From Rhizobiaceae bacterium (lineage in GTDB: Bacteria > Pseudomonadota > Alphaproteobacteria > Rhizobiales > Rhizobiaceae): 64,000 nt of DNA. Positions 1-64,000 of this stretch are shown here, piece by piece (position 1 is the first letter of the stretch; every line of letters begins with the position of its first letter). The stretch lies in NCBI GenBank assembly GCA_029233925.1, contig JARGOX010000005.1, positions 1 to 64,000 on the forward strand. Reading direction: 5' to 3'. The notes below the pieces were generated by a model. The model was not told the DNA's origin. It worked only from the letters and a program-made list of their open reading frames with translations, and made no database searches. A program made the position numbers and the translations under genes.

Positions 1-136
1 AATATCCTGAAATCAATGCCCGAAACGCTCAAATGTTGGGGGGTGAGTAATTACGCTTTGCAGGCCTATTGTCTGCGGCGCCTGCCGACGCCATTGCAAA
101 CAGTGCAAGCATCAATGCACTGAAAAACAGGGACAT
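1..136 (-). CDS. N-terminus of an exported protein, cut by window edge
   Basis: The minus strand is open from position 136 to the window edge and encodes about 45 residues. They begin MSLFFSALMLALFAMASAG, a hydrophobic stretch ending in small residues (ASAGAAD) that looks like a Sec signal peptide with cleavage near residue 20. The mature part starts DNRPAKRNYSPP. An in-frame GTG at 175 would add VDELPLGKLISS in front and is a possible alternative start. The rest of the gene lies outside the window, so no function can be given. It points away from the GtrA gene, and the 415 bp between them would hold both promoters. Confidence 0.45.
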
Positions 137-175
137 GAAGGACGATATCAGTTTTCCGAGAGGCAATTCATCCAC

Positions 176-550
176 TCCGCGCACGTCGAATCAATCATTT
201 GCATGTTACGGCAAAATTGGTTTTGCCACTATGGACAAACCGCGGCTATCGAACTGAACCCTGCCGCCAGCCACCATGGGCTTTGAGTCAACAATATCAG
301 ACCGGGTCAATGCAGCTTGAAACAGCCTGCGCCACAACGGCCAGGAACAATCGCATGGCAATCGGCGCCATGGCGTTGTCGGCCATTGGCAAGCGGTTGT
401 AATTTTGGATTCTTTGACTGACAAAGGTGCAGAATTCAAAACTATGCTGTATATGGGGCTTCAAGCCACCGAAGCTGCGCGAAAAGAGAACCGTGCGTCC
501 AGTGGCTACCAGCGCCAGAATGGCGGCAAGGCAAGGAAACCTGTTGCTGA
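176..550. other. intergenic region, no convincing gene
   Basis: Nothing with clear coding character is seen. On the plus strand an open frame of roughly 75 codons without a good start ends in a TGA at 552-554 that overlaps the GtrA ATG. This could be the tail of a decayed upstream gene, but its composition is not persuasive. The region probably carries promoters for the two divergent genes. Confidence 0.4.
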
Positions 551-928
551 ATGAAAAAACGTCTGTTGAGTTTCCTTGTTGTCGGCGGAATAGGGTTTCT
601 GGCCGATGCGGGTGTCCTTTTGAGCTTTTTGCGTTGGACCGACGTGGATCCGTTCACCGCCAGACTGGTGGCAATCGCGATTGCGCTGCAGGTCACATGG
701 CTGTTGAATCGGAATTTCACATTTGAAAAGAGCACGCGCAATGCGGCTGTCGAAGGTATGCGCTATGGCGGCGTCGGCATCGCCTCAAACATCCTCAATT
801 ATCTTGTCTATTCAGGTTTGCTGGTGTTCCTGCCGGAAATCAGGCCAATCGTCGCGCTGACCCTGGGCTCGGCAACAGCAACTGTCTTTGCCTATACAGG
901 CTATGCCAAGCTGGTTTTCGGACGCTAG
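551..928 (+). CDS. GtrA family membrane protein
   Basis: The 125-residue protein has four hydrophobic segments (about residues 5-28, 38-56, 73-94 and 98-118), the GtrA layout. It contains the family features VGGIGFLADAGVL near the N-terminus and LNRNFTFEKS after the second helix. GtrA proteins are thought to move or present undecaprenyl-phosphate-linked sugars across the inner membrane for cell-surface glycan synthesis. Here no glycosyltransferase partner is adjacent, so the pathway is not known. The start ATG overlaps an upstream TGA. The TAG stop codon lies inside the terminal inverted repeat of the MITE-like element that follows, so the repeat has supplied, or been inserted exactly at, the end of the gene. 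Confidence 0.85.
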   Translation: MKKRLLSFLVVGGIGFLADAGVLLSFLRWTDVDPFTARLVAIAIALQVTWLLNRNFTFEKSTRNAAVEGMRYGGVGIASNILNYLVYSGLLVFLPEIRPIVALTLGSATATVFAYTGYAKLVFGR

Positions 929-1197
929 AGCCTGTCTTGTTTTCATTGAACCACTCTGTTCGTGATCCAGTGAGTCGATCCGCCAGGAAGGCGGTAAAGA
1001 GCGATGCTCTCGCATCGGTCGAGACGTCTGACGCAGCGGGCGGCCACTGGTCGCGAACCCTTCGGGCCAGGTGTTTTTTCGCCACTATCTGCGTCGTTTC
1101 GCTTGCCCGTACCTTGAGGTACGCGCTTCGCGAACCAACTTGATCCTGACAAAAAAACAACTGGCAGAGTGAATCAATGAAAGCAAGACAGGCTCTA
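926..1197. repeat. MITE-like palindromic repeat, copy 1
   Basis: The 272-bp segment is bounded by 33-bp inverted repeats at 926-958 and 1165-1197. They match at 30 of 33 positions and begin TAGAGCCTGTCTTG. No transposase is encoded. The right half (about 1085-1197, read on the minus strand) is about 90 percent identical by eye over 110 bp to the left part of the element at 39617-40045. The two are therefore members of one dispersed family, probably moved by a transposase encoded elsewhere. Confidence 0.75.
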
Positions 1198-1213
1198 GCC
1201 TATTGACGCGAAA

Positions 1214-1819
1214 TCACGACCAGGGCTCAACGGTCAGTTCCGGCCAGGCCTTCAACGCCCTGTTTGCCTTTTGCCTGTGTGCTGCTTCATTGGCCAGGAC
1301 CCGGTTTGGAACCACCTGAAACGCAAAGATGGGCTCCAGCCCGAATGGGGCATAAAGATCCATAGTGTCGTCCTCCAGAAGACGGATACCGACCGCGTGG
1401 GTCTTGGACGCATAGCGGTCGATCGATTCGTCGCCGTTCGAAAGAGCCTCATAGACCTGCCCGAATTTTTTCGGGAACCACAGATGTACCCGCGCCTGAT
1501 TGCGGATTTCCACCGGCAGGGGACTGTTGTCAAAAACCGCCTTTGAACGCCTTATAATACGGTCCTCGGCCTCCCAGGAAAGGTCGGATTGGTCGAAATA
1601 GATCACGTCGATATCGTTGATGGCGTGGCCTGACGGCCTGCCGGTCAGCACATTCCAGACCGTGTTGTAGATGACGCCTGAAACGATGCGCCATTGCGGC
1701 AGGTTGAGCTTTCGCGCCGCGACCAGCGCGTCATGGATAATCGGCTCATTGCGCACGATATCAAAGAGAATATCGCGCTGTTCTTCATAGGGTCGTCCGG
1801 CATGGCGCAGATGATCCAT
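1214..1819 (-). CDS. nucleotidyltransferase-like protein (NTP_transf_6/DUF925 type)
   Basis: About 201 residues, resembling the COG3575/DUF925 group of nucleotidyltransferase-fold proteins. The sequence around residue 70 (INDIDVIYFD) gives the DxD metal-ligand pattern of the fold, preceded by WRIVSGVIYNTVWN. The biochemical activity of the family is not established. The ATG at 1819 lies 8 bp downstream of the stop codon of the oxidoreductase gene. An in-frame ATG at 1846 would overlap that gene by 20 bp and is less likely. It is the last gene of a tight three-gene leftward operon with nadV and the oxidoreductase, which suggests co-expression and possibly a link to nucleotide or NAD metabolism, though this is inference. 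Confidence 0.7.
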   Translation of the reverse strand: MDHLRHAGRPYEEQRDILFDIVRNEPIIHDALVAARKLNLPQWRIVSGVIYNTVWNVLTGRPSGHAINDIDVIYFDQSDLSWEAEDRIIRRSKAVFDNSPLPVEIRNQARVHLWFPKKFGQVYEALSNGDESIDRYASKTHAVGIRLLEDDTMDLYAPFGLEPIFAFQVVPNRVLANEAAHRQKANRALKAWPELTVEPWS

Positions 1820-1826
1820 AAAAGGT

Positions 1827-2819
1827 TCAGACCTGCTCCCAGCCATCGCTTTCACCGGCGCGGTAGATGGCGTCGATAAGACGCTGGTTGCGGACCGAGT
1901 TTTCAAGCGAGAAAAGCACATTCTCGCCACCTGCAGCCACATCAGCAAATGTCTCGATCAGATTGCGGTATTGACGCACACCGGGAAAGCGGAAGGTCTC
2001 GGCGCCATCATGCGATTGATTGTGCAAGGTGATGCTGGCGTGGCCATAGTCACCGGCGTTGAAGGGCGCAGTCACTTCAATATATCCCTTTTCCCCATGG
2101 AAGACCATTTCCTGGCGCAGGGCCATTTGGGTTGAGCAATAGAAGTCGAGATTGAAATCACCGAAATCTGCGGAAATACTGGCGTAGGTATCCGTGCCGA
2201 AACGCGGATCACGTTCAACGCTTGCCCTAACTCTCAAAGGTTCCTGGCCGGTGGCGATGCGGGTCGTCACCGTGGGATAGACACCGATATCAGGCAGCGC
2301 GCCACCACCCAGTTCAGGCTTGTTGCGCATATTGTCGGGATCAATATTGAAATAGGCAAAGGCCCCCTGCACCTGGCGCAGCCTGCCGATGGCGCCATTT
2401 TTGATCAGGTCGTGCACCTTGGCCCATTGCGGATGGTATTGAACCATGAAAGCCTCGGAAACCAGCACATTGTTCTGATCGCGTGCAGCAATCAGATCCT
2501 TGATTTCATCGGCATGCAGCGCGATCGGTTTTTCGCACAGAACATGTTTGCCCGCTTGCGCCGCCTTCAGTGCCCATTCCACATGCTGGCTTGTCGGCAA
2601 TGGAATGTAGACACCATCCACCTGGTCGGATTGAAGCAGTTCGTCATAGGAGCCGAATGCATGTGGTGCACCAAAGCGGTCGGCCAGATCACGCGCGCGT
2701 CCAAGCTCGCGGCTGGCAATGGCCGAAACGATGCTGTTGCTGGCATCCTGTATGGCCGGAATGAGCTGTTCACGGCCAATTCTGGCTGTCGATAGGACGC
2801 CCCATCTGAATAATGTCAT
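1827..2819 (-). CDS. Gfo/Idh/MocA family NAD(P)-dependent oxidoreductase
   Basis: 330 residues. The N-terminal Rossmann fold starts [12 protein letters not shown], a family variant of the glycine-rich loop, followed by the hallmark [11 protein letters not shown] near residue 95. The EKP motif holds the catalytic lysine. The C-terminal half is the alpha/beta GFO_IDH_MocA C domain ([13 protein letters not shown] around residue 163). Members oxidise or reduce sugars, inositols and related polyols, but the substrate cannot be read from the sequence. The ATG at 2819 overlaps the nadV stop in an ATGA, so the two genes are translationally coupled. An upstream in-frame extension to 3038 runs inside nadV and is not a real start. 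Confidence 0.87.
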
Positions 2820-4207
2820 CCTGCTGCTCCCTTTGCTGCGCGTTCGCGTATCTGCGTAAATGTCCAATCCTTCAGCAACGTCCCGTTTTCCCAGACGGGT
2901 TGCATCAGGTTTTCCCGTTCGCCCAGATCCTTGAGTGGAACGGCAATCGGCTTTCCATCTTCCAGCACAACCGCCTGACGATAGCGTTTGGATGCCTTGC
3001 CCGGATCGGTCTTCGGATCCTTGTTCACGCCGGTCCAATTGCCCTGAAAATCAAGGCGCGCATTGGCTTTCATGGCAAAGCGCAAAGTATCGCGATTGAC
3101 CTTTTGCAGCAGCCCGGCCCCCATGCCAAAAGCAATATTTTCAGCCGACCAGCCGCGTGCCAGCATACGATCGAGGATAATGCCGATTGAATCCGGCGTT
3201 ACACCGTCACCCTGAATGACACGCACGGCGGGATTGAGCACCCGGTAGCCCTTGGCATTTGTGGAATAGCCGAAAATCTCTCCCAGCATGTCAATCGTAT
3301 CAAGCGGCACCACGGTGGGATCACCCGAATCCGGCCGGACCACCAGGGTTCCGCCCATATTCTCCACCTTGGAACGCAATTCCTTGCCCCAGATCTGAGA
3401 AACCGCATGATAAAGATCATAGGAATCGGAAACAACCGCAACCATTTTGCCTTCACCACCAAAGGTATCGACCATGTTGCTATAGGCTTCGGATTCGCGT
3501 TCCTCCCCCCAGCTTGTCATGGTTGAATGTTCGGCCGCCGGTATCGAAAACCCGGCCATCTGTTCATGATAATATTTGCGTGCAAAGACAATTGCAGAGA
3601 CCGTATCGGTGCCCATGAAATTGACCAGATGGGCCACACCGCCGAGGCCCGCCTGTTCCAGCGAGGTGGCCCCACGGGCGCCAAAATCATGCAGCCGGAA
3701 GGGCAGCACATCGGCGTAGTCATCACAGGATTTTTCCAGTGCGGCTGTAATGATCTGTTTGACATTGTAGGAAATGGTGGCGACGGTTGACGGATACCAC
3801 ACGGCACGCAGCAGCGCCGTTTCCATGAATGTCGGCAGCCAGAAGAAATCAGGATCAGTGTTGCGTATCTGAACGAGCGGCGTTCCGGGTGGCACAATCA
3901 TGCCTTCCGGCAGGGCCTCGATCAAAAGCGGCAGGCCACCATTGTGCCGGCTCAGCAAAAGTTCCCAACCCTCGCGGTTGAAGGGCAGGCCGTGGGCGGT
4001 GACCAGTTCATCGGCCTCGTCAATATCGGCCAGAGTGATGCGGCGTGTGAGATATTCCTTGAGAAACATCTGCAGTCCGAAAAACAGCACCTGGTCATGG
4101 CGACCACCCGGACGGCTTTCCACATAGGCGGAGATGGCCGACGTCTCGGGGGGATATTGGGCGTAATGGGAATATTTATAACTGTCGGTATTCAGGATCA
4201 TGTTCAC
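2816..4207 (-). CDS. nadV: nicotinamide phosphoribosyltransferase (NadV/NAMPT)
   Basis: 463 residues, close to the usual 460-490. The enzyme joins nicotinamide to PRPP to give NMN, the entry step of nicotinamide salvage to NAD. The assignment rests on NAMPT-type motifs: [14 protein letters not shown] near the N-terminus, [17 protein letters not shown] near 168, [12 protein letters not shown] near 222 (the catalytic histidine loop) and VVRPDSGDP near 287 (the phosphoribosyl-binding Arg and Asp). These separate it from nicotinate phosphoribosyltransferase. The GTG at 4207 has a GGAG 9 bp upstream; an ATG two codons later is the alternative. It heads a leftward operon with an oxidoreductase and a nucleotidyltransferase-like protein. 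No deamidase or NMN adenylyltransferase is nearby. Confidence 0.9.
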
Positions 4208-4371
4208 AATCCGGCACTCCGTCTGTTGGTCTTCATGCAGCCGGGCTGAAAACTGAGCCTGGAGCGCGCCACAGCCTATTCAGACTGCAGCACGTTCCGT
4301 TCATTTGTAACGCGCATCTATTGCCAAAACCAGTTCCATTTGCTGGAGGACTCCATTGGCGTTCCACCCGC

Positions 4372-6786
4372 CTAGCCGCGCAGAACACCACCGGTCTTGG
4401 CAGCGACATTGGCAATGATTTTTGCCGCAAGCGCTTCAAGATCTGCGTCTGTCAATGTCCGGTCCGTTGGCTGGATATCGACTTCCACGGCAACCGACTT
4501 TTTGCCTTCACCCAGGGAGGCCCCGGCAAAAAGGTCAAAAACATTCACATCGACAATAAGCTTTTTATCGGCGGCGGAAACCGCTTTGACAATTTCGCCA
4601 GCACGGACATTGTCTTCCACGACAAAGGCAAAGTCCCTTTTGAGCGCCTGGAAGGACGAGATTTCCAAAGGCGGCTTTGTGCGTGTCGGCTTGCGTTTGG
4701 CTTCAGGCACCGCATCAATGAAGATTTCAAATCCGCACAGGGGCCCGGAAACACCCATGCTGTCCAGCGTTTTTGGATGAAACTCGCCAAATGTTCCCAG
4801 CAAAATCCTGGGGCCGAGCTTGATCTGGCCGCAGCGGCCTGGATGATACCAGTCGGGGCCACCCGGCTCTATCTGCATGCGATCAACCGGCATGCCACAG
4901 GCCTCCAGCGCCGCCAGCGCATCAGCCTTGGCATCGAACACATCAACCGATGAGGAGGTGGTGTGCCAATGGCGGCCATGACCCTGCATTTTTGCAGTGC
5001 CACGGCGGATGCCGGCAGCAACGCGGCGCTGCCCCTGGTAGGAATCATCCTGATAGATATCAGAGACTTCGAACAACTCCAGATCACCATGGCCTCTATT
5101 GACATTGTGCAGCGCGCCTGTCAGCAATCCCGGCAACAGGGAGGGGCGCATGTCCGACATTTCAATTGCAATCGGATTTGCCAGCTTCAGCACATCCTGA
5201 CCGCCGCCAAAAAGCGCGGCCTGCGCGGCGGATACAAATGACCAGTTGACCACTTCAACCATGCCGCGTGCGGCCAGTGCCCGACGGACCGTGCGGGTGC
5301 GTGTTTGCAGCGGTGTCAAAATGCGTTCGCTGATATGTCCATTGCGCACCAATGGCTGCGGATCAATGCGGTTGACCCCGTAAATGCGCATGACCTCTTC
5401 AACAAGGTCTGCCTTCCCGTCGACATCGGGACGCCAGGTGGGAACAAGCACATCCACGATGTCGCCAGCTCCCTGGGGCTCAAAGCCGAGTTTGTGGAGT
5501 ATCTTCAGGCATACGTCGAAAGGCACTTCAATACCGGTCAGACGCGAGACTTCCGACAGCGGAAAGCTGACAGTCTTGCGGGTGGGCACCACATAATCGG
5601 TGACGATCGGTTGCGACGGCACGCCGCCGCACAGGTCGGTCACCAAATGGGTCGCCAGTTCCATGCCGTCAACCATGAAGGCCGGATCCACACCGCGCTC
5701 GAAACGATAACGCGCATCGGTGATAACACCCAGGTCGCGTCCGGTGCGGGCGATATTGGATGCATCCCACAGGGCTGATTCAATCAGCACGTTGGTGGTG
5801 TTTTCATCACAGCCGGTCTGCGTTCCACCGACGATGCCGGCGATGGATTCAACGCCGCTGTCATCAGCGATGACGCAGATGTCCGCATTGACTTCGTAGG
5901 TGCCGCCATCAAGCGCTTCAACCGTTTCACCAGCGCGACCCCGACGCACCACCAGATTGCCGACAACCTTGTCCGCATCAAAAACATGCAGCGGACGCCC
6001 GCGATCAAAGGTGACATAGTTGGTGATATCAACAAGCGCACTGATCGGGCGCAGTCCGATGGCCGTCAAACGCTGCTGCATCCACAGGGGACTGGGGCGA
6101 TTTTCAACATTGCGCACCATGCGCAAGGCGAAACCATTGCACAACGGCTGGGTATCGCCGAAGTCGAGAGAGACATTGATCGGGCAAGGCTCTGTTCCGC
6201 CCGCCGGCGCAATGGCGTTGTCTTTCAAGGTACCCAGCCCATAGGCAGCGAGATCGCGGGCGATGCCGTGAACACCGGTGCAATCGGGGCGATTGGGCGT
6301 CAGGCCGATCTCGATCACCGGATCATCCAGGCCGGCATAGGCGGCGAAACTGCTGCCAATTTCCAGATCGTCTGCAAGATCGATGATGCCATCATGCTCG
6401 TTGGACATCTGCAACTCGCGCTCGGAGCACATCATGCCATGGCTTTCGACGCCTCTGATATTGCCGACAGACAGTGTGGTGTCGATGCCCGGGACATAGG
6501 TTCCTGCGGGTGCGAAAGCGCCCAGCAGGCCGGCGCGGGCATTGGGTGCCCCGCAGACCACCTGCACGGGGTCACCGGTGCCGGTATCGACCGACAGAAC
6601 CTGGAGCCTGTCGGCATCGGGATGCTGCTGTGCGGTCAGCACTTTTGCGATGACGAAGGGTTGGAGGGCGGATTTGTCATCCACCGCCTCGACCTCCAGG
6701 CCGATCATGGTCAGCGCTTCGCAGATCTCGCCAAGTGAGCTTTGGGTATCGAGATGATCTTTGAGCCAGGAGAGTGTGAATTTCAT
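4372..6786 (-). CDS. pheT: phenylalanine--tRNA ligase beta subunit
   Basis: 804 residues, the normal length of the bacterial beta chain. Domains in order: N-terminal segment starting [18 protein letters not shown]/tRNA-binding OB domain (about 40-150; [15 protein letters not shown]), B3/4 editing domain (about 210-390, including [23 protein letters not shown]), B5 domain (about 400-480), a catalytic-like core without active-site function, and a C-terminal anticodon-recognition FDX-ACB domain (about 710-803). With PheS it forms the cytosolic alpha2beta2 synthetase that charges tRNA-Phe and hydrolyses mischarged Tyr-tRNA. It lies 82 bp downstream of pheS and is probably co-transcribed with it. 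No strong terminator is visible in the 164 bp after the gene. Confidence 0.97.
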
Positions 6787-6868
6787 CGCTTTGTCCGTTG
6801 TCTTGATCGATAGGGCCGCACCTGCGGTATTCCAATGGCCATTTACGTGAGGGCCAGTTACTCGAGGA

Positions 6869-7951
6869 TTAGTTGCTCAGGCCGGCAAACAGGGTCGGCA
6901 TGTCCAGCGGCCGGAAGCCGTAGTGCTTCATCCAGCGCACATCGGCATCAAAAAATGCCCTGAGATCCGGCATGCCGTATTTGAGCATGGCGATCCGGTC
7001 TATGCCCAGTCCCCAGGCAAATCCCTGATATTCATCCGGGTCCAGGCCGACATTGCGCAACACATTGGGATTGACCATGCCGCAGCCCAATATTTCCATC
7101 CAGTCGTCGCCCTGACCAAAGCGCACTTCCTTACCCGAACGATCACATTGAATGTCCAGTTCGAGGCTGGGCTCGGTGAAGGGGAAATAGGACGGCCGAA
7201 AGCGCATATTGAGCGAGGGAACCTCGAAGAATGCCTTGCAGAATTCCTGCAGCACCCATTTCAGGTTGGCCACATTGGCGGTCTTGTCGATGACCAGCCC
7301 TTCAATCTGATGAAACATCGGCGAATGGGTCGCGTCGCTGTCGCAGCGATAGGTCTTGCCGGGAATGACAATGCGGATCGGCGGGCTCTGTTTTTCCATC
7401 GTATGGATCTGCACCGGCGACGTATGGGTGCGCAGCAATTTGCGGACACCGTTTTCGTCGGGATTAAAGAAAAACGTGTCATGCATCTCGCGCGCCGGAT
7501 GGCCTTCGGGGAAGTTCAGCGCGGTGAAATTGTAATAGTCGGTCTCGATGTCAGCGCCTTCGGCGATGGAAAAACCCATATCGGAAAAAATGGCGGTAAT
7601 CTCGTCCATCACCTGGGAAATCGGGTGAATGCGACCCCGCTCGATCGGCGATTGGCGCACCGGCAAGGTCACGTCCAGCGTCTCGCGGGCCAGACGCTCA
7701 TTGATGGCGATATCATGCAGTTCGGCCTTGCGCTGGGCAATCGCCTCGCCGACACGCTGTTTCAAACCGTTGATCGCCGGCCCCATGACGGTGCGTTCTT
7801 CCGGCGTCATGCGCCCAAGCGTTTTCAGCTTTTCAGAAACGCTGCCCTTTTTCCCGAGCGCCGCCACGCGCACGCCTTCTATCGCCTGCTCGTTGTCCGC
7901 CGCGACGATATCGGCCAGAATTGACTGTTCGAGCTGCTCCAGATCACTCAT
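6869..7951 (-). CDS. pheS: phenylalanine--tRNA ligase alpha subunit
   Basis: 360 residues from the ATG at 7951 ([12 protein letters not shown]). An upstream in-frame extension to 8047 has no homology and is rejected. The N-terminal coiled-coil (about 1-90) is followed by the class II catalytic core. Motif 1 is around [14 protein letters not shown], motif 2 contains [12 protein letters not shown], and motif 3 ([13 protein letters not shown]) lies near the C-terminus. The subunit activates phenylalanine with ATP and transfers it to tRNA-Phe. It follows rplT, with an apparent terminator between them, and precedes pheT, the usual order in this order of bacteria. Confidence 0.97.
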
Positions 7952-8052
7952 TTTCCGTTTCCTCACGGGCCATTGGTATTGAGGGTATGTGGTGCACATC
8001 ATCGATTTATGGAAGCGATCGCATGCGCCAGGACCGGTTACGGCCAATCAAA

Positions 8053-8087
8053 GAAAAACCCGCGCCAGCCCTGCCAGCACGGGTTTC
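8053..8087 (-). terminator. rho-independent terminator after rplT
   Basis: On the minus strand AAACCCG and CGGGTTTTT pair around a GC-rich loop that can itself fold, followed by a T-run. It lies 37 bp past the rplT stop. It may end or attenuate the rpmI-rplT transcript before pheS. Confidence 0.7.
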
Positions 8088-8123
8088 CCAAAATCGAATA
8101 ATATGCCTTGGGAAAACGCTGGC

Positions 8124-8525
8124 TTAGCTGACAGCGCCTTCAAAAGCATTGGGTGTCGTGTCTTTCAGATAGACCAATGCGCCTTTTGCGCTGGCAACCA
8201 GAGCGCCAAAGGCCTCCGGGTGATGGATCGCCATATCGGAAAGAACCTTGCGGTCAACTTCAATACCAGCCTTGTTCAAGCCGTCAATGAAGCGGCCATA
8301 GCTCAGGCCGTGCTCGCGAACAGCGGCATTGATGCGCTGAATCCACAATGCACGGAAGTTCCGCTTGTTAACCTTGCGGTCCCGATAGGCATATTGCATC
8401 GACCGGTCAACCGCAGCTTTTGCGGTCCGGATGGTGTTCTTGCGGCGGCCACGAAAGCCCTTCGCCTGAACCAGAATCTTTTTGTGTTTTGCGTGGGCGG
8501 TCGTGCCCCGTTTTACGCGTGCCAT
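8124..8525 (-). CDS. rplT: 50S ribosomal protein L20
   Basis: 133 residues, starting [23 protein letters not shown], the invariant L20 N-terminus. The basic N-terminal extension inserts into 23S rRNA and the globular part ([21 protein letters not shown]) binds the subunit surface. It is needed early in 50S assembly. It lies 30 bp after rpmI in the usual infC-rpmI-rplT order. The C-terminus (NAFEGAVS) is slightly longer than in Escherichia coli, as is common in this group. Confidence 0.98.
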
Positions 8526-8555
8526 GATCTTAGCTCCTTAAATCCGTTGCGACGC

Positions 8556-8756
8556 CTAGTGGCTGTTCGGCATAAATTTCTTCACAATGCGTGCATCAGG
8601 GTCCGAAAGAACCATGGTGCCACGGGCATCACGAATAAATTTGTTGGATCTTTTGATCATGCCATGGCGCTTGCCAGCGGCGGCGGACAGGACTTTGCCG
8701 GAAGCTGTTATCTTGAAACGCTTCTTGCAAGACGATTTCGTCTTCATCTTGGGCAT
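8556..8756 (-). CDS. rpmI: 50S ribosomal protein L35
   Basis: 66 residues, starting [20 protein letters not shown], with [19 protein letters not shown] following, which is typical L35. It is a small basic 23S rRNA-binding protein of the large subunit. A GGAG lies 8 bp before the ATG. It is first of the rpmI-rplT pair. A 309-bp gap separates it from infC, so it may have its own promoter or a long leader. Confidence 0.97.
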
Positions 8757-9065
8757 TTTGCTACTCCATATTCGGGCACGATCCGGTCGTTTTGACCGTC
8801 GATTGCCTCTTGATTGTTATGTCCCCGACCAAAACAGATTCGAAATCCTTTCAGATCCCGCCTGCATCCCGGCCTTGCATTCATGATCTTCCCGCAGAGG
8901 GGCCTCACATCGAATGCCTGGGGCGTTCTCGCATTAAGAACCGCCACGGCATGCCCTGCCGGACGGTTCAGACGCGGCCTTATAACGGGACTGGTCATCA
9001 AGCGCAAGCGTAATTCGAAGCCTGCGCCTGTCGTTGTACCTATCCCGGCGCCTGTCCCAAAAGAA
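8757..9065. other. infC-rpmI spacer
   Basis: This 309-bp stretch holds no gene that I can support. It is longer than the usual infC-rpmI gap and could hold a promoter or a leader for the ribosomal protein genes on the minus strand. I could not recognise a known L20/L35 leader fold by eye. Confidence 0.4.
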
Positions 9066-9602
9066 TTATCTTGGTGTCAGAACCATCATCATCTGACGGC
9101 CTTCGAGCTTGGGTTCGGCCTCGACCTTGGCGATTTCGACCGTGTCTTCCTTCACCTTCTGAAGCAATTGCATGCCCAGTTGCTGATGCGCCATCTCGCG
9201 ACCGCGAAAACGCAGCGTCACTTTGACCTTGTCGCCATCCTCGAAGAAACGGTTCATCGCCTTCATCTTCACCTCATAATCATGGGTGTCGATATTGGGT
9301 CGCATCTTGATTTCCTTGACCTCAACGGTCTTCTGCTTCTTGCGCGCTTCGGCAGCCTTTTTCTGTGTCTGATATTTCAGCTTGCCGAGATCGAGAATCT
9401 TGCAGATGGGCGGTTTGGCATTGGGGGAAATTTCCACGAGATCAAGTCCCGCTTCCCCGGCGATGGACAATGCTTCTTCTATGTCAACTTCGCCACGGTT
9501 ATTTCCTTCATCATCAATGAGCTGAATCCGGGGCACCCGGATGTCGTTGTTAGCGCGCGGGCCTGTATTGGTAGGACTCGTCGCTCTGAATGGTCTGCGA
9601 AT
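9066..9602 (-). CDS. infC: translation initiation factor IF-3, ATT start codon
   Basis: 178 residues if translation begins at the ATT at 9602-9600. The frame upstream of the first GTG encodes [20 protein letters not shown], which is the conserved alphaproteobacterial IF-3 N-terminus. An AGGAG sits about 9 bp before the ATT, so the GTG at 9536 is an internal codon. The N-domain (about 25-95; [13 protein letters not shown]) and linker are followed by the C-domain ([28 protein letters not shown]). IF-3 binds the 30S subunit, checks start codons and prevents early 70S formation. Rare AUU-type start codons in infC are known to allow autoregulation, because IF-3 discriminates against them. Confidence 0.95.
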
Positions 9603-9908
9603 GGCCGTAGTCTCCTGGCTGTTTCGTCAAAGGGTGGTTATTTGAGCCGCATTTCAAAACACAAAACGGCACGTGCGGCAATGTCACCATCACCACAGCC
9701 GAGTCAATAGCACGACTTTTATAATAAATCACCTGCCCATTGCCCAGTCCTGCCAGCCCAAGCTGATCCCTGCCCATGTTCGCGATATGATCGGCAGGTC
9801 GCTGGGGCTGGTCGCGGACGTTATTTCTGTCTGTCGGCATGCCGGCGAATCGGTCATGATCGGTGCATCAACACAACCACCAATCATCACACATGACAGG
9901 GCAGCGCC
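9603..9908. other. divergent promoter region between infC and hydrolase gene
   Basis: No coding sequence is supported here. The 306 bp separate the leftward infC and the rightward hydrolase gene and should contain both promoters. An AT-rich patch (ACGACTTTTATAATAAATC, around 9712-9730) is the best candidate for a minus-ten region on either strand. Confidence 0.35.
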
Positions 9909-10730
9909 ATGACAGAAGCCAATGAACAAATCGAACTTGGCAAAGGTGATGCATTCAGAACACTGGCAGTTGACCACCGTGCAGCAACAGATCAGGCCCG
10001 CATGGCACAACAGGATCCGCTCTGCGCAACCATCAGGCCCGGCCTCGTCTGGCTCGGCGGTTACCGATCGGACATGATGGGCACCAAGGCCGTCGAACTT
10101 GACCGTTTTGCGCAGAGTCACGGGCTGGAATGCACGCGCTTTGATTATTCCGGACATGGCCGCTCGGGTGGTGATTTCATGCAGGGCACCATCTCGCGAT
10201 GGCTGGAGGAAAGCCTGGCGGTGCTGGACCGGTTTACCCATGGCCCGCAACTGCTGATCGGCTCCTCCATGGGGGCGTGGATTGCCCTGCGCATGGTCCA
10301 GGAGCTGCACAAGGAAGGTTTGAGCGAGCGGGTTTGCGGCCTGCTGCTGCTGGCGCCGGCGCCGGATTTCACCAGCGCCCTGCATGAGCCGCTGCTGACT
10401 GGAGCGCAATTGCAGGCGCTGGAAACCAATGGGTATATCGAAGAGGCCACGCCCTATGGCCCGGAGCCGAATGTCTACACGAAGGCTTTGTTCGATGACG
10501 GCAGGAAAAACCAGGTTCTGGACGGCCTGATCGAAACCGGCTGCCCGGTGCATATCATCCAGGGCATGGAAGACCCGGATGTTCCCTATGCCCATGCCCT
10601 GCGCCTGGTCGAGCATCTGCCAAGCGAAGATGTTGTCCTGACGCTGGTGCGTGATGGCGACCACCGCCTGTCACGACCACAGGACATCGCGATGATGCTC
10701 AATGCCGTTTCCGCGATGGTTGAGGGATAG
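9909..10730 (+). CDS. alpha/beta hydrolase (ABHD10-like)
   Basis: 273 residues. It has a single alpha/beta-hydrolase domain with the oxyanion region VWLGGYRSDM (about residue 47), DYSGHGRSGG near 80, the nucleophile elbow IGSSMGAW (Ser about 119) and a C-terminal HRLSRP that should hold the catalytic histidine. The aspartate is probably in the segment GMEDPDVPY. The sequence resembles the ABHD10/palmitoyl-protein-thioesterase-like group of carboxylesterases, but the natural substrate is unknown. It stands alone between infC and the cysteine-peptidase gene. No signal peptide is seen, so it should act in the cytoplasm. Confidence 0.82.
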   Translation: MTEANEQIELGKGDAFRTLAVDHRAATDQARMAQQDPLCATIRPGLVWLGGYRSDMMGTKAVELDRFAQSHGLECTRFDYSGHGRSGGDFMQGTISRWLEESLAVLDRFTHGPQLLIGSSMGAWIALRMVQELHKEGLSERVCGLLLLAPAPDFTSALHEPLLTGAQLQALETNGYIEEATPYGPEPNVYTKALFDDGRKNQVLDGLIETGCPVHIIQGMEDPDVPYAHALRLVEHLPSEDVVLTLVRDGDHRLSRPQDIAMMLNAVSAMVEG

Positions 10731-10869
10731 AACAAGTCTGGATCTCGGTCTGTCCACAGACGCGGTAACCATAAAACGATCTTTATCGGTTTGCTGATTG
10801 ACTCTGACCCCTCCCCCGATCTTAACTGTTTGTTAAGGATAACAAAGGGTATACGGGGACCGATCGTCT

Positions 10870-11484
10870 ATGAGGGGCGTTTTCATCAAAGCCGCGCTGG
10901 CCGCATGCGTCATTGGCGCATCGCCGACGCCGATTGTCATGGCTGCCCAGCAAGCCGGATCGTCGATGCATCTGGGTGGAATCACATCGCAACCCATCGG
11001 CCATTACGAATTCTGCAAGAAAAACCGCAGCGAATGCCGCGGCAGCGGCAAGCAGACAACGGCGCCTCGGGTGACGGAATTCGGCTGGACAGTGGTCCAG
11101 GACATCAATGAATCGGTGAATTATTCCGTGCTGCCGATGACCGATTACGAGATTCACGGCCGCGAGGAAGTCTGGTCATACCCCGATGTCGTCGGCGACT
11201 GCGAAGATTATGTTCTATTGAAACGGGCGATGCTGATGGAACAGGGCTTTTCCAGTTCCGATCTGCTGATAACCGTCGTGCGCAAACCCAATGGCGAAGG
11301 CCATGCGGTTCTGACCCTGCGCACTGCCGATGGTGATTTTGTCCTGGATAATCTGGAAGACAAGGTCAAGCTTTGGAACACCACACCCTATACATTCCTG
11401 AAACGACAGGCGTCTTTCCACGCCGGTCGCTGGGTGGATATCGAATATGCCGATGATCTGATGGTCGGATCCATTCCAGAATAA
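10870..11484 (+). CDS. transglutaminase-like cysteine peptidase (BTLCP family)
   Basis: 204 residues with an N-terminal signal peptide (about 1-25, AALAACVIGASPTPIVMAAQ). The mature domain carries the likely catalytic triad of the bacterial transglutaminase-like family PF06035: Cys in VVGDCEDYVLLKR (about 115), His in EGHAVLTLRT (about 144) and Asp in FVLDNLEDK (about 157). Such proteins are periplasmic. The related LapG cleaves a surface adhesin under c-di-GMP control, but no lapD-like receptor is near this gene, so that role is only a possibility. The preceding 139 bp contain a TTAACTGTTTGTTAAGGATA stretch that may be regulatory. Confidence 0.85.
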   Translation: MRGVFIKAALAACVIGASPTPIVMAAQQAGSSMHLGGITSQPIGHYEFCKKNRSECRGSGKQTTAPRVTEFGWTVVQDINESVNYSVLPMTDYEIHGREEVWSYPDVVGDCEDYVLLKRAMLMEQGFSSSDLLITVVRKPNGEGHAVLTLRTADGDFVLDNLEDKVKLWNTTPYTFLKRQASFHAGRWVDIEYADDLMVGSIPE

Positions 11485-11643
11485 CCTGAAGCCTCTTTAC
11501 ATTGGTGATGTGGGCCACATGAATTCAGCGGATGCATTGGCCCCTTCGCCTCACGGCGTCCGGACCACTGGCGACAATAATTGATTTTTTGCCACTCTCC
11601 TTTACAACCTTTGCCTGATCGCATGGTCAGAATGTCCCAATGA

Positions 11644-12627
11644 TCAGGACGTTCCGATAATCAGCCCGGCGGTGAAGACCAGCGCGCCACCCAGTACCAC
11701 CTGAAAAATGGCTTTTGACCAGGGTGTTTCCATATATTTATGCTGGATCCAGCTGATCACCCAGAGTTCCACAAAGACCAACGCAATGGCGATTGTCGTG
11801 GCTGTGATGAAATCCGGAATGAGATAGGGCAAGGCATGGCCCAGACCGCCGAGCGTTGTCATGATGCCGGTGGCAAAGCCGCGCTTGATCGGTGCGCCGC
11901 GTCCTGAAATCACGCCATCATCAGAGGCAACCTCGGTAAAGCCCATGGATATGCCGGCGCCGATCGATGCGGCAAGGCCGACCAGAAAGGTTTGCCAGGT
12001 GTCCCCGGTGGCAAAAGCAGCCGCGAAAATCGGTGCAAGAGTGGAGACGGAGCCATCCATGAGGCCGGCAAGACCGGGCTGGATATAGGTCAGGATCATC
12101 TGCCGCCGCTCGACATGGGCTTCCGTTTCGCGCACCGATTTGGGTGCATGGTCCTCGGCAAGGCGATGCGCCATGGATCCGTGGTGGCGCTCTTCCTCGG
12201 CAAGATCGCCCAGCAATTTGCGGGTTGTGGCATCCTCGGCCCGTTTGGCGGCCTCTAGGTAAAAGCGCCAGGCCTGACGCTCCATGCGCTCGGCTTCATC
12301 ACGGATGGTATCGATCGACTGGGTTTTTGTCAGCCAGAGTGGACGGCGCTCCATATAGCCGCTGACATGTTCGCGCCTGATCAGGATGATCCGCTCGCCA
12401 AAACGTTTTCGATAAAGCTCGATCAGCCTGCGGCGATGCTCGTTTTCCTCCTTTGCCATTTCCTCGAATATTTCGGCGGTTGCGGGATAGGATTCCTTCA
12501 GGGCATCGGCATAGGCAAGATAGATCCGGCCGTCATCTTCCTCTGATGAAATGGCAAGAGCGAGTATTTCCTGTTCGTTGAGCGATGAAAACGAACGGCG
12601 GCCAACACCGGCAAGGCGACGCAGCAT
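11644..12627 (-). CDS. mbfA: membrane-bound ferritin MbfA (iron exporter)
   Basis: 327 residues from the ATG at 12627; a TTG two codons upstream is less likely. The N-terminal ferritin-like/rubrerythrin domain (about 15-165) has paired carboxylate-histidine motifs (EEMAKEENEHRRR and DLAEEERHHGSMAHR) for a di-iron site. The C-terminal part (about 180-327) is a VIT1/CCC1-type membrane domain with about five helices. In Bradyrhizobium and Agrobacterium MbfA exports iron from the cytoplasm and protects from iron and peroxide stress. Its transcription is repressed by Irr in low iron. The Irr-type palindrome at 12642-12658 upstream fits that control exactly. Confidence 0.93.
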   Translation of the reverse strand: MLRRLAGVGRRSFSSLNEQEILALAISSEEDDGRIYLAYADALKESYPATAEIFEEMAKEENEHRRRLIELYRKRFGERIILIRREHVSGYMERRPLWLTKTQSIDTIRDEAERMERQAWRFYLEAAKRAEDATTRKLLGDLAEEERHHGSMAHRLAEDHAPKSVRETEAHVERRQMILTYIQPGLAGLMDGSVSTLAPIFAAAFATGDTWQTFLVGLAASIGAGISMGFTEVASDDGVISGRGAPIKRGFATGIMTTLGGLGHALPYLIPDFITATTIAIALVFVELWVISWIQHKYMETPWSKAIFQVVLGGALVFTAGLIIGTS

Positions 12628-12641
12628 GATCAATATCCTAA

Positions 12642-12658
12642 TTTAGAATAATTCTAAA
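12642..12658 (-). promoter_or_regulatory. iron control element (Irr-binding site) of mbfA
   Basis: TTTAGAATAATTCTAAA is a perfect 8-1-8 palindrome ending 15 bp before the mbfA ATG. It matches the ICE motif bound by Irr in Rhizobiales. It is so close to the start codon that bound Irr would block the promoter or early transcription, which fits repression under iron limitation. Confidence 0.9.
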
Positions 12659-12783
12659 ATAGGCGTTTCCAGTCGTTGGTCAAGGCATTCATGTCCGGGC
12701 AATGCAGCGCCATTCAACAATTGTTGTGCTACAGAGCGTTGAACGGGCTTGATCTTGCCGACGTCCTCAAAAATAGTGGCTGC

Positions 12784-13635
12784 ATGGAAAAAAACATCAA
12801 AAGACCGGTGATGGTGGACAATTGGCTCGACCATTTCGGGCGCTGGATTGCCGGTCGGCTGGTCAGCGAAACCTCGGGCTATCAGCCCTATACGCCGTCG
12901 GACCCGGAAACCCTTGAGCGCACCTTGCGGGCCGGAGACATTCTGCTGATTGAAGGCAACCAGAAAATCTCCTCGGCGATCAAATATCTGACCCAGTCCA
13001 CCTGGTCCCATGCGGCGCTTTATGTGGGTGATGCCTGCGGCGAACCGGAAGAGGGAGAAGAGCGCGCGCAATTGATCGAGGTCGTTCTGGGCGAGGGATG
13101 CATTGCCTCGCCCCTGAGCAAATATGCCACCTATAATACGCGCATCTGCCGCCCGGTCGGCCTGACCGGCGAAGACCGGCGCACCGTGGTTGATTTCATG
13201 CTTTCAAATCTCGGCGTGCGCTATGACCTGAAAAACATTTTCGACATGCTGCGCTATTTCCTGCCGACACCACCGGTGCCGGTGCGCTGGCGGCGCCGCA
13301 TGCTGTCCTTTGGCTCGGGCGATCCGACAAGGGCGATCTGTTCATCACTGATTGCCCAGGCCTATCAATCCGTGCGCTATCCCATTTTGCCCGAGTTCAA
13401 CAAATCGCCGGGCCAGATGACGGCGCAATCGACCTATTCCCGGCGCGAAATTCGGCATATCCGCCATCATTCCCTGTTCACGCCGCGCGATTTCGACCTG
13501 TCTCCCTTTTTCATGATCGTCAAGCCGACACTCGAATACGGATTTGACTACAAGCAGATCCACTGGCATCCGGATGTTCTGGCAGGCGCAACAGCAGCAG
13601 GCGCGGCGCCCGAAGACGCTTCACAATCAGGCTGA
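12784..13635 (+). CDS. YiiX/YebB-type permuted papain-fold hydrolase (peptidase C92)
   Basis: About 283 residues from the ATG at 12784; a longer frame from 12676 exists but its first 36 residues look unrelated. The domain has the circularly permuted NlpC/P60-like order. His comes first in STWSHAALYVGDA (about 76), followed by an acidic QLIEVVLGEG strand. Cys comes late in RAICSSLIAQAYQ (about 185). Members act on lipids or cell-wall amides, and the substrate here is unknown. No signal peptide is obvious. The 3' end overlaps the convergent LytTR gene by 9 bp. Confidence 0.78.
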   Translation: MEKNIKRPVMVDNWLDHFGRWIAGRLVSETSGYQPYTPSDPETLERTLRAGDILLIEGNQKISSAIKYLTQSTWSHAALYVGDACGEPEEGEERAQLIEVVLGEGCIASPLSKYATYNTRICRPVGLTGEDRRTVVDFMLSNLGVRYDLKNIFDMLRYFLPTPPVPVRWRRRMLSFGSGDPTRAICSSLIAQAYQSVRYPILPEFNKSPGQMTAQSTYSRREIRHIRHHSLFTPRDFDLSPFFMIVKPTLEYGFDYKQIHWHPDVLAGATAAGAAPEDASQSG

Positions 13636-14415
13636 AGGCATGAGCCCGGCCGCACGGGCAGCAGAGGCGGATGACCGGCTGATCGGCAGGACGGTTCCGT
13701 CCTTCATTTCGACGAAAAGCCGATCGCCATCACGGCGGGTTCTGGCCACGGCTGCCAGCGCCACCCAATGGGATCGATGGATGTGGATACCGGGCACGGT
13801 CGCCACTTCCGAAATCGCATCGGCCAGACGCATCAGGACAAGCTTGCTGCCCCGGTCGGTGACCACCTCGACATAGTGATCCTGCATCGACAGATGCGAA
13901 AGCTGTCCGCGCAATTCAATCGGCAGGCGTTTCATCAGCGCAGGCGCGGCCGCCTTTGCCCCCACATCGGCCTTCTTTGCATCGGCTGAATGGAACCAGG
14001 CCAGCAGCATGCAGATGCACAGGTTGATTGCCGTGCAATAGGCAAAGATCTCGAGCGCCATGGACCAATTGTCCGGCAAACCACGGCCGCCTGCCAGATT
14101 GACCAGTTGGATCATCAGATAGACCGGCAATCCGCCGATGATTCCGGCGACCCCATAGGCGGGAAGCACCCCCCATTTTCGCAGGGGTGCGAATTCGCCG
14201 ATCAGACGCGCATTGAACAGCCCGATGCCGAAGCTGCCAAATGCAATGGCCAGCCAATAGACCAGACGCGGCCCGGGCTGCATGGAAACATAGGTGCCGA
14301 AGGGACCGGACAGCCCGAGAACCAAACCAGCGCCGATCATCCCGGCAACGACCTTCGGTGCGGAAATCTCCCGCCACCATTCGCGAAGCGTGAATTGCAG
14401 GGTCCTGTCAGTCAC
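13627..14415 (-). CDS. membrane-anchored LytTR family transcriptional regulator
   Basis: About 262 residues from the GTG at 14415, the start I prefer; a TTG at 14490 would add 25 residues. Four hydrophobic segments (roughly residues 20-45, 53-73, 82-107 and 117-140) form a membrane part. They are followed by a LytTR DNA-binding domain: LSHLSMQDHYVEVVTDRGSK, then IHIHRSHWVALAAV and a C-terminal [10 protein letters not shown]. LytTR proteins with integral membrane domains sense an unknown signal in the bilayer and regulate target operons, often their own. No kinase gene is near. The promoter region faces the divergent DUF2306-like gene, a possible target. Confidence 0.82.
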   Translation of the reverse strand: MTDRTLQFTLREWWREISAPKVVAGMIGAGLVLGLSGPFGTYVSMQPGPRLVYWLAIAFGSFGIGLFNARLIGEFAPLRKWGVLPAYGVAGIIGGLPVYLMIQLVNLAGGRGLPDNWSMALEIFAYCTAINLCICMLLAWFHSADAKKADVGAKAAAPALMKRLPIELRGQLSHLSMQDHYVEVVTDRGSKLVLMRLADAISEVATVPGIHIHRSHWVALAAVARTRRDGDRLFVEMKDGTVLPISRSSASAARAAGLMPSA

Positions 14416-14567
14416 GAATATCGAGGCCTTTTTGCGAAACAGTGATTCCGGCGCGGAGTCTAACCGGGCAAGCAGCAATGGCAACTGCAAACACCATGCT
14501 GAATATCAGGCGAAACATCGGGCGAAATGTTCGGCCATCTGCAACCAATCAACCGCTACGGGACATC

Positions 14568-15515
14568 ATGACATTACACCCCCTTCTTCAGGCTTCCTGC
14601 TTCATTCAAATTCATGTCCTTGCGGCAATCCTTGCAGCCCTGCTGGGCGCTGTCGTGCTTTTTCGCCGCAAGGGAACATCCGCCCACCGGCTATCGGGTC
14701 GTATCTGGGTCTTGCTGATGGTGATCACCGCCCTGTCGTCCTTTGCCATCCAAACGATCAACAGCTGGGGCCCATGGAGTTTCATTCATCTGATTTCCAT
14801 CGGCACACTCATCGCCCTGGTGGCCGGCATCGCGCTGGCGCAAAACCATCAGATCACAGCGCACAGGACGACCATGCGGTCAACCTATGCCGGTGGCCTG
14901 CTCATCGCCGGAACGCTGAGCTTCATGCCGGGCCGGATCATGCATGCGGTGGTTTTTGGCCCGGATGTCGATGGGCCGGCTGTGCCTGCCGGAACCACGC
15001 CGGCGCCCAACACCACAAACGTCTTTGTGGCCATCATGGAAAACACCCCGCTGTGGGTATGGCCCTTGTTCGCCGGTCTGCTGCTGCTTGGCTGTCGTGA
15101 CCGCATCATCCGGCCCTGGCAGCTTTTTGCCGCGCCAGCGGTCGTGGCGGCCCTGTCCCTCTACAATCTCATGTCCGCCGGATTGTTCCTCAGCGCCTTT
15201 GCCGGCTTTGCACTGGGCGTGGTCCCAGGCGCTTATCTCGGCGACGCCTTCGGCAGGCGGGACAGGTTGGCCATGCGAGAGGGCGGCAGGATTGCCGTGC
15301 CGGGCGAATGGCTTTCCATGGCGGTGCTGCTTGGCGTCTTTGTCCTGCGCTATGCCAATGGCTTTGTGACTGCCATGGCGCCGGACATGCGGCATGATCC
15401 GGTCTGGCTGGCGTCCTGCGGTCTGCTCTCGGGGTTGCTGGCAGCACTGGTCGTTGCCCGTTGCCGGGCGCAATGGCGGCAATTGTCACCCGAAGCGTCC
15501 CTCAGTCGCGCCTGA
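14568..15515 (+). CDS. DUF2306-like multi-spanning membrane protein
   Basis: 315 residues from the ATG at 14568 ([20 protein letters not shown]). About nine hydrophobic helices. The N-terminal half matches the DUF2306 pattern, with [32 protein letters not shown] and [16 protein letters not shown] carrying conserved His and Arg residues. The second half (about 160-300) looks like a separate membrane domain ([19 protein letters not shown]), possibly of the DUF6622 type. The function is unknown; the conserved histidines in membrane helices could bind metal or heme. It is divergent from the LytTR regulator, which might control it. Confidence 0.7.
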
Positions 15516-15616
15516 CGGCCTATGCGGGCCGGGTTTTCCATCCAATTGCACGCAAAAATAGCCCTGTGTACGAATTGGCTTTTCACCCGGCCATGAAATG
15601 CATTATAGGGCGTGCC

Positions 15617-17437
15617 ATGACAGAGACATCCGGCACACCGCTTTCCCATATCCGCAATTTTTCGATTGTCGCCCATATCGATCACGGCAAGTCGACTCTC
15701 GCCGACCGGCTGATCCAGCTGACCGGCGGGCTGACGACGCGTGAAATGTCCGAACAGCTGCTTGACAGCATGGATATCGAGCGCGAACGCGGCATCACCA
15801 TCAAGGCACAGACCGTGCGGCTGAATTACACAGCCAAAAACGGCGAGGCCTATATACTCAATCTGATCGATACGCCCGGTCATGTGGACTTTGCCTATGA
15901 AGTCTCGCGCAGCCTTTCGGCCTGCGAGGGCTCGCTGCTGGTGGTCGACGCCAGCCAGGGCGTTGAAGCGCAGACGCTCGCCAATGTCTATCAGGCCATC
16001 GACAACAACCACGAGATCGTCACGGTCCTCAACAAGATCGACCTGCCGGCCGCCGAACCCGAACGGGTGAAGGAACAGATCGAGGATGTCATCGGCATTG
16101 ACGCCTCTGATGCGGTCGAAATCTCGGCCAAGACGGGCCTTGGCATTCCCGATGTGCTGGAAGCCATCGTTCACCGCCTTCCGGCTCCCTCTCATGGCGA
16201 TGCCTCCGCACCGCTGAAAGCCCTGCTGGTCGACAGCTGGTATGATTCCTATCTGGGCGTCATCGTGCTGGTGCGCATCATCGACGGCGTTTTGAAAAAG
16301 GGTCAGACCATCCGCATGATGGGCACCAATGCCAAATATCCGGTGGATCGGGTGGGTGTGATCACACCCAAGATGGTGACGGTCAATGCGCTGGGACCGG
16401 GTGAAATCGGCTTCATCACCGCTTCCATCAAGGAAGTCGCCGATACACGCGTTGGCGATACGATCACCGAGGACAAGCGCCCGACACTTGAAATGCTGCC
16501 CGGCTTCAAACCCGCCCAACCGGTGGTCTTCTGTGGCCTGTTCCCGGTCGATGCGGATGAATTCGAGGATCTGCGCGCCGCCATGGGCCGGCTGCGTCTC
16601 AACGACGCGAGCTTTTCCTTCGAAATGGAATCGTCCGCGGCGCTTGGCTTCGGTTTTCGCTGCGGCTTTCTGGGGCTTTTGCACCTGGAAATCATCCAGG
16701 AACGGCTGGAGCGCGAATTCAATCTGGACCTGATCGCCACGGCGCCATCGGTTGTCTATGATCTGGTGATGAATGACGGCACGCGCCGGCAATTGCACAA
16801 TCCGGCCGACATGCCCGATGTCGTCAAGATCGCCGAAATCCATGAGCCGTGGATCCGCGCCACCATCATGACGCCGGACGATTATCTCGGTTCGATTCTC
16901 AAATTGTGCCAGGACCGGCGCGGCGTTCAGGTCGAACTGACCTATGTGGGCAGCCGGGCCATGCTGACCTACGATCTGCCGCTCAACGAAGTGGTCTTCG
17001 ACTTCTATGACCGGCTGAAGAGCATCTCCAAGGGCTATGCCTCTTTCGACTACCAGATTTCCGACATGCGGGTGGGCAATCTGGTGAAGATGCAGGTGCT
17101 GGTCAACGGTGAACCGGTGGATGCGCTGTCGATGATGGTGCACCGGGCGGCGGCGGAAAAACGCGGCCGCGACATGTGCGAAAAGCTCAAGGAGCTGATT
17201 CCGCGCCACATGTTCAAGATCCCGATCCAGGCGGCCATCGGCGGCAATGTGGTTGCCCGTGAAACCATTTCCGCCATGCGCAAGGATGTGACGGCCAAAT
17301 GTTATGGCGGCGACGCCTCGCGCAAGCGCAAGCTGCTGGACAAGCAGAAGGCCGGCAAGAAGCGCATGCGTCAGTTCGGCAAGGTCGACATTCCCCAGGA
17401 GGCCTTTATCGCCGCCCTGAAAATGACGGACGACTGA
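15617..17437 (+). CDS. lepA: elongation factor 4 (LepA GTPase)
   Basis: 606 residues, the normal length. The G-domain has the P-loop [12 protein letters not shown], the G3 motif [11 protein letters not shown] and the G4 motif NKID. EF-G-like domains II, III and V follow, then the LepA-specific C-terminal domain ([20 protein letters not shown], positively charged). LepA binds the ribosome and back-translocates or remodels it under stress, and contributes to 30S biogenesis. Translation starts at the ATG at 15617 ([14 protein letters not shown]); upstream in-frame codons back to 15461 lie in the preceding gene's tail. A strong terminator follows. A 708-codon open frame on the opposite strand is a shadow of this gene. 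Confidence 0.97.
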
Positions 17438-17463
17438 GGCGATTTTCAACAGCGCCAAATACA

Positions 17464-17498
17464 AAACCCCCGTCATGCGAACATGACAGGGGTCTTTT
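17464..17498 (+). terminator. rho-independent terminator after lepA
   Basis: ACCCCCGTCATG and CATGACAGGGGT pair around a CGAA tetraloop with one mismatch, followed by CTTTTC. The hairpin starts 27 bp past the lepA stop. It may serve in both directions, ending the convergent EF-hand gene as well. Confidence 0.85.
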
Positions 17499-17583
17499 CT
17501 GGCATCGGCCAGAATACCGGTCGTCAGTTGCTCCTGGTCACATCCGGATGCCCGGATGATGCACAGGACCGTTGTGGGACGGC

Positions 17584-17820
17584 TTACTGGCTGACCAGCG
17601 CGTCGTATTCCTCCTGAGAGAGAACGCCGTCTTCGTCCGTGTCTGCCTCTGCAGCCGCATCAGCGGAAACATCTGGCAATGCCTCCATCAGTTCTTCCAT
17701 GGTCACTTCACCATTTCCGTCGGCATCAGCGACGGAAAAATCGACTGCCTGGGCATAAGCAGCCATTGGGGCAGCTATTGAGAAAGCTGAAATTCCCAGC
17801 GCCAAAAGAAGCTTTTTCAT
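17584..17820 (-). CDS. small exported EF-hand protein
   Basis: 78 residues. An N-terminal signal peptide (MKKLLLALGISAFSIAAPMA, cleavage likely after AYAQA) precedes a short mature protein with two EF-hand loops. These are DADGNGEVTMEE (about 31-42) and DTDEDGVLSQEE (about 60-71), each with Asp at 1, 3 and 5 and Glu at 12. It should bind calcium in the periplasm; its partner is unknown. It converges on lepA and is monocistronic. Confidence 0.82.
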   Translation of the reverse strand: MKKLLLALGISAFSIAAPMAAYAQAVDFSVADADGNGEVTMEELMEALPDVSADAAAEADTDEDGVLSQEEYDALVSQ

Positions 17821-18113
17821 TCGTACTCTCCATAGGTTTCAAAAATGCGGACTGATGCCTGATAGGTCCATGAGCCGTTCCGGCGCAGCGCCGGACAAAG
17901 TGGAGATTGCTCCCCCATTGTGGTGCGATCGGGGAGGAATCATGGCGGATTGACGGTCCTTTCAGGTCAAATTCATGGATTGGCACATTTTCCATAACAC
18001 CTTGAAATAATGGCGTTACTGACAGTCCGAAAGCAAAGCATAGTCGGCTCATGACGGCGCGTTTCAAGCAAGCAGCAATTGACAGGCCATCGCCCTGCAG
18101 GCACCCTTTGACC

Positions 18114-18638
18114 ATGAGTGATTTTTCCGAGTCTCCTGCCCCTGCTCCGCCGCCCCGAAAGGGCGATGGGTCCTGCGCGGCACAGGTGGAAACACCGATT
18201 GGCCGCCTGACGGTGACCGAGCAGGATGGCGCCATCACCAGCCTGCTGTGGAACCGCGACGGCAATGCAGGCGCCGCGATGCAGGAAACCCCGCTTCTGT
18301 GCGAGGCTCTGGATCAGCTCAGCGCCTATTTCGACCGCAGATTGACGCGCTTCGACCTGCCCTTGAAATTGTCGGCCAGCCCTTTCGAGCGCCAGGTCCA
18401 GGAGGCGATGATCGCCATTCCCCACGGCCAGACACGCACCTATGGGGACATTGCCCGGGAACTTGGCTCCTATGGCCAGCCGGTGGGCCAGGCCTGCGGC
18501 AAAAACGCCATCCCCATCATCGTGCCCTGCCACCGGGTGCTGTCAGCCCAGGGCCTCGGCGGCTTTTCCGGCGAAGGCGGCGTGGAAATGAAAATCCACC
18601 TGCTCAAACATGAAGGCGGCTATCCGTTCCTCGTTTGA
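18114..18638 (+). CDS. ogt: methylated-DNA--[protein]-cysteine S-methyltransferase
   Basis: 174 residues from the ATG at 18114. The N-terminal domain is short. The C-terminal AGT domain (about 85-168) starts SPFERQVQEAMIAIPHGQTRTYGDIA and holds the acceptor-cysteine motif IIVPCHRVLSA, then the GGFSGEG turn and KIHLLKHEG. It removes alkyl groups from O6-alkylguanine or O4-alkylthymine by suicide transfer to its own cysteine. No Ada DNA-binding domain is attached, so it is the constitutive Ogt type rather than Ada. It is the last core gene before the tRNA-Leu island. Confidence 0.93.
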   Translation: MSDFSESPAPAPPPRKGDGSCAAQVETPIGRLTVTEQDGAITSLLWNRDGNAGAAMQETPLLCEALDQLSAYFDRRLTRFDLPLKLSASPFERQVQEAMIAIPHGQTRTYGDIARELGSYGQPVGQACGKNAIPIIVPCHRVLSAQGLGGFSGEGGVEMKIHLLKHEGGYPFLV

Positions 18639-18713
18639 AAGGTAAATTTCCAACCATTGGCCACCGAAGCACAAAGATTACACCTTCACCGATGCAATTG
18701 ACCAAATAAGTCA

Positions 18714-18741
18714 TTGACATAGGCCCATGGCAGTCTTACAT
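18714..18741 (+). promoter_or_regulatory. sigma-70-type promoter of tRNA-Leu
   Basis: TTGACA at 18714-18719 and TTACAT at 18736-18741 are separated by 16 bp and lie 18 bp before the mature 5' end of the tRNA. This is the expected layout of a strong housekeeping promoter. Confidence 0.6.
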
Positions 18742-18759
18742 CACGCCGACGCATTGATT

Positions 18760-18846
18760 GCCCAGATGGCGGAATTGGTAGACGCGCCAGCTTCAGGTGC
18801 TGGTGGCCGCAAGGTCGTGGAGGTTCGAGTCCTCTTCTGGGCACCA
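18760..18846 (+). tRNA. tRNA-Leu (anticodon CAG)
   Basis: The 87-base gene folds into a complete class II cloverleaf. The acceptor stem GCCCAGA/TCTGGGC has 7 pairs, the D-arm contains GGTAGACGCG, and the anticodon stem CCAGC/GCTGG holds the loop TTCAGGT with anticodon CAG. The long variable arm is GTGGCCGCAAGGTCGT, and the T-arm has the loop TTCGAGT. CCA is encoded. The 3' end is the attachment site of the island that follows and is left intact by the integration. Confidence 0.95.
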
Positions 18847-18849
18847 AAT
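18829..18849 (+). other. attL core at the tRNA-Leu 3' end
   Basis: The 21 bases beginning GTCCTCTTCTGGGCACC and ending just past the tRNA recur at 39365-39384 with one substitution and one missing base. This is the pattern left by integration of a tRNA-targeting element. The integrase gene starts 184 bp further in. Confidence 0.75.
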
Positions 18850-18882
18850 CTTTGTTCCGGATAGTCCGAGAACATCCAAGAA

Positions 18883-18907
18883 ACCCCGCGAAAGCGGGTT
18901 TTTTTAT
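18883..18907 (+). terminator. terminator after tRNA-Leu
   Basis: ACCCCGC and GCGGGTT pair around a GAAA tetraloop, followed by a run of T (TTTTTTT). It lies 37 bp after the tRNA, just inside the island. Confidence 0.85.
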
Positions 18908-18949
18908 TGATTTTTGACGAATTTACGTCCTTTACCGTCCAGCGACATG

Positions 18950-19007
18950 TGATGGCATCCAGAGAAATTGATGGCATTATTGATGGCATTCTGCTCCCAT
19001 GCCATCA
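18950..19007 (+). repeat. integrase arm-type repeats, left end
   Basis: Four copies of TGATGGCAT lie between attL and the integrase start: direct copies at 18950, 18969 and 18980 and one inverted copy (ATGCCATCA) at 18999-19007. Two copies with the same spacing occur just inside the other island end (39285-39306). Their position at both ends suggests arm-type binding sites for the integrase or excisionase. Confidence 0.6.
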
Positions 19008-19032
19008 CACTCGCGAGTCGGAAACCAAACAT

Positions 19033-20229
19033 ATGCCGCTAAATGACGCTCGAATACGAGCCCTGAAACCGGGCGAAAAGCCAACCAAACACGGAGACAG
19101 CGGTGGGTTGTTGCTGGTCGTCAATCCAAGCGGCAGCAAGCTCTGGCGAATGGTATATCGCTACAGTGGCAAGCAGAAGCAACTCTCCTTTGGTGCTTGG
19201 CCGGATGTCTCCCTCGCCCAAGCGCGTGCGCACCGGGATGCTGCAAGAAAGCTGCTTGCAGACAATAACGATCCGTCGCTTAAAAAGAAGCAGGACAAAA
19301 TCGCCAAGGCGGAAGCCGAGACCAACACGTTCGCAGCTTTGGCCGATGAGTTCTTGGAGAAGAACACCCGCGAGGGGAAATCGGAAGCGACGCTGAGTAA
19401 AAAGCGCTGGTTGATCGGGCTGGCTCTCAAGGATCTGCAAACCAAGCCAATAGGCGAGATCAACGCGGCAGATATTCTGGTGCCTCTGCGTCGTGTTGAA
19501 GCGCTCGGAAACTATGAGACCGCGCGCCGGCTCCGTGCCGTGATCAGTCAGGTGTTCCGCTATGGAATTGCGACGGCCCGGGTCAACAATGATCCCACCT
19601 TTGGGCTAAAAGGCGCCATCATTGCGCCGACGGTCACGCACCGGGCCGCTTTGACTGATTGGGAATCGTTCACTAAGCTGATCCGGAGTATCTGGGCCTA
19701 CACCGGGACGAATGAAACGCGTGCAGCCATGAAACTGATGGCCCTTCTGTATCCGCGCCCAGGTGAATTAAGGCAGGCTGAATGGGCGGAGTTCGATCTG
19801 GATAAGGCAACATGGACGATACCCGAAGAGCGCGCAAAAATGCGCCGCTCTCACAAGAAGCCGCTACCGCCTATGGCAATTGATGTATTGCGCGAGCAGA
19901 ATCGCCACACCGGCAACCTGCGCCTCCTATTCCCCTCCAGCACATCAATCGAACGGCCGATCAGCGAGAATACAATGAACCTGGCTTTACGCCGGATGGG
20001 TTTCGGAAAACACGAAGCGACTTCCCACGGTTTCCGCGCAACGGCATCCACGTTGCTGAATGAAAGTGGCTTGTGGAATGCCGACGCGATCGAAGCGGAG
20101 TTAGCTCATGTCAGTGGCAATGAAGTCCGGCGCGCTTACCACCGTGCTGTTTACTGGGACGAAAGGATCAGAATGGCGGCATGGTGGGCAGAGAGAATAG
20201 AAAAGGTTTGGGGCGACACAAACCCTTAA
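19033..20229 (+). CDS. int: P4-type tyrosine integrase (DUF4102 N-terminus)
   Basis: 398 residues from the ATG at 19033 (MPLNDARIRALKPGEKP), the usual start of this family. The upstream in-frame stretch from 18907 overlaps the arm-type repeats and is rejected. The DUF4102 domain (1-85; DSGGLLLVVNPSGSKLWRM) is followed by a SAM-like core-binding domain (about 100-190). The catalytic domain has the first Arg in LLYPRPGELRQAEW, HGFRATAST for the HxxR box, and a C-terminal Tyr in AYHRAVYWDERIR. It should integrate and excise the island at the 3' end of the adjacent tRNA-Leu. All catalytic residues are present, so it may still be active. Confidence 0.93.
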   Translation: MPLNDARIRALKPGEKPTKHGDSGGLLLVVNPSGSKLWRMVYRYSGKQKQLSFGAWPDVSLAQARAHRDAARKLLADNNDPSLKKKQDKIAKAEAETNTFAALADEFLEKNTREGKSEATLSKKRWLIGLALKDLQTKPIGEINAADILVPLRRVEALGNYETARRLRAVISQVFRYGIATARVNNDPTFGLKGAIIAPTVTHRAALTDWESFTKLIRSIWAYTGTNETRAAMKLMALLYPRPGELRQAEWAEFDLDKATWTIPEERAKMRRSHKKPLPPMAIDVLREQNRHTGNLRLLFPSSTSIERPISENTMNLALRRMGFGKHEATSHGFRATASTLLNESGLWNADAIEAELAHVSGNEVRRAYHRAVYWDERIRMAAWWAERIEKVWGDTNP

Positions 20230-20688
20230 TACAGAGGTGGTTCGGTTTGTCTGAACAGTTTGATGCGTTTTGCTAATTGGCCTTCCGCCTCGATTATGCC
20301 GCCGCCAGGATTGGCATCAGCGCGTTGAAGTAACAACGCTAACTCATAGACGCGGACACTATGGGGAGCAGGCCAACTTTCATGCACCAGAAACAATTGC
20401 CAGCACGAGCACCAACTTCAGCCAAAAACTTCTGCGCTTTTTTGTTTTTCATTGCTTAAACTCCTGAGAGGATTGAGCAATGAAAGAAAAGCGATTGCAC
20501 TCCTCAGCAAGTATGAGAAACTAGCCATCGACCCACCATCGAACTGCTGGCTGGCTGCACATTGCGACCGGGAGAGGCTATGTCAATCGAGGCTATGGAG
20601 CTGCAACCATGTCAACGAAACTTACGATCCGAATTTCTTGCCTGCACTTTCAAACCTTGTGAGCAATTTGGCGAAACGATAGGTTGAT
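20230..20688. other. intergenic region after integrase
   Basis: No convincing gene is present. A 7-bp inverted repeat CATTGCT/AGCAATG flanks 20451-20483. On the minus strand a 38-codon frame starting near 20453 has a good AGGAG eight bases ahead of its ATG, but I recognise nothing in it. The segment is probably decayed cargo. Confidence 0.4.
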
Positions 20689-21714
20689 ATGAAAATTGTA
20701 ATCCAATGTGCAAAAAGTAAAAAGCAGGGCGGTTTTTTAAAGCTCGATAATGGTCGCCCTGTTGTTTTTGTGGCTGATCCATCCTCTGCGCCATCTGATC
20801 CTGAATATGTTTTTGTACATCCAGACGCAATGCGGTCGGATGGGAAAAGCTGGCGCCAATATCTGATTGAATACAATGCACTGAAACCGCACAATCCTGA
20901 TGGACTATATGCAGCGATTGATCTTTACCGGAACCCCGCTTACGCAGATTTGAAAGATGCTTTTGGCGCTGAAAACCTGTATGTATTGTCAGCCGGTTGG
21001 GGTTTGGTGAGAGGCGATTTTCTGCTGCCGAGCTATAACATCACGTTCAGCTATGCCGGAAAAGCAACACCGTTTATTTCCCGGACTTTACATCCTGATT
21101 TTGCTGATTTCAACATGCTCAACCTTTCGAGCAATGACGAATTGGTTTATCTCGGAGGGCGGGATTACATCCCTTTGTTCTGTGAGTTGAGCCAATCTTA
21201 TGCGGGAAAACGCACAATCCTTTTCAACTCAGAAACGCCGCCGGATGCGACTGGGTGTTCGTTGACGAGATTTGAGACTGAGGTTAACACAAACTGGCAC
21301 TATGTGTGCGCTCACGCCTTTGCAGATGCAGAGAGAAGCGGCAAGCAATTCCTCGGCGTAATGTCACCAAAAAAGGGAACTGCTGAAGATCTGAAATTCG
21401 TATATCGAGAAGCGCCGCCCAATTCAGAAAAAAAGTCGCGTGGCAAAGGTTTATCCGTGGGCAAATATGCGCCTTTGTTTGATTATCTTACTGCTTTGCC
21501 TCTGAAGACCAATCAGGTCACCCTGACCTATTCCCAAATTGAGGAAATACTGTCAGCGCCTCTACCACCATCGGCTACAACACACGCTTCGGTTTGGTGG
21601 GCAAATGGTGGACATTCCCAAGCGAACTGCTGGCTGAAAGCAGGCTTTCGGCGTGATGGTTTGCGAATCGGCCAATCCACGGACACCCGTTGGGTTCGGT
21701 TCAGCCGCTACTAG
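20689..21714 (+). CDS. YaaA/DUF6884-like protein fused to a DUF7662 domain
   Basis: 341 residues. The N-terminal half (about 1-190) begins KIVIQCAKSKKQGG, a C-x-K-S-K start, and continues to LYVLSAGWGLVRGDFLLPSY. That pairing is typical of the YaaA/DUF6884 fold, which occurs in oxidative-stress proteins and in nucleic-acid-modification loci. The C-terminal part (about 255-341; KYAPLFDYLTALP, TLTYSQIEEIL, HASVWWANGGHSQANCWLKAG) matches the small DUF7662 domain. It is the first cargo gene behind the integrase, has lower GC than its core neighbours, and sits on the plus strand facing the BREX operon. A defence or nucleic-acid role is inference from context only. Confidence 0.6.
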   Translation: MKIVIQCAKSKKQGGFLKLDNGRPVVFVADPSSAPSDPEYVFVHPDAMRSDGKSWRQYLIEYNALKPHNPDGLYAAIDLYRNPAYADLKDAFGAENLYVLSAGWGLVRGDFLLPSYNITFSYAGKATPFISRTLHPDFADFNMLNLSSNDELVYLGGRDYIPLFCELSQSYAGKRTILFNSETPPDATGCSLTRFETEVNTNWHYVCAHAFADAERSGKQFLGVMSPKKGTAEDLKFVYREAPPNSEKKSRGKGLSVGKYAPLFDYLTALPLKTNQVTLTYSQIEEILSAPLPPSATTHASVWWANGGHSQANCWLKAGFRRDGLRIGQSTDTRWVRFSRY

Positions 21715-21848
21715 AGTGGTATATCTTCCAGAAAATTCAGGAGATGCAGGAATATGCAACGATGTCGCTATCGATATACAACAACGAACGACCCAACATA
21801 GCCATTCGCGGCATCACGCCGGCCATGAAACTCAAACGGGCTGCATGA
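21714..21848 (+). pseudogene. IS3-family transposase C-terminal remnant
   Basis: The frame reads EWYIFQKIQEMQEYA and then YNNERPNIAIRGITPAMKL before a TGA. This is the characteristic C-terminus of IS3-group OrfB transposases (a DDE integrase fold). Only about 44 codons remain, with no start and no catalytic residues. It overlaps the end of the preceding gene by one base. Confidence 0.85.
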
Positions 21849-21951
21849 AGGCCATTTATTAATCCCGTGAAAAATGGGAGTATTGCCGGATGATTACCAT
21901 AGACTAATTTTGGACCTATGCGTACTTCACATCTTTATAAGGCAGGGACAA

Positions 21952-22281
21952 ATGGTATTCCGTGAACACAAAATATTGTTTTCAATGGCTTTGTGCTTAT
22001 CTATCGCAGGCATTGGACAGGCAGCATCAGCAACGTTGCTGAAAGACGGTCAGATGGTCTATCTCAATTTTACAGCCGGTGCGGCGAGCAGCATGCAGGG
22101 CAGTCGGGGCACAGGCAAGTTCCGGCAAGGTTTCGATGCAGCGGCAGGTACGTTTGGACCAGCCAAGGTCCTCAAGCACACCGCGACAGAACTGCGTTTC
22201 AAGGGCAGAATCGATGACTGCACGTTGAAAGCGGATCGAACGGTGACCTGCAAATCAGGGTCTCTTGGCACTTGGCGATAA
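21952..22281 (+). CDS. small exported protein, unknown
   Basis: 109 residues from the ATG at 21952. An N-terminal signal peptide (ILFSMALCLSIAGIGQAASA) is followed by an 80-residue mature part containing YLNFTAGAASSMQG, TELRFKGRIDDCTLKADR and TVTCKSGSLGTWR. The two cysteines (in DDCTLK and VTCKS) could form a disulfide in a small beta-sheet domain. I do not recognise the family. It sits inside the island, before the BREX operon, which is transcribed towards it. Confidence 0.5.
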   Translation: MVFREHKILFSMALCLSIAGIGQAASATLLKDGQMVYLNFTAGAASSMQGSRGTGKFRQGFDAAAGTFGPAKVLKHTATELRFKGRIDDCTLKADRTVTCKSGSLGTWR

Positions 22282-22382
22282 GGGCCGAATTTTAAGGCCA
22301 ATTTTTCAGATTATCGCCGGGCTCTTTGCATGCCAATCATAACAGACCGCGGCGTTTCCATCATTTGAAACCCGCAGTGCAG

Positions 22383-22424
22383 GCACTGCGTTGTATTTGA
22401 AAGCGTCTCGCCAACACGCAGTGC
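22383..22424 (-). repeat. inverted repeat downstream of BREX operon
   Basis: GCACTGCGT and ACGCAGTGC form a perfect 9-bp stem with a 24-base loop, about 80 bp past the brxA stop. There is no T-run, so it is not a standard terminator. It may stabilise the operon transcript or mark an old junction. Confidence 0.4.
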
Positions 22425-22502
22425 AATCCTTCTGCGCATCACTGTGATAGTTCGTGGGTCTTGAAACCCCGTTTTGGCGAAAGTCGGTTAAAAATGCTTG
22501 AT

Positions 22503-23219
22503 CTAGCCTGAGAGGTCAACGATTTGGTTGCTCGCGCTGTCGACCCGCATTTCAAGGGAACCGCTTCCTGATAGGACGTAGGATAGTGAACTCCCTAACC
22601 TGAAAGGATAGATCAACGGATGCGCGTCGAGATTGGCAATGGTCAAAGAGCGCCCCACGTGCCTCAGGCAGGCTTCGACGAGCCAGGGGACAACGGCTGA
22701 CTCTTGAATATCCATCGGCGATTTTCGAACGATCTGCTTTCCCCTGTTTGGTCTTTCGATGGCACCCCAACTCGCTTGAGACTGGAGAACCATATTGGTC
22801 ATACGGCGCGTGCCCTCTCGTTCTCCGTAGATTTCGGCCATGCGCCTGTGGACTTCTGCCGAGGTGCAATCACCCTGAAGACTGGTCAACCGGCCAACGA
22901 TCTCCGCAACGCGACCGAAGAATGGATAGGTGGCGATCGCCATGCCCCAAGTGAGAGCCGCAACTGATGTACCCGGCACATTGCGGTAAATCTGAACACC
23001 GCGATCCGAGAATTCGACGAGATCCGGTAGGGGGTCCAGCCAAAGACGATTGAGCACCGTGCGGGTCTTCTTCCTGGCCGCTGGGCCGGAATGCGACGCG
23101 TCGAGGAGCTCAGAGAGATCCTCGAGAGCTGCGGCCCCCGATCTTATGCGCAGGGCGGTTGCCGCCCATTCCAATTGGATGAAGCGGTCAAAGCCGATTT
23201 GAGGGGAAGCCGAGTTCAT
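22503..23219 (-). CDS. brxA: BREX protein BrxA (DUF1819)
   Basis: 238 residues of the DUF1819/BrxA family, a small mainly helical DNA-binding protein of BREX systems. Its segments ALEDLSELLDASHSGPAARKKTRTVLNRLW and LIYPFRLGSSLSYVLSG fit a winged-helix-like body. It is the last gene of the operon, as is usual in type 3 BREX. Its ATG overlaps the pglZ stop (ATGA), so translation is coupled. The molecular role of BrxA in exclusion of phage is not settled. Confidence 0.82.
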   Translation of the reverse strand: MNSASPQIGFDRFIQLEWAATALRIRSGAAALEDLSELLDASHSGPAARKKTRTVLNRLWLDPLPDLVEFSDRGVQIYRNVPGTSVAALTWGMAIATYPFFGRVAEIVGRLTSLQGDCTSAEVHRRMAEIYGEREGTRRMTNMVLQSQASWGAIERPNRGKQIVRKSPMDIQESAVVPWLVEACLRHVGRSLTIANLDAHPLIYPFRLGSSLSYVLSGSGSLEMRVDSASNQIVDLSG

Positions 23220-25213
23220 GACGTCGTTTTCTTTATGGTTATTCTTGTGAATGGAACGATCAGCTCTTCCACAGAAGCCCCGCCGTGCGCAACGATTTGA
23301 TTTCCTTCTGTGACAAATGCTCCCCGGGTGTCGGCGTATACAGGTAAAAAGTCGGGCGGCAGTCCAGGGCTATCGAACCGAAATGCATTGATTTCGGGTG
23401 GAACCGAACCTGCCAGGGATTCACTGCGATAGGTGCGAACTCTTTCGCCCCGAAGTTCGGACACGACTCCCTGGTTGAGGCGACCGATACCTTCCGCATC
23501 GACGTTTCCGTGATCAGCCGTGAGGTAAATGTTATATCCATACTTGGTGAGCAGCAGGACCAGCTTCTCGATGAAGCCAGTTTCGCACCACGCGCTGACT
23601 TGCCCGGCAATGCCTCGCTTACCCAGCATCGCCCCGTGAACGATCTCATCGATCATGTCGACGACGATTCCCGCAACCTTCGTCGACGGTCTGGAAATGG
23701 CTTCCTCCAACTCAGACAGCTGTTCCGTCCGCTTCAGGCCCTTCTGGTAGACGATCTCCGGCGTGCGAAGGCCGTTGTCCTGCCAGAAGCGCGACCACAA
23801 GGCGGGCTCCCTAGATGTTGACTCTATTGAGTTCGCGAATTCGCGGGGCTTGAGACCGGAGAACAAAGCCTGTCGGGAGACGGATGTCAAAGTGGGCAAC
23901 CATGCGAAACACCCACCCTCATCCGCAGAAAAGCCGGGGACTGTTGCCGCCAAGTGTTCCCGGATTTGGACCCATTGATCCATCGCCAGGCCATCGAAAA
24001 CCAGGAGTGCAATTCTTTCCTCGCCAGCGCTCCGGCGCAATGCGAGGTACCGCGGCACATGATGAACCATCACCGGACCCTTCGCTGCCGGAAGAGATGG
24101 CAGGTCGGCAAAATGCTGGAGCAGCCAGTCTTTCAAACGTTCGTCTGCGTCGCGCTGCAATGTACGGACTTGCTTCAGTATCGGCTGAGCATTTCCGTTG
24201 CTCAGACCGTTGAACCGCGAGATTACCTCACCCAAACGTCGTGCAAACTCCACCCAATCGCGATGCGATGAATCGACCCTCGGCATGTCTTGTGCGATTT
24301 TCTTTGCGCCTTCGGCGACAAGATCGCTGATCGCGTTGGGAGCTTCAACCAGACCTACCCTGGTCCAGTCCGGCAGATCGTGCGACAGACCGGCCGCTTC
24401 GACGGGCTGCAGTACCCCCTCTAGAAACATTGTATCGACGTGCCCCCAGACGTCCGGGTGTTCGAAGGGAACAGAAAACGCTCTGGTCGCAATTTGCGTC
24501 CCCTCGGCTGACGCGTCATCATTTTGGATGCCGTACTGCAGCAAGAAGCGCAGCCATGCATCCTGGACGACGCGCACCATGTAGCTCTTAGACGAGAGCA
24601 GCGCGGTGATGGGCAGCCCGCCAAGAGGTGTTTCCTTCAAAATCGTTGCTACATGCTCGGCGAGCAAATCCGGCAATCCCGCGCCGCGATAATGAAGTCG
24701 CAGAACCTCTCGCCAGAAATCCGTTGGCCTGCTGAGCAGGTAAGGGCTGATGCGGAAGATGTGGGTGAGGATGAAGTCCTTGGTCGCTCCTTCTCCGAGC
24801 GGCTGAGTGGCATGTGTGTTGTGCGCCAGGAACAGGGCTTCATGGTGTTCCGAGTCGATCTGCCTGATCACGCTATAACTCAGCCTGGGAAACAGATCCG
24901 CCAAGCTCAGGCTGACCCTGCGCCCCATACGAACATAGTCCCATGGCAGCGTGTTCAGATCAGTTCCCCGCAGCTGCAAGATGAGAGCTTCTGCGGAACC
25001 ATTTTCACCACGATCCCAGGCGGCCCGGTAACGCTCTTCGTACTCTGTGCGGAAACTGATCGGATCGTCGAAAGGCAAAACTTCGAAGCCTCGCTCCCGA
25101 AGCCCGCGAAGGATGTGTTCATCCAGCAACAGATCGTCCGGGTCGCAAGCGATCCAGAAGCGGGACAGTTCAGCAGGAAACGCCTGCAAGATGCGGTCAG
25201 TCCAGGCGCTCAT
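23216..25213 (-). CDS. pglZ: BREX phosphatase-like protein PglZ
   Basis: 665 residues. The central and C-terminal part (about 380-600) is the PglZ alkaline-phosphatase-superfamily domain. The first metal-binding aspartate is in ALLVFDGLAMDQW, a second conserved block is IVVDMIDEIVHG, and a later metal site is YLTADHGNVDAEG. The N-terminal 370 residues are the variable helical part. PglZ is the one protein found in all BREX types and binds or supports the methyltransferase complex. Its ATG overlaps the stop of the helicase gene (ATGA), and its stop overlaps brxA. Confidence 0.92.
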   Translation of the reverse strand: MSAWTDRILQAFPAELSRFWIACDPDDLLLDEHILRGLRERGFEVLPFDDPISFRTEYEERYRAAWDRGENGSAEALILQLRGTDLNTLPWDYVRMGRRVSLSLADLFPRLSYSVIRQIDSEHHEALFLAHNTHATQPLGEGATKDFILTHIFRISPYLLSRPTDFWREVLRLHYRGAGLPDLLAEHVATILKETPLGGLPITALLSSKSYMVRVVQDAWLRFLLQYGIQNDDASAEGTQIATRAFSVPFEHPDVWGHVDTMFLEGVLQPVEAAGLSHDLPDWTRVGLVEAPNAISDLVAEGAKKIAQDMPRVDSSHRDWVEFARRLGEVISRFNGLSNGNAQPILKQVRTLQRDADERLKDWLLQHFADLPSLPAAKGPVMVHHVPRYLALRRSAGEERIALLVFDGLAMDQWVQIREHLAATVPGFSADEGGCFAWLPTLTSVSRQALFSGLKPREFANSIESTSREPALWSRFWQDNGLRTPEIVYQKGLKRTEQLSELEEAISRPSTKVAGIVVDMIDEIVHGAMLGKRGIAGQVSAWCETGFIEKLVLLLTKYGYNIYLTADHGNVDAEGIGRLNQGVVSELRGERVRTYRSESLAGSVPPEINAFRFDSPGLPPDFLPVYADTRGAFVTEGNQIVAHGGASVEELIVPFTRITIKKTTS

Positions 25214-28023
25214 GGTGCACCCGGCAAAGGTTCACCGACGCGCACTATAAGGACGGCATTGAGATCGGGCGTGTAAGCCTCGGCAGCATCGAGCTGCACC
25301 AAACGGGCATCATGGTCGGCCTGCAGACGCTTGCGACGGTAGTCTCGAACCGTCTGCAGGCCGATCCGGCCGATGGCCTGGTATCGAGCGTCATAGGCGT
25401 AGTGGGCGCGCTCGCGCTCTTCTTGAATCCGGGTCCGGTGCTCCTCGACCAAATCACTGAAGATGCGCTCACCTTGAGCAAGAGCCGCATTCCTCGACCG
25501 GTCGAACCAGCCTTCGGCATTTCCTTCGGCGATTGTTCCTATCCGCTCGACCTGCTCCGTGAGAAGCAGATCCCATATCCTTTTAGCTGTCGGCAGGAAG
25601 GTTCGCCCTTCGTCGTTTACGAACACAGATAAAAAGCGTTTTCGACTGAAGTCATCAGCAGACAGACTGATCTCCCAAAGCGACCAGACACCCTGGATGC
25701 TGTCAGGCAGTCCGGCAATCCGGACTGTTGGCAAGGGTTGACCCGACACGCAACGCGGCAGATCGCTGATCACCGCCCGAGCCCTTGGATCTTCAAGCGT
25801 CACCCATTCGATATCGGGCCGGTCTTGTGCTGTTCTTGCGTCGAAACAGACTTTGGCTGACACGCTGCCATCCGCCCAACGCACCCGCCATGCATCGGCC
25901 TCCTTGACCGCATCACCACCACGCGCGGGAAGTCCTGTCGTGATCGCTCGCTCTAGCCAGAACTGCGCTGGGTGGTCCCGCCATTTGCGAGCAGCATCTG
26001 CATCGAGCGCGTGCCCGCCCGACAGGAGCTCGCTGCTCTTGCGGCTCTCCGCAATCGTCGTTCGAAGCTGCGACACGACGGCGTCGCATTCGCTTTCGAT
26101 CGCATCGGGATTTTGGAGGCCCTGGACAAACAATTCATCGAACAAAGGCTCTGTTTCGACCGAGTCCATCACGTCAGCTGCTTTGTCCACGCCAAACTCT
26201 TCGGCGATGACAGCCAGCTTGCTCTCAAGGACTTCACGGACACGATGCTCGACCGTGTCCTCCAGCACGAAGTTGATCGCGCGAACAACGTGTGGCTGCC
26301 CGATACGATCGACGCGGCCGATGCGCTGTTCAACGCGCATCGGGTTCCACGGCATATCGAAGTTGACGATGATGTGACAAAATTGAAGGTTCAGACCTTC
26401 GCCGCCAGCGTCAGTCGAGATCAGAATGCGGACATCACGCGAGAAAACCTGTTGGGCCCGCGAACGTGCGTCGAGGTCCATACTGCCATTCAGCGTGGCA
26501 ACCGAGAAACCGCGGCTTTCGAGGAACTCTGCGAGCATTGCCTGTGTTGGCACAAACTCGGTAAAGACCAGAACCTTCAACTCTGGATCATTCTCTTCCT
26601 GCTGAAGCTTGTAGATCATTTCCAGGAGTGCTTCGGCTTTGGCATCCGTCCCCTGTGCTTCCGTTGATCGGGCGAGTTCGAGCAGTGTATCGACTTCCGC
26701 CTTCTCCATCTCCCAACCCCGGGTCTGGACGGCGAGATCCACTTGGGATTGTCCGTCAAGTTCTGCCCATTCATCGACCTCGTCCGTTTCAAACAGGGAT
26801 GGTTGGAGCTGCGGCTGGTCCAGCAAGGCTTGCCGCTTTTCGAGCGTCGTGCGGATGGCGGCCGTGCTGGAGGTCACGAGCCGTTGCATCAAGATCATCA
26901 GGAAGCCGATGTGCCGTTGCTTTGCGGCCATGGCCTGGTTGTAGCCGTGGCGGACGTAGTCTGTAACGGCCTCGTAGAGCTTTTGCTGGGCTGCGTGACG
27001 GTCCTGCCAGGCAACTGGGTGAAGCCTGGTCATGCGCGGCTTGAAGAGTGGTTTGCCTTCGGCGTCGATTGTGATGCGTTTTTCGGTGCGCACGACAAAA
27101 GGGCGCACTCGATCGCTTGAGATACTGCTCTCATCGGGGAAGGAATCCCGGTCCAGCAGTTGCATAAGTCGATGGAACTGATCGGTCTTGCCCTGATGGG
27201 GCGTTGCCGACAGGAGCAACAGGTAGGGGGCAGCCTCTGCCAGCGCCGCGCCGAGCTTGTAGCGCGCAACCTGGTCCGTGCTTCCGCCCATACGATGCGC
27301 TTCATCTATGATCACCAGATCCCAGGACGCCGAAATCAGATCCTCGAAGCGCTCGCGGTTGTAGGTGCTAAGCTGCTCAAGGCTCCAGCCGCGACGACTT
27401 TCGAGCGGCTTCACGGAATCCAGCGAGCAGATGACTTGGTCATGCATTCGCCATAGGTTTTCCTCGTCGCTGCGCCATTGGCGAAAGGCGGACAACGCGG
27501 CCGGTTCAATGAACTGGAACTGCTCGCCGAAATGCAGGCGCATCTCTGCCTGCCATTGCCTCACCAACCCTTTGGGTGCGACGACGAGGATCCGTTTCGC
27601 CATCCCGCGCAGCTTGAGTTCGCTAAGGATGAGACCGGCCTCAATCGTCTTGCCGAGCCCCACCTCGTCCGCCAGCAGATAGCGGATCCTGTCCCGGCTC
27701 ATGGCCCGGTTTAACGCATAGAGCTGGTGCGGCAGCGGAACGACGCTGGATTGGATCGGCGCCAGCAGGAGGTTGTCCTCCAGGGCGTCCAGAAGCTTCG
27801 CGGCCGCCGCAGTGTGGAGGACATGGTCGACCGTCGGTTGGACAGTGTCGAGCGCGCTCAGGTCGCCTGCACGGGCACGGACGACGGCATCCTTGCCGGG
27901 CAGCCAGACCCGATAGGCGACTTCGCCCCAGATCTCCTCCCGATCAACCACTCGGCAGGGTGCGGCATGTCGATCATGCCAGCACCATTCGCCGATGCCG
28001 TGTCCGCTAGCTGCATGCGTCAA
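25210..28023 (-). CDS. brxHII: BREX type 3 SNF2-family helicase BrxHII
   Basis: 937 residues. A short N-terminal domain (WCWHDRHAAPCRVVDREE) is followed by the SNF2/DEAH motor. It has Walker A LADEVGLGKTIEAG (about 122), the DEAH box IIDEAHRMGG, motif III LLSATPHQGKTDQF, the linker VFTEFVPTQAML, motif V ISTDAGGEGLNLQFC and motif VI QRIGRVDRIGQ. A long helical C-terminal region follows (about 620-937). It is the translocase of type 3 BREX. The start is a TTG whose last two bases overlap the TGA of pglX; no better start is visible, so expression probably depends on coupled re-initiation. Confidence 0.93.
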   Translation of the reverse strand: MTHAASGHGIGEWCWHDRHAAPCRVVDREEIWGEVAYRVWLPGKDAVVRARAGDLSALDTVQPTVDHVLHTAAAAKLLDALEDNLLLAPIQSSVVPLPHQLYALNRAMSRDRIRYLLADEVGLGKTIEAGLILSELKLRGMAKRILVVAPKGLVRQWQAEMRLHFGEQFQFIEPAALSAFRQWRSDEENLWRMHDQVICSLDSVKPLESRRGWSLEQLSTYNRERFEDLISASWDLVIIDEAHRMGGSTDQVARYKLGAALAEAAPYLLLLSATPHQGKTDQFHRLMQLLDRDSFPDESSISSDRVRPFVVRTEKRITIDAEGKPLFKPRMTRLHPVAWQDRHAAQQKLYEAVTDYVRHGYNQAMAAKQRHIGFLMILMQRLVTSSTAAIRTTLEKRQALLDQPQLQPSLFETDEVDEWAELDGQSQVDLAVQTRGWEMEKAEVDTLLELARSTEAQGTDAKAEALLEMIYKLQQEENDPELKVLVFTEFVPTQAMLAEFLESRGFSVATLNGSMDLDARSRAQQVFSRDVRILISTDAGGEGLNLQFCHIIVNFDMPWNPMRVEQRIGRVDRIGQPHVVRAINFVLEDTVEHRVREVLESKLAVIAEEFGVDKAADVMDSVETEPLFDELFVQGLQNPDAIESECDAVVSQLRTTIAESRKSSELLSGGHALDADAARKWRDHPAQFWLERAITTGLPARGGDAVKEADAWRVRWADGSVSAKVCFDARTAQDRPDIEWVTLEDPRARAVISDLPRCVSGQPLPTVRIAGLPDSIQGVWSLWEISLSADDFSRKRFLSVFVNDEGRTFLPTAKRIWDLLLTEQVERIGTIAEGNAEGWFDRSRNAALAQGERIFSDLVEEHRTRIQEERERAHYAYDARYQAIGRIGLQTVRDYRRKRLQADHDARLVQLDAAEAYTPDLNAVLIVRVGEPLPGAP

Positions 28024-30884
28024 GCATCGGCCTCCGTGCGGGTAAGCGCCTGATCATACCAGAGCAGCAGCTTTTCATCTTCCTGCAGCGTCTGATCTGG
28101 CAGTTTCTCGGCGATGCCGATGATTGTCTTGTAGTCCTTCGCCGCCCAAGCCGTCTTGAAACCGGTTCTAAGAACCTCGAGGCGGGACTCTTTCAACTGA
28201 CGTTTGGTCGCCGACTTGTAGGTCTCGAACTCCTTCAGCAGCGTCCGTTCGCGCTTCTGCTCCAGATCCTTTGCCTTGCTTGGATCGGGCACATACCAGC
28301 GGTCCTTTGCCTTTGCCTTTAGTCGCGGATCATGTTTCTCAAGTCCGCGAATATCCTTAAAGTTTGTGGAAAGGTAACCGTGGATCTGGCTCGGCACGTC
28401 TCCTGACGCACCGTAGCGCAGGAAGTTGTCTTCTAACAAAGCCGACAGTTCCGGGCGGGATTCATGCTTCTTCCAACCGACCCCAAGTTGCGACATGAAG
28501 TCAGGGTGGAGCTCTTGATAAGTTGAAGGTCGTTTCTTGAGGAAATCAATCAGCCAATCAATTGCGCTGCGCTCGTCCGCGACAAACATCTCCATTTGAG
28601 GCGCTTGTGCCACTTGGCTGCGTTTGCGGTCATATTCCGTAACTTGCTCGGGCAGAAAGACCATGCCATCACGATCGGGAAACCGCACTCGTAACCCGTC
28701 CTGAAATTCCTGGCTGGAGAGCGGAACCGGAAAGTTGTGTCGAACGAACCAAGCAACCATTCTGTCAAAAATTATTCTAGGATCTCTCTCTGAAATATAC
28801 TCAAGGCCGTCGACCTTAATCTTGGTAACTGGCAAATAGCCCAAGTGAGTCGTCACGAAGTCCCAAACTGATTCAATACCTCCGCCGGATCCCAAGAAGC
28901 GCGCTTCAAGTCCACCATTGGGCTTGTAGGCTGAAATGACCAGATCCTGCTTCACCGCGGTTGTTGTGGTAACGGCCTTAAAGCTACCTTGCTTCTTATC
29001 AAGCGCCGCAACATTAGCCACTACAAATCCAGCTTCCTGCAATGAGGTTTGAATAGAGTTCCAAACTGAGGCTTGGGTATTGGAAAACTCGACAGTCATC
29101 CACCTTCCAGGCTTTAGTTTTCGATAAGCCTCCCTGAAGCATTCGGTCATTAGTATGCGGTAGTGATTCAGGGTCTTTCCATGCCCCTTGTTCTGAACAG
29201 CCTCTTCGTTAATATTTGTAAATACTCCGAGCCAGGCCTCCCAAAGGAAGTTGAGTTCAGAGTACGAAATGTTTGCTCCAAAGGGTGGGTCAATGAATAT
29301 ATAGTCCAAGCTGTCATTTGGAATGAGAGTGTTTGTTGACGACCCTGTAAATACTATTTGACGAGTAGTTTGATCTCGTTTTCCAAGATACGAGGATACG
29401 TCAGCAATTCTGAAAGAAATCATTTTCAAGACAGAATATTCAATCTGGTTCGATGGGACGTAGAGAGTTCCTGCAAGTATCCCAGCAGTCTTGGATAGGT
29501 TCGTATTGAGGCGGCTAACTGCTATTTTATGCATCTTGCTCGCGCGGGGTAGTTGATCACCGACCAAGCAAAGAAGTTGTGCTGCCATTTCCGAACTATC
29601 GATGTGATGCCTTAGGCTGGCAAGTACCGACAAATTACGTTTCGTATAGAACTGGTGGACATGTGTAATCCCAATTGAGTCATTGCGTCTTGCCTCACGC
29701 CCTTCCATCATTCTGTCAGTAGGATGCCAATTTTCAATTTTTGATTTCTCGATTTTCTCAACAATTGCCAAATCAACTGAATCTGGTTTCTTCTCGTAGC
29801 GCTTCTTACCTACGCTGTAGTTGATCAACACTGGAGATTGCTTGGCTTGCTTAAAAGTCTGGTTCGTCGATGGGTCTACCTGCGTAACAAAGGCCCTCTC
29901 GATAGACCTTTTTGTTAGGGTTGCAGAGCAGTGTGGGCAATCAAACTTATCACGTACTGCGCCGACTTTTTCATCAACGGCCACGTCCCAGAATACAAGT
30001 TCTCCGGCACACTCATTGCAATTAAACGCATCAGACCAAACTGTGTAATTTATTTGACCAATTGCTGCAATATTGGACAAATCGGGGCGACCCTCTTTCT
30101 GAAGATGATGCAGGCCATCTGTGATCTTTTCAGCACTCGGGGCGTGCAGAGTTTGGTACATCCAGCCGCATTCGGAAATCACCTTCGAAAGTGACGTCCG
30201 CGCCTCTCTCGCGAAGGCAAAAACGTCAGCTGGAGAGTTGTAGTTATAAGCTATGAATGTTGCCGCTGGAGCAATATCATTAAGTATTGCTCGCCTTATA
30301 CCCAGTTTTGAAAAAGGCTTCCATACCGATCGCCCTTCTTCTTGATGTGCCTCGTAGATAATACCTGAAGAATCAACGCGAAACCCGAGAGCCTCAACAG
30401 CCGCTCTATTGCCGCACATTTGCGCTGCAACGCCTGTCATTCCAGTGCCGCAGAAGCCATCATAAATAATCTCACCAGGCTGCGTATAGTGCAGTATATA
30501 CCGCATAATTGCCCTATGCGGTACTTTAGTATGATAACTATGTGCATTGTAAATCGGGTCATTTTTTCCTTCGCTGACGTCAGCAGCAAAAGGTTCCTTG
30601 ATGTGAGGTGTTAATTGCTCATATGGCGAGCCATAACACTTAATGAAGTCACCTAAGAAAGGATTAGGACATGCTGAAAAATACGGTGGGTCCGATAGTC
30701 CTAGAATTGCCTCATCGGTTCCTTCGGGGAACCCTTCCAGCGCGCGGAAGGATGGATCTTTTAACTTCTCAGCTAACAGCTTCGAAAAATGCTCCCTCCG
30801 CGCCTCCTCGCTCGGGAAGGTTATACCGAGGCACTCGACCGGTCCGCCGCTCTTGCCGCCATCCATCTTCAGTTGATCAGTCAT
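28020..30884 (-). CDS. pglXI: BREX type 3 adenine-specific methyltransferase PglXI (DUF1156)
   Basis: 954 residues of the COG1743 type. The N-terminal DUF1156-like part has SDPPYFSACPNPF. The AdoMet-binding motif I is YDGFCGTGMTGVAA (about 140). A zinc ribbon (CNECAGEL ... CPHCSATL, about 290-325) follows. The catalytic motif IV is DYIFIDPPFGANISYSEL (about 530). The enzyme should methylate a non-palindromic adenine site and so mark self DNA while the system excludes unmodified phage. The middle of the gene (roughly 28.8-30.6 kb) is visibly richer in A and T than its ends and neighbours. It starts 35 bp after brxC and its stop overlaps the helicase start. Confidence 0.93.
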   Translation of the reverse strand: MTDQLKMDGGKSGGPVECLGITFPSEEARREHFSKLLAEKLKDPSFRALEGFPEGTDEAILGLSDPPYFSACPNPFLGDFIKCYGSPYEQLTPHIKEPFAADVSEGKNDPIYNAHSYHTKVPHRAIMRYILHYTQPGEIIYDGFCGTGMTGVAAQMCGNRAAVEALGFRVDSSGIIYEAHQEEGRSVWKPFSKLGIRRAILNDIAPAATFIAYNYNSPADVFAFAREARTSLSKVISECGWMYQTLHAPSAEKITDGLHHLQKEGRPDLSNIAAIGQINYTVWSDAFNCNECAGELVFWDVAVDEKVGAVRDKFDCPHCSATLTKRSIERAFVTQVDPSTNQTFKQAKQSPVLINYSVGKKRYEKKPDSVDLAIVEKIEKSKIENWHPTDRMMEGREARRNDSIGITHVHQFYTKRNLSVLASLRHHIDSSEMAAQLLCLVGDQLPRASKMHKIAVSRLNTNLSKTAGILAGTLYVPSNQIEYSVLKMISFRIADVSSYLGKRDQTTRQIVFTGSSTNTLIPNDSLDYIFIDPPFGANISYSELNFLWEAWLGVFTNINEEAVQNKGHGKTLNHYRILMTECFREAYRKLKPGRWMTVEFSNTQASVWNSIQTSLQEAGFVVANVAALDKKQGSFKAVTTTTAVKQDLVISAYKPNGGLEARFLGSGGGIESVWDFVTTHLGYLPVTKIKVDGLEYISERDPRIIFDRMVAWFVRHNFPVPLSSQEFQDGLRVRFPDRDGMVFLPEQVTEYDRKRSQVAQAPQMEMFVADERSAIDWLIDFLKKRPSTYQELHPDFMSQLGVGWKKHESRPELSALLEDNFLRYGASGDVPSQIHGYLSTNFKDIRGLEKHDPRLKAKAKDRWYVPDPSKAKDLEQKRERTLLKEFETYKSATKRQLKESRLEVLRTGFKTAWAAKDYKTIIGIAEKLPDQTLQEDEKLLLWYDQALTRTEADA

Positions 30885-30919
30885 CTGTTCGTCTCATTTC
30901 AAAATGGGTTGGCAGGCAA

Positions 30920-33900
30920 TCATTCGACCACGAAGCGCAGCTTGGTGGTGTCCTTCCCCTTGCAACGGTCGTTCAAGAAGGCATCGAAACGCTTACGCAG
31001 ATCCTCGGGTGTCGCAGGCGATCCGCCTTGGAGCAGAGCGTTGCGGATGTCGTCCCCCGAGACGACCACCTTATCGAGACCGGACAGCGCTTCCTGGACC
31101 GCTGCAATAAACTCAGGCGTCACCATGTCCGGCAGGGTTTTCGTCTCTGCAAAGCCCGTGACAATCTTGCGCGAAGCATCTTTCAGCAGCTCGAAGTTCG
31201 ACTGGATGATCGGATCCTCGAGGTTGTCGACGAGGGTCTGAACCCAGCCTTCCAGGAGCCGGTCGAGTTCGTCATCGAGCCGCGCAAGGACATTGGCGGC
31301 GGGTAGCAGTTCGCCTTGCTCGTTCGCGGGGCGGAAGTTGCAGTGTGGACAGACCGGCGCAGCGGCTTGTTCGGAGTCGACCAGAGAGGCGCAGCTCTTC
31401 AGCTTGTCCAGCTTTTCCTCGAAGCTCGTGAGCTGACTGGCTGGCATCAGCGAAATATTGGCCAGCGCCCGCATTGCGACCAGCCGTTCGTCATTGCGCA
31501 AGGCAGTCTTGGTCTTGTCCTCGGAAACCCCAAGTCGCGCTTTGCTGTGCAGCGCCGCGTAAGCGATCACATAGTCGTTTTTCAGCTTGTTCAGCGTTTG
31601 CCGGTGTTCGGATGCGTTCTGCGTGGTCCGATCCGCAGCAAGTTTTTCGAGAACCTGCTTCCGGGTCTCCTGCGCCTTCGTGACCCACGCGTGGTCAGCG
31701 GGCAGCACCATTTCGGCCTGGCCTAAGTAGCTGGCTGTGTTGCCGAGCTCAGCTATCAATTTCAGTAACCCCTCAACAGAGTTCAGGACGTCGAGGTTCT
31801 TCTTCTGCGCTGCGATGTCGTCGGACCCAATGCGCAAGTTCTTCAGTTTGCCCACGGTGTTGTACGGTGCCAGACTCTCAGAGAATGTCTTGAGGGCATC
31901 AAGCTTCGCGCGCCAATCACTGATTTTTTCCTCCCGAAGGAGGGACTGCCCCCAAAAGCTGAGCCTGTTGGCCATATCGGTGGTCGCAGCAAGCACACGC
32001 TTTGTCAGCGTGCTGATCTCTTCTTGGAGCGCCTTTACGGGCTCGTCGGAACCCTGCGTAGCTTGTTGGGCAAGACCCGGCGGCAGATCAAGCATTTCGA
32101 ACAGCGATCGCAGGACCGCGACGTTGATCTCCTTAGGAGCTTCTACATGCTTGAACTGCTTGAGTTCTTCGAGCGGACGCTCGGCAAGCAAAGCGACCTT
32201 TCCGGAATCGATCTTGTCACCAGTGATTGCCAGGACGATGTCGCCTGAATAGATGAGTCCGCCCAGCACCGTGACGAGCAAATCAGGTTCGAGCCGGTAT
32301 CTGGCCGGAACGAAATGTTCTACATCGGCATCTCCGCTCAGCAATTCGCCGCGGTTTAGAACTTGCCCGCTCCCCTTGGCTTTAAGCCGTGAAAGCACTT
32401 CTTGCGCATATCGAGACCGGGTTGGGTCAATGCGATCCCCATCGAGCATTTCGAGACCGTCTAGGATAACCAAGGCGTCCCTGGTTCGGGTGCCACCTGA
32501 CAGTGTTCGAAGCGCGTTCCCCACTAGTTGCTTCCGGTTGGACCCGGTGACGAGAGCAGAGAATGTCGGATAGTCTGGAGCGACATCAGAAAAACGGCTG
32601 CTCAGTGCAATACCGGCGATGACGTTAATAACATCGCGGAAATTGGCACGCTCATCTGGCCCCAAACGAGCCTTATCTCGCAGGGAGATACCCTTTGTCC
32701 AACCCCGGAGTGACTTCGCTTTGCCTTGGTATGTGACTTCGAATGCCTCAAGTTGCTTTTCCTGGAGCCACTTGCTCATATCGCGCAGAGCGTCCCGGGC
32801 TCTTTCGAGATAGACAGCTTTCGCGCCACCGCTTGCCGTCGCGGCGAGTTCCTGAGCGGCGGCATAGAAGGCCAAAAGGCGCTTGATGGTATCGTCGCGG
32901 TCCTTTAACCGGAAGAAGACCTCATCCGCCCTGTGATCATCACGAAAGCGAGGCGGATCGAACGGCTGAATAAAGAACAGGTAGAAGTCGCGTTCCGGTT
33001 GCGCGGTGGGCCGATCGTTTGGCGCGCCGAAGAAAAGATAGCCGATACGCTCGACCCGGCGTTCCTGCCATTCAATCTGATATTGCCAGATTTGGTGGCC
33101 GGTGACATAGCTCGAATCGTCCGTCCGCTCCATAAGCTGCCGAATTGCGTCGAAGTAAGCACGATCGAGTGAATCGTCGGATAGGGCTTCGGCGCGCTTC
33201 TCGATCTGGGCATCGTAGTCGACGTCCTTCTTCAAATCGAGGTAGTACTGCTCCGTGTCGGGCGCCTTGGAAATGAACTGGCCGTTGACGGTTTTCAATG
33301 TCTCCCGAAGTGTGGTTTGCACAGCGGTCAGCAAATCATCAGATGGATCCCCACCCATGTCTTCAATGCCTGGTTGGAACAAGCACAGCGTGTCGCGCAG
33401 CTCCTCGGCTGTCGGGCCAACCGGCACGTAGATGTCGCCACCTGTCGTCAGTCGATGAACCGACAGCCCATCAATGATCCGAAGCGCCATCGACTTGTAG
33501 GCGAGGCGTGTGAAAGCCTTCTCCACGCGCTCCGACAGTACCTCGGAGACTTTCAGAACCGGCCCGATGTTTGGATCAGCGCGAAGCACCGAGTTTGAGG
33601 TTACCGTCTCCCAAAACTTGTCATAACAGATCAGCCCTGGGCGATCGTCTGGGACTTCGGCCTCGAGGATCGCCTGAATCTGATCCCTAAGTGTGACCAG
33701 CGCACCGCGTTTTTCTGTGAAGACGAGGCGCTCAAAAGTTCCGATGTAGTCAGGATGCACCGGGAACAACCGAACGTACTCGTCCATGCGCTCATTCATC
33801 GAACCATAAAATTTTGAAAATGGCGTTAGGTAGGTGCGAATCTTGTCCTGCTGATCGGACGTCTTTTTCAGCAGGCGCTCGGCGACCACGAAACTTACGT

Positions 33901-34651
33901 CTTGGCGGGCGAGCAGGACTTGCGTGAAGCGATCCTTCACACGGCGCAGGCTATCGGCCACATGCTGGAAGCGACTGCTGTCAAAGATAGCTTCCTGAAC
34001 ACCGGCAACGAAGCGGAATCGAAGGTGCTTGGTGACCTCGCCAATCTCTCGCAGGAACGACAGGTCGAGAACCAGATCGTGATCTTTGCGCGATCGCAGG
34101 AATTCGAGGAACTCGTCGACGACGAGCAGGACACCATGGTTCGGGTGAACCTCGGCAAAGGCCGCCATCATCTCCTCGAAGGCAGCCTTGTTGTTGATGA
34201 CCTTGTCAGCTGGAGGGAAGGAAAAGCTGACACCGTGCTTTTCGAGGAATACCTCTAGCTGTTGCGTGATGATGTCCCGCAGAGACATCTGGCTGGATAT
34301 CTCGATGCGGTGAACCTTGAACTTCCCGGCAATTGCTGCAGCAGCATCAGCCACTTTTGGATGTTGGATCATCGAGACATAGGCCTCGTCCTCAGCCACC
34401 AGTGAAAGCATCGACATCAGATGCGACTTGCCGGTTCCGTAATTGCCAACAACCAATACACCCTTGTGGTCCACGGACTCGTTGAACGAGAGCTGGGGGA
34501 TTATCGACCTGGCGATCCGCTCGGCCATGTCATCGGAAATGACGTAGGTCGAAACCAGCTTCCTGGCCTCGTCTGGACGATTGGCGTCCAGAAGTTGAAT
34601 GACCGATTCAATCGGCTCGAACTGAATGAGATCGCCATAGCGCATCGACAT
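30920..34651 (-). CDS. brxC: BREX AAA+ ATPase BrxC
   Basis: 1243 residues from the ATG at 34651, which has an AAGGGGAA seven bases ahead. An upstream TTG at 34669 is not needed. The N-terminal ATPase domain has P-loop VGNYGTGKSHLMSML (about 66-80), the Walker B-like LLVVDEFLEFL (about 160) and LSFLREIGEVTKHLRFRFVAG. Long helical and coiled-coil stretches fill the C-terminal half, which also has a CxxC pair (AAPVCPHCNFRP near 1095). BrxC is the large ORC/Cdc6-like ATPase found in most BREX types, thought to organise the other subunits on DNA. It follows brxF with a 14-bp gap. Confidence 0.92.
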   Translation of the reverse strand: MSMRYGDLIQFEPIESVIQLLDANRPDEARKLVSTYVISDDMAERIARSIIPQLSFNESVDHKGVLVVGNYGTGKSHLMSMLSLVAEDEAYVSMIQHPKVADAAAAIAGKFKVHRIEISSQMSLRDIITQQLEVFLEKHGVSFSFPPADKVINNKAAFEEMMAAFAEVHPNHGVLLVVDEFLEFLRSRKDHDLVLDLSFLREIGEVTKHLRFRFVAGVQEAIFDSSRFQHVADSLRRVKDRFTQVLLARQDVSFVVAERLLKKTSDQQDKIRTYLTPFSKFYGSMNERMDEYVRLFPVHPDYIGTFERLVFTEKRGALVTLRDQIQAILEAEVPDDRPGLICYDKFWETVTSNSVLRADPNIGPVLKVSEVLSERVEKAFTRLAYKSMALRIIDGLSVHRLTTGGDIYVPVGPTAEELRDTLCLFQPGIEDMGGDPSDDLLTAVQTTLRETLKTVNGQFISKAPDTEQYYLDLKKDVDYDAQIEKRAEALSDDSLDRAYFDAIRQLMERTDDSSYVTGHQIWQYQIEWQERRVERIGYLFFGAPNDRPTAQPERDFYLFFIQPFDPPRFRDDHRADEVFFRLKDRDDTIKRLLAFYAAAQELAATASGGAKAVYLERARDALRDMSKWLQEKQLEAFEVTYQGKAKSLRGWTKGISLRDKARLGPDERANFRDVINVIAGIALSSRFSDVAPDYPTFSALVTGSNRKQLVGNALRTLSGGTRTRDALVILDGLEMLDGDRIDPTRSRYAQEVLSRLKAKGSGQVLNRGELLSGDADVEHFVPARYRLEPDLLVTVLGGLIYSGDIVLAITGDKIDSGKVALLAERPLEELKQFKHVEAPKEINVAVLRSLFEMLDLPPGLAQQATQGSDEPVKALQEEISTLTKRVLAATTDMANRLSFWGQSLLREEKISDWRAKLDALKTFSESLAPYNTVGKLKNLRIGSDDIAAQKKNLDVLNSVEGLLKLIAELGNTASYLGQAEMVLPADHAWVTKAQETRKQVLEKLAADRTTQNASEHRQTLNKLKNDYVIAYAALHSKARLGVSEDKTKTALRNDERLVAMRALANISLMPASQLTSFEEKLDKLKSCASLVDSEQAAAPVCPHCNFRPANEQGELLPAANVLARLDDELDRLLEGWVQTLVDNLEDPIIQSNFELLKDASRKIVTGFAETKTLPDMVTPEFIAAVQEALSGLDKVVVSGDDIRNALLQGGSPATPEDLRKRFDAFLNDRCKGKDTTKLRFVVE

Positions 34652-34665
34652 CTCGTGTTCCCCTT

Positions 34666-35124
34666 TCAATTAATTTCGAATGGGACCAGGCCGTCGATGC
34701 CGTAGTCCTGATGTTCTGGATGTCCTGTCGCTGCATAGGAAAGCCGGTTCTCCCGGAGGTCTCCCGGCCACACAGAAACGATACGACGCGCTTGGGCATG
34801 TCGCCTGAGTAAGTCTAACGGGCTGATATGCAGCGTCCTGTCGAACAGAAGTTCGATGTTGTCCATTAACAGAAGCCCATTGCCTGCGACTTCATCTGCA
34901 AGGCCCTTCAACAGATCGGCTGCCTGCAAATGTCTTCGCGTGCCTGGCACTGTGAGCAATTCACGACCGAGAACCGCGCCGACATTCAGGACCGGCGTCT
35001 GTCTGCGCGCAGATAGCTGCCCAAGCAGATCACTCTTTCCAGACCGGGGCGGGCCGATCAGGAGGATCAACTTGCTGTTCAACTTCGAGATGTCTTCAAC
35101 GAGGCGGTCGAGTGCGTCGATCAT
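34666..35124 (-). CDS. brxF: BREX type 3 small ATPase BrxF
   Basis: 152 residues. P-loop LLIGPPRSGKSDLLGQL (about 21-37), Walker B-like GLLLMDNIELLFD (about 82-94) and the sensor-like segment RIVSVWPGDLREN. This short P-loop protein is the first gene of type 3 BREX operons and is diagnostic for the type when followed by brxC, pglXI and brxHII. Its role is not established. The ATG at 35124 lies 11 bp past the end of the broken regulator. The TGA stop is 14 bp before the brxC ATG. Confidence 0.88.
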   Translation of the reverse strand: MIDALDRLVEDISKLNSKLILLIGPPRSGKSDLLGQLSARRQTPVLNVGAVLGRELLTVPGTRRHLQAADLLKGLADEVAGNGLLLMDNIELLFDRTLHISPLDLLRRHAQARRIVSVWPGDLRENRLSYAATGHPEHQDYGIDGLVPFEIN

Positions 35125-35135
35125 ACTTCAGCCCT

Positions 35136-35503
35136 CTATCGCCTTGGCAGAATTCGCGGCAATGTTGGCTGAGCCTGACTCAGCAGCATTGAGGAGCACG
35201 ATTGCTGGTTTTGTGGTCTCCGCGCATTTGGGTCCGTAGCGAGCCCAAGCTGCCTGAGCGTATAGTAGAGCAGTGCCTTGAATTCAGGGCCCCGAATATA
35301 GGTCTGCGCACTCCTGTCGTAAACCATGTTGTCCGGGGCGAAACCGACATAGCGGTTCAGATCGGTGGATGCCTTGTTCACCGATACCTTGAACTGTTCC
35401 ATCAAATCGCTACGGTGCATGTGTCCTCCCAAAACAGATGGAATTCGATGAAGTCGAGCCTTTGCTCGACACCCTCGCAAGCCTCCGAACTGTCATTGTT
35501 CAC
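35136..35503 (-). pseudogene. broken BrxR-type regulator (winged HTH only)
   Basis: Two minus-strand frames together give the N-terminal wing-helix region of a BrxR/WYL-type BREX repressor. From a GTG at 35503 one frame reads EQRLDFIEFHLFWED (35467-35423) and then runs into a TGA. The continuation HRSDLMEQFKVSVNKAS and NRYVGFAPDNMVYDRSA is in the next frame (about 35419-35300). A one-base loss (or two-base gain) near 35420 explains the break. After IRGPEFKALL the similarity ends and the frame stops at 35136, so the WYL effector domain is missing. A third frame remains open to a TGA at 35130, 6 bp before brxF. BrxR normally represses its BREX operon. A start at the internal ATG at 35421 could still give a truncated HTH protein. 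Confidence 0.7.
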
Positions 35504-35847
35504 TGCGCTCACCCGGGCTTGCCGATCTGCGCTTATCTATGCATACATATATTGTGCGTGCACTTCTACGCTATCTACGCGACAAACGTGTCGCAAGCGG
35601 AAAAACTGTTTTGTGTCAGACAGTTTGCACGTTCCACTCCAGGTTCGGGCCGACGACAGGGGTAAACGATTGACTCCAAAACACAGGCAAGACTCCCGCG
35701 CCCAAGTGATTTCAGCAAAGACATCTACGAGGGCGGCAATGGTGGGCCCAGGTCGAAGCCGCCCTATGTGGCGTGTAAATCATTTCCTCGGATCTGATCT
35801 TCTTCGGCAAATTTCCTCACTTTGACGGTCAACTTTTGAGGTCTACG
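35504..35847 (-). promoter_or_regulatory. upstream region of the BREX operon with two inverted repeats
   Basis: This 344-bp gap lies between the second recombinase and the regulator remnant and should hold the promoter for the whole BREX operon. Two clear palindromes are present: GCGACA/TGTCGC around an AACG or CGTT core at 35579-35594, and AAACTGT/ACAGTTT spaced by 10 bp at 35603-35626. BrxR proteins are known to bind inverted repeats in front of their operons, so these are candidate operators. No gene is supported in the rest. Confidence 0.5.
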
Positions 35848-37470
35848 TCAAGAGGATGAATTCTTCTCAAAGATATCCTTTGCACGCCTGAAATCGGGAT
35901 CTGTTTCGGTGATCTTGCTACGCGCGAACGCGAGATAGAGTTCGAGTTCGGACCAGTGGGACAGAGCTCGACGGCAAAGCTCGTCGAGGATCAACTCCCG
36001 CTCGCTGTCCGGCATGGATGCATAATGCTTGCGGATTATCTCAGTTGGTGTGTGCCCGAAATTGAGCTGCAAGGCGAGCTCTTCATTTATCGTCATGCCA
36101 CCACGCCCGGAGAGAAACGGGTGCTGGATCTTCCGGAAATCATGTGAAGAAATACCGCCATCAGTGATACCCGCAGCGTGGGCCGCATCCTTGATGATCC
36201 GTTGCACCGAATCATCTGATTTCCAGCACTGCGCTAGGTCAGTTGCAGCGGGTCGATAGCCGAGGCCAATCTTATTTGACTGAATGTGACGATCAGGCAG
36301 GAAGAATGGTGCATCTTCGCCGAAGCCGTTCGTGTCACGCCAACGCGCCCATGCAGCGATCGCATTGAGCAACCCGGAACCGAGGTCAAGGCAATAGGTG
36401 CGAATGTGTTTACCCAGCTTCGTGTTGACCTCCCGCGGATCCTGGTTGATCCATCGGGTATGAGGGTTCACGTGCTTGCCGCGAAGGGTGATCAGGGCAG
36501 CAATGCGTAATCCTGTTACAATGAGCATCGCAATGATAGCTCTATTCCGCAACTCTAATGGCTGCGATTGAGGCATGGCTTTGAAAATGCAAAGCGCTTG
36601 ATCGAAGTTCAGACTTGTCCCTTTCACCATGCTGGACTCGGCCGCCCGCTCTCTACGAGAAGGCTTGAAGTACCCCGGAAGATCGGGGTCCATCCGGATG
36701 TCTGGCCGACGCTGCAGCCATTTGAAAAAGGCACAGCAACGGCCCAACGTGTGCACGACCGTTGATCTGCTCAGCCCCTTGCGTCCATCCAGTTCTCGCC
36801 GATGTCGCAGCTCATCCTTGAACCCGCAAACATCGGCAATGGTGATCAATTCAAAGGCCTTGTGGGCAAGGAATGCGCTCATTTGGCCGATGGCGCGCAA
36901 ATGCGCATCAACAGTTCGCACATCCCATTCCTGATGGTTTTCGAGGAAGATCCTGTAGCCATAAAGCCAGCGCAAATTGGAACTGTTGTTTTCTGGCGGG
37001 ATTGGCGTACCACTTCTCGCAATATCCCCCGAGACCGCCTCTTCATTTACGTCGCACGAGTCTTCGGCGGTATTGCGGGAAGAAGTGAAAATTTCACCGA
37101 GATCACTGGCTGGGACTTCAACATGCAGCATGTTGTGGCAATCACTGCACACTCCTGTCACTGAGAGCCATTTGGTTTCAGTCGAAGCCGTTTGGATTGT
37201 TTCGGCAACCAATGCTTTAAACCCGAGGCATCCCGAGCAGAAAATTCGACCTTTCTCGGGCGAGCGGCCACGCGGCCAGCGCATGTTTGTCAAGAACTGG
37301 CGCAGTTTGTATCCCGCGAAGAGTTGAGGGCGCTTGTTGTCGACTGGCTCAAGGCCCCCGCGTATCCAGTTTGTGATTGTGCCATCACACACACCGAACA
37401 TCGTACAGAGCTCTTCACGGGTATAGACCCAGTGACGGCGCGCTTTGGTGGAATCGTGTCGACGTGCCAT
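35848..37470 (-). CDS. tyrosine recombinase with HTH and zinc-ribbon-like N-terminus
   Basis: 540 residues. The N-terminus (15-60; YTREELCTMFGVCDGTITNW) is a helix-turn-helix. It is followed by a four-cysteine segment, CSGCLGF and then CSDCHN about 35 residues later, that could bind zinc. A SAM-like core-binding domain (about 165-265) and a catalytic domain come next. The first Arg is in VTGLRIAALITLRG, the HxxR box is SSHDFRKIQ, and NFGHTPTEIIRKHYASM gives the late His and the Tyr nucleophile. All five catalytic positions appear present. It lies 2 bp after an AlpA-like HTH gene. It may mobilise a sub-element of the island or target a second site. Confidence 0.85.
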   Translation of the reverse strand: MARRHDSTKARRHWVYTREELCTMFGVCDGTITNWIRGGLEPVDNKRPQLFAGYKLRQFLTNMRWPRGRSPEKGRIFCSGCLGFKALVAETIQTASTETKWLSVTGVCSDCHNMLHVEVPASDLGEIFTSSRNTAEDSCDVNEEAVSGDIARSGTPIPPENNSSNLRWLYGYRIFLENHQEWDVRTVDAHLRAIGQMSAFLAHKAFELITIADVCGFKDELRHRRELDGRKGLSRSTVVHTLGRCCAFFKWLQRRPDIRMDPDLPGYFKPSRRERAAESSMVKGTSLNFDQALCIFKAMPQSQPLELRNRAIIAMLIVTGLRIAALITLRGKHVNPHTRWINQDPREVNTKLGKHIRTYCLDLGSGLLNAIAAWARWRDTNGFGEDAPFFLPDRHIQSNKIGLGYRPAATDLAQCWKSDDSVQRIIKDAAHAAGITDGGISSHDFRKIQHPFLSGRGGMTINEELALQLNFGHTPTEIIRKHYASMPDSERELILDELCRRALSHWSELELYLAFARSKITETDPDFRRAKDIFEKNSSS

Positions 37471-37472
37471 GG

Positions 37473-38027
37473 TCAGCGATCGGAGCGACTGCGGTCTCGC
37501 AAACCATCAATGTAGCAATCGATTGCCTGCCTCTCCCATCGAGTGGAACCGCCAAACCGGATTGCAGATGGAAAGCTGGAGTCCATCTTCGACAAGCGCC
37601 ATATCTTCGAAACGCTGACCTTCAGATAGGCTGCGACATCTTTAACCGTCATCATTGGCGGCATAACAGCTGATTCCGCCTGCCTCGTGGTACCAATTGC
37701 CGGTGGAAGGAGGACCTCAACTGGCTCTAAATCAGCATCAGCCTTTGGTTGTACGATGGCCGTTTTAACTGGTTTTTCAGCTGTGGCCTCTTTCCCAGCA
37801 TCATTCATTACCAGAGGATCGGAGGCCACCGAACGTTTGCAATCAACCGGATAGGGTTTTTTACCCATATCGCGCGCCTGGCTAGCTTCCGCGTAAGCGT
37901 TGGGAAATGTCTTGTAATTGCGGAGGTTTGCACCGGTATCGTCCGCAGTGGGAACGCCGCTGGCAGACAGTCTCACCGCGCCTGGGTCACGGCCATTTCC
38001 GCATTGTCGTAGTTTAGATCGGTCCAT
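37473..38027 (-). CDS. AlpA/excisionase-like HTH protein with long N-terminus
   Basis: About 184 residues from the ATG at 38027 (MDRSKLRQCGNGRD), which has GGGGAG about 8 bp upstream. An upstream extension to 38081 is possible. The C-terminal 65 residues (MMTVKDVAAYLKVSVSKIWRL, then FPSAIRFGGSTRWERQAID) are an HTH of the AlpA/excisionase type. The first 115 residues are low-complexity and probably disordered. It precedes the recombinase by 2 bp. By analogy with P4-like islands it may act as recombination directionality factor or regulator of the recombinase. Confidence 0.72.
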   Translation of the reverse strand: MDRSKLRQCGNGRDPGAVRLSASGVPTADDTGANLRNYKTFPNAYAEASQARDMGKKPYPVDCKRSVASDPLVMNDAGKEATAEKPVKTAIVQPKADADLEPVEVLLPPAIGTTRQAESAVMPPMMTVKDVAAYLKVSVSKIWRLSKMDSSFPSAIRFGGSTRWERQAIDCYIDGLRDRSRSDR

Positions 38028-38123
38028 AGGAAAGCTCCCCAAGGACAAAAAGTCCTGCTGGACAAATGCTCGACGGCCCAAAAACCGCTTGGGCTCATCA
38101 ACGGATGTTGAAAATCAAAAGGA

Positions 38124-38312
38124 TCAATGACCACCGTTTGAATTCGGCAACTCCGCAATAAAGCGTTCCAGGTCTTCACGCAGGATCAGAGTGCGCTTGC
38201 CGAGCTTGCGTACAGGCAGGCGTCCGTCTTTGATGATGCAATAGAGAGTGGAACGTCCTATGCCGAGTAGGCGGGCAGTCTGGGCGATCGACAATGCTGA
38301 TATTTCCTGCAC
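38124..38312 (-). CDS. small excisionase-family HTH protein
   Basis: 62 residues from a GTG start. Almost the whole protein is a MerR-like helix-turn-helix of the excisionase (HTH_17) family: LSIAQTARLLGIGRSTLYCI and then GRLPVRKLGKRTLILREDLERFI. It should bind DNA, most likely as an excision factor or regulator for one of the two island recombinases. A 96-bp gap separates it from the next HTH gene, with which it could be co-transcribed. Confidence 0.8.
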   Translation of the reverse strand: MQEISALSIAQTARLLGIGRSTLYCIIKDGRLPVRKLGKRTLILREDLERFIAELPNSNGGH

Positions 38313-38384
38313 GGCTTTACCTCCATCTGGACCCAGACAATTCCGGGTGGATGCAGAGAGCCTGCCCTACAGTGCTGCTTAATC

Positions 38385-39137
38385 CTAATTGGGCAATTGG
38401 GCGGCTATGAGTTTCTCGCCCAATTCCTGAACCCGCGAGTTACGATCGGGGTTGCGCCGGCCCTTGGGCCCTGGCTTGGAAGTTGGTCTGAGCTCCTTGC
38501 ACAATTGACGAACGAGGTCTCGCGGAGCAGCTGGGATACAGCGCCTCACGAGATCAACAATTTCCCTTTGGGTGAGTGGCGCCAAATCGCTCGGCGTCAA
38601 TGCGACAATCGTCTCGATCAACCGCCTGACTTCCGCCTGTGCGACGAGGTGCCGGGCTGGGGGAGGCTCTATAGCACGTTCGTGTTCGGGCCAATTCTCC
38701 AGAATAAAGTCAGTTCGGATCCGAACTCTACGATAACCGCTGACATGAATGCCGTGGATCGCGCCCTCCCACTCACAATCATCATCGGTTCCAATCAGTC
38801 GATAGAGCTGATTAGCGTCGTTGGCATCAGAAGTAGCCGTTCGCCACCAAATTCCGCTCGGTATTGGCAGCAACGGTCCTTCCTCGTCTTCTGCTGCACC
38901 TCGAACAAGCGCTTCAGCGATTGCAGGCGGCAGATCAGCGAGCACCTCGACGAGCTTTTCAGCAGCATCGTCGTCCCGAGCGCTGAACATTTGCTCAGAT
39001 ATGGGCTGGCCGCGCTGTGCAATCCAATCAAGTGCCGCACCCAGACCGATCCAATTTTTTTGGAGATCCTGACGCGTTATATGCGGATACACCAATTCCT
39101 CATGTGAAGTCTGTTTTGGCTTTCCGTTCACGTCCAT
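38385..39137 (-). CDS. island protein of unknown function
   Basis: 250 residues with no recognised domain. The central segment (YRLIGTDDDCEWEGAIHGIHVSGYRRVRIRTDFILENWPEHERA, cited only in part here as YRRVRIRTDFI) looks beta-rich. The C-terminus from about 175 is helical and basic (LTQREIVDLVRRCIPAA, RPTSKPGPKGRR), suggesting DNA or RNA binding. It is the outermost gene at the right end of the island, where replication or regulatory genes of integrative elements often lie. An inverted repeat covers its ribosome-binding site. Confidence 0.5.
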   Translation of the reverse strand: MDVNGKPKQTSHEELVYPHITRQDLQKNWIGLGAALDWIAQRGQPISEQMFSARDDDAAEKLVEVLADLPPAIAEALVRGAAEDEEGPLLPIPSGIWWRTATSDANDANQLYRLIGTDDDCEWEGAIHGIHVSGYRRVRIRTDFILENWPEHERAIEPPPARHLVAQAEVRRLIETIVALTPSDLAPLTQREIVDLVRRCIPAAPRDLVRQLCKELRPTSKPGPKGRRNPDRNSRVQELGEKLIAAQLPN

Positions 39138-39138
39138 G

Positions 39139-39180
39139 GAAATCGTCCTTTGGTTACGGTAATTGAAACCAAACGATTTC
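39139..39180 (-). promoter_or_regulatory. inverted repeat over the leader of the 250-residue protein
   Basis: GAAATCG-TCC-TTTGGTT pairs with AACCAAACGATTTC around an 11-base loop, with a 3-base bulge. It starts 2 bp from the ATG and covers the Shine-Dalgarno AGGA. It could be an operator or an RNA hairpin limiting translation. Confidence 0.5.
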
Positions 39181-39284
39181 GGACTTCAATAGAAAACTCC
39201 GCACGGCACTGGACAGGCTCTCTGTCGCAAGTTTTCCACAAGTTCCTGTCGTCTTGCGCGCCGTCACTCAGCCACCGATACGAA

Positions 39285-39306
39285 TTGATGGCATTTTTGA
39301 TGGCAT
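39285..39306 (+). repeat. integrase arm-type repeats, right end
   Basis: Two direct copies of TTGATGGCAT spaced by 12 bp start to start lie about 60 bp inside attR. They match the copies next to the integrase at 18950-19007, including the tandem spacing of about 11-12 bp. Confidence 0.6.
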
Positions 39307-39364
39307 CGCTGCCTTAACTAAAAAAATATTCTCATAATATCAATATCTTAATATAGTGTTTTAG

Positions 39365-39384
39365 GTCCTCTTCTAGCACCAAAT
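39365..39384 (+). other. attR core of the tRNA-Leu island
   Basis: GTCCTCTTCTAGCACCAAAT matches the 3' end of tRNA-Leu at 18829-18849 except for one substitution and one lost base. It marks the distal end of the roughly 20.5-kb island. The sequence after it resembles what follows the decayed tRNA-Leu copy at 47781-47867. Confidence 0.75.
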
Positions 39385-39404
39385 GACGCTCGAGCCAGGT
39401 GCGA

Positions 39405-39530
39405 TGTTTCTGATACATGAATGCGTTTGCCTCCAAGGGGCGGGGCCCTGTTGTCTCCCGGCAAGAGTAAAGACCCAAACTGATTTAACCTCCTTAGTTG
39501 AAGGTTGTGCCGGCCCATGGCCGTGTTGGT
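39405..39530 (+). repeat. tRNA-Leu downstream sequence, copy A
   Basis: Directly beyond attR a segment of about 130 bp aligns with 47885-48010. Matching blocks include CTGTTG, CCGGCAAGAG, CTGATTTAACC and TTGAAGGTTGTGC in the same order and spacing. It therefore represents the original flank of the tRNA-Leu before the island inserted. No gene is evident. Confidence 0.65.
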
Positions 39531-39616
39531 CTTTGAGCCAGGCGATCAATTGGGAATCAGAGCCTTCCCCACGGACAACTACAACCGCCTCCCGCAGCTT
39601 CCTGCTTCCAAGGTTT

Positions 39617-40045
39617 GTTAGAGCATGTCTGGCTTTCATTGATGCACTCTGCCAGTTGTCTTTTGGTCAGGATCAAGTTGGTTCGCGAAGCGCGTACCTT
39701 AAGGTGCGGGCAAGCGAAACGACGTAGATAGAGCGCTTCATGATCAAATGGAATCATTTGACCGAATCGATTTTGGTTGCTGATCCGATCAAAACGTCGT
39801 TTCATCGAAACGATGTTATGACCTCCTCCTTTGTTTGGCGCGCTATCTTATCGGAAAACCGCTACTCACTTTTCCGGAAGCGCTAAAGGCGACTTGTAAG
39901 CCTCGGTGCTTCCCCACCACAAGCGCAAGTCAACGCGAGCAGCGGGCAAAATCGCCCATTTTTCTTATTAAACTGGCCCTCTCATGCAAATGATTGAAAT
40001 AGAATCCTTTCTTCAATGGGTGGGGAAAGCCAGACATGCTCTAAC
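39617..40045. repeat. MITE-like palindromic repeat, copy 2
   Basis: This 429-bp element is bounded by perfect 21-bp inverted repeats that begin GTTAGAGCATGTCTGGCTTT (39617-39637 and 40025-40045). The left 110 bp match the right half of the element at 926-1197 in inverted orientation. The remaining 300 bp are not shared. It encodes no protein of note and lies 20 bp before the end of the XRE regulator gene. Confidence 0.78.
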
Positions 40046-40065
40046 GCGGTCCGACCCAGCCGAGA

Positions 40066-40965
40066 CTAGGAATTCAGTACGGCTTCCGCGTTGTCCGCCA
40101 TCGTCTCCAGACGTATGGCCGCGACCTCGCCGGTTAAGGCTTCTGCCCATAATTCGTTTGCGATGGCTTCGTGGATCTGGACGACATGGTCCATATCGTT
40201 GATGGAGGCGACACCGATGCGAATATTGGGAATGTCTCCTATCCTGAACGGGCTGGTCACCACAATGCTGCGGTCCTGCTGGCGGACAATCTGAAACCCG
40301 CTGACCGGCAAACCCTCTATGACCAATCCAACCTGAACGCCCATCGGCGGGTGACGCAACAGGTCGGCCATATGCCGGACTTCCCTGATCGCATGGGCCT
40401 TGCGTTCGAGAGAAACCTGCTCCGAGAGGCCGGATTTGGCGATAAGACCGGTCGTCAGGAAGCGCTCCACCTCCGGCACGGATGATATGCTGACGATACC
40501 GGTCTTGCGCTTGTGAAAATTGGCTTTTCGCTTCAGCAGGCTCTCCATCAGGCTATCAAGCTGCTTGGTGGTGGAGACCGCATCCTTCGAATAGGTCTCC
40601 GCGAGAGCCTTTTGCAGAAAACCATCATATTCGGGCGAAGTCAGCACATAGGCGACCGGCCCATAGAGGACGACCATGGACAACGCCTGTTGTTCAATCT
40701 GCCTCAGGCGCTCAAAGAATGCGATGCCGTTGGAGATAAATTCGATATCGGCGCCAAGCAGAGCTGTAAGCGGCACGCCGAGCAGCCTTCCGAGCCGGGC
40801 GATCGTCTCGATCTTGACCACCTCGCCCTGTTCGTAGCGATAGACCGCAGCTCGGCTGACGCCGAGCTTTTCGGCCACCTTGTCGACGCTTTGATTGGAG
40901 CCAACCCGATAGGCGCGGAGCCGATCTCCAATCTCCGGAAAGTGCTTGGATTTGGATCTGGCCAC
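40066..40965 (-). CDS. XRE-family transcriptional regulator
   Basis: 299 residues. An N-terminal Cro/C1-type helix-turn-helix (about 10-68; IGDRLRAYRVGSNQSVDKVAEKLGV, cited in part as VDKVAEKLGVSRAAVYRYE) is followed by a 220-residue effector region without a recognised domain. That region contains ERFLTTGLIAKSGLSEQ and VASINDMDHVVQIHEAI. It is divergent from the hydrolase/TRAP operon with a 117-bp gap, the usual position of a local regulator. It probably senses the transported compound or a metabolite. Whether it represses or activates cannot be told. Confidence 0.8.
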   Translation of the reverse strand: MARSKSKHFPEIGDRLRAYRVGSNQSVDKVAEKLGVSRAAVYRYEQGEVVKIETIARLGRLLGVPLTALLGADIEFISNGIAFFERLRQIEQQALSMVVLYGPVAYVLTSPEYDGFLQKALAETYSKDAVSTTKQLDSLMESLLKRKANFHKRKTGIVSISSVPEVERFLTTGLIAKSGLSEQVSLERKAHAIREVRHMADLLRHPPMGVQVGLVIEGLPVSGFQIVRQQDRSIVVTSPFRIGDIPNIRIGVASINDMDHVVQIHEAIANELWAEALTGEVAAIRLETMADNAEAVLNS

Positions 40966-41082
40966 AAAATGCCCTTTCTACAAATGTGAGAATTCATCTC
41001 AGAATTTTCGTTTATTCGCTATATTTGAAACTTTACGTGACAATTTTTCAAGAGAATAATCGCCTTGGAAAAGGAGATGTCC
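40966..41082. promoter_or_regulatory. divergent promoter region of XRE regulator and TRAP operon
   Basis: The 117-bp AT-rich gap contains an imperfect palindrome TGAGAATTCATCTCA at 40987-41001, a candidate operator. TTCGCTATATTTGAA and TTTACGTGACAATT further right may be promoter elements. AAGGAG sits 6 bp before the hydrolase ATG. Confidence 0.4.
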
Positions 41083-41898
41083 ATGAAAGTGTCACAAAGC
41101 ACCATCGTTGATGGCCGTCGGGTCGTTTATGACCGCATGGGCGAAGCCGACAATGCCGTGATTTTCATTCACGGCGGTTTCGGAAGCTCATCCGAGCTGT
41201 GGCATCCGTCCATGCAGGCGCTGCCCGAGGACTTCGCGGGCTACGCCATCAACAATTTCATTCGTTCAGAGGCGCCGCCGGAAGGCTACAGCGTTGCGAA
41301 TTTCGCCAAACGGTTGACCGGGCTTCCTGCGGCCCTTGGCCTCGACCGCCCGGTCATCGTCGGCCATTCCATGGGAGGCGTTGTTTGTCAGCTCGCATCG
41401 CTCATCGCCCCGGAGACATTCGGCGGCATGGTGCTCGTGGGCACGGGGCCGAGCATGCGCAACCACGGCGTCGGCCAGCAATTGCTTGACCGCCTGCGCA
41501 CCGAGGGATTTTCCGAACAATTGATGCGCGAGGTGAGCGCCAACTGGTTCTATCGCGAGCCTCCCGAGGGATTCTTCGACGCCTATGTTGCCCGGGCGCT
41601 CACCGCTTCGCCGGAGGCGATGATCGACGTGCAAGCCAGCCTTCTCGAGACCGATCTGGTCGATCGGCTCTCCCTGATCTCGATCCCGACACTGATCGTC
41701 CACGGCGCGCACGACGTAGGGCGTCCCCTCGACCACGCGCTTTTGCTGCAAAAGGGAATCCCCGGCAGCCAATTGCACGTTTGCGAAGACAGCGGGCATT
41801 CTCCGATGCTCGAAACACCAGACGAATTCAATGCGGTCTTCCACCGGTTTCTCAATACGGTTTTCAACACATACGCACCCCTCCCACCCTCGAACTGA
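41083..41898 (+). CDS. alpha/beta hydrolase
   Basis: 271 residues from the ATG at 41083, chosen for the AAGGAG 6 bp ahead; the TTG at 41065 is less likely. Single alpha/beta-hydrolase domain: oxyanion HGGFGSSSELW, nucleophile elbow VGHSMGGVVC (Ser about 98), acid in VHGAHDVGRPL and histidine in CEDSGHSPMLE. It resembles small-molecule hydrolases such as MenH or enol-lactone hydrolases. As first gene of the TRAP operon it may hydrolyse an ester, lactone or C-C bond in the imported compound or its ring-opened product. No signal peptide, so cytoplasmic. Confidence 0.82.
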   Translation: MKVSQSTIVDGRRVVYDRMGEADNAVIFIHGGFGSSSELWHPSMQALPEDFAGYAINNFIRSEAPPEGYSVANFAKRLTGLPAALGLDRPVIVGHSMGGVVCQLASLIAPETFGGMVLVGTGPSMRNHGVGQQLLDRLRTEGFSEQLMREVSANWFYREPPEGFFDAYVARALTASPEAMIDVQASLLETDLVDRLSLISIPTLIVHGAHDVGRPLDHALLLQKGIPGSQLHVCEDSGHSPMLETPDEFNAVFHRFLNTVFNTYAPLPPSN

Positions 41899-41914
41899 AT
41901 GGAAAGAACATATC

Positions 41915-42961
41915 ATGCGTCTATTCAATCTCGTCTTCAGATGTGTCGCCCTGAGCGGCGCGCTCCTCCCGGCCGCAGCGCTTGCCCAGACAAGCATCAC
42001 GGCGATCGGCGGTTTCTCCAACCAGTACCAGAACGTCCAGATCGAAAAGCCGTTCTTCGAGACGCTGCCGGAAAAAACCGGCGGGGCGTTCAAGGTCAAT
42101 TTCCGCTCGATCAACGAGCTTGGCATGAAGGGCTTTGATGCCTTCCGCCAGCTCCGGTCCGGCGCTTTCGACATCATGGCAATCTCGCCGGGTTATGTGT
42201 CCGGCGACGACCCTTTCGTTCTGGGGCTCGATCTGCCCGGCATCATGCCGAAGCTCGAAACGGCGCGCGCAGCCATCGATTCCTACCGCGCGCCACTCGC
42301 AACGCGGATCAATGACCGGTTTGGCGGCCATGTGCTGGCCATCTGGCCCTATCCGGCGCAGATGCTCTTCTGCAAGGGCGAGATGAACAGCCTGGAAGAC
42401 CTGAAAGGCAAGAAAGTGCGTGTCTTCTCCTCCGCGCTGAGCGACCTTGTCGCCAATTTCGGCGCCACCGGGGTGAGCCTACCATTCTCCGAAGTCTATC
42501 CGAGCCTGCAGCGCGGCGTCATCGATTGCGCGGTTACCGCCTCGCTGTCAGGCAACGAGGCCAAGTGGTTCGAGGTGACCGACACGCTCTACACCCTGCC
42601 GATCAGCTGGGCGCTCCAGTTGCACGTGGCCAATGGCGCGTTCTGGGATGGTCTGTCGGATGAGGACAAGGCAACGCTGACCGAGCAGTTCGGGTCCATG
42701 GAAGACCAGATGTGGTCCGTTGCACAGCAGGCTACGGTCGATGGCGTCAATTGCAGCACCGGCACGCAGCCCTGCGAAATCGGCACTTCGGCGAAGATGG
42801 TTCTTTCCCCCTTCGGCGAGGCGGATGAAGCCGCCCTCATCGAAGCGGTCTCGACGGCGGTCTTGCCGTCCTGGGGCAAGGAGTGCGACGCCGCGTTTTC
42901 CGAGTGCACGTCGATCTGGAATGACACGGTCGGCAAGGCCACCGGTTATTCGATCAAATAG
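41915..42961 (+). CDS. TRAP transporter substrate-binding protein (DctP family)
   Basis: 348 residues from the ATG at 41915. Signal peptide about 1-24 (VALSGALLPAAALAQ). The DctP fold shows GMKGFDAFRQLRSGAFDI, LDLPGIMPKLETARAAI, SLEDLKGKKVRVFSSALSDL and FSEVYPSLQRGVIDCAVT. The last normally includes an Arg that binds the ligand's carboxylate; here Arg lies in LRSGAFD and LQRGVID. Four cysteines near residues 260-330 (NCSTGTQPCE, ECDAAFSEC) are unusual and may form disulfides. It delivers the solute to the DctQM permease encoded next. Confidence 0.9.
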   Translation: MRLFNLVFRCVALSGALLPAAALAQTSITAIGGFSNQYQNVQIEKPFFETLPEKTGGAFKVNFRSINELGMKGFDAFRQLRSGAFDIMAISPGYVSGDDPFVLGLDLPGIMPKLETARAAIDSYRAPLATRINDRFGGHVLAIWPYPAQMLFCKGEMNSLEDLKGKKVRVFSSALSDLVANFGATGVSLPFSEVYPSLQRGVIDCAVTASLSGNEAKWFEVTDTLYTLPISWALQLHVANGAFWDGLSDEDKATLTEQFGSMEDQMWSVAQQATVDGVNCSTGTQPCEIGTSAKMVLSPFGEADEAALIEAVSTAVLPSWGKECDAAFSECTSIWNDTVGKATGYSIK

Positions 42962-42970
42962 GATACGAAA

Positions 42971-43561
42971 ATGGGCAGGGCAATGAACAAGATCATCGAC
43001 GGACTTTCCATCGCTGCCGGGATGGCGTTCGTTGCCCTCGCCCTCATCACGACTGTCGAAGTCATTGGCCGCAAGTTCTTCAATTTCTCTCTGCAAGGCG
43101 TCGACGAAATGGGCGGCTATGTCTACGCCATCGGTTCCGCAATCGGCTTCGTCGCCGCCTACACGGCAAACATTCATATTCGTGTCGACCTGATCGTCTC
43201 TCGTCTGCCAGTGTCAGCACGAGCGGTTCTCAATCTCGCCTCCCATGTCTTGCTGGCCTGTTTCATTCTGTTTCTGACCTGGCGCGCAACGGCACAGTTT
43301 CTGGACTCCTGGCATCTGGGCGCACTGGCGCCGACGCCTTTGCGCACGCCGCTGGTTTTCCCGCAAGGCATCTGGCTTGCCATGCTCGTCCTGTTTTGCG
43401 TGGTGTTGATCGCCAAGCTGGGCGTTGCGGTGAAGCTTCTCACCCAGCCCGGTGGCGCAGAAGCGGCTGCAAGATTGCTGGACATTGCGCCGGCAACGGA
43501 AGAACTCGAAACCGAACTTGCCTCACTTCGGCAGCGCCGGTCTGACGGAGTGGATCGCTGA
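42971..43561 (+). CDS. TRAP transporter small permease (DctQ)
   Basis: 196 residues; a second ATG at 42983 (MNKIIDGLSIAAG) is an equally good start. Four transmembrane helices (about 15-35, 50-70, 90-110 and 140-160) with the DctQ patterns EVIGRKFFNFSLQGVDEMGGY and IHIRVDLIVSRLP. It pairs with DctM in the inner membrane as the small subunit of a sodium-coupled transporter. Its TGA overlaps the dctM ATG by one base. Confidence 0.9.
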   Translation: MGRAMNKIIDGLSIAAGMAFVALALITTVEVIGRKFFNFSLQGVDEMGGYVYAIGSAIGFVAAYTANIHIRVDLIVSRLPVSARAVLNLASHVLLACFILFLTWRATAQFLDSWHLGALAPTPLRTPLVFPQGIWLAMLVLFCVVLIAKLGVAVKLLTQPGGAEAAARLLDIAPATEELETELASLRQRRSDGVDR

Positions 43562-44871
43562 TGCCGGACGCAACCATTCTCGCAGCCCTTTATGTTGCCG
43601 CTCTGATCGGATTCTCGCTGCTGGGGTTCCACGTGGCCGCGGTCATGGCTTTGCTGGGCGTCGTCGGTGCGCTGGTCACCTTCGGCCCAGCGGTGGTGAT
43701 GAATATCGCAGGACTGACATGGGCGACATCGAACGACTATCTCCTGGTGTCGCTGCCCATGTTCGTGCTGATGGGCGAAATCCTGCTGCGCTCGGGAATC
43801 ACCGACCGGCTCTACACCGCGCTCAGCAGTTGGATGGCCCAGTTGCCCGGCGGCCTTCTGCATACCAACATCTTCGCCAGTGCAATCTTCTCCGCCATAT
43901 CCGGTTCGAGCGTTGCGACGGCGGCAACGATCGGTAGCGTGGCGCTGCCGAACATGACGCGCCTGGGCTACGGTCAGCGCGTGGCACTGGGTTCCATTGC
44001 GGCCGGCGGCACGCTGGGCATTCTCATCCCGCCAAGCATCAACATGATCATCTACGGGTCGATTACCAACACGTCAGTCGGCCGTTTGTTCGCCGCAGGC
44101 GTTGTGCCTGGCCTGGTTCTGACCGGTTTCTTCATTTGCGCCATTGTCGTCTGGACGTGGCTCGACAGATTATCAGGCGGTGAGCGCGCAACACGCGTGC
44201 CGCTTGCCGAGCGCCTGCGCCTGCTGGGTGATCTGGTCCCGATCGCGGTCATATTCCTGGTGGTCATGGGCAGCCTCTATTCAGGCTTCGCGACTGCGAC
44301 AGAGGCGGCGGCGCTGGGCACGGTGGCGGCGCTGGGGCTGGCAGCCTGGCACCGGCGCCTGAACCGCGCCATTCTCTTCGAGGCGTTTCGCTCGACGGTC
44401 CGCGTCACCGGCTTGGTCACGCTGCTTATCGTTGCGGCATTCTTCCTCAATTTCGTGCTCGGTCTGATCGGCATTCCCCAGGCAGTCGCCCATTGGGTGG
44501 AGTCGGTCAGCACCGGCCCCGCGATGACGATACTCCTTTTGGTGCTGCTCTATCTGGTGCTGGGCTGCTTCATGGAGACCCTGTCCATGCTCATCACCAC
44601 ATTGCCTATTATTGCGCCGATCGTGGCCGCGCAGGGGATCGATCCGGTCTGGTTCGGGGTGTTTGTGGTGATCATGTGCGAGCTCTCTCTGGTCACCCCG
44701 CCGGTCGGCATGAACCTCTACGTGGTGCAAGGCATTCGACCGCCCGGCTCGGATGTGCGCGATGTCATCGTCGGTGTCGCACCCTTTATCGCCGGCATGC
44801 TCGTGCTTGTGGCGGCCTTGTGGGTATTTCCGCAATTGGCGCTTTGGCTGCCCGATCTGATCTACGGCTAG
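43561..44871 (+). CDS. TRAP transporter large permease (DctM)
   Basis: 436 residues, about twelve helices, typical length. DctM signature regions: SLPMFVLMGEILLRSGI near 62, FSAISGSSVATAATIGSVAL near 113, LGILIPPSINMIIYGSIT near 148, and TLPIIAPIVAAQGIDPVWFG near 345. It carries the transport pathway for the solute captured by the DctP protein, driven by the sodium gradient. It overlaps dctQ by one base and is 9 bp ahead of the SDR gene. Confidence 0.93.
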   Translation: MPDATILAALYVAALIGFSLLGFHVAAVMALLGVVGALVTFGPAVVMNIAGLTWATSNDYLLVSLPMFVLMGEILLRSGITDRLYTALSSWMAQLPGGLLHTNIFASAIFSAISGSSVATAATIGSVALPNMTRLGYGQRVALGSIAAGGTLGILIPPSINMIIYGSITNTSVGRLFAAGVVPGLVLTGFFICAIVVWTWLDRLSGGERATRVPLAERLRLLGDLVPIAVIFLVVMGSLYSGFATATEAAALGTVAALGLAAWHRRLNRAILFEAFRSTVRVTGLVTLLIVAAFFLNFVLGLIGIPQAVAHWVESVSTGPAMTILLLVLLYLVLGCFMETLSMLITTLPIIAPIVAAQGIDPVWFGVFVVIMCELSLVTPPVGMNLYVVQGIRPPGSDVRDVIVGVAPFIAGMLVLVAALWVFPQLALWLPDLIYG

Positions 44872-44880
44872 GAAGCGCGC

Positions 44881-45672
44881 ATGGACCTTCAACTGACAGG
44901 CAACGTTGCCCTGATCACCGGCCCTGCCAAAGGCATGGGCGCCTCCATCAGCCGCGCCTTTGCGGCCGAGGGCTGCAAGCTGGTGCTGGTGGGCCGTGAC
45001 CTGTCGGCCATCGAACCGCTGGCGAAGGAACTGACGGACCGTGGGAGCGAGGTGATCGTGCAGGCCTGCGACGTCCACAATGCCGATGATTGCGAAAAGG
45101 CCGTCGCCAGCGGCATCGAAGGATTTGGCAGCGTGGATATTCTGGTCAATGTCGCCGGTGGAACCGGACCGATCGGAAAGACAGGGGTGGAAACGAGCCC
45201 GCAAGAGTTTGACGACATTGTCTCCCTCAACATGGGTGGCTGCTTCCACATGATACGGGCCGTCGCGCCTTCGATGATCGCCCGTCGCCGGGGCAAGATC
45301 GTCAACGTCGGCGGCACATTCGGCATGCGCGGCCGCGCCGGTCGTCTGTCCTACTCTGCCTCCAAATGGGGTCTTCGCGGCCTGACCAAAAGCTTCGCTC
45401 TCGAACTCGGCACCGACAATATCAACGTGAATTATGTTGCTCCGGGAATGGTGGACGGCCCCCGCTTTCGAGAGAAAGTCTGCCGGAACATGGCCCGCGA
45501 TCTGGGCATATCCGAAGAAGAGGCTGCCCGTCGCCATGCAGAAGATTACGCGCTTCGCCGGATCTCTGAGGATGTCGATGTCGCCAATGCCTGCCTGTTC
45601 CTGGCCAGCGATGTGTCGCGCCAGATTACCGGAGCCGACCTGCCCGTCGATGGCGGCTGGGCGGCTCTATGA
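44881..45672 (+). CDS. SDR family oxidoreductase
   Basis: 263 residues. A classical short-chain dehydrogenase: cofactor loop ITGPAKGMGASISRAFA (about 13-29), NVAGGTG near 92, and the catalytic Tyr and Lys in LSYSASKWGLRGLTKSFA (about 157-161). The C-terminus VTGADLPVDGGW is close to the family signature (here ITGADLPVDGG). It probably oxidises or reduces a hydroxy/keto group using NAD(P). It sits between the transporter and the amidohydrolase in the same operon, but its substrate is unknown. Confidence 0.9.
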   Translation: MDLQLTGNVALITGPAKGMGASISRAFAAEGCKLVLVGRDLSAIEPLAKELTDRGSEVIVQACDVHNADDCEKAVASGIEGFGSVDILVNVAGGTGPIGKTGVETSPQEFDDIVSLNMGGCFHMIRAVAPSMIARRRGKIVNVGGTFGMRGRAGRLSYSASKWGLRGLTKSFALELGTDNINVNYVAPGMVDGPRFREKVCRNMARDLGISEEEAARRHAEDYALRRISEDVDVANACLFLASDVSRQITGADLPVDGGWAAL

Positions 45673-45692
45673 TGCGTTAACGGAGACTATTT

Positions 45693-47120
45693 ATGCACGA
45701 CAAGATTGATCTGCTGATTATCAATGGACTGGTGGTCACGCCGCAAGCCAGTTTCGAGGCGGCCATTGCCATTACCGATGGCAAGATCGTTGCTATCGGC
45801 GATGCGGGCTGTTTGCCGGAGGCGGAAGAGATTCTCGATGCTGCCGGCCTGGCGATCCTTCCCGGCGCCATTGATGTGCATGTGCATTTTCGCGATCCCG
45901 GTTACACGCACAAGGAGGACTGGGAAAGCGGGACGGCTGCCGCAGCCTATGGCGGGGTGACAACCGTGTTCGATATGCCCAATACCATTCCAACTGTCGC
46001 GACGCCGGATGTCCTGGCCCAAAAGCACGCGATTGCCGCAAGCAAGGCGCATGTCGACTACGGGCTTTATGCCGTTCTCGGCGAAGAATCCATCGATCAC
46101 CTGGAAGGGCTGATCGAGGCCGGAATCATCGGTTTCAAATGCTATATGGGAAACACCTTTGGGCGCATTCCATCCCCATCGACCGGCGCCATGCTCGAAT
46201 TGTTCGAGCGTGTCGCACCGACCGGCTTGCGCATCAGCCTTCATGCGGAGACCAACTCGGTCATGGAGCGCCGGGAAACCCGGCTGCGTGCCGCCGGCAA
46301 AAACGCGCCCCTGGATCATCTGGCGTCGAGGCCCGCCGTCGTGGCCATCGAGGCGGTGGAACGGGCCGCCACACTCGCCGAATGGACCGGTGCGCGCATT
46401 CACGTGTTGCACATATCGTCAAAGGACGAACTGCGCCCACTGGCGGAGGCAAAGGCGCGCGGCGTCGACGTGACCGGGGAGACCGGTCCGCATTATCTCA
46501 TGCTCTCGACCGACGACTACGCGCGTTTCAAAGGGCGGATCCGCGTCAATCCACCCGTGCGCGAACCGGACAATCAGCAACCGCTCTGGGCCGCACTTGA
46601 GAGCGGTGTAATCGACATGATCGCCACGGACCATGCGCCGCACAGTGCGGAGGAAAAGGACCGCCCGGTGATCTGGGATGTCGATTGCGGCTTTCCGGGC
46701 GTCGAAACGCAGATGCCGCTGATGTTGACCGCCGTCGCCGAAGGACGGATCAGCCTCAACCACTACGTCAAACTGTCCTCGGAAGCGCCGGCCAAAGCCT
46801 TCGGCCTCTATCCGCGCAAAGGCGCACTCTTGCCGGGGGCAGACGCGGATCTGGCAATCGTCGACCTCAACGCGGCATGGACGATCGATGATGCGGAACT
46901 GCATTCACGCTCGAAAGCATCGCCGTGGCAGGGGCGCGATGTGAAGGGCCGGGTCATCCACACAATCGTGCGTGGCCGGTTCGTGTTGCGCGACGGTTCG
47001 TTGCAGGCCGAAACGCGTGGAACGGGGCGCTCGGTTCACGCCATCCAGCAGATGCCGGCCCCCCGTCCGCGCAATGTGGACAAGACACTTGTCGCAGTCA
47101 CGCGAAATGACGGGGCATGA
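45693..47120 (+). CDS. cyclic amidohydrolase (dihydroorotase/allantoinase/hydantoinase type)
   Basis: 475 residues of the amidohydrolase superfamily. The first metal pair is in GAIDVHVHFRDPGYTHKEDW (about 56-75). The carboxylated bridging lysine is probably in IIGFKCYMGNTFG (about 150). Histidine ligands lie in SLHAETNS (about 185) and VLHISSKDEL (about 240), and the catalytic aspartate in MIATDHAPHS (about 311). HFRDPG points to the dihydroorotase I/allantoinase branch. It is not beside pyrimidine or ureide genes but in a TRAP operon with SDR and DUF3830 proteins, so it likely opens a cyclic amide or imide ring in a catabolic pathway. The exact substrate cannot be assigned. Confidence 0.88.
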   Translation: MHDKIDLLIINGLVVTPQASFEAAIAITDGKIVAIGDAGCLPEAEEILDAAGLAILPGAIDVHVHFRDPGYTHKEDWESGTAAAAYGGVTTVFDMPNTIPTVATPDVLAQKHAIAASKAHVDYGLYAVLGEESIDHLEGLIEAGIIGFKCYMGNTFGRIPSPSTGAMLELFERVAPTGLRISLHAETNSVMERRETRLRAAGKNAPLDHLASRPAVVAIEAVERAATLAEWTGARIHVLHISSKDELRPLAEAKARGVDVTGETGPHYLMLSTDDYARFKGRIRVNPPVREPDNQQPLWAALESGVIDMIATDHAPHSAEEKDRPVIWDVDCGFPGVETQMPLMLTAVAEGRISLNHYVKLSSEAPAKAFGLYPRKGALLPGADADLAIVDLNAAWTIDDAELHSRSKASPWQGRDVKGRVIHTIVRGRFVLRDGSLQAETRGTGRSVHAIQQMPAPRPRNVDKTLVAVTRNDGA

Positions 47121-47181
47121 CCACCGGCACCCGCAAGAACGACCATCTATAGCCATTTCAACCACTAGAGGAGACCCGAAC

Positions 47182-47598
47182 ATGTCCACAGCCCTGAAGA
47201 TCAAAGCAGGTCCATTCACTTTTGACGCCCGGCTCGAAGAGGAGGCTGCGCCGAAGACCTGCGCCGCCTTCCGGAAGGCGATGCCCTATTCCGGCCAGAT
47301 CGTTCATGTCCGCTGGAGCGGTGAGGGCGTCTGGATTCCGCTCGGAGACACCGACTTCGGTGTATCCCATGAGAACCACACCAGCCACCCGGCGCCGGGC
47401 CACATTATTCTTTATCCGGGCGGCATCAGCGAAACCGAGATCCTTCTGGCCTATGGCGGCGTCGATTTTTCCAGCAAGATGGGCCAACTCGCCGGCAACC
47501 ATTTCATCACTTTGACGTCTGGTCTGGAGAACCTCATGGCCCTTGGCAATGCCGTTCTGTGGAAAGGCGCCCACGACATCAGCTTCGAATTCGCCTGA
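47182..47598 (+). CDS. DUF3830 family protein (cyclophilin-like fold)
   Basis: 138 residues from the ATG at 47182, with GAGGAGA upstream. The sequence AAPKTCAAFRKAMPYSGQI, WSGEGVWIPLGD and ENHTSHPAPGHIILYPGGIS fits DUF3830, a cyclophilin-like beta-barrel of unknown activity. In other bacteria such genes are often found with cyclic-amide hydrolases and transporters, as here. It may be an isomerase or ring-opening accessory enzyme. It closes the operon; no clear terminator follows. Confidence 0.8.
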   Translation: MSTALKIKAGPFTFDARLEEEAAPKTCAAFRKAMPYSGQIVHVRWSGEGVWIPLGDTDFGVSHENHTSHPAPGHIILYPGGISETEILLAYGGVDFSSKMGQLAGNHFITLTSGLENLMALGNAVLWKGAHDISFEFA

Positions 47599-47780
47599 CC
47601 GGATGGCAATAGGCCCGCGCCGTTTAATTCGAACGCAATCCATTGCGGCTCCAGCAGGGCGCGGGGGACGCCCGTCTGCGAGTGCAGATGCAATCGGACG
47701 TCATTGGGCATTGGGATCGCGGCACCCGCAAAGGACGGACGGGGGCTTTGGCTGACGCCGCTCTCGCCGACGCATTGATT

Positions 47781-47867
47781 GCCCGGATGGCGGAATTGGC
47801 AGAGGCACCAACAACAGGTGCTGGTGGCCGCAAGGTCGTCGAGATTCGGGTTCGCTTCTGTGCACCC
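47781..47867 (+). pseudogene. decayed copy of tRNA-Leu (CAG)
   Basis: These 87 bases align end to end with the intact tRNA-Leu at 18760-18846, including GATGGCGGAATTGG, CAGGTGCTGGTGGCCGCAAG and a CAG at the anticodon position. Mismatches break the T-stem (CGAGA/TCGCT-like) and weaken the acceptor and anticodon stems. The encoded CCA is altered to CCC. The 17 bases in front (GCCGACGCATTGATT) are also identical to those before the real gene. It is a diverged duplicate of the locus, not an att-site fragment. Confidence 0.85.
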
Positions 47868-47884
47868 AATGGCCTTTCAGTCAG

Positions 47885-48010
47885 GTCCGGGATTTCCGAG
47901 ATATGCATATGCTGACCGCCAAGGTGCAGGGCGCTGTTGCCTACCGGCAAGAGCAATGAACCGACCTGATTTAACCGCCTTTTTTGAAGGTTGTGCTGGG
48001 GCATGCGCTG
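47885..48010 (+). repeat. tRNA-Leu downstream sequence, copy B
   Basis: The segment after the decayed tRNA aligns with 39405-39530 in the same orientation (CTGTTGCC, CCGGCAAGAGCAA, CTGATTTAACCGCC, TTGAAGGTTGTGCTGG). Copy B keeps tRNA and flank together, which shows what the interrupted locus at 18.8/39.4 kb looked like before the island arrived. Confidence 0.65.
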
Positions 48011-48063
48011 CGGCGCTGAGTCCAATTCATCATAGATTTCGTGACTACCAATGTTGGAGGTGA

Positions 48064-49020
48064 TCATATTCCGTCGATCATTATCGCCGCCTCAATGGCG
48101 GACATGATCTCCTCAAATGGCGGCTGGGACTTGTAATACAATGATCGCGTTGAAGCGAAGGCGCGATCATAGGCTGCGCGTGTCTGCGCATCGCTCAGCA
48201 GGAAGGCTTCGTTGCTTGCAAGGACAGGATTGTCCGCACCGCGAAAACGCCTTTTCTTGTGTGCTGAATACGCCGGTTTGCCGATGAACTCCAGCACCTC
48301 GGGCACCTGTAAAAGTCGATACACATCATAATAATGGCGCATGAAATTGGCGGGAAAACCGCCTTCTTCCTGCTGCTTGCGGTACTTGGTCGAGATGGTC
48401 TGAAGTTTTTCAACGAAGGTGTAGCCAGGATGATAGCAGGCAACATCAATGGCGCGGTTATCGATCAGTTCGACACCGCTCTGAACAGCAAGATCATATG
48501 CCCAGGATGAAATCGTATAGGGCGCGTTGGGTGATATATCGTCAAACCCGATTTCAAGTAGGATGCCGTCTTTCAGCCCTGAAAGCGAACCGGCCTGCGC
48601 GCCATAACGCAGGCGGATGCCGCCGCTGCGATAATAAACGGTGTCATCGAATTCGTCGTCACGTTCAATCTCTCCCAGGCCCTCAATCGAGATTTCATGA
48701 GCAAGCCAGTCATAGAAGTCACGACGGCTTTTAACATGGGCTGCCTTTTGATGCCTGGGATTGGTGGCAACGCCCCTATCTTTGGGCGGCTCGATGCGGA
48801 TATCAATATCTTCGGAAAACCGGTCGATAATCCCGAACCCTTTGGATAGCGATGTCCCACCCTTGAGTTCAAAAGACAGGCCCATCTTCTGCAAGCCATA
48901 GAGGCAATGCATGATCCAATAGTCTTTTTCGACAAGAACGGGATTGATCGAAAGATCGTCGCCAACGATACGGATCAGGTCCGGGAAATCTTTGCGTTGG
49001 TGGAGATAGGCATCAGGCAT
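48064..49020 (-). CDS. AbiEii/AbiGii-type nucleotidyltransferase toxin
   Basis: 318 residues of the AbiEii/AbiGii nucleotidyltransferase family (PF08843). Motif I is LKGGTSLSKGFGIIDRFSED (about 52-71) with the metal pair in DIDIRIE. A further acidic segment, LEIGFDD, is near 150. AbiEii-like toxins add nucleotides to tRNA or other targets and block growth until neutralised. A GTP-binding preference is known for the family but cannot be seen here. It overlaps the antitoxin gene by 8 bp, antitoxin first, the normal order. Confidence 0.87.
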   Translation of the reverse strand: MPDAYLHQRKDFPDLIRIVGDDLSINPVLVEKDYWIMHCLYGLQKMGLSFELKGGTSLSKGFGIIDRFSEDIDIRIEPPKDRGVATNPRHQKAAHVKSRRDFYDWLAHEISIEGLGEIERDDEFDDTVYYRSGGIRLRYGAQAGSLSGLKDGILLEIGFDDISPNAPYTISSWAYDLAVQSGVELIDNRAIDVACYHPGYTFVEKLQTISTKYRKQQEEGGFPANFMRHYYDVYRLLQVPEVLEFIGKPAYSAHKKRRFRGADNPVLASNEAFLLSDAQTRAAYDRAFASTRSLYYKSQPPFEEIMSAIEAAIMIDGI

Positions 49021-49606
49021 GCGCCATCATACCGTCTGCCAAAAGTGGCTCAAAGAACTTCCGGGATTTTAATCCACCATACGCCTGAACAGCTCGGGCG
49101 AGCGCCTTGGGATCAATCCGCCGCGCCTTTTTTTTCACGCCCTCTTCGATGGCAGATTTGCGTTCTGCGAGTCGGTCGAGATTATCGATCAGATCCACGA
49201 GCAAAAAAGCCTCGGTGAGCTTTGAGGGGAAGTGTGGTTTTATCCGAAAATCATATTCGCGCTTGCCGAGTTTGAAGCGGCCATGACGCTTGTGATTATA
49301 GACAATTGTCTCGTTGTAGAGCTGCGTCGAGCCGACACCCAAGGCGTTATAGGCATTCGGCGTGGTCAGCAAAAAGCGGTGATCTTTCAGAAACGCTTCG
49401 ACCAGCTTCTCGTCGTCAGCAGGCACTGCCCCAAAGCGTGAGCGCTTTGGATAGGCATAAATGCCCCCTGCCAGCTTCGTGAGAGTCCCATCTTCCACAA
49501 GCTGCTTCAGATGCCGATCAACGGCACTTGACCACGCCAGAAGATCGGCTCGGCGATAGACCTGCCCTGGGCGGAGATGTTTTTTCAGTTCGCTCAATGC
49601 GTTCAT
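49013..49606 (-). CDS. AbiEi-like antitoxin (DUF6088 family)
   Basis: 197 residues. The N-terminal winged helix (about 10-55; YRRADLLAWSSAVDRHLKQLVEDG, cited as AVDRHLKQLVEDGTLTKLA) is followed by GIYAYPKRSRFGAVPADD and a C-terminal domain with LTEAFLLVDLIDNLDRL. This is the DUF6088 version of AbiEi antitoxins, which repress the operon and counter the nucleotidyltransferase without forming a stable complex (type IV). The AT-rich region upstream contains TTTGCAAGAATTTTC and ATTTCATGCAAATAG, which may form the operator. Confidence 0.85.
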   Translation of the reverse strand: MNALSELKKHLRPGQVYRRADLLAWSSAVDRHLKQLVEDGTLTKLAGGIYAYPKRSRFGAVPADDEKLVEAFLKDHRFLLTTPNAYNALGVGSTQLYNETIVYNHKRHGRFKLGKREYDFRIKPHFPSKLTEAFLLVDLIDNLDRLAERKSAIEEGVKKKARRIDPKALARAVQAYGGLKSRKFFEPLLADGMMAHA

Positions 49607-50210
49607 ATTTCTCCCATACCCGAATTGAACGAAATTTGCAAGAATTTTCTTTTATATTTCATGCAAATAGGCTACAAATAACGCGCTTGGTAGATCGTAT
49701 CAAGAGATCAATAAGGCTGAGAAAAGCGTGTTTTCAACATGCGCCAAGGATTGGTCGATGGGTGCAGGGAGTGCCAACAGCTCCCTGCTTTCTGTCCAGC
49801 GGCAAGACGCGTGGCCATGGGGGTTTCAGGGAGTCTGGAAACTCCCTCGAAAGGCGATCAATCAGCAAGGCGATTGCTATAGCGGTGACAGTGCATCAAG
49901 ACCCCTTCGAGAAGATTTCCTGCATGCCAAAGCATGCTTCACCCCGAAAGTCTCTCATATCGTCCCCATTGATCAATTCACCTTCGCAAAACAGAATCCA
50001 TGGATCGCATGATCAACAATGCGGCCCGACCATTCCCGCCGGAAAAACCAGAATATCGACTGGAAAACACCAGGTGCAGATCGTTGCACGCACAAAAAGG
50101 GATTGAGTAAAGCGTCACCGTAATTTGCGAAGCGGTTCAGTCACCATTGCCAGAAGTTGGATAACATTGCACAATAACGTCATAGTTGCGTAATTCACAG
50201 AGATGTTGGA
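49607..50210. other. gene-poor region with decayed sequence
   Basis: No supported gene lies in these 604 bp. The left 80 bp should hold the AbiE promoter. GGGAGTGCCAACAGCTCCC near 49769 and GGGAGTCTGGAAACTCCC near 49829 are two short hairpins. At 50099-50124 lies a copy of the AAAGCGTCACCGTAAT repeat also found at 53873. Confidence 0.45.
50099..50124 (+). repeat. 26-bp repeat (IS-end-like), copy 1
   Basis: GGGATTGAGTAAAGCGTCAC and the next six bases (CGTAAT) match the repeat at 53873-53898 at 23 of 26 positions. Both are preceded by AAAAA. A reverse-complement copy lies at 53134-53159. It may be a solitary transposon end. Confidence 0.5.
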
Positions 50211-50717
50211 ATGGGAAAATCAAAAAAATACGATTTCGAGTTTTGGTTCCTCACGGTAAACGCTGCGATTCCGCTCCTATTTATATGTGGGGGCCTATTT
50301 CTCTCTTCCTGGAAAAAGGATAAAATAACAAATATAAGCGACTATACGCCTCAAACTAGAGTTTTATTTGAACTTCTGAATAATATGCCAATTTTTTGCA
50401 TCGGTTATGTTTTCGGAATACTTGGTGGATTGTTACGAGGTTCTCTAAGACTACAAAAAGAACCTGGCGCAATTGAACCCAAAGTCCTCATTCTATCTGT
50501 TACATCTGGTGGTGTGATCGGGGCGGTAGCAACGCTAATCATGCAGAGCAACATCTTTAGAGCAATTTTGCTTCCTGACAATATACCTCTCACTGATGTT
50601 CAGTTTTCATTTTTTGGAATCAGTCTTGTGGCTTTTTTTGTCGCATTCTATTTTTCTGAGTTTGCTGAAAGAGCCAAAAAAACTCTATTCAAAGACGACG
50701 TTGCGAGCGATGATTAG
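50211..50717 (+). CDS. membrane protein of unknown function
   Basis: 168 residues with four predicted helices (about 12-33, 55-75, 95-113 and 128-148). The N- and C-termini are short and charged (MGKSKKYDFEFW; ERAKKTLFKDDVASDD). No family recognised. The gene is clearly more AT-rich than the core genes, which suggests recent transfer. It stands alone between the AbiE pair and a HEAT-like protein. Confidence 0.5.
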   Translation: MGKSKKYDFEFWFLTVNAAIPLLFICGGLFLSSWKKDKITNISDYTPQTRVLFELLNNMPIFCIGYVFGILGGLLRGSLRLQKEPGAIEPKVLILSVTSGGVIGAVATLIMQSNIFRAILLPDNIPLTDVQFSFFGISLVAFFVAFYFSEFAERAKKTLFKDDVASDD

Positions 50718-51658
50718 TCTGAAATTAGTTTTTGCTACTGATGGGCGCTGCAAAGCATAAGTTCAAGTTCTCTTCGTTAACCCTCATTGGATCAGCTTCA
50801 ATTCGAATTGTGACGCTCCGAGTATTTCTTATGAACAAGTCGGCTTCCAGAATTTTTCACGGAGGCTGATGCTAGCGATACTCACCAAAAAGCGACCAAG
50901 GACAGAGCTGGTGGGTTATCACCCACATGCTACGATAGGACCTCATACTTCCGGAAGTTGGCAAACATGCCACGTGGCAATCAATTGAAACCGGTAAGTT
51001 TGCCGATTTCCCTGATCATTCGCATGGACACTGCGGAAAACTTGCGACCATACTGAATGTCCGAACCGGTAAACATCAACATCCGGTCAAGAGACCAATT
51101 CTTGGCTTGAAAACACAAACGTACAAACAACTGAAATGGTCAACGTATCAAAGCGCAACGTTATGGTGTCCAAGAATGTACAGCGGAGTGGCGCACCACA
51201 ACTAAAGGCATTTAGTTCAGCGTAACCGCAATTCAAAATCGGTAGGCGGCGCTTGCTACTGCCAAGCATTAAAGATCCGGCTTGAATTAGACTGCCTTTG
51301 TCGACGATCATATTGGTACATGTGAGCGTCGCTGACGTTGTCAACCGTATAAAAAAGATCTGCGATCTGTGAAACACCACGTTCAGATTGTTCGAGGTGA
51401 ATCCAAGGCTTTGGGAAGGCATCACCCTTATCGGAACGACCGCAACCAGATAAACCAGTAAAAACGACCGAGTACCACGCCAGTATTCATCGATAGGGCC
51501 CTGAACGCACAGGCGGTAACCATACAAACAGAACGCCGTCTCCGACAGGCCAGAGATGCGGCTTCGGAACTCTGCAGCGCAGTCCGTTGCATAGCCAATC
51601 CCGGAATGATAAATCTTTCTCATTGCAACAGTCACAGTGCGCATGACACTGTTTTCAA
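50718..51658. other. long non-coding or decayed region
   Basis: A 941-bp stretch with no convincing gene. On the minus strand a 185-codon frame (51087-51644, MRTVTVAMRKIYHSG) is open, but its serine- and threonine-rich, cysteine-containing composition and lack of any motif argue against it. CTGGTGGGTTATCACCCACAT near 50911 (stem TGGGT/ACCCA) is a small hairpin. The region may hold remnants of mobile DNA. Confidence 0.4.
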
Positions 51659-52519
51659 ATGTCCCCCAAAAGTATAATGAATCTTATCCTGTCTGATGGC
51701 TATCAGGGAGAGTGCTATAGTCAGGAGCTTTATGGTGCCTTTCTCCGCGGCTTTCCTTTGGAAAACCTGCGCCGGCTTCTGACAAGTGAAAATGATGCGG
51801 CGGTGCAGACGGCCGCCTATCTTGTTTATGAACTCGGCTGGCCAGTTCATCCGCTGGTGGCGGAGATTTCAGAGCTTTTGCAGCATGCAGAGCCTCAGGT
51901 CAGGTTTGATGCCGTTCATGCGCTCCGCGAATGTACAACCAAAGACGACGGCGAGGCGCTGGGAAAAGCTTTCCTGCTGCTTGATGATCCGTCTCCCTTT
52001 GTTCATCGGGGCGTTATCCAATTCATCCAATTTGCTGAAGACTGGAAGTTGCGATTTGCAGTTCATGGAGCCGCAAAGCTGCGGGGCGGATCTGTCTTCG
52101 AGACCGTAATTTCAGCCCTGATCCGCAAATCCCCGGGTATTCTTGAGAAATCCGAATTAAACAAACTGGTGGTGCACTCCGATCCCATCGTTCGGCGATT
52201 TGCGGCGGGAATGGCGATACGACCGCGCCATGTTGTTGATGAAGAATTCCTGGATATTGCTTTGGCCTGCAACGATGAAGAAGGCATTCGTGCTGTCGAT
52301 TGGGCACGTGACAAAGCACTCAAAGCCCATAACCTGCAAGCAAACCTGCACCTGCGAGAGAGACCTTCGGCACCCACTAAGGCGCAGCTTGAACTTGCTT
52401 ACGATCTGGCCAGATCGGGCAGGCGCACGATCGAAATAGCGCAATTGCTTCGTGTCGACAGCCGTGCGCTGATTGGGCCATTTTTAGCGGCGAGACAAAG
52501 CGAACATAAAAAGGCTTAG
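51659..52519 (+). CDS. HEAT-repeat-like protein
   Basis: 286 residues (ATG at 51659 or 51674). The body is built of paired helices typical of HEAT/ARM repeats: LRRLLTSENDAAVQTAAYLVYEL, PQVRFDAVHALRECT and DPIVRRFAAGMAIRP, about four to five units between 35 and 220. The C-terminus (AQLELAYDLARSGRRTIEIAQLLRV) could be a helix-turn-helix-like tail. HEAT solenoids are protein-binding scaffolds, and in this setting an immunity or regulatory role is possible but unproven. The gene has no obvious partner. Confidence 0.6.
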   Translation: MSPKSIMNLILSDGYQGECYSQELYGAFLRGFPLENLRRLLTSENDAAVQTAAYLVYELGWPVHPLVAEISELLQHAEPQVRFDAVHALRECTTKDDGEALGKAFLLLDDPSPFVHRGVIQFIQFAEDWKLRFAVHGAAKLRGGSVFETVISALIRKSPGILEKSELNKLVVHSDPIVRRFAAGMAIRPRHVVDEEFLDIALACNDEEGIRAVDWARDKALKAHNLQANLHLRERPSAPTKAQLELAYDLARSGRRTIEIAQLLRVDSRALIGPFLAARQSEHKKA

Positions 52520-52594
52520 CGCCTTTAAAATGTGGTAACGCGTTGCCAGGTTGCCAGATATTGCTTGCGACCCATAGCCCGCAAATCTCACAGA

Positions 52595-52940
52595 AGGAGG
52601 TTCTATCAGAATTCAGGATGGGGTCCGGTTCAAGCACATTGCAACTCCAATCAGATCGAATTTGAAGGCTTTGACGGCCACAAAGTTGTCGCTGCTTTTG
52701 ATGGCGGAGCGATAACCTCGGACGCCGGCGCCTTGCTGCTTCGCCATGCAGACAGGGCAATTTGCCTTGTTCGACCGGGTGGCATTCTGCTTTGTCGATC
52801 ACCGCAATCCAGTTCTCAGCGTCCATTGCGTGCACACGTTGGTTGCACAGCGCATCTCGGCAATCGCATTGGGATACGAGGACGTCGACGACCACGACAC
52901 CCTTCGCCATGATCCGGTCCTGGCGTTGTCTTCGCGCTGA
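52595..52940 (+). pseudogene. IS1380-family transposase remnant
   Basis: Two plus-strand frames together encode the N-terminal part of an IS1380 transposase. The first gives FEGFDGHKVVAAFDGGAITS and then DAGALLLRHAD. After a frameshift near 52750-52765 the second gives FALFDRVAFCFVDHRNPV and ALGYEDVDDHDTLRHDPVLA before a stop at 52940. The rest of the roughly 440-residue protein is missing. The element is dead. Confidence 0.85.
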
Positions 52941-53553
52941 AGCGAACCCGTCCGGAAGACGGGGGGTTTGAACCAAAGCGTGGATACTAAAACCCATTTT
53001 CTTCAGCTTTCCATCTGCATCATGGGAACAATCAAACGCCCGGCAGCATTTCTGTCAGCAGGTTTACAAAAGCTGGACCTGCGTTTGAACTGACAACAAT
53101 TGCCTGGGTGCAAAAAAGCGCGACTGATTTTCTATTACGGTGACGCTTCACCAAATCCCGCTATCTCTCAGGCTCTCAACCTGCTGCGTGACAACAGTTA
53201 CGCGCCCGGCAAGTTTTCCATCAGAAGAGTCAAACTGGCTGAATTGGAATTGATCTGACGAAAGTTTCGCTAGAACGAGCAAATTCAGCAATGCGTTGCC
53301 GCAATTTTTCGAGTTCCTTCAAATTGACTGCAAGTGCTTAATCCCATGTTTGCCCCTGATGGGTACACTGGGCGCGTAATGTTAAAGGCTGAACCGAGTG
53401 AGCGGCCAGGTGACCACCAACAATGTACACAAGCTAACACCCCGGCGCTTGGGTCGGCCGAGCGCCGATGACAGGGCACTTGCCCTGCGCAAGCGTTTTG
53501 CGAAGTCCTAGCCTTCAAGTGCTTCCAAATGGTGGTCCTGGGGTTTCTTAAGA
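52941..53553. other. decayed region with an orphan C-terminal fragment
   Basis: After the IS1380 relic a hairpin CCCGTC-CGGAA-GACGGG (52946-52962) resembles a terminator. At 53100-53258 (plus strand, TTG start possible) a 52-codon frame contains IFYYGDASPNPAISQALNL and YAPGKFSIRRVKLAELELI before a TGA. It looks like the true C-terminus of some protein, but I do not recognise it. No other gene is supported. Confidence 0.45.
53134..53159 (-). repeat. 26-bp repeat, inverted copy inside the orphan fragment
   Basis: The reverse complement of this stretch differs from the repeat at 53873-53898 at three positions. Here it forms part of the frame encoding YYGDASPNP. That suggests the other two copies (50099, 53873) may be fragments of the same lost gene or element. 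Confidence 0.45.
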
Positions 53554-53793
53554 ATGGTCCTTAAGGTCTGTGTGATCGGGCTTGCCATAGGCTGGTTTCT
53601 GGGGACAAGCCCTTGGCCATTGAAGACCACCCTAAGACACTACGGTGCTGCACCGAACTGTGACTTCGCCAGAATGGTTGGCCTTGCACCAGCGAGCGTG
53701 GGGCAGCCAGGATATTGGAACAGGCATGATGCCGATAATGATGGCATTGCCTGTGAACCCTATCATGGTTGGCGACTAGAAAAATTGCGGTGA
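53554..53793 (+). CDS. excalibur calcium-binding domain protein
   Basis: 79 residues. A short N-terminal hydrophobic segment (VCVIGLAIGWFLGTS) may be a signal anchor. The C-terminal 45 residues are an excalibur domain: NCDFARMVGLAPASVGQPGY followed by DADNDGIACEPY, with the conserved Cys pair and DxDxDG calcium loop. Such domains are extracellular and often attached to nucleases or surface proteins; here it stands alone. The gene lies between transposon debris and the hipBA remnant and looks intact. Confidence 0.72.
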   Translation: MVLKVCVIGLAIGWFLGTSPWPLKTTLRHYGAAPNCDFARMVGLAPASVGQPGYWNRHDADNDGIACEPYHGWRLEKLR

Positions 53794-53872
53794 TGTTTTT
53801 CTGACTCCTTCCAATTCTTTGGCTTTGAGCAGCAAAGCAGTCAGCGCACCTTTGATACCCACGAAATAAAAA

Positions 53873-53898
53873 GGGATTTAGCAAAGCGTCACCGTAAT
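53873..53898 (+). repeat. 26-bp repeat (IS-end-like), copy 2
   Basis: GGGATTTAGCAAAGCGTCAC plus CGTAAT. It lies 29 bp beyond the point where the hipA fragment stops, so it may mark the junction of the insertion or deletion that cut hipA. Confidence 0.5.
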
Positions 53899-53927
53899 CC
53901 CTCTGGAAAAGTCAGGCCAACCACAAC

Positions 53928-54038
53928 TCAAACGCCACAACAAGCGCAACCCAATAGGCCACTATCCGTCAAAAGATGTCCGACCAGGCGATTATTGAGG
54001 AAGACACGCAGCGGCGGATTTTGATGGCGGCCGGCCAT
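53928..54038 (-). pseudogene. hipA toxin N-terminal fragment
   Basis: From the ATG at 54038 the frame encodes MAGRHQNPPLRVFLNNRLVG and HLLTDSGLLG, which is the start of a HipA kinase N-terminal domain. It then reads into unrelated CACCGV and a stop at 53928. Only about 25 residues of the usual 400 or more remain and no kinase motif is present. The ATG overlaps the hipB TGA (TGATG), the typical hipBA coupling. Confidence 0.75.
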
Positions 54039-54289
54039 CAGAAAAGATCCTCAAAATCAACGGCTTGTCCTTTGGAGCGCTTTGTAATCTGAAACTCCAG
54101 ATCCAGCGCACCGAGCACGGCAAGGATCGTCTCCAGCTTCGCAGCCGGATTGCCCGCCTCGATGAGCGATGTGGTCTCCTGCCGCAGTCCGGCTTTTGCG
54201 CCGAGCTGCGTCTGGTTCCAGCCTCGTTTCTTGCGCGCGCGCTGGATGATGCTACCGATCTGCTTCGGTGTTCTTGCCAGGTCAATTAT
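54038..54289 (-). pseudogene. hipB-like XRE antitoxin without a normal start codon
   Basis: The frame encodes about 83 residues, IIDLARTPKQIGSIIQRAR and KKRGWNQTQLGAKAGLRQET, then SLIEAGNPAAKLETILAVLG and a C-terminal SKGQAVDFEDLF. This is a complete HipB-type helix-turn-helix antitoxin. The codon where homologues have ATG is CCT (54292-54290), and no ATG, GTG or TTG occurs before the HTH. Translation would need ATA or ATT. With hipA reduced to a stub, loss of function is likely. Confidence 0.7.
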
Positions 54290-54503
54290 AGGAGTTATTA
54301 TGCGTTATATGCAATAAAGTTGTTTTATGTGATTTGACGCATAAACGGCCGATGTCCGTTGCCCAGTCTTGATGTTGCTTTTAATTTTTTTGACAAAATG
54401 CGGCGGTGAACTGGCCCAGGAGAGAAAGTCAATCGCTCGGACAGGCGCGCGCCGACACATTGGTTTCCCAACTGGCTCTTGAGCTACCTCCCTCACCCCA
54501 ACT

Positions 54504-55943
54504 TCACCACTCGGTCAATCGGGGCGGCAGCGGGTCGGCTGTGAAGGCCATTCGGTGGGTCAGGCGTTCGAGCATGCGGACCTTTATCGGCATGGATGCC
54601 GCGTCGCTCCAAAGGTTCCTGACTTCGCTGGGGTCGGCTTTCAGATCGTAGAGTTCGCCGGTGTCATTGGCGTGGTCGACAACAAGTCTGTGCTGGTCGG
54701 TGCGCAGCATGGTGAGTTGGGCGGTTGGATTGTCGTGAAAGGGCATGGCGTTGTAATATTCGCAATAAATGTCGTCCCGGTGCGCACCCTCCTCGATCTC
54801 TCCGTTCATCAACGGCCACAAGGAGCGGCCCTGCATGCCATTGTATCTGTCGATGCCGCAGGCCTCCAGCAGGCTTGGGGCGAGGTCGACCATTTCGATC
54901 AGGTCGCTGTAGCGTTTCGGCTGGATGCGGCCGGGTAGCCGCAGCATCAACGGAACACGTATGGCCGGCTCATAGAAATACGGGCCTTTCAGGTAAATGC
55001 CGTGATCCCCCAGCATTTCGCCGTGGTCCGACATGAAAATCACGATCGTATTGTCGCTCTGTCCCGATGCTTCCAGGGCAGCAAGGATCGCACCGACCTT
55101 CGCGTCAACCAGATCACACATCGCCCAATAGGCGGCGCGGATCATGCGATGATCCGTCGGGCTGATATGTTTCGAATATTCAAAGGTGTGGCCATAGGCG
55201 CCCTCGGCATCATGGGACTGGTAGGGCGGCTTTGTCGACAGATCGTCATCCAACGCGTCGGGAAGCGGAATATCATCCAGCATCTCCATATAGCGTTCGA
55301 GATAGGGCGCCGGCGGATTGAACGGGTGGTGGGGCGCAAACATATTGAGCGAAAACATCCAGGGCGACGGACCCTTGGCCTGCCTTTGAATGAATTCAAT
55401 GGCACGTTCCGCGCACCAGGTGGTTTCGTGATGCTCTTCCGGCATGCCGATATCAACAAAGCGGCTTTTGGGATGGGGCCTTGTCTCGAATTTCAGCCCC
55501 TTTTCAGCCAGATAGGCCGTATAGCCGCTGTGAAGACCCCACAGGTCCTGCGGATCACCGGCCCAGCAAAATTCGCTGTAGCCGTCGTTGATCCGCGCCT
55601 CGATAGTGGCATTGATCCTGGGGTCAGAGGGCGCCAGATGAAATTTGCCCACCAGGCCGCAATGATAGCCCGCATCGGCCAATAATCGGCTGATCGGCAC
55701 TTCATCATCGGGAATGACCTGACCATTCTGACGCAGCCGCGTTGTCCTGGGGTACCTGCCGGTCAGAAAACTGGCGCGGCTGGGCATGCAAACGGGGCTT
55801 TGTACAAAGGCGCGGTCGAAATGCGCCGATTGCGCCGCCAGCGCGTCAATGTTCGGCGTTTTCACATAAGGGTTGCCGGTGCAGCCGAGCGTGTCAAACC
55901 GCTGCTGGTCGGTGCAAATCCAGAGAATGTTGGGCTGATTCAT
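54504..55943 (-). CDS. sulfatase (type I, formylglycine-dependent)
   Basis: 479 residues from the ATG at 55943 (MNQPNILWICTDQQRFDTLG); the in-frame extension to 56033 is not needed. The metal-binding aspartates are in ICTDQQRFD. The modification motif VCMPSRASFLTGRYP holds the Cys (CxPSR) that becomes formylglycine. IVIFMSDHGEMLGDHGIYLKG is the second metal site. No signal peptide is visible, so it is probably cytoplasmic, as for choline-sulfatase-like enzymes. It is divergent from the IclR gene and likely under its control. The substrate is unknown: a sulfate ester or, less likely, a phosphonate. Confidence 0.9.
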   Translation of the reverse strand: MNQPNILWICTDQQRFDTLGCTGNPYVKTPNIDALAAQSAHFDRAFVQSPVCMPSRASFLTGRYPRTTRLRQNGQVIPDDEVPISRLLADAGYHCGLVGKFHLAPSDPRINATIEARINDGYSEFCWAGDPQDLWGLHSGYTAYLAEKGLKFETRPHPKSRFVDIGMPEEHHETTWCAERAIEFIQRQAKGPSPWMFSLNMFAPHHPFNPPAPYLERYMEMLDDIPLPDALDDDLSTKPPYQSHDAEGAYGHTFEYSKHISPTDHRMIRAAYWAMCDLVDAKVGAILAALEASGQSDNTIVIFMSDHGEMLGDHGIYLKGPYFYEPAIRVPLMLRLPGRIQPKRYSDLIEMVDLAPSLLEACGIDRYNGMQGRSLWPLMNGEIEEGAHRDDIYCEYYNAMPFHDNPTAQLTMLRTDQHRLVVDHANDTGELYDLKADPSEVRNLWSDAASMPIKVRMLERLTHRMAFTADPLPPRLTEW

Positions 55944-56076
55944 GCGCCGGGTGTCCTGTCGTTGAGCCGCAGTCGGGGCCTCAGCACGCTGGCGCTTCGT
56001 CTCCTGAAGCCCGCGTGCATTCGGGATCGTCAAAATCTGCTTTCAATTATAATAGTAACTTTCTAAAACGCTAGCC

Positions 56077-56105
56077 TTGACAGATCGGATTCCTCAAAAT
56101 ACGCT
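56077..56105 (+). promoter_or_regulatory. probable promoter of the IclR gene
   Basis: TTGACA (56077-56082), a 17-bp spacer and TACGCT (56100-56105) lie 27 bp before the IclR ATG. GCTTTCAA occurs on both sides (near 56039 and 56103) and might be a regulator half-site. On the other strand CTATTATAATTG around 56050 is a candidate minus-ten for the sulfatase. Confidence 0.45.
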
Positions 56106-56131
56106 TTCAAAAACAGGAGTGGCTATTACTT

Positions 56132-56896
56132 ATGAAAGTCCCAAATGTGACCGGTGAAAATCAACTGCTCTCCGGACGGCGCGCATTGGCCATTATCGAT
56201 GCGCTGGCAAAGTCGCCTGACAGCACGTCGTTCTCGAAACTGGAAACGGAGATCGGCGTTTCGGCAGCGAGCCTGTCCCGCCTGTTGAAAATGCTGCTCG
56301 ACGAAGGCTGGATTGAAAACGACAAGGACGGAAAATACATCGTCGGCTCGAGGATGATGATCCTTGCCCGCCACTTGCACGGGCACTGGTCGGAAAACGA
56401 AATTCTCAGCCCGATTATTCAGGACCTGGCGCAAGCCTGCGGCCATTCAGCCTGTTTTGCCCGTTACGCCAATGATTCCTTTGTTCTGACAGCAAAGACC
56501 GAAATGCCGTCGTCGTTCCACTTCATCGATCTGTTTTTCAAGGCCTATCGCATGATTGACAATGGCATGGCCATGGCGCTGCTGGCCTTTCAATCGCCTG
56601 ATGAGGTGAATTGTCTGCTGGAAGAACAGTCAACGGACGACAACATCGACAAGGAACTGGCGCTGTTCGAGACCATTCGCAAGGACGGATATCATATCAG
56701 CGAAGAAGGCGCGGTAACCCGCATAACCGCGCCGGTTCGCTGGGGCGTGGGCCATACCGTCAGGGGCGCCGTTTCGGTCGCCGCCATTGGCCTGGAACGG
56801 GCAAAGGCCGAACAGATACTGGAATCTGTCCGGGAAGCGGCAGCCGAATCCGAACGCCGACTGCAGCACAACGCGTTGATGCTGCGGGGCGCATGA
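56132..56896 (+). CDS. IclR family transcriptional regulator
   Basis: 254 residues. N-terminal winged helix (about 10-70; FSKLETEIGVSAASLSRLLKMLLDEG, cited in part as GVSAASLSRLLKMLL) and a C-terminal GAF-like effector domain (about 85-245) with SEEGAVTRITAPVRW near 190. It is divergent from the first sulfatase gene and precedes the ABC transporter and second sulfatase by 45 bp. It most likely controls both in response to a sulfated or sulfonated compound, or to a product of its breakdown. Confidence 0.85.
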   Translation: MKVPNVTGENQLLSGRRALAIIDALAKSPDSTSFSKLETEIGVSAASLSRLLKMLLDEGWIENDKDGKYIVGSRMMILARHLHGHWSENEILSPIIQDLAQACGHSACFARYANDSFVLTAKTEMPSSFHFIDLFFKAYRMIDNGMAMALLAFQSPDEVNCLLEEQSTDDNIDKELALFETIRKDGYHISEEGAVTRITAPVRWGVGHTVRGAVSVAAIGLERAKAEQILESVREAAAESERRLQHNALMLRGA

Positions 56897-56941
56897 GAAC
56901 GAAAAGACGCGAAACGAACCTGTAGAAAACCAAAAAGGGGA

Positions 56942-57955
56942 ATGAAAATGTTTCTATCAAACCTGAAACGACTTGGTCTGGCTCTGGGGCTTGGCGCCGC
57001 AATGCTGACCAGCAGTGTGGGGCTGCCCGGCAGTGTCGGAAGGGCCGCAGATACGGTTGTGCGCTACGCGGTCGACGGATTCGTGCTTGGCACACTCATT
57101 CGGGTTGCCGACGCCAAAGGATATTTTACTGAAGAAGGCATTGACGCCCGGTTGCTGACGTTTTCCTACGGTGTCGATACCGTTGACGCCGTTCTGGCGG
57201 GTCAGGCTGATTTTGGCGTGATCATCGACATGCCGCTGCTGGCGCGTTTTTCATCCGGAAAATTGGCAACGCCTGCCTTCATCGGCATACCCAATCCCGG
57301 CTGGCACAAGCTTTATGTCAGCCCCGATTACACATCCATTGCCGACCTGAAAGGCAAGAAAATTGCCGTCGCTTCCGGTACGGCTCAGGAATTCGTAACG
57401 CGCATTCATCTGCGCGACAATGGTATCGATCCTGACAAGGATGTCGAACTGGTTGGCCTTGCCAGTCTGTTTGAAATCATCGGCGCCATGAAGTCCGGTC
57501 GTGTTGACGCTGCGTGGATCTGGGGCCAGGGCATCACGGAACTGGGTGACGATCCGAAATTCCGCTTCGAGGCGGACGACAGTATCGTCAATCAGAAAAC
57601 AATCGCGCTGCTTGTCGTTGAAAAAGACTATCTGGACAACAATCGCGATATCGTATTGGCAACCCTGCGCGCGCTGGACAAGGCCGCCAAGGACGTCGCC
57701 AATGATCTGGACGAAGCAGCGGCGATTGTCGCCAAGGGCATTGCCGGTGATGCGGAAAAGATCAAGCCGGTCATCCAGGGCCAGAACTATGCATTGAGCT
57801 TTGAAGCAGCCGGGATGGCGTCACTGAAATCCAAGCTTGATTTCCTCGTCGCCAGCGGGGTCATCGACCCGGCCTATGATCTCAACGATTATGTCGATCT
57901 GGAGATCCTGCGCGAAGCCGCACCATCCGTCGAAGTGGTCGACGAAATCAAATAG
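56942..57955 (+). CDS. ABC transporter substrate-binding protein (SsuA/NMT1-like)
   Basis: 337 residues. Signal peptide about 1-35 (LGLALGLGAAMLTSSVGLPG), mature NMT1/SsuA-like fold: YAVDGFVLGTLIRVADAKGY, EEGIDARLLTFSYG, VDAVLAGQADFGVI, KGKKIAVASGTAQEF and FEIIGAMKSGRVDAAWIWG. Family members bind sulfonates, nitrate, taurine or pyrimidine precursors. The sulfatase neighbours favour a sulfur-containing ligand, which remains inference. It is periplasmic and is first gene of the ABC operon. Confidence 0.88.
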   Translation: MKMFLSNLKRLGLALGLGAAMLTSSVGLPGSVGRAADTVVRYAVDGFVLGTLIRVADAKGYFTEEGIDARLLTFSYGVDTVDAVLAGQADFGVIIDMPLLARFSSGKLATPAFIGIPNPGWHKLYVSPDYTSIADLKGKKIAVASGTAQEFVTRIHLRDNGIDPDKDVELVGLASLFEIIGAMKSGRVDAAWIWGQGITELGDDPKFRFEADDSIVNQKTIALLVVEKDYLDNNRDIVLATLRALDKAAKDVANDLDEAAAIVAKGIAGDAEKIKPVIQGQNYALSFEAAGMASLKSKLDFLVASGVIDPAYDLNDYVDLEILREAAPSVEVVDEIK

Positions 57956-57989
57956 CAAAATATTGGCCCGGAGAGGAAAGAGCACGCGG

Positions 57990-58763
57990 ATGACAATTGA
58001 TCTGAACCAGGTCGCCTTCTCCTATGCGACCACCCAGGGCTCCGGGCCATTGATCCTCGAAAATATCGACCTGACGGTTCCGGAAGGTGAGTTCCTCATC
58101 CTTCTGGGCCCCAGCGGTTGCGGAAAATCAACCCTGTTGCGCCTGATCGCCGGCTTTGACTCGGCAACCCGGGGGCGCGTGACGATTGACGACAAGCCGA
58201 TCCGGGGCCCGGGCAAGGATCGCGGCATGGTGTTCCAGGATCTGACCAGCGCTCTTTACGAATGGCTGACCGTGCGCGGCAATGTGGAATTCGGATTGAG
58301 AATCAGCGGCGTAAAGCCGGAAGAGCGCCGGTCGCGATGCGACGAGGCCCTTCAGATGGTTAATCTGCTGGCGCATGCAGACAAATTTCCAGACGCATTG
58401 TCGGGCGGCATGAAACAACGCGTTCAGATCGCCCGCATGCTGGCCATGCGGCCTTCCATCATGTTGATGGACGAACCCTTTGCCTCGCTCGATGCACAGA
58501 CCCGACAAATGCTGCAAAATCAGATGGTGTCCATCTGGAATGACGTTGGCGGAACGGCAATCTATGTGACGCACGACATTCGCGAGGCGCTCAACCTGGG
58601 CCAGAGAATTATCCTGATGTCCGCCGGACCGGCCGCCGGCATCAAGCACACCTATGATGTGCCGATGGATTACCCGCGCAACCAGACCGATCCCGTCTAT
58701 ATCGACCTGCTGGAGCGCATATCGCTGGATATTGAAGAAGAAGTGAAAAAGGTGTGGGTATGA
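57990..58763 (+). CDS. ABC transporter ATP-binding protein (SsuB-like)
   Basis: 257 residues from the ATG at 57990; an in-frame extension back to 57837 overlaps the previous gene and is rejected. Walker A LLGPSGCGKSTLLRLIAG, Q-loop MVFQDL, signature LSGGMKQRVQIARMLA, Walker B IMLMDEPFASLD and H-loop YVTHDIREAL. It energises the permease encoded next. The TGA overlaps the permease ATG (ATGA). Confidence 0.93.
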   Translation: MTIDLNQVAFSYATTQGSGPLILENIDLTVPEGEFLILLGPSGCGKSTLLRLIAGFDSATRGRVTIDDKPIRGPGKDRGMVFQDLTSALYEWLTVRGNVEFGLRISGVKPEERRSRCDEALQMVNLLAHADKFPDALSGGMKQRVQIARMLAMRPSIMLMDEPFASLDAQTRQMLQNQMVSIWNDVGGTAIYVTHDIREALNLGQRIILMSAGPAAGIKHTYDVPMDYPRNQTDPVYIDLLERISLDIEEEVKKVWV

Positions 58764-59542
58764 GCGGGAAAACAGGCAGCACCTGGCGCGGCCAGCTGAT
58801 CTCACCCATAGCGGTTATTGCCGGCTTGCTGGCCTGGGAGATATCGGCGCGCCTTTTTATTGATCCGTTTTTCCTGCCGCCCGTCTCCGTCATCTTTCTT
58901 GGAGCGGTGGAGCTCTATCAGAAAGATCTGCTGTTTGTGCATATCGGCGTCAGCATGGCGCGCATACTCACCGGTTGGGTGCTCGGAAGCCTGATCGCCA
59001 TCCCCATCGGCCTGATCGTCGGCAGCTTTCTGACCGCCAAACGCATCGTCGATCCATTCATCCACTTCCTGCGGTTCATTCCGGCGATCGCACTGGTGAC
59101 CTTGTTCATCGTCTGGTTTGGCGTGGGAGAATTGTCGAAAATCCTGTTGGTCATGTATGCCACGTCTTTCATCGTCCTGATCAATACCGCCACCGGCGTT
59201 GGCACGATCCACGAGAACAAGAAGCTTGCAGCGCAGACCTTCGGGGCGAATGCCTGGGACATATTCCTTCTGGTAACGATTCCTGCCGCCATGCCGTCCA
59301 TCTATGTGGGCATGCGTCTTGCCCTGGCTTCGTCATTCCTGGTGATCGTCGCGGTTGAAATGCTTGCGGCGGAATCGGGCCTTGGTTACCTGATCTGGAC
59401 CTCAAAGCTCTATTTCAAGATCGACTGGATGTTTGTCGGCATCTTCCTGCTGGGATTTCTTGGTCTGGTTTCCGACTATGCCTGGAAAATGATCGGCAAA
59501 CATGTGCTCGGCCGCTTTGTCAGGGAAAGCGCCAACTATTGA
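58760..59542 (+). CDS. ABC transporter permease (SsuC-like)
   Basis: 260 residues from the ATG at 58760; a GTG at 58754 is possible. Six helices, and the EAA-like loop AAQTFGANAWDIFLLVTIP AAMP region (about 160-185) that contacts the ATPase. It belongs to the BPD_transp_1/SsuC group. It completes the importer with the two preceding genes. The stop lies 22 bp before the second sulfatase start. Confidence 0.92.
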   Translation: MSGKTGSTWRGQLISPIAVIAGLLAWEISARLFIDPFFLPPVSVIFLGAVELYQKDLLFVHIGVSMARILTGWVLGSLIAIPIGLIVGSFLTAKRIVDPFIHFLRFIPAIALVTLFIVWFGVGELSKILLVMYATSFIVLINTATGVGTIHENKKLAAQTFGANAWDIFLLVTIPAAMPSIYVGMRLALASSFLVIVAVEMLAAESGLGYLIWTSKLYFKIDWMFVGIFLLGFLGLVSDYAWKMIGKHVLGRFVRESANY

Positions 59543-59564
59543 TTTCAAAACCAGGAATGACATT

Positions 59565-60935
59565 GTGAACCGTGACCGCAACATCATCGTGATCTTCAAT
59601 GACGATCACGGCCAGTGGGCGTTGCCGGCCTATGGCAACAAGGACCTGCATACGCCGACACTGGACTATCTGGCCGGAACCGGCGTGGTGATGGAAAACG
59701 CCTTTACCCCGACACCGGTCTGCTCGCCCGCAAGAGCCTGTTTTCTGACAGGCCGCCTGGCCTCTCAGCATGGCCTGCATGATTATATTGCATCGGGCGC
59801 GGATTTCGAAACCCGCCGCTGGCTGGAAAAGGAAGTGACGCTGCCGCAATTGCTGCAGAAATCGGGCTATCAGGTGGGCCTGAGCGGCAAATGGCATCTG
59901 GGAAATGACATCGAGCCGCATCCGGGTTTTAGCTCCTGGTTTGCGCTGAGCGGTGATTATCCGATCGGGGCGAAGGGCCGGTACCGCTTCAGCGACGACG
60001 GCAAGATCATCGAGCTGGATGGTTACAAATCACAAATCATCACCGACCACGCCGTCAGGTTTTTGCGCCAGAGAGACCGGAAAAAACCTTTCTTCCTGTT
60101 TGTCGGCCACACGGCAACCCACAGCCCCTGGACAGATCACCCCGAACGGCTGGTTGAGCACTATCGCGCAAAAGAATTCTCCGCAGTGCCCGAGGGCGCT
60201 TCCTACCCGTTCGGAGAACAGAATCTGGAATCGGCAGAGCTGAGGCCACGCCCCGATGAAAGGGAAGGATTGGCGCAATATTATGCTGCGATTACCTCCC
60301 TCGACGAGGCCGTTGGCCGCCTGATGGACGAAGTTGATGCGCAAGGCCTCACCGATTCCACCCTGATTCTCTACACGTCCGATCACGGATTGTGCTGCGG
60401 GCATCACGGAATCTGGGGCAAGGGCAACGGTACGCTGCCACTCAATATGGTGGAAGAGAGCATCCGTATTCCAGTGATATTCAATCATCCCAAAGTGATC
60501 CCTCAGGCCAATCGGCGACCTGAATTCACCGATCACCTGGATCTCTTCCAGACACTTGCGGATTATAGCGGTGTCCAACCACCCGACCCTGGCAATGATA
60601 TCTATGCCGGCCGCAGTCTCCTGCCCATGCTGACCGGCCAGGACCTGTCAGAGCCCTGGCGCGCTGTCCAGTTCGGTGAATATGGCAATGTGCGCATGAT
60701 CCGCGATCAGCGTTACAAACTGGTGGTCTATTGTGCAGACAATTACTGCAGATTGTTTGATCTCGAGGATGATCCTTCAGAGGAGGTTGATATCGCCGGG
60801 ATGCCGCAACAGGCGATGCGCATCGAACAGATGAAGGCACAATTGGACGACCATTTCCGCAGATATGAGGTGAATCAGAACGCCGGTGTGCGCAATGGCG
60901 GGCCCGAGAAAACAAATTTCACGTCTCCGTGGTGA
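59565..60935 (+). CDS. second sulfatase (type I)
   Basis: 456 residues from the GTG at 59565, which has an AGGA upstream; the ATG at 59502 lies inside the permease gene. FNDDHGQWALPAYGN carries the first metal aspartates, VCSPARACFLTGRLAS is the formylglycine motif (CxPAR), GLSGKWHLGND follows, and TLILYTSDHGLCCGHHGIWG is the second metal site. No signal peptide, so it probably desulfates the compound after import. It belongs to the same transcription unit as the ABC genes. It is only distantly similar to the sulfatase at 54504, so the two may act on different positions or substrates. Confidence 0.9.
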   Translation: MNRDRNIIVIFNDDHGQWALPAYGNKDLHTPTLDYLAGTGVVMENAFTPTPVCSPARACFLTGRLASQHGLHDYIASGADFETRRWLEKEVTLPQLLQKSGYQVGLSGKWHLGNDIEPHPGFSSWFALSGDYPIGAKGRYRFSDDGKIIELDGYKSQIITDHAVRFLRQRDRKKPFFLFVGHTATHSPWTDHPERLVEHYRAKEFSAVPEGASYPFGEQNLESAELRPRPDEREGLAQYYAAITSLDEAVGRLMDEVDAQGLTDSTLILYTSDHGLCCGHHGIWGKGNGTLPLNMVEESIRIPVIFNHPKVIPQANRRPEFTDHLDLFQTLADYSGVQPPDPGNDIYAGRSLLPMLTGQDLSEPWRAVQFGEYGNVRMIRDQRYKLVVYCADNYCRLFDLEDDPSEEVDIAGMPQQAMRIEQMKAQLDDHFRRYEVNQNAGVRNGGPEKTNFTSPW

Positions 60936-61019
60936 GGCCGGCGCCCATGCTAAAAAACCCGGCAAAATTCGCATTGGCTGACGCGCGACAGGTCAGAACA
61001 ATCGTGCCCATTGAGCCGC

Positions 61020-61439
61020 TTAACCACGGTTTCTCAGCGCCCTTGCGGTCAGGTGCAGACCCCGTCTCAAATCTGTCTTTGGCGCCCAGCCGAGTTCCGC
61101 TTTGGCGCGGTCATTTGAAAGAATATTGACCGAGACATCGAAATCACGCGTCGGCAGGTATTGACGTTTGATCCTGCAATCCGTCACAGCCTCGATTGCG
61201 TCCAACAATTGGACCAGACTTGTTCCAACGCCCGATGAGATGTTCATGATGACCTCATCTCCCTGATAGACAAGGGCGCGTTCGAATGCCTCCGCCAGGT
61301 CGTCCACATACAGATAGTCGCGGACTATTTGTCCGTCTCCATATATCTGAACCTGGTCTCCTTTCAGTGCCTTGGACAGGAAATGACCGATCACGCCTTG
61401 CCCGCTATCAAGGCGCTGGAACGCTCCGTAGGGGTTTGA
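61020..61439 (-). pseudogene. UDP-glucose 4-epimerase-like protein, 5' end lost at IS630
   Basis: The frame encodes the C-terminal 140 residues of an NAD-dependent epimerase/dehydratase of the GalE type: SNPYGAFQRLDSGQGVIGHFL, YGDGQIVRDYLYVDDLAEAF and LGWAPKTDLRRGLHLTARAL. The Rossmann NAD-binding part and catalytic YxxxK are absent, because the IS630 element begins at 61442. The missing half is not on the other side of the element. Confidence 0.8.
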
Positions 61440-61454
61440 TACCAAACGCCATTA

Positions 61455-62042
61455 TTATTGACCGTTATGTGCCCAATCGCACATTCCGATTGATGTAATG
61501 ATTTCGGGTTGTTTGAGGAGTTTGTTCCAGGCCTCGCATCCGGCATCAATGATTGCATCATAGGTCTCAAAGACGCGGTTTGAGAGCCAGTTCTGGCGCA
61601 TGTATTGCCAGATGTTCTCCACCGGGTTTAATTCCGGTGAACGAGGTGGAAGTAGAAGAATGGTGATGTTTTCGGGAACTTTCAACTGACCCGTTGTATG
61701 CCATCCGGCCCTGTCCATAAGTAACACTGCATGGGCTGTGCGTGCGACATGACGTGATATCTCATCAAGATGCATCTGCATGGCTTGCCCATTGGCATAG
61801 GGCAACATGAGGGCAGCTGCTTTGCCCTTTGCCGGACAGATGGCTCCAAACAGATAAGCATTTTGATAGCGTTGATCGGCGGGTTGGCGTGGTCTGGTGC
61901 CTTTCCTGGCCCATAGACGTGCCATCGGGTTCTTCTGGCCAATGCGCGCTTCATCCTGCCACCAGATTTCGATGGGCTTATTGTCCGGCTGTTCTGCCAA
62001 ATGTTCCTTCAGGGTTTGAGCGAAGTTTTTTAAAAGCATCAA
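61455..62042 (-). CDS. IS630 transposase, C-terminal DDE part (OrfB)
   Basis: 195 residues. DDE catalytic domain of IS630/mariner type: first Asp in EIWWQDEARIGQKNP, second in AVLLMDRAGWHTTG, and Glu in RSPELNPVENIWQYMRQ. It overlaps OrfA by 65 bp in the +1 frame at a TTTTAAAAAAC run, where ribosomal slippage could create the full protein. The apparent start at 62042 is probably not used by itself. Confidence 0.88.
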   Translation of the reverse strand: MMLLKNFAQTLKEHLAEQPDNKPIEIWWQDEARIGQKNPMARLWARKGTRPRQPADQRYQNAYLFGAICPAKGKAAALMLPYANGQAMQMHLDEISRHVARTAHAVLLMDRAGWHTTGQLKVPENITILLLPPRSPELNPVENIWQYMRQNWLSNRVFETYDAIIDAGCEAWNKLLKQPEIITSIGMCDWAHNGQ

Positions 62043-62520
62043 TGACCTGGGCGTCCTGCATAGGATGCGGCGGGCGGGCGCTGATATGGGAAAAGCCCAG
62101 TTGGTTCAAAAGCTTCATCACATGGCGTTCGCTATAACGCACACCAAAGCGGGCCTCGATAACCCGTTTCAGATCAATTGCACGCCAACGCACAACACCA
62201 TCTTTTTCCAGATCCGGGCCTGCCGCGACAATTGTATCCAATTCCTCCAATTGATCATTGCTTAATCGAGACTTGCGGCCGGACGATTTGTGGTTCAACA
62301 AACCATCCGGCCCCATGTCATTAAAGCGATGCACCCAATCTCGAAGGGTTTGACGATCCATACCGCCGACAATGGCTGCATCTTTGCGGTTCATGCCATC
62401 ATAAATGGCTGCAAGTGACAACAAGCGCCGCGCCTGATTGGCATCCCTGCTGCGGCTCGCAAGAAGGCGAAGGTGTGCAGCATCAAAGTCTGATCGAATA
62501 ACAGTTCCTGTACGTCCCAT
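61978..62520 (-). CDS. IS630 transposase, N-terminal HTH part (OrfA)
   Basis: 180 residues from the ATG at 62520 (MGRTGTVIRSDFDAAHLRLL). Helix-turn-helix segments RKDAAIVGGMDRQTLRDWVHRF and a second winged region ARFGVRYSERHVMKLLNQLG bind the element ends. The frame ends shortly after the slippery stretch (DAFKKLRSNPEGTFG). It needs frameshifting to reach the DDE domain in OrfB. Confidence 0.87.
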   Translation of the reverse strand: MGRTGTVIRSDFDAAHLRLLASRSRDANQARRLLSLAAIYDGMNRKDAAIVGGMDRQTLRDWVHRFNDMGPDGLLNHKSSGRKSRLSNDQLEELDTIVAAGPDLEKDGVVRWRAIDLKRVIEARFGVRYSERHVMKLLNQLGFSHISARPPHPMQDAQVIDAFKKLRSNPEGTFGRTAGQ

Positions 62521-62607
62521 GGCTATTTCCTCCCATGCAACACTTGAATCAGAAACCAACAAACTTGGAAAATCACAAATGAGTCAACAAATCCAACGGT
62601 TGGTATA

Positions 62608-62781
62608 ATTTCAGGGGGATTACCGTTCAACCGTTACCTGAAGGAGAGTTTTGTCTGGCCGCTGGAAAGCATGCTCAAGCCGCAGGGGTTGATCCTGGAT
62701 GCCGCCACCGCCAATGCACAGGTCGGCATCTGGATGCGGGACGTGAGATATATGACGTCTCCGCGCGAATTGGCCTGCTAA
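62608..62781 (+). pseudogene. C-terminal fragment of an unknown gene beyond IS630
   Basis: The plus-strand frame encodes GGLPFNRYLKESFVWPLESM and then LDAATANAQVGIWMRDVRYM before a TAA at 62779. It reads like a genuine protein C-terminus of about 57 residues, without a start. Its upstream part was lost at the IS630 right end. I do not recognise the family. Confidence 0.45.
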
Positions 62782-62803
62782 ACTCGAAAGGGTGGGTCAA
62801 ACT

Positions 62804-64000
62804 TCAATCGGCCAAATGGGTCAGTTTTGAACCGGCGTTGACAATCTGTTCACGGCGCGCTTCATTCAGAGGTTTTACCTTCTTATATGCAGCGTCCAAT
62901 TCTGCCTGACGACTTTCTGCTATTGAGGCAACCGCTGGCGTTCTATAAATAGAGGTCAGCTTGGGAACCATGACGAACATTCCATAATTAGCATAACGAT
63001 CCCATAGATTCCAATCCTCAAGGTGGTCAATCTGTACGTGGAATCCGCCTTCTTCATCATACAGTTCTCGACGGAAAAGAACGCACTGAATAGGAATAAA
63101 GTTCGTCGTCTTCAAACGTTCTCGTTCGAAGACGTGGCGATGGTCCGGGTGGAGAGAATGGCAGATTTCTCGGTACCCACCCTCATCGTCAAAAGCTGTC
63201 TGCACATCCCAACTAAGCGCATAGGCCGCAGCTAGATCGGATGACGTATTCATTGTCCGCACTAATAGCTCTACATGATCGCAGAACAGAAGATCGTCAT
63301 TGTCGAGGAACAGAATCAGCTCGCCATTGGCATTTGCTAACCCACAGTTTCCTGCCTCTGAACGACCTTTACCATTCGATTTGATATAGCGCAGGTTGCA
63401 CCCATAAGCTTCGGCCACATTCTCGACCAACTCGCGCGCAAAATCGGTTCTGTCCTCAACTATAATATGCTCAATGTTGAAGTAGCTCTGGTTTAAGACT
63501 GCGGCCAACGCCTCGCGCAGAATGCCAGTCTTGGGGCCAAAAGTCCGCGTAATAATACTTACTTTTGGTTGGTTACCTGCCGGTTCGGATGAATCTATAG
63601 GCACCGTGGCACCGTCACGCGCGAATACATAATCAAAACCGGAAAACGGGAAATCGGCAGTATTTTTGGGTTTAAATACCGTGCGGAAATGATCTTTTTT
63701 AGCGATGACCTGACGTTGAGCGTTGATCATGCTCGCCCGACTTTTGGGGCTGTGCTCTTTCGCGAGTACATCATCCAAAAGCCGTTCACCCTCCTGTCCC
63801 GCCTCATCTCCGCCATATCGGTAACGCAGCAAAACATTCGCGGCCAGAGAACCCGACAACTGGTTTGGCCTGAGCGTTGTATCATGTAGGTCAACGAAAT
63901 GTGTCACAGAAATTTGAGGCAAATAGCGCAATGTCCAGCCTTGGCCTCGTAAGCGATAAGACAGCTCGACATCTTCACCATACATGAACAACTTATGATC
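62804..64000 (-). CDS. double-domain family 2 glycosyltransferase, 5' end outside window
   Basis: About 399 residues are visible and the frame continues past the window edge. The first part (HKLFMYGEDVELSYRLRGQG, then YLPQISVTHF) is the end of one GT2 domain with its acidic catalytic-base motif. A second GT-A domain starts about residue 140 with KVSIITRTFGPKTGILREAL and has ELILFLDNDDLLF (the DxD-like metal site) and QIDHLEDWNLWDRYANYG. Such tandem enzymes build polysaccharide or O-antigen repeat units at the cytoplasmic face. Moderate AT content and the broken epimerase nearby suggest a variable surface-glycan locus. Confidence 0.87.
   Translation of the reverse strand, partial: DHKLFMYGEDVELSYRLRGQGWTLRYLPQISVTHFVDLHDTTLRPNQLSGSLAANVLLRYRYGGDEAGQEGERLLDDVLAKEHSPKSRASMINAQRQVIAKKDHFRTVFKPKNTADFPFSGFDYVFARDGATVPIDSSEPAGNQPKVSIITRTFGPKTGILREALAAVLNQSYFNIEHIIVEDRTDFARELVENVAEAYGCNLRYIKSNGKGRSEAGNCGLANANGELILFLDNDDLLFCDHVELLVRTMNTSSDLAAAYALSWDVQTAFDDEGGYREICHSLHPDHRHVFERERLKTTNFIPIQCVLFRRELYDEEGGFHVQIDHLEDWNLWDRYANYGMFVMVPKLTSIYRTPAVASIAESRQAELDAAYKKVKPLNEARREQIVNAGSKLTHLAD

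Follow-up and report, generated by a model that had tools for sequence, protein, structure and literature searches.

In type I restriction, specificity domains of HsdS are exchanged. For type 1 BREX, the available text of PMC11341690 reports the rational engineering of PglX specificity, and in the accessible part of PMC9009780 the alignment of type 1 pglX diverges between E. coli HS and Salmonella, so that variation in the target-recognition domain (TRD) of type 1 has already been remarked on. Type 3 BREX, with its six-gene order (PMC10799925), is called less explored in the available portion of PMC12839542, where a nested TRD with a 4C zinc finger is also described; in that paper the words swap, recombination and exchange do not occur, and horizontal occurs twice. 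The literature searched, as far as its text was available, contains no statement of type 3 BREX specificity as an exchangeable module.

The locus described here is very probably an intact type 3 BREX core on a tRNA-Leu island with a recombinant pglXI, its specificity exchanged via the middle of PglXI. Taken as an operon it is ordinary, and the interest lies in its specificity. It resembles the known type 3 systems in its six genes, their order, the family models matched, the nested 4-Cys TRD and a BrxHII of about 940 aa, but differs from them in that its upstream brxR is a pseudogene and the ancestry of its PglXI conflicts with that of its own operon. As in HsdS exchange and in engineered type 1 PglX, in the part of the latter work available, one module would set the DNA motif and change independently; this case, however, is natural, concerns type 3 PglXI, whose TRD is internal and placed differently, and its crossovers apparently lie inside the ends of the methyltransferase gene.

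An intact type 3 core beside a brxR pseudogene

The window, i.e., the whole stretch of 64,000 nucleotides analysed, carries at 22503-35124 on the minus strand the intact core brxF-brxC-pglXI-brxHII-pglZ-brxA, in the published type 3 order. All six leftward genes read by the earlier note are open reading frames:

34666-35124, minus: brxF, 152 aa, P-loop protein with Walker A GPPRSGKS (residues 24-31) and a Walker-B-like LLMDN
30920-34645, minus: brxC (DUF6079), 1241 aa from ATG 34645
28020-30884, minus: pglXI (BrxXI), 954 aa, adenine-type DNA methyltransferase with nested TRD; PADLOC PglXI 1353 bits
25210-28023, minus: brxHII, 937 aa, SNF2-type helicase; TTG start in a 4-bp overlap with the pglXI stop
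23216-25213, minus: pglZ, 665 aa; NCBIfam BREX_PglZ_3 (NF033449) passed with 680 bits, cut-off 250
22503-23219, minus: brxA, 238 aa; PADLOC BrxA 2e-63

The joins are, as had been read, 4-bp overlaps (pglXI/brxHII, brxHII/pglZ and pglZ/brxA) or short gaps, of 35 nt between brxC and pglXI and of 20 nt between brxF and brxC when the latter starts at ATG 34645, the length annotated in relatives; an alternative upstream TTG at 34669 would give a BrxC of 1249 aa. The pglXI/brxHII overlap was found in 28 rows, as GTGA in 24, TTGA in three and ATGA in one.

The PADLOC profile search that the earlier note had suggested matched each of the six proteins to BREX models, and the type 3 assignment is borne out by the PADLOC, Pfam and NCBIfam family models together with the related loci. 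BrxF passes NCBIfam BREX_3_BrxF (NF033453; 173 bits, cut-off 50; PADLOC BrxF 5.7e-38), and PglZ has a PADLOC match of 3.8e-226 and a PglZ domain covered by Pfam PglZ. BrxC, covered by Pfam DUF6079, scores 1762 bits with PADLOC BrxC and only 57 bits with the NCBIfam BrxC model, below its cut-off of 400. The best PADLOC model of BrxHII (1432 bits) bears both names, BrxHI|BrxHII, and is described as BrxHI, vs. 282 bits with the model described as BrxHII; with Pfam SNF2-rel_dom and 220 bits to NCBIfam RapA, under its cut-off of 576, this protein can be considered the RapA-like SNF2 helicase of type 3 BREX. BrxA, PglXI and the helicase match none of the NCBIfam BREX models.

The motifs claimed earlier for BrxF, BrxC, PglXI and BrxHII were all located by residue. 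In BrxF, K30 and D88 are each kept in 81 of 83 rows and N89 in 82 of 83; the BrxC P-loop GNYGTGKS (67-74) is common to all 85 rows, and LVVDE is also present; DEAH lies at residue 240 of BrxHII. In PglXI the TRD is nested between the methyltransferase motifs F-x-G-x-G (motif I, 144-148) and DPPF (532-535), and contains the zinc ribbon characteristic of type 3 (CxxC at 289/292 and 316/319), DPPF and the four cysteines being kept in 67/67 rows. The AF2 model of PglXI (mean pLDDT 83.9) gave only weak methyltransferase matches in a PDB fold search, CcrM (6pbd) included (best E 1.1e-3, none at or below 0.001), and for the TRD no recognisable PDB fold among the 50 matches listed. The sequence profile hit CcrM and further N6/N4 methylases, seven different PDB sequences in total, with each match confined to about residues 118-165. 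Searched with PglXI, one of 50,697 phage records matched, at 24.9% identity, and 84 plasmid records, all below 60% (best 48.8%).

Upstream of brxF lies the remnant of a regulator gene:

35136-35516, minus: pseudogene of brxR (WYL regulator), recognised from tblastn pieces, DNA pieces and a three-frame reading

The description of the operon as complete and intact thus stands for the six core genes and fails for brxR. A frameshift near the start, an internal deletion of about 510 nt and a second frameshift near the end have removed about 170 of 298 residues; only residues 25-75 and 247-273 of the L014 BrxR are matched by tblastn, and a protein search with that BrxR found no intact copy elsewhere in the genome. 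An intact WYL regulator BrxR upstream of the operon, as in BREX with this regulator, is therefore absent. Of the 48 loci (window included) in which a brxR reading frame is detectable, 43 keep it at a length of 240 aa or more and no further than 100 nt from brxF. DNA similarity to relatives ends near the brxR start, hence the native promoter region may be gone; promoter and terminator scans gave chance-level results only.

The operon might on these grounds be an inactive, decaying relic, its promoter side rebuilt by neighbouring recombinase genes, the more so as a clean deletion of type 1 brxR led to toxicity, less restriction and more BrxC according to the available text of PMC9122589. The same text reports, however, that a premature stop in type 1 brxR had little effect, and brxR is undetectable in 38 of 86 loci examined, although contig ends explain some of these. 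All six core genes are open, and of the 1450 positions over the six proteins that relatives conserve at 97% or more, the window keeps 1434 and departs at 16. A relic is consequently rather unlikely, and the reading as an intact core is retained.

The tRNA-Leu island

The tRNA-Leu island, about 20.5 kb long, is supported as an integrative element of this alphaproteobacterium with the operon as its cargo, and is marked by the following features:

18760-18846, plus: tRNA-Leu (CAG), the insertion site (ARAGORN, Rfam)
18829-18849, plus: attL, the tRNA-Leu 3' end
18907-20229, plus: island integrase, tyrosine type (Pfam Arm-DNA-bind_3, Phage_int_M, Phage_integrase); start uncertain
18966-18989, plus: arm-site-like repeat, left copy (family D5; role putative)
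35848-37470, minus: second tyrosine recombinase, 540 aa (Pfam Phage_integrase 31.6 bits, cut-off 27.1)
37473-38312, minus: two small HTH_17-like proteins, that at 37473-37976 below and that at 38124-38312 above the Pfam cut-off
39283-39306, plus: arm-site-like repeat, right copy, 96% (family D5; role putative)
39365-39384, plus: attR, matching attL in 19 of 21 aligned columns (one mismatch, one gap)

The island proposed earlier has the marks of a tRNA-integrated element, namely an integrase adjoining the tRNA gene, a repeat of the tRNA 3' end on the far side, and a matching repeat inside each end. The local alignment score of attL and attR was reached by 0 of 2000 shuffles of the attR-side piece, and attR provides the right end of the island, which the earlier note did not give. 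The second tyrosine recombinase sits within the island, upstream of the BREX operon.

BrxF was found in none of seven congeners and in two of the 101 genomes searched, the window's own included. The nearest congener, G002, has flanks about 95-98% identical and no BrxF match; its contig ends at window position 18482, 278 nt before the tRNA gene. Beyond attR, only repeats and short weak matches to 39600-47700 occur among the congener matches listed, so variation between strains extends beyond the att-bounded island.

Conflicting ancestry within PglXI

The operons nearest to the window in BrxC, those of Primorskyibacter flagellatus (L024) and Paracoccus subflavus (L068), share with it 89% identity in BrxC and 91% in BrxHII, but only 42 and 47%, respectively, in PglXI aa 161-580. 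Its nearest PglXI relatives are instead a Sulfuritalea MAG (L058) and a Neisseriaceae MAG (L080), 75 and 74% identical over the whole protein, whereas their BrxC proteins reach 79% and 71% and their operon frames are betaproteobacterial. The best identities of the other genes of the window are alphaproteobacterial. Three parts of PglXI are considered:

28965-30644, minus: block aa 81-640, grouping with the betaproteobacterial copies L058 and L080
29325-30164, minus: TRD (aa 241-520), the most variable part of PglXI by conservation profile, with the 4-Cys zinc ribbon
29445-29564, minus: aa 441-480, identical in the window, L058 and L080 though most third codon positions differ

The block aa 81-640 of the window joins L058 and L080 with an SH-aLRT of 100, and aa 700-954 fall into an eight-row set of alphaproteobacteria and plasmids with an SH-aLRT of 97; the AU test on this C-terminal part is modest (p 0.022). 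BrxC of the window is placed within the alphaproteobacteria, and a BrxC tree forced to unite the window, L058 and L080 is rejected (p-AU 2.8e-37). PglXI of the window thus looks chimeric, its middle and its C-terminal part differing in ancestry. The first 40-80 residues or so may be alphaproteobacterial too, as is only suggested by residues 1-40 (best alphaproteobacterial row 88% vs. 67% for L058; alphaproteobacterial mean 65%), since the 88% is a maximum over many rows and the mean identity over residues 1-80 prefers neither group.

The TRD of the window is only 71-72% identical to those of its two nearest relatives, and of the residues that are identical, only 30-53% also agree in the third codon position, so the shared allele looks old. 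The invariant aa 441-480 can be regarded as a candidate base-contacting element. "Betaproteobacterial" here describes the sampling of relatives, two MAGs, and not the direction of exchange. The GC3 of pglXI is below that of its operon in 71 of 72 rows (a count that covers the window and both duplicate loci, L017 and L019), the trough being deepest in the TRD (66/67) and nearly absent at aa 801-954 (38/67). As a mark of recent transfer the trough was rejected: being family-wide, it is no evidence of recent arrival.

Decoupling of the TRD from the operon across the family

Over 67 related operons, the identity of PglZ and BrxHII follows that of BrxC (rho 0.87 and 0.69), as does, less closely, the C-terminal part of PglXI (0.40), each value being reached by none of 1000 Mantel permutations; the N-terminal part (0.04) and the TRD (0.01) do not, with 174 and 381 permutations reaching them. 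Among 48 pairs whose BrxC identity reaches 95% or more, the TRD is below 50% in 43 (L015 and L062: BrxC 99.6%, TRD 47%); these pairs are non-independent (38 loci in 12 groups), and the loci compared are the best 80 of 156. In the BrxC tree the loci sort by bacterial class (8 label changes vs. a shuffled mean of 27.1), as they do in that of PglXI 700-954 (11 vs. 27.0), 0 of 200 shuffles being as low in either case. The tree of PglXI 1-600 barely follows class (24 vs. 27.3, 21/200 as low), its Alphaproteobacteria label alone being somewhat clustered (14 vs. 18.9, 5/500 as low), and that of PglXI 81-640 does not (26 vs. 27.5, 66/200 as low).

The same distances could arise if the TRD were never exchanged and evolved very fast in place under phage pressure, its similarity decaying to background: its median identity is only 35%, and rapid divergence is known for the TRDs of host immune enzymes (PMC12839542, available text). 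Such decay, however, cannot give a TRD 95% identical on operons as distant as L058 and L080 (BrxC 73%), and the 42 pairs with TRD at least 70% have a median BrxC of 80% vs. 78% over all pairs. A similarly variable control, PglZ 181-350 (median 43%), keeps 94% in close operons (23 pairs) vs. 36% for the TRD (48 pairs), and the BrxC and PglXI trees conflict strongly. Evolution in place is thus very improbable, and the type 3 specificity seems, from these comparisons of sequences, to move as an exchangeable module.

The unit of replacement might instead be the entire pglXI gene, alone or together with neighbouring cargo, and not a segment inside the gene. Similarity is low from the pglXI start in the pairs L014/L027 and L088/L091, and extra genes lie beside pglXI in many loci: of the 67 in which brxC, pglXI and brxHII are present, 49 show over 400 nt beside pglXI on one side or both (among these, L033, L043 and L089 have the pglXI reading frame itself cut), whereas the window has no extra gene there. 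Against this, both ends of PglXI are frame-like in L101/L103, L062/L015, L062/L025 and L025/L015, the C-terminal part of the window differs in ancestry from the middle, and the correlation of PglXI with BrxC rises to 0.70 at aa 921-954. Whole-gene replacement therefore appears unlikely, though it deserves some weight, and exchange of internal segments is preferred.

The borders were approached by a change-point fit and by direct blastn of 11 chosen pairs. In only five of the 46 pairs, of which three are drawn from the same three loci, do both flanks exceed 0.85 identity; these place the left border at aa 60-136 and the right at aa 648-816. The many borders that the change-point fit put at aa 152-176 and 520-532 were rejected as precise borders, as they coincide with conservation steps and might arise even under whole-gene replacement.

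PglXI, with other BREX proteins, would mark host DNA by methylating an adenine within a short motif that the TRD determines, while BrxC and BrxF (NTP binding), BrxHII (putative SNF2 translocase) and PglZ, by analogy with type 1 a metal-dependent nuclease, would act on unmarked phage DNA; BrxA is predicted to bind DNA. In this reading the middle of PglXI in the window, comprising the catalytic core and the nested TRD at roughly aa 81-640, has the specificity type that was found elsewhere on two betaproteobacterial operons; the other five genes are alphaproteobacterial, as is the C-terminal part of PglXI, for which aa 700-954 were tested. Homologous recombination in the conserved ends of pglXI would swap this middle and bring a new motif, leaving the rest of the machine unchanged, and the loss of brxR is predicted to alter expression of the operon.

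If specificity is an exchangeable cassette, the defence machine could be re-aimed in one recombination step and would protect recipients against phages that carry the donor's mark. Operons that are nearly identical but differ in their TRD, such as those of Leisingera thetidis (L015) and Thioclava dalianensis (L062) or of Roseicitreum antarcticum (L014) and Roseicyclus mahoneyensis (L027), form a natural set for reading the TRD-to-motif code by methylome sequencing (in the Phaeobacter operon L025, brxHII and pglZ seem to have broken reading frames), and mosaics such as the PglXI of the window would reveal tolerated junctions. A broader proposal, with the balance tipped slightly against it, is that the PglXI core and TRD form a pool shared across Alpha-, Beta- and Gammaproteobacteria, in effective linkage equilibrium with the operon and replaced at least as fast as operons change species, so that near-identical machines would hardly ever share a recognised DNA sequence. 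Such turnover, if true, would suggest strong selection for new specificity, e.g., by phages already carrying the donor's mark, or alternatively a dedicated route of exchange through the conserved pglXI ends.

The island and its surroundings

The earlier note had placed the BREX operon on a tRNA-Leu island, and this placement is borne out by an integrase following the tRNA, a repeat of the tRNA 3'-end at the far side, and inner 24-nt repeats:

18760-18846: tRNA-Leu
18907-20229: tyrosine integrase, adjoining the tRNA-Leu
18966-18989 and 39283-39306: 24-nt repeat inside each island end (96%)
22503-35124, minus strand: type 3 BREX core brxF, brxC, pglXI, brxHII, pglZ, brxA (six ORFs, PADLOC)
39365-39384: repeat of the tRNA 3'-end, with one mismatch and one gap

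In 2000 shuffles of the piece the score of the repeat at 39365-39384 was never reached, and among 150-nt pieces from 19000 to 63800 a higher score was found only over a decayed tRNA copy (47762-47870). The 24-nt repeats are placed as integrase arm sites would be and, with the recurring tRNA 3'-end, point to an island of ~20.5 kb. Besides the BREX operon, the island carries another tyrosine recombinase, small HTH proteins alongside it, and a DUF7662 gene (20689-21714), whose 341-aa product has DUF7662 at its C-terminus and shows a short DpdC-like stretch earlier on (residues 75-125, 1.1e-6). BrxF was found in two of the 101 genomes searched, its own included, and in none of seven congeners; in a sample of 385 genomes from the class, 5 have a type 3 PglZ above the cut-off. 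In one congener, G002, the flanks are ~95-98% identical to the window and the contig ends before the tRNA.

The decayed second tRNA-Leu copy at 47762-47870, which includes 19 nt from upstream of the gene, is 86% identical and was missed by ARAGORN. The DNA after it (47862-48005) resembles that after attR (39376-39519) at 74%, which suggests an older or tandem insertion. Just past it lies an AbiEi/AbiEii toxin-antitoxin pair (48064-49606; PADLOC AbiEii 4.9e-68, AbiEi 5e-87). An element at 39618-40044 with 20-bp perfect terminal inverted repeats, seen by eye, looks like a MITE; copies of parts of it are numerous in its own genome and in G002, those of a 110-nt part being mostly 86-95% identical. 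The genome of the window also carries a second BREX system (L023, G000:C38, 13487-19273) that is type 1-like, with BrxL (1171 bits), a PglZ of 833 aa (1084 bits) and, at the end of that stretch, an incomplete PglX; a 563-aa recombinase ~9 kb from it is 26% identical to the window's 540-aa recombinase.

Identity and intactness of the operon

All six BREX genes named in the earlier note were recovered by a PADLOC profile search, and the expected key motifs are present. The assignment to type 3 holds as well, with the NCBIfam type-3-specific BrxF and PglZ models exceeded well above their cut-offs and the gene order the same as the canonical list in the available text of PMC10799925. For the helicase the top PADLOC model bears both names, BrxHI and BrxHII, the model described as BrxHII scoring lower (282 bits); BrxC, which is Pfam DUF6079, matched the NCBIfam BrxC model only below cut-off, and no NCBIfam BREX model matched BrxA, PglXI or the helicase. 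As a measure of intactness, the window residues were compared with positions at least 97% conserved among relatives, and deviations were found at 1/24 in BrxF, 10/564 in BrxC, 2/216 in PglXI, 2/454 in BrxHII, 1/145 in PglZ and 0/47 in BrxA.

The TTG start of the window brxHII, with its 4-bp overlap of the pglXI stop, is credible because the same overlap is present in 28 rows, the window included (GTG in 24, TTG in 3, ATG in 1). In Roseicitreum antarcticum (L014, 11250-11340) and Leisingera thetidis (L015, 25090-25180) brxHII is annotated as starting 90 nt further downstream than the conserved GTGA overlap, and these annotations therefore appear short of ~30 N-terminal residues. Available sections of PMC12839542 describe BrxHII as RapA-like and BrxF as the BrxB counterpart. 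Walker A of BrxF is kept in 72/83 rows and the Walker-B Asp in 81/83, the next residue being Asn in 82/83 (N89 in the window); such an Asp-Asn would possibly suit NTP binding without hydrolysis.

The description of the operon as complete stands for the six core genes, but the upstream regulator gene brxR is reduced to pieces. L014 and L015 both have an annotated WYL-protein gene whose end overlaps brxF by 4 bp; the window retains only pieces matching residues 25-75 and 247-273 of the L014 BrxR, with a frameshift on each side and a ~510-nt deletion between, and no intact copy was found elsewhere in its genome. A brxR ORF is detectable in 48 of the 86 loci examined, the window included, and is at least 240 aa long in 46 of them (43 of these lie no more than 100 nt from brxF); the two short matches are those of the window and of locus L090, the latter 14 kb away. 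In 38/86 brxR was undetected, partly through contig ends. In a type 1 system, as far as the available text of PMC9122589 reports, clean brxR deletion is toxic, lowers restriction and raises BrxC, whereas a premature stop has little effect; the window lesion is larger than that stop.

Ancestry of pglXI

The window pglXI appears to have a history different from that of its operon. The nearest BrxC proteins, from Primorskyibacter flagellatus and Paracoccus subflavus, are 89% identical (BrxHII 91%), and across PglXI residues 161-580 these two operons drop to 42 and 47% identity with the window; over the same residues the window is 71 and 72% identical to two betaproteobacterial MAG operons, L058 from Sulfuritalea (BrxC 79%) and L080 from Neisseriaceae (BrxC 71%). 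The tree of PglXI 81-640 places the window with L058 and L080 (SH-aLRT 100), that of PglXI 700-954 among alphaproteobacterial and plasmid copies (97), and that of BrxC with Roseobacter/Paracoccus-type relatives (95). Forcing the three together is rejected on BrxC (p-AU 2.8e-37) and, weakly, on PglXI 700-954 (p 0.022). The conflicting groupings of the two PglXI parts argue for a mosaic gene, at least at its C-terminal side; at residues 1-40 the best alphaproteobacterial row reaches 88% versus 67% for L058, the mean of alphaproteobacterial rows being 65%. Residues 441-480 are identical in the window, L058 and L080, yet third codon positions agree at only 14/40 and 16/40, which points to strong selection on what is probably a base-contacting element and to a shared allele that would be old, not recent.

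This decoupling appears to be general among related operons. The rows compared comprise the best 80 of 156 loci from a genome scan, three plasmids, a locus of genome G269 and the window: 85 with BrxC, 67 of these with full-length PglXI. According to available sections of PMC12839542, the target-recognition domain (TRD, here aa 241-520) of type 3 PglXI is nested and contains a 4-Cys zinc finger, and HTH domains follow at the C-terminus.

Correlation (rho) of pairwise identity with that of BrxC
PglZ: 0.87
BrxF: 0.79
BrxHII: 0.69
Fast PglZ segment: 0.64
BrxA: 0.54
PglXI C-part: 0.40 (follows BrxC in part)
PglXI N-part: 0.04
PglXI TRD: 0.01

Restricting the comparison to the 40 rows in which PglXI, BrxHII and PglZ are all complete gives 0.88 for PglZ, 0.71 for BrxHII and -0.03 for the TRD. 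Among pairs sharing at least 95% BrxC identity (48 pairs) the median TRD identity is 36%, and among those below 75% (1014 pairs) it is 35%, as against 94% (23 pairs) and 38% (321 pairs) for the fast PglZ segment. Twelve groups of loci with near-identical frames, judged by BrxC, hold 35 TRD types (60% single linkage) among 38 loci; isolates by title, not MAGs, are among the telling loci (L015, L025, L062; L028, L029; L054-L056). Along PglXI the correlation with BrxC is 0.18 at residues 1-40, about zero at 81-680 and up to 0.70 at 921-954, a profile that would suit crossovers inside the conserved ends of pglXI; borders were fitted at aa 60-136 and 648-816, in 5 of 46 pairs with both flanks above 0.85 identity. 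Class labels on the trees agree with the pairwise identities: they change 8 times on BrxC (shuffled 27.1), 11 on PglXI 700-954 (27.0), 24 on PglXI 1-600 (27.3) and 26 on PglXI 81-640 (27.5), the Alphaproteobacteria label alone still being somewhat clustered on the 1-600 tree. The GC3 of pglXI lies below that of its operon almost everywhere (67 loci), the deficit being greatest in the TRD (mean -0.241, 66/67), which may reflect either an AT-rich exchange pool or coding constraint.

Insertions beside pglXI and proposed exchange of specificity

In 49 of the 67 loci with brxC, pglXI and brxHII, pglXI is flanked by more than 400 nt on one or both sides; the window has no extra gene there. For ten of 26 clusters of inserted ORFs a single representative was scanned, and these comprise Schlafen-AlbA_2, AAA_21 (OLD-like), HerA DUF87, SIR2-like and HATPase proteins as well as several that matched no family; the largest cluster has 21 ORFs, its longest member a Schlafen-AlbA_2 protein. 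Insertion beside pglXI is already known from BxaP, between PglXI and BrxHII (available text of PMC10799925), as are effectors inside core loci (available sections of PMC12839542). Three IMG/VR contigs (L143, L144, L145) encode PglXI relatives, with best segments 58, 41 and 74% identical, and may be either viruses with BREX genes or mis-sorted host DNA.

The window operon, whose composition, order, motifs and mosaic are matters of observation, is itself a known kind of system. Free exchange of type 3 PglXI specificity was not found stated in the literature searched, which most subscription papers lie outside. In type 1 systems, by the available parts of the reports, the site marked by PglX is 6 bp long and non-palindromic (PMC11341690), and methylation requires other BREX proteins (PMC9122589). 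In type 3 the TRD would determine the recognised motif, and its exchange would re-aim the BREX system.
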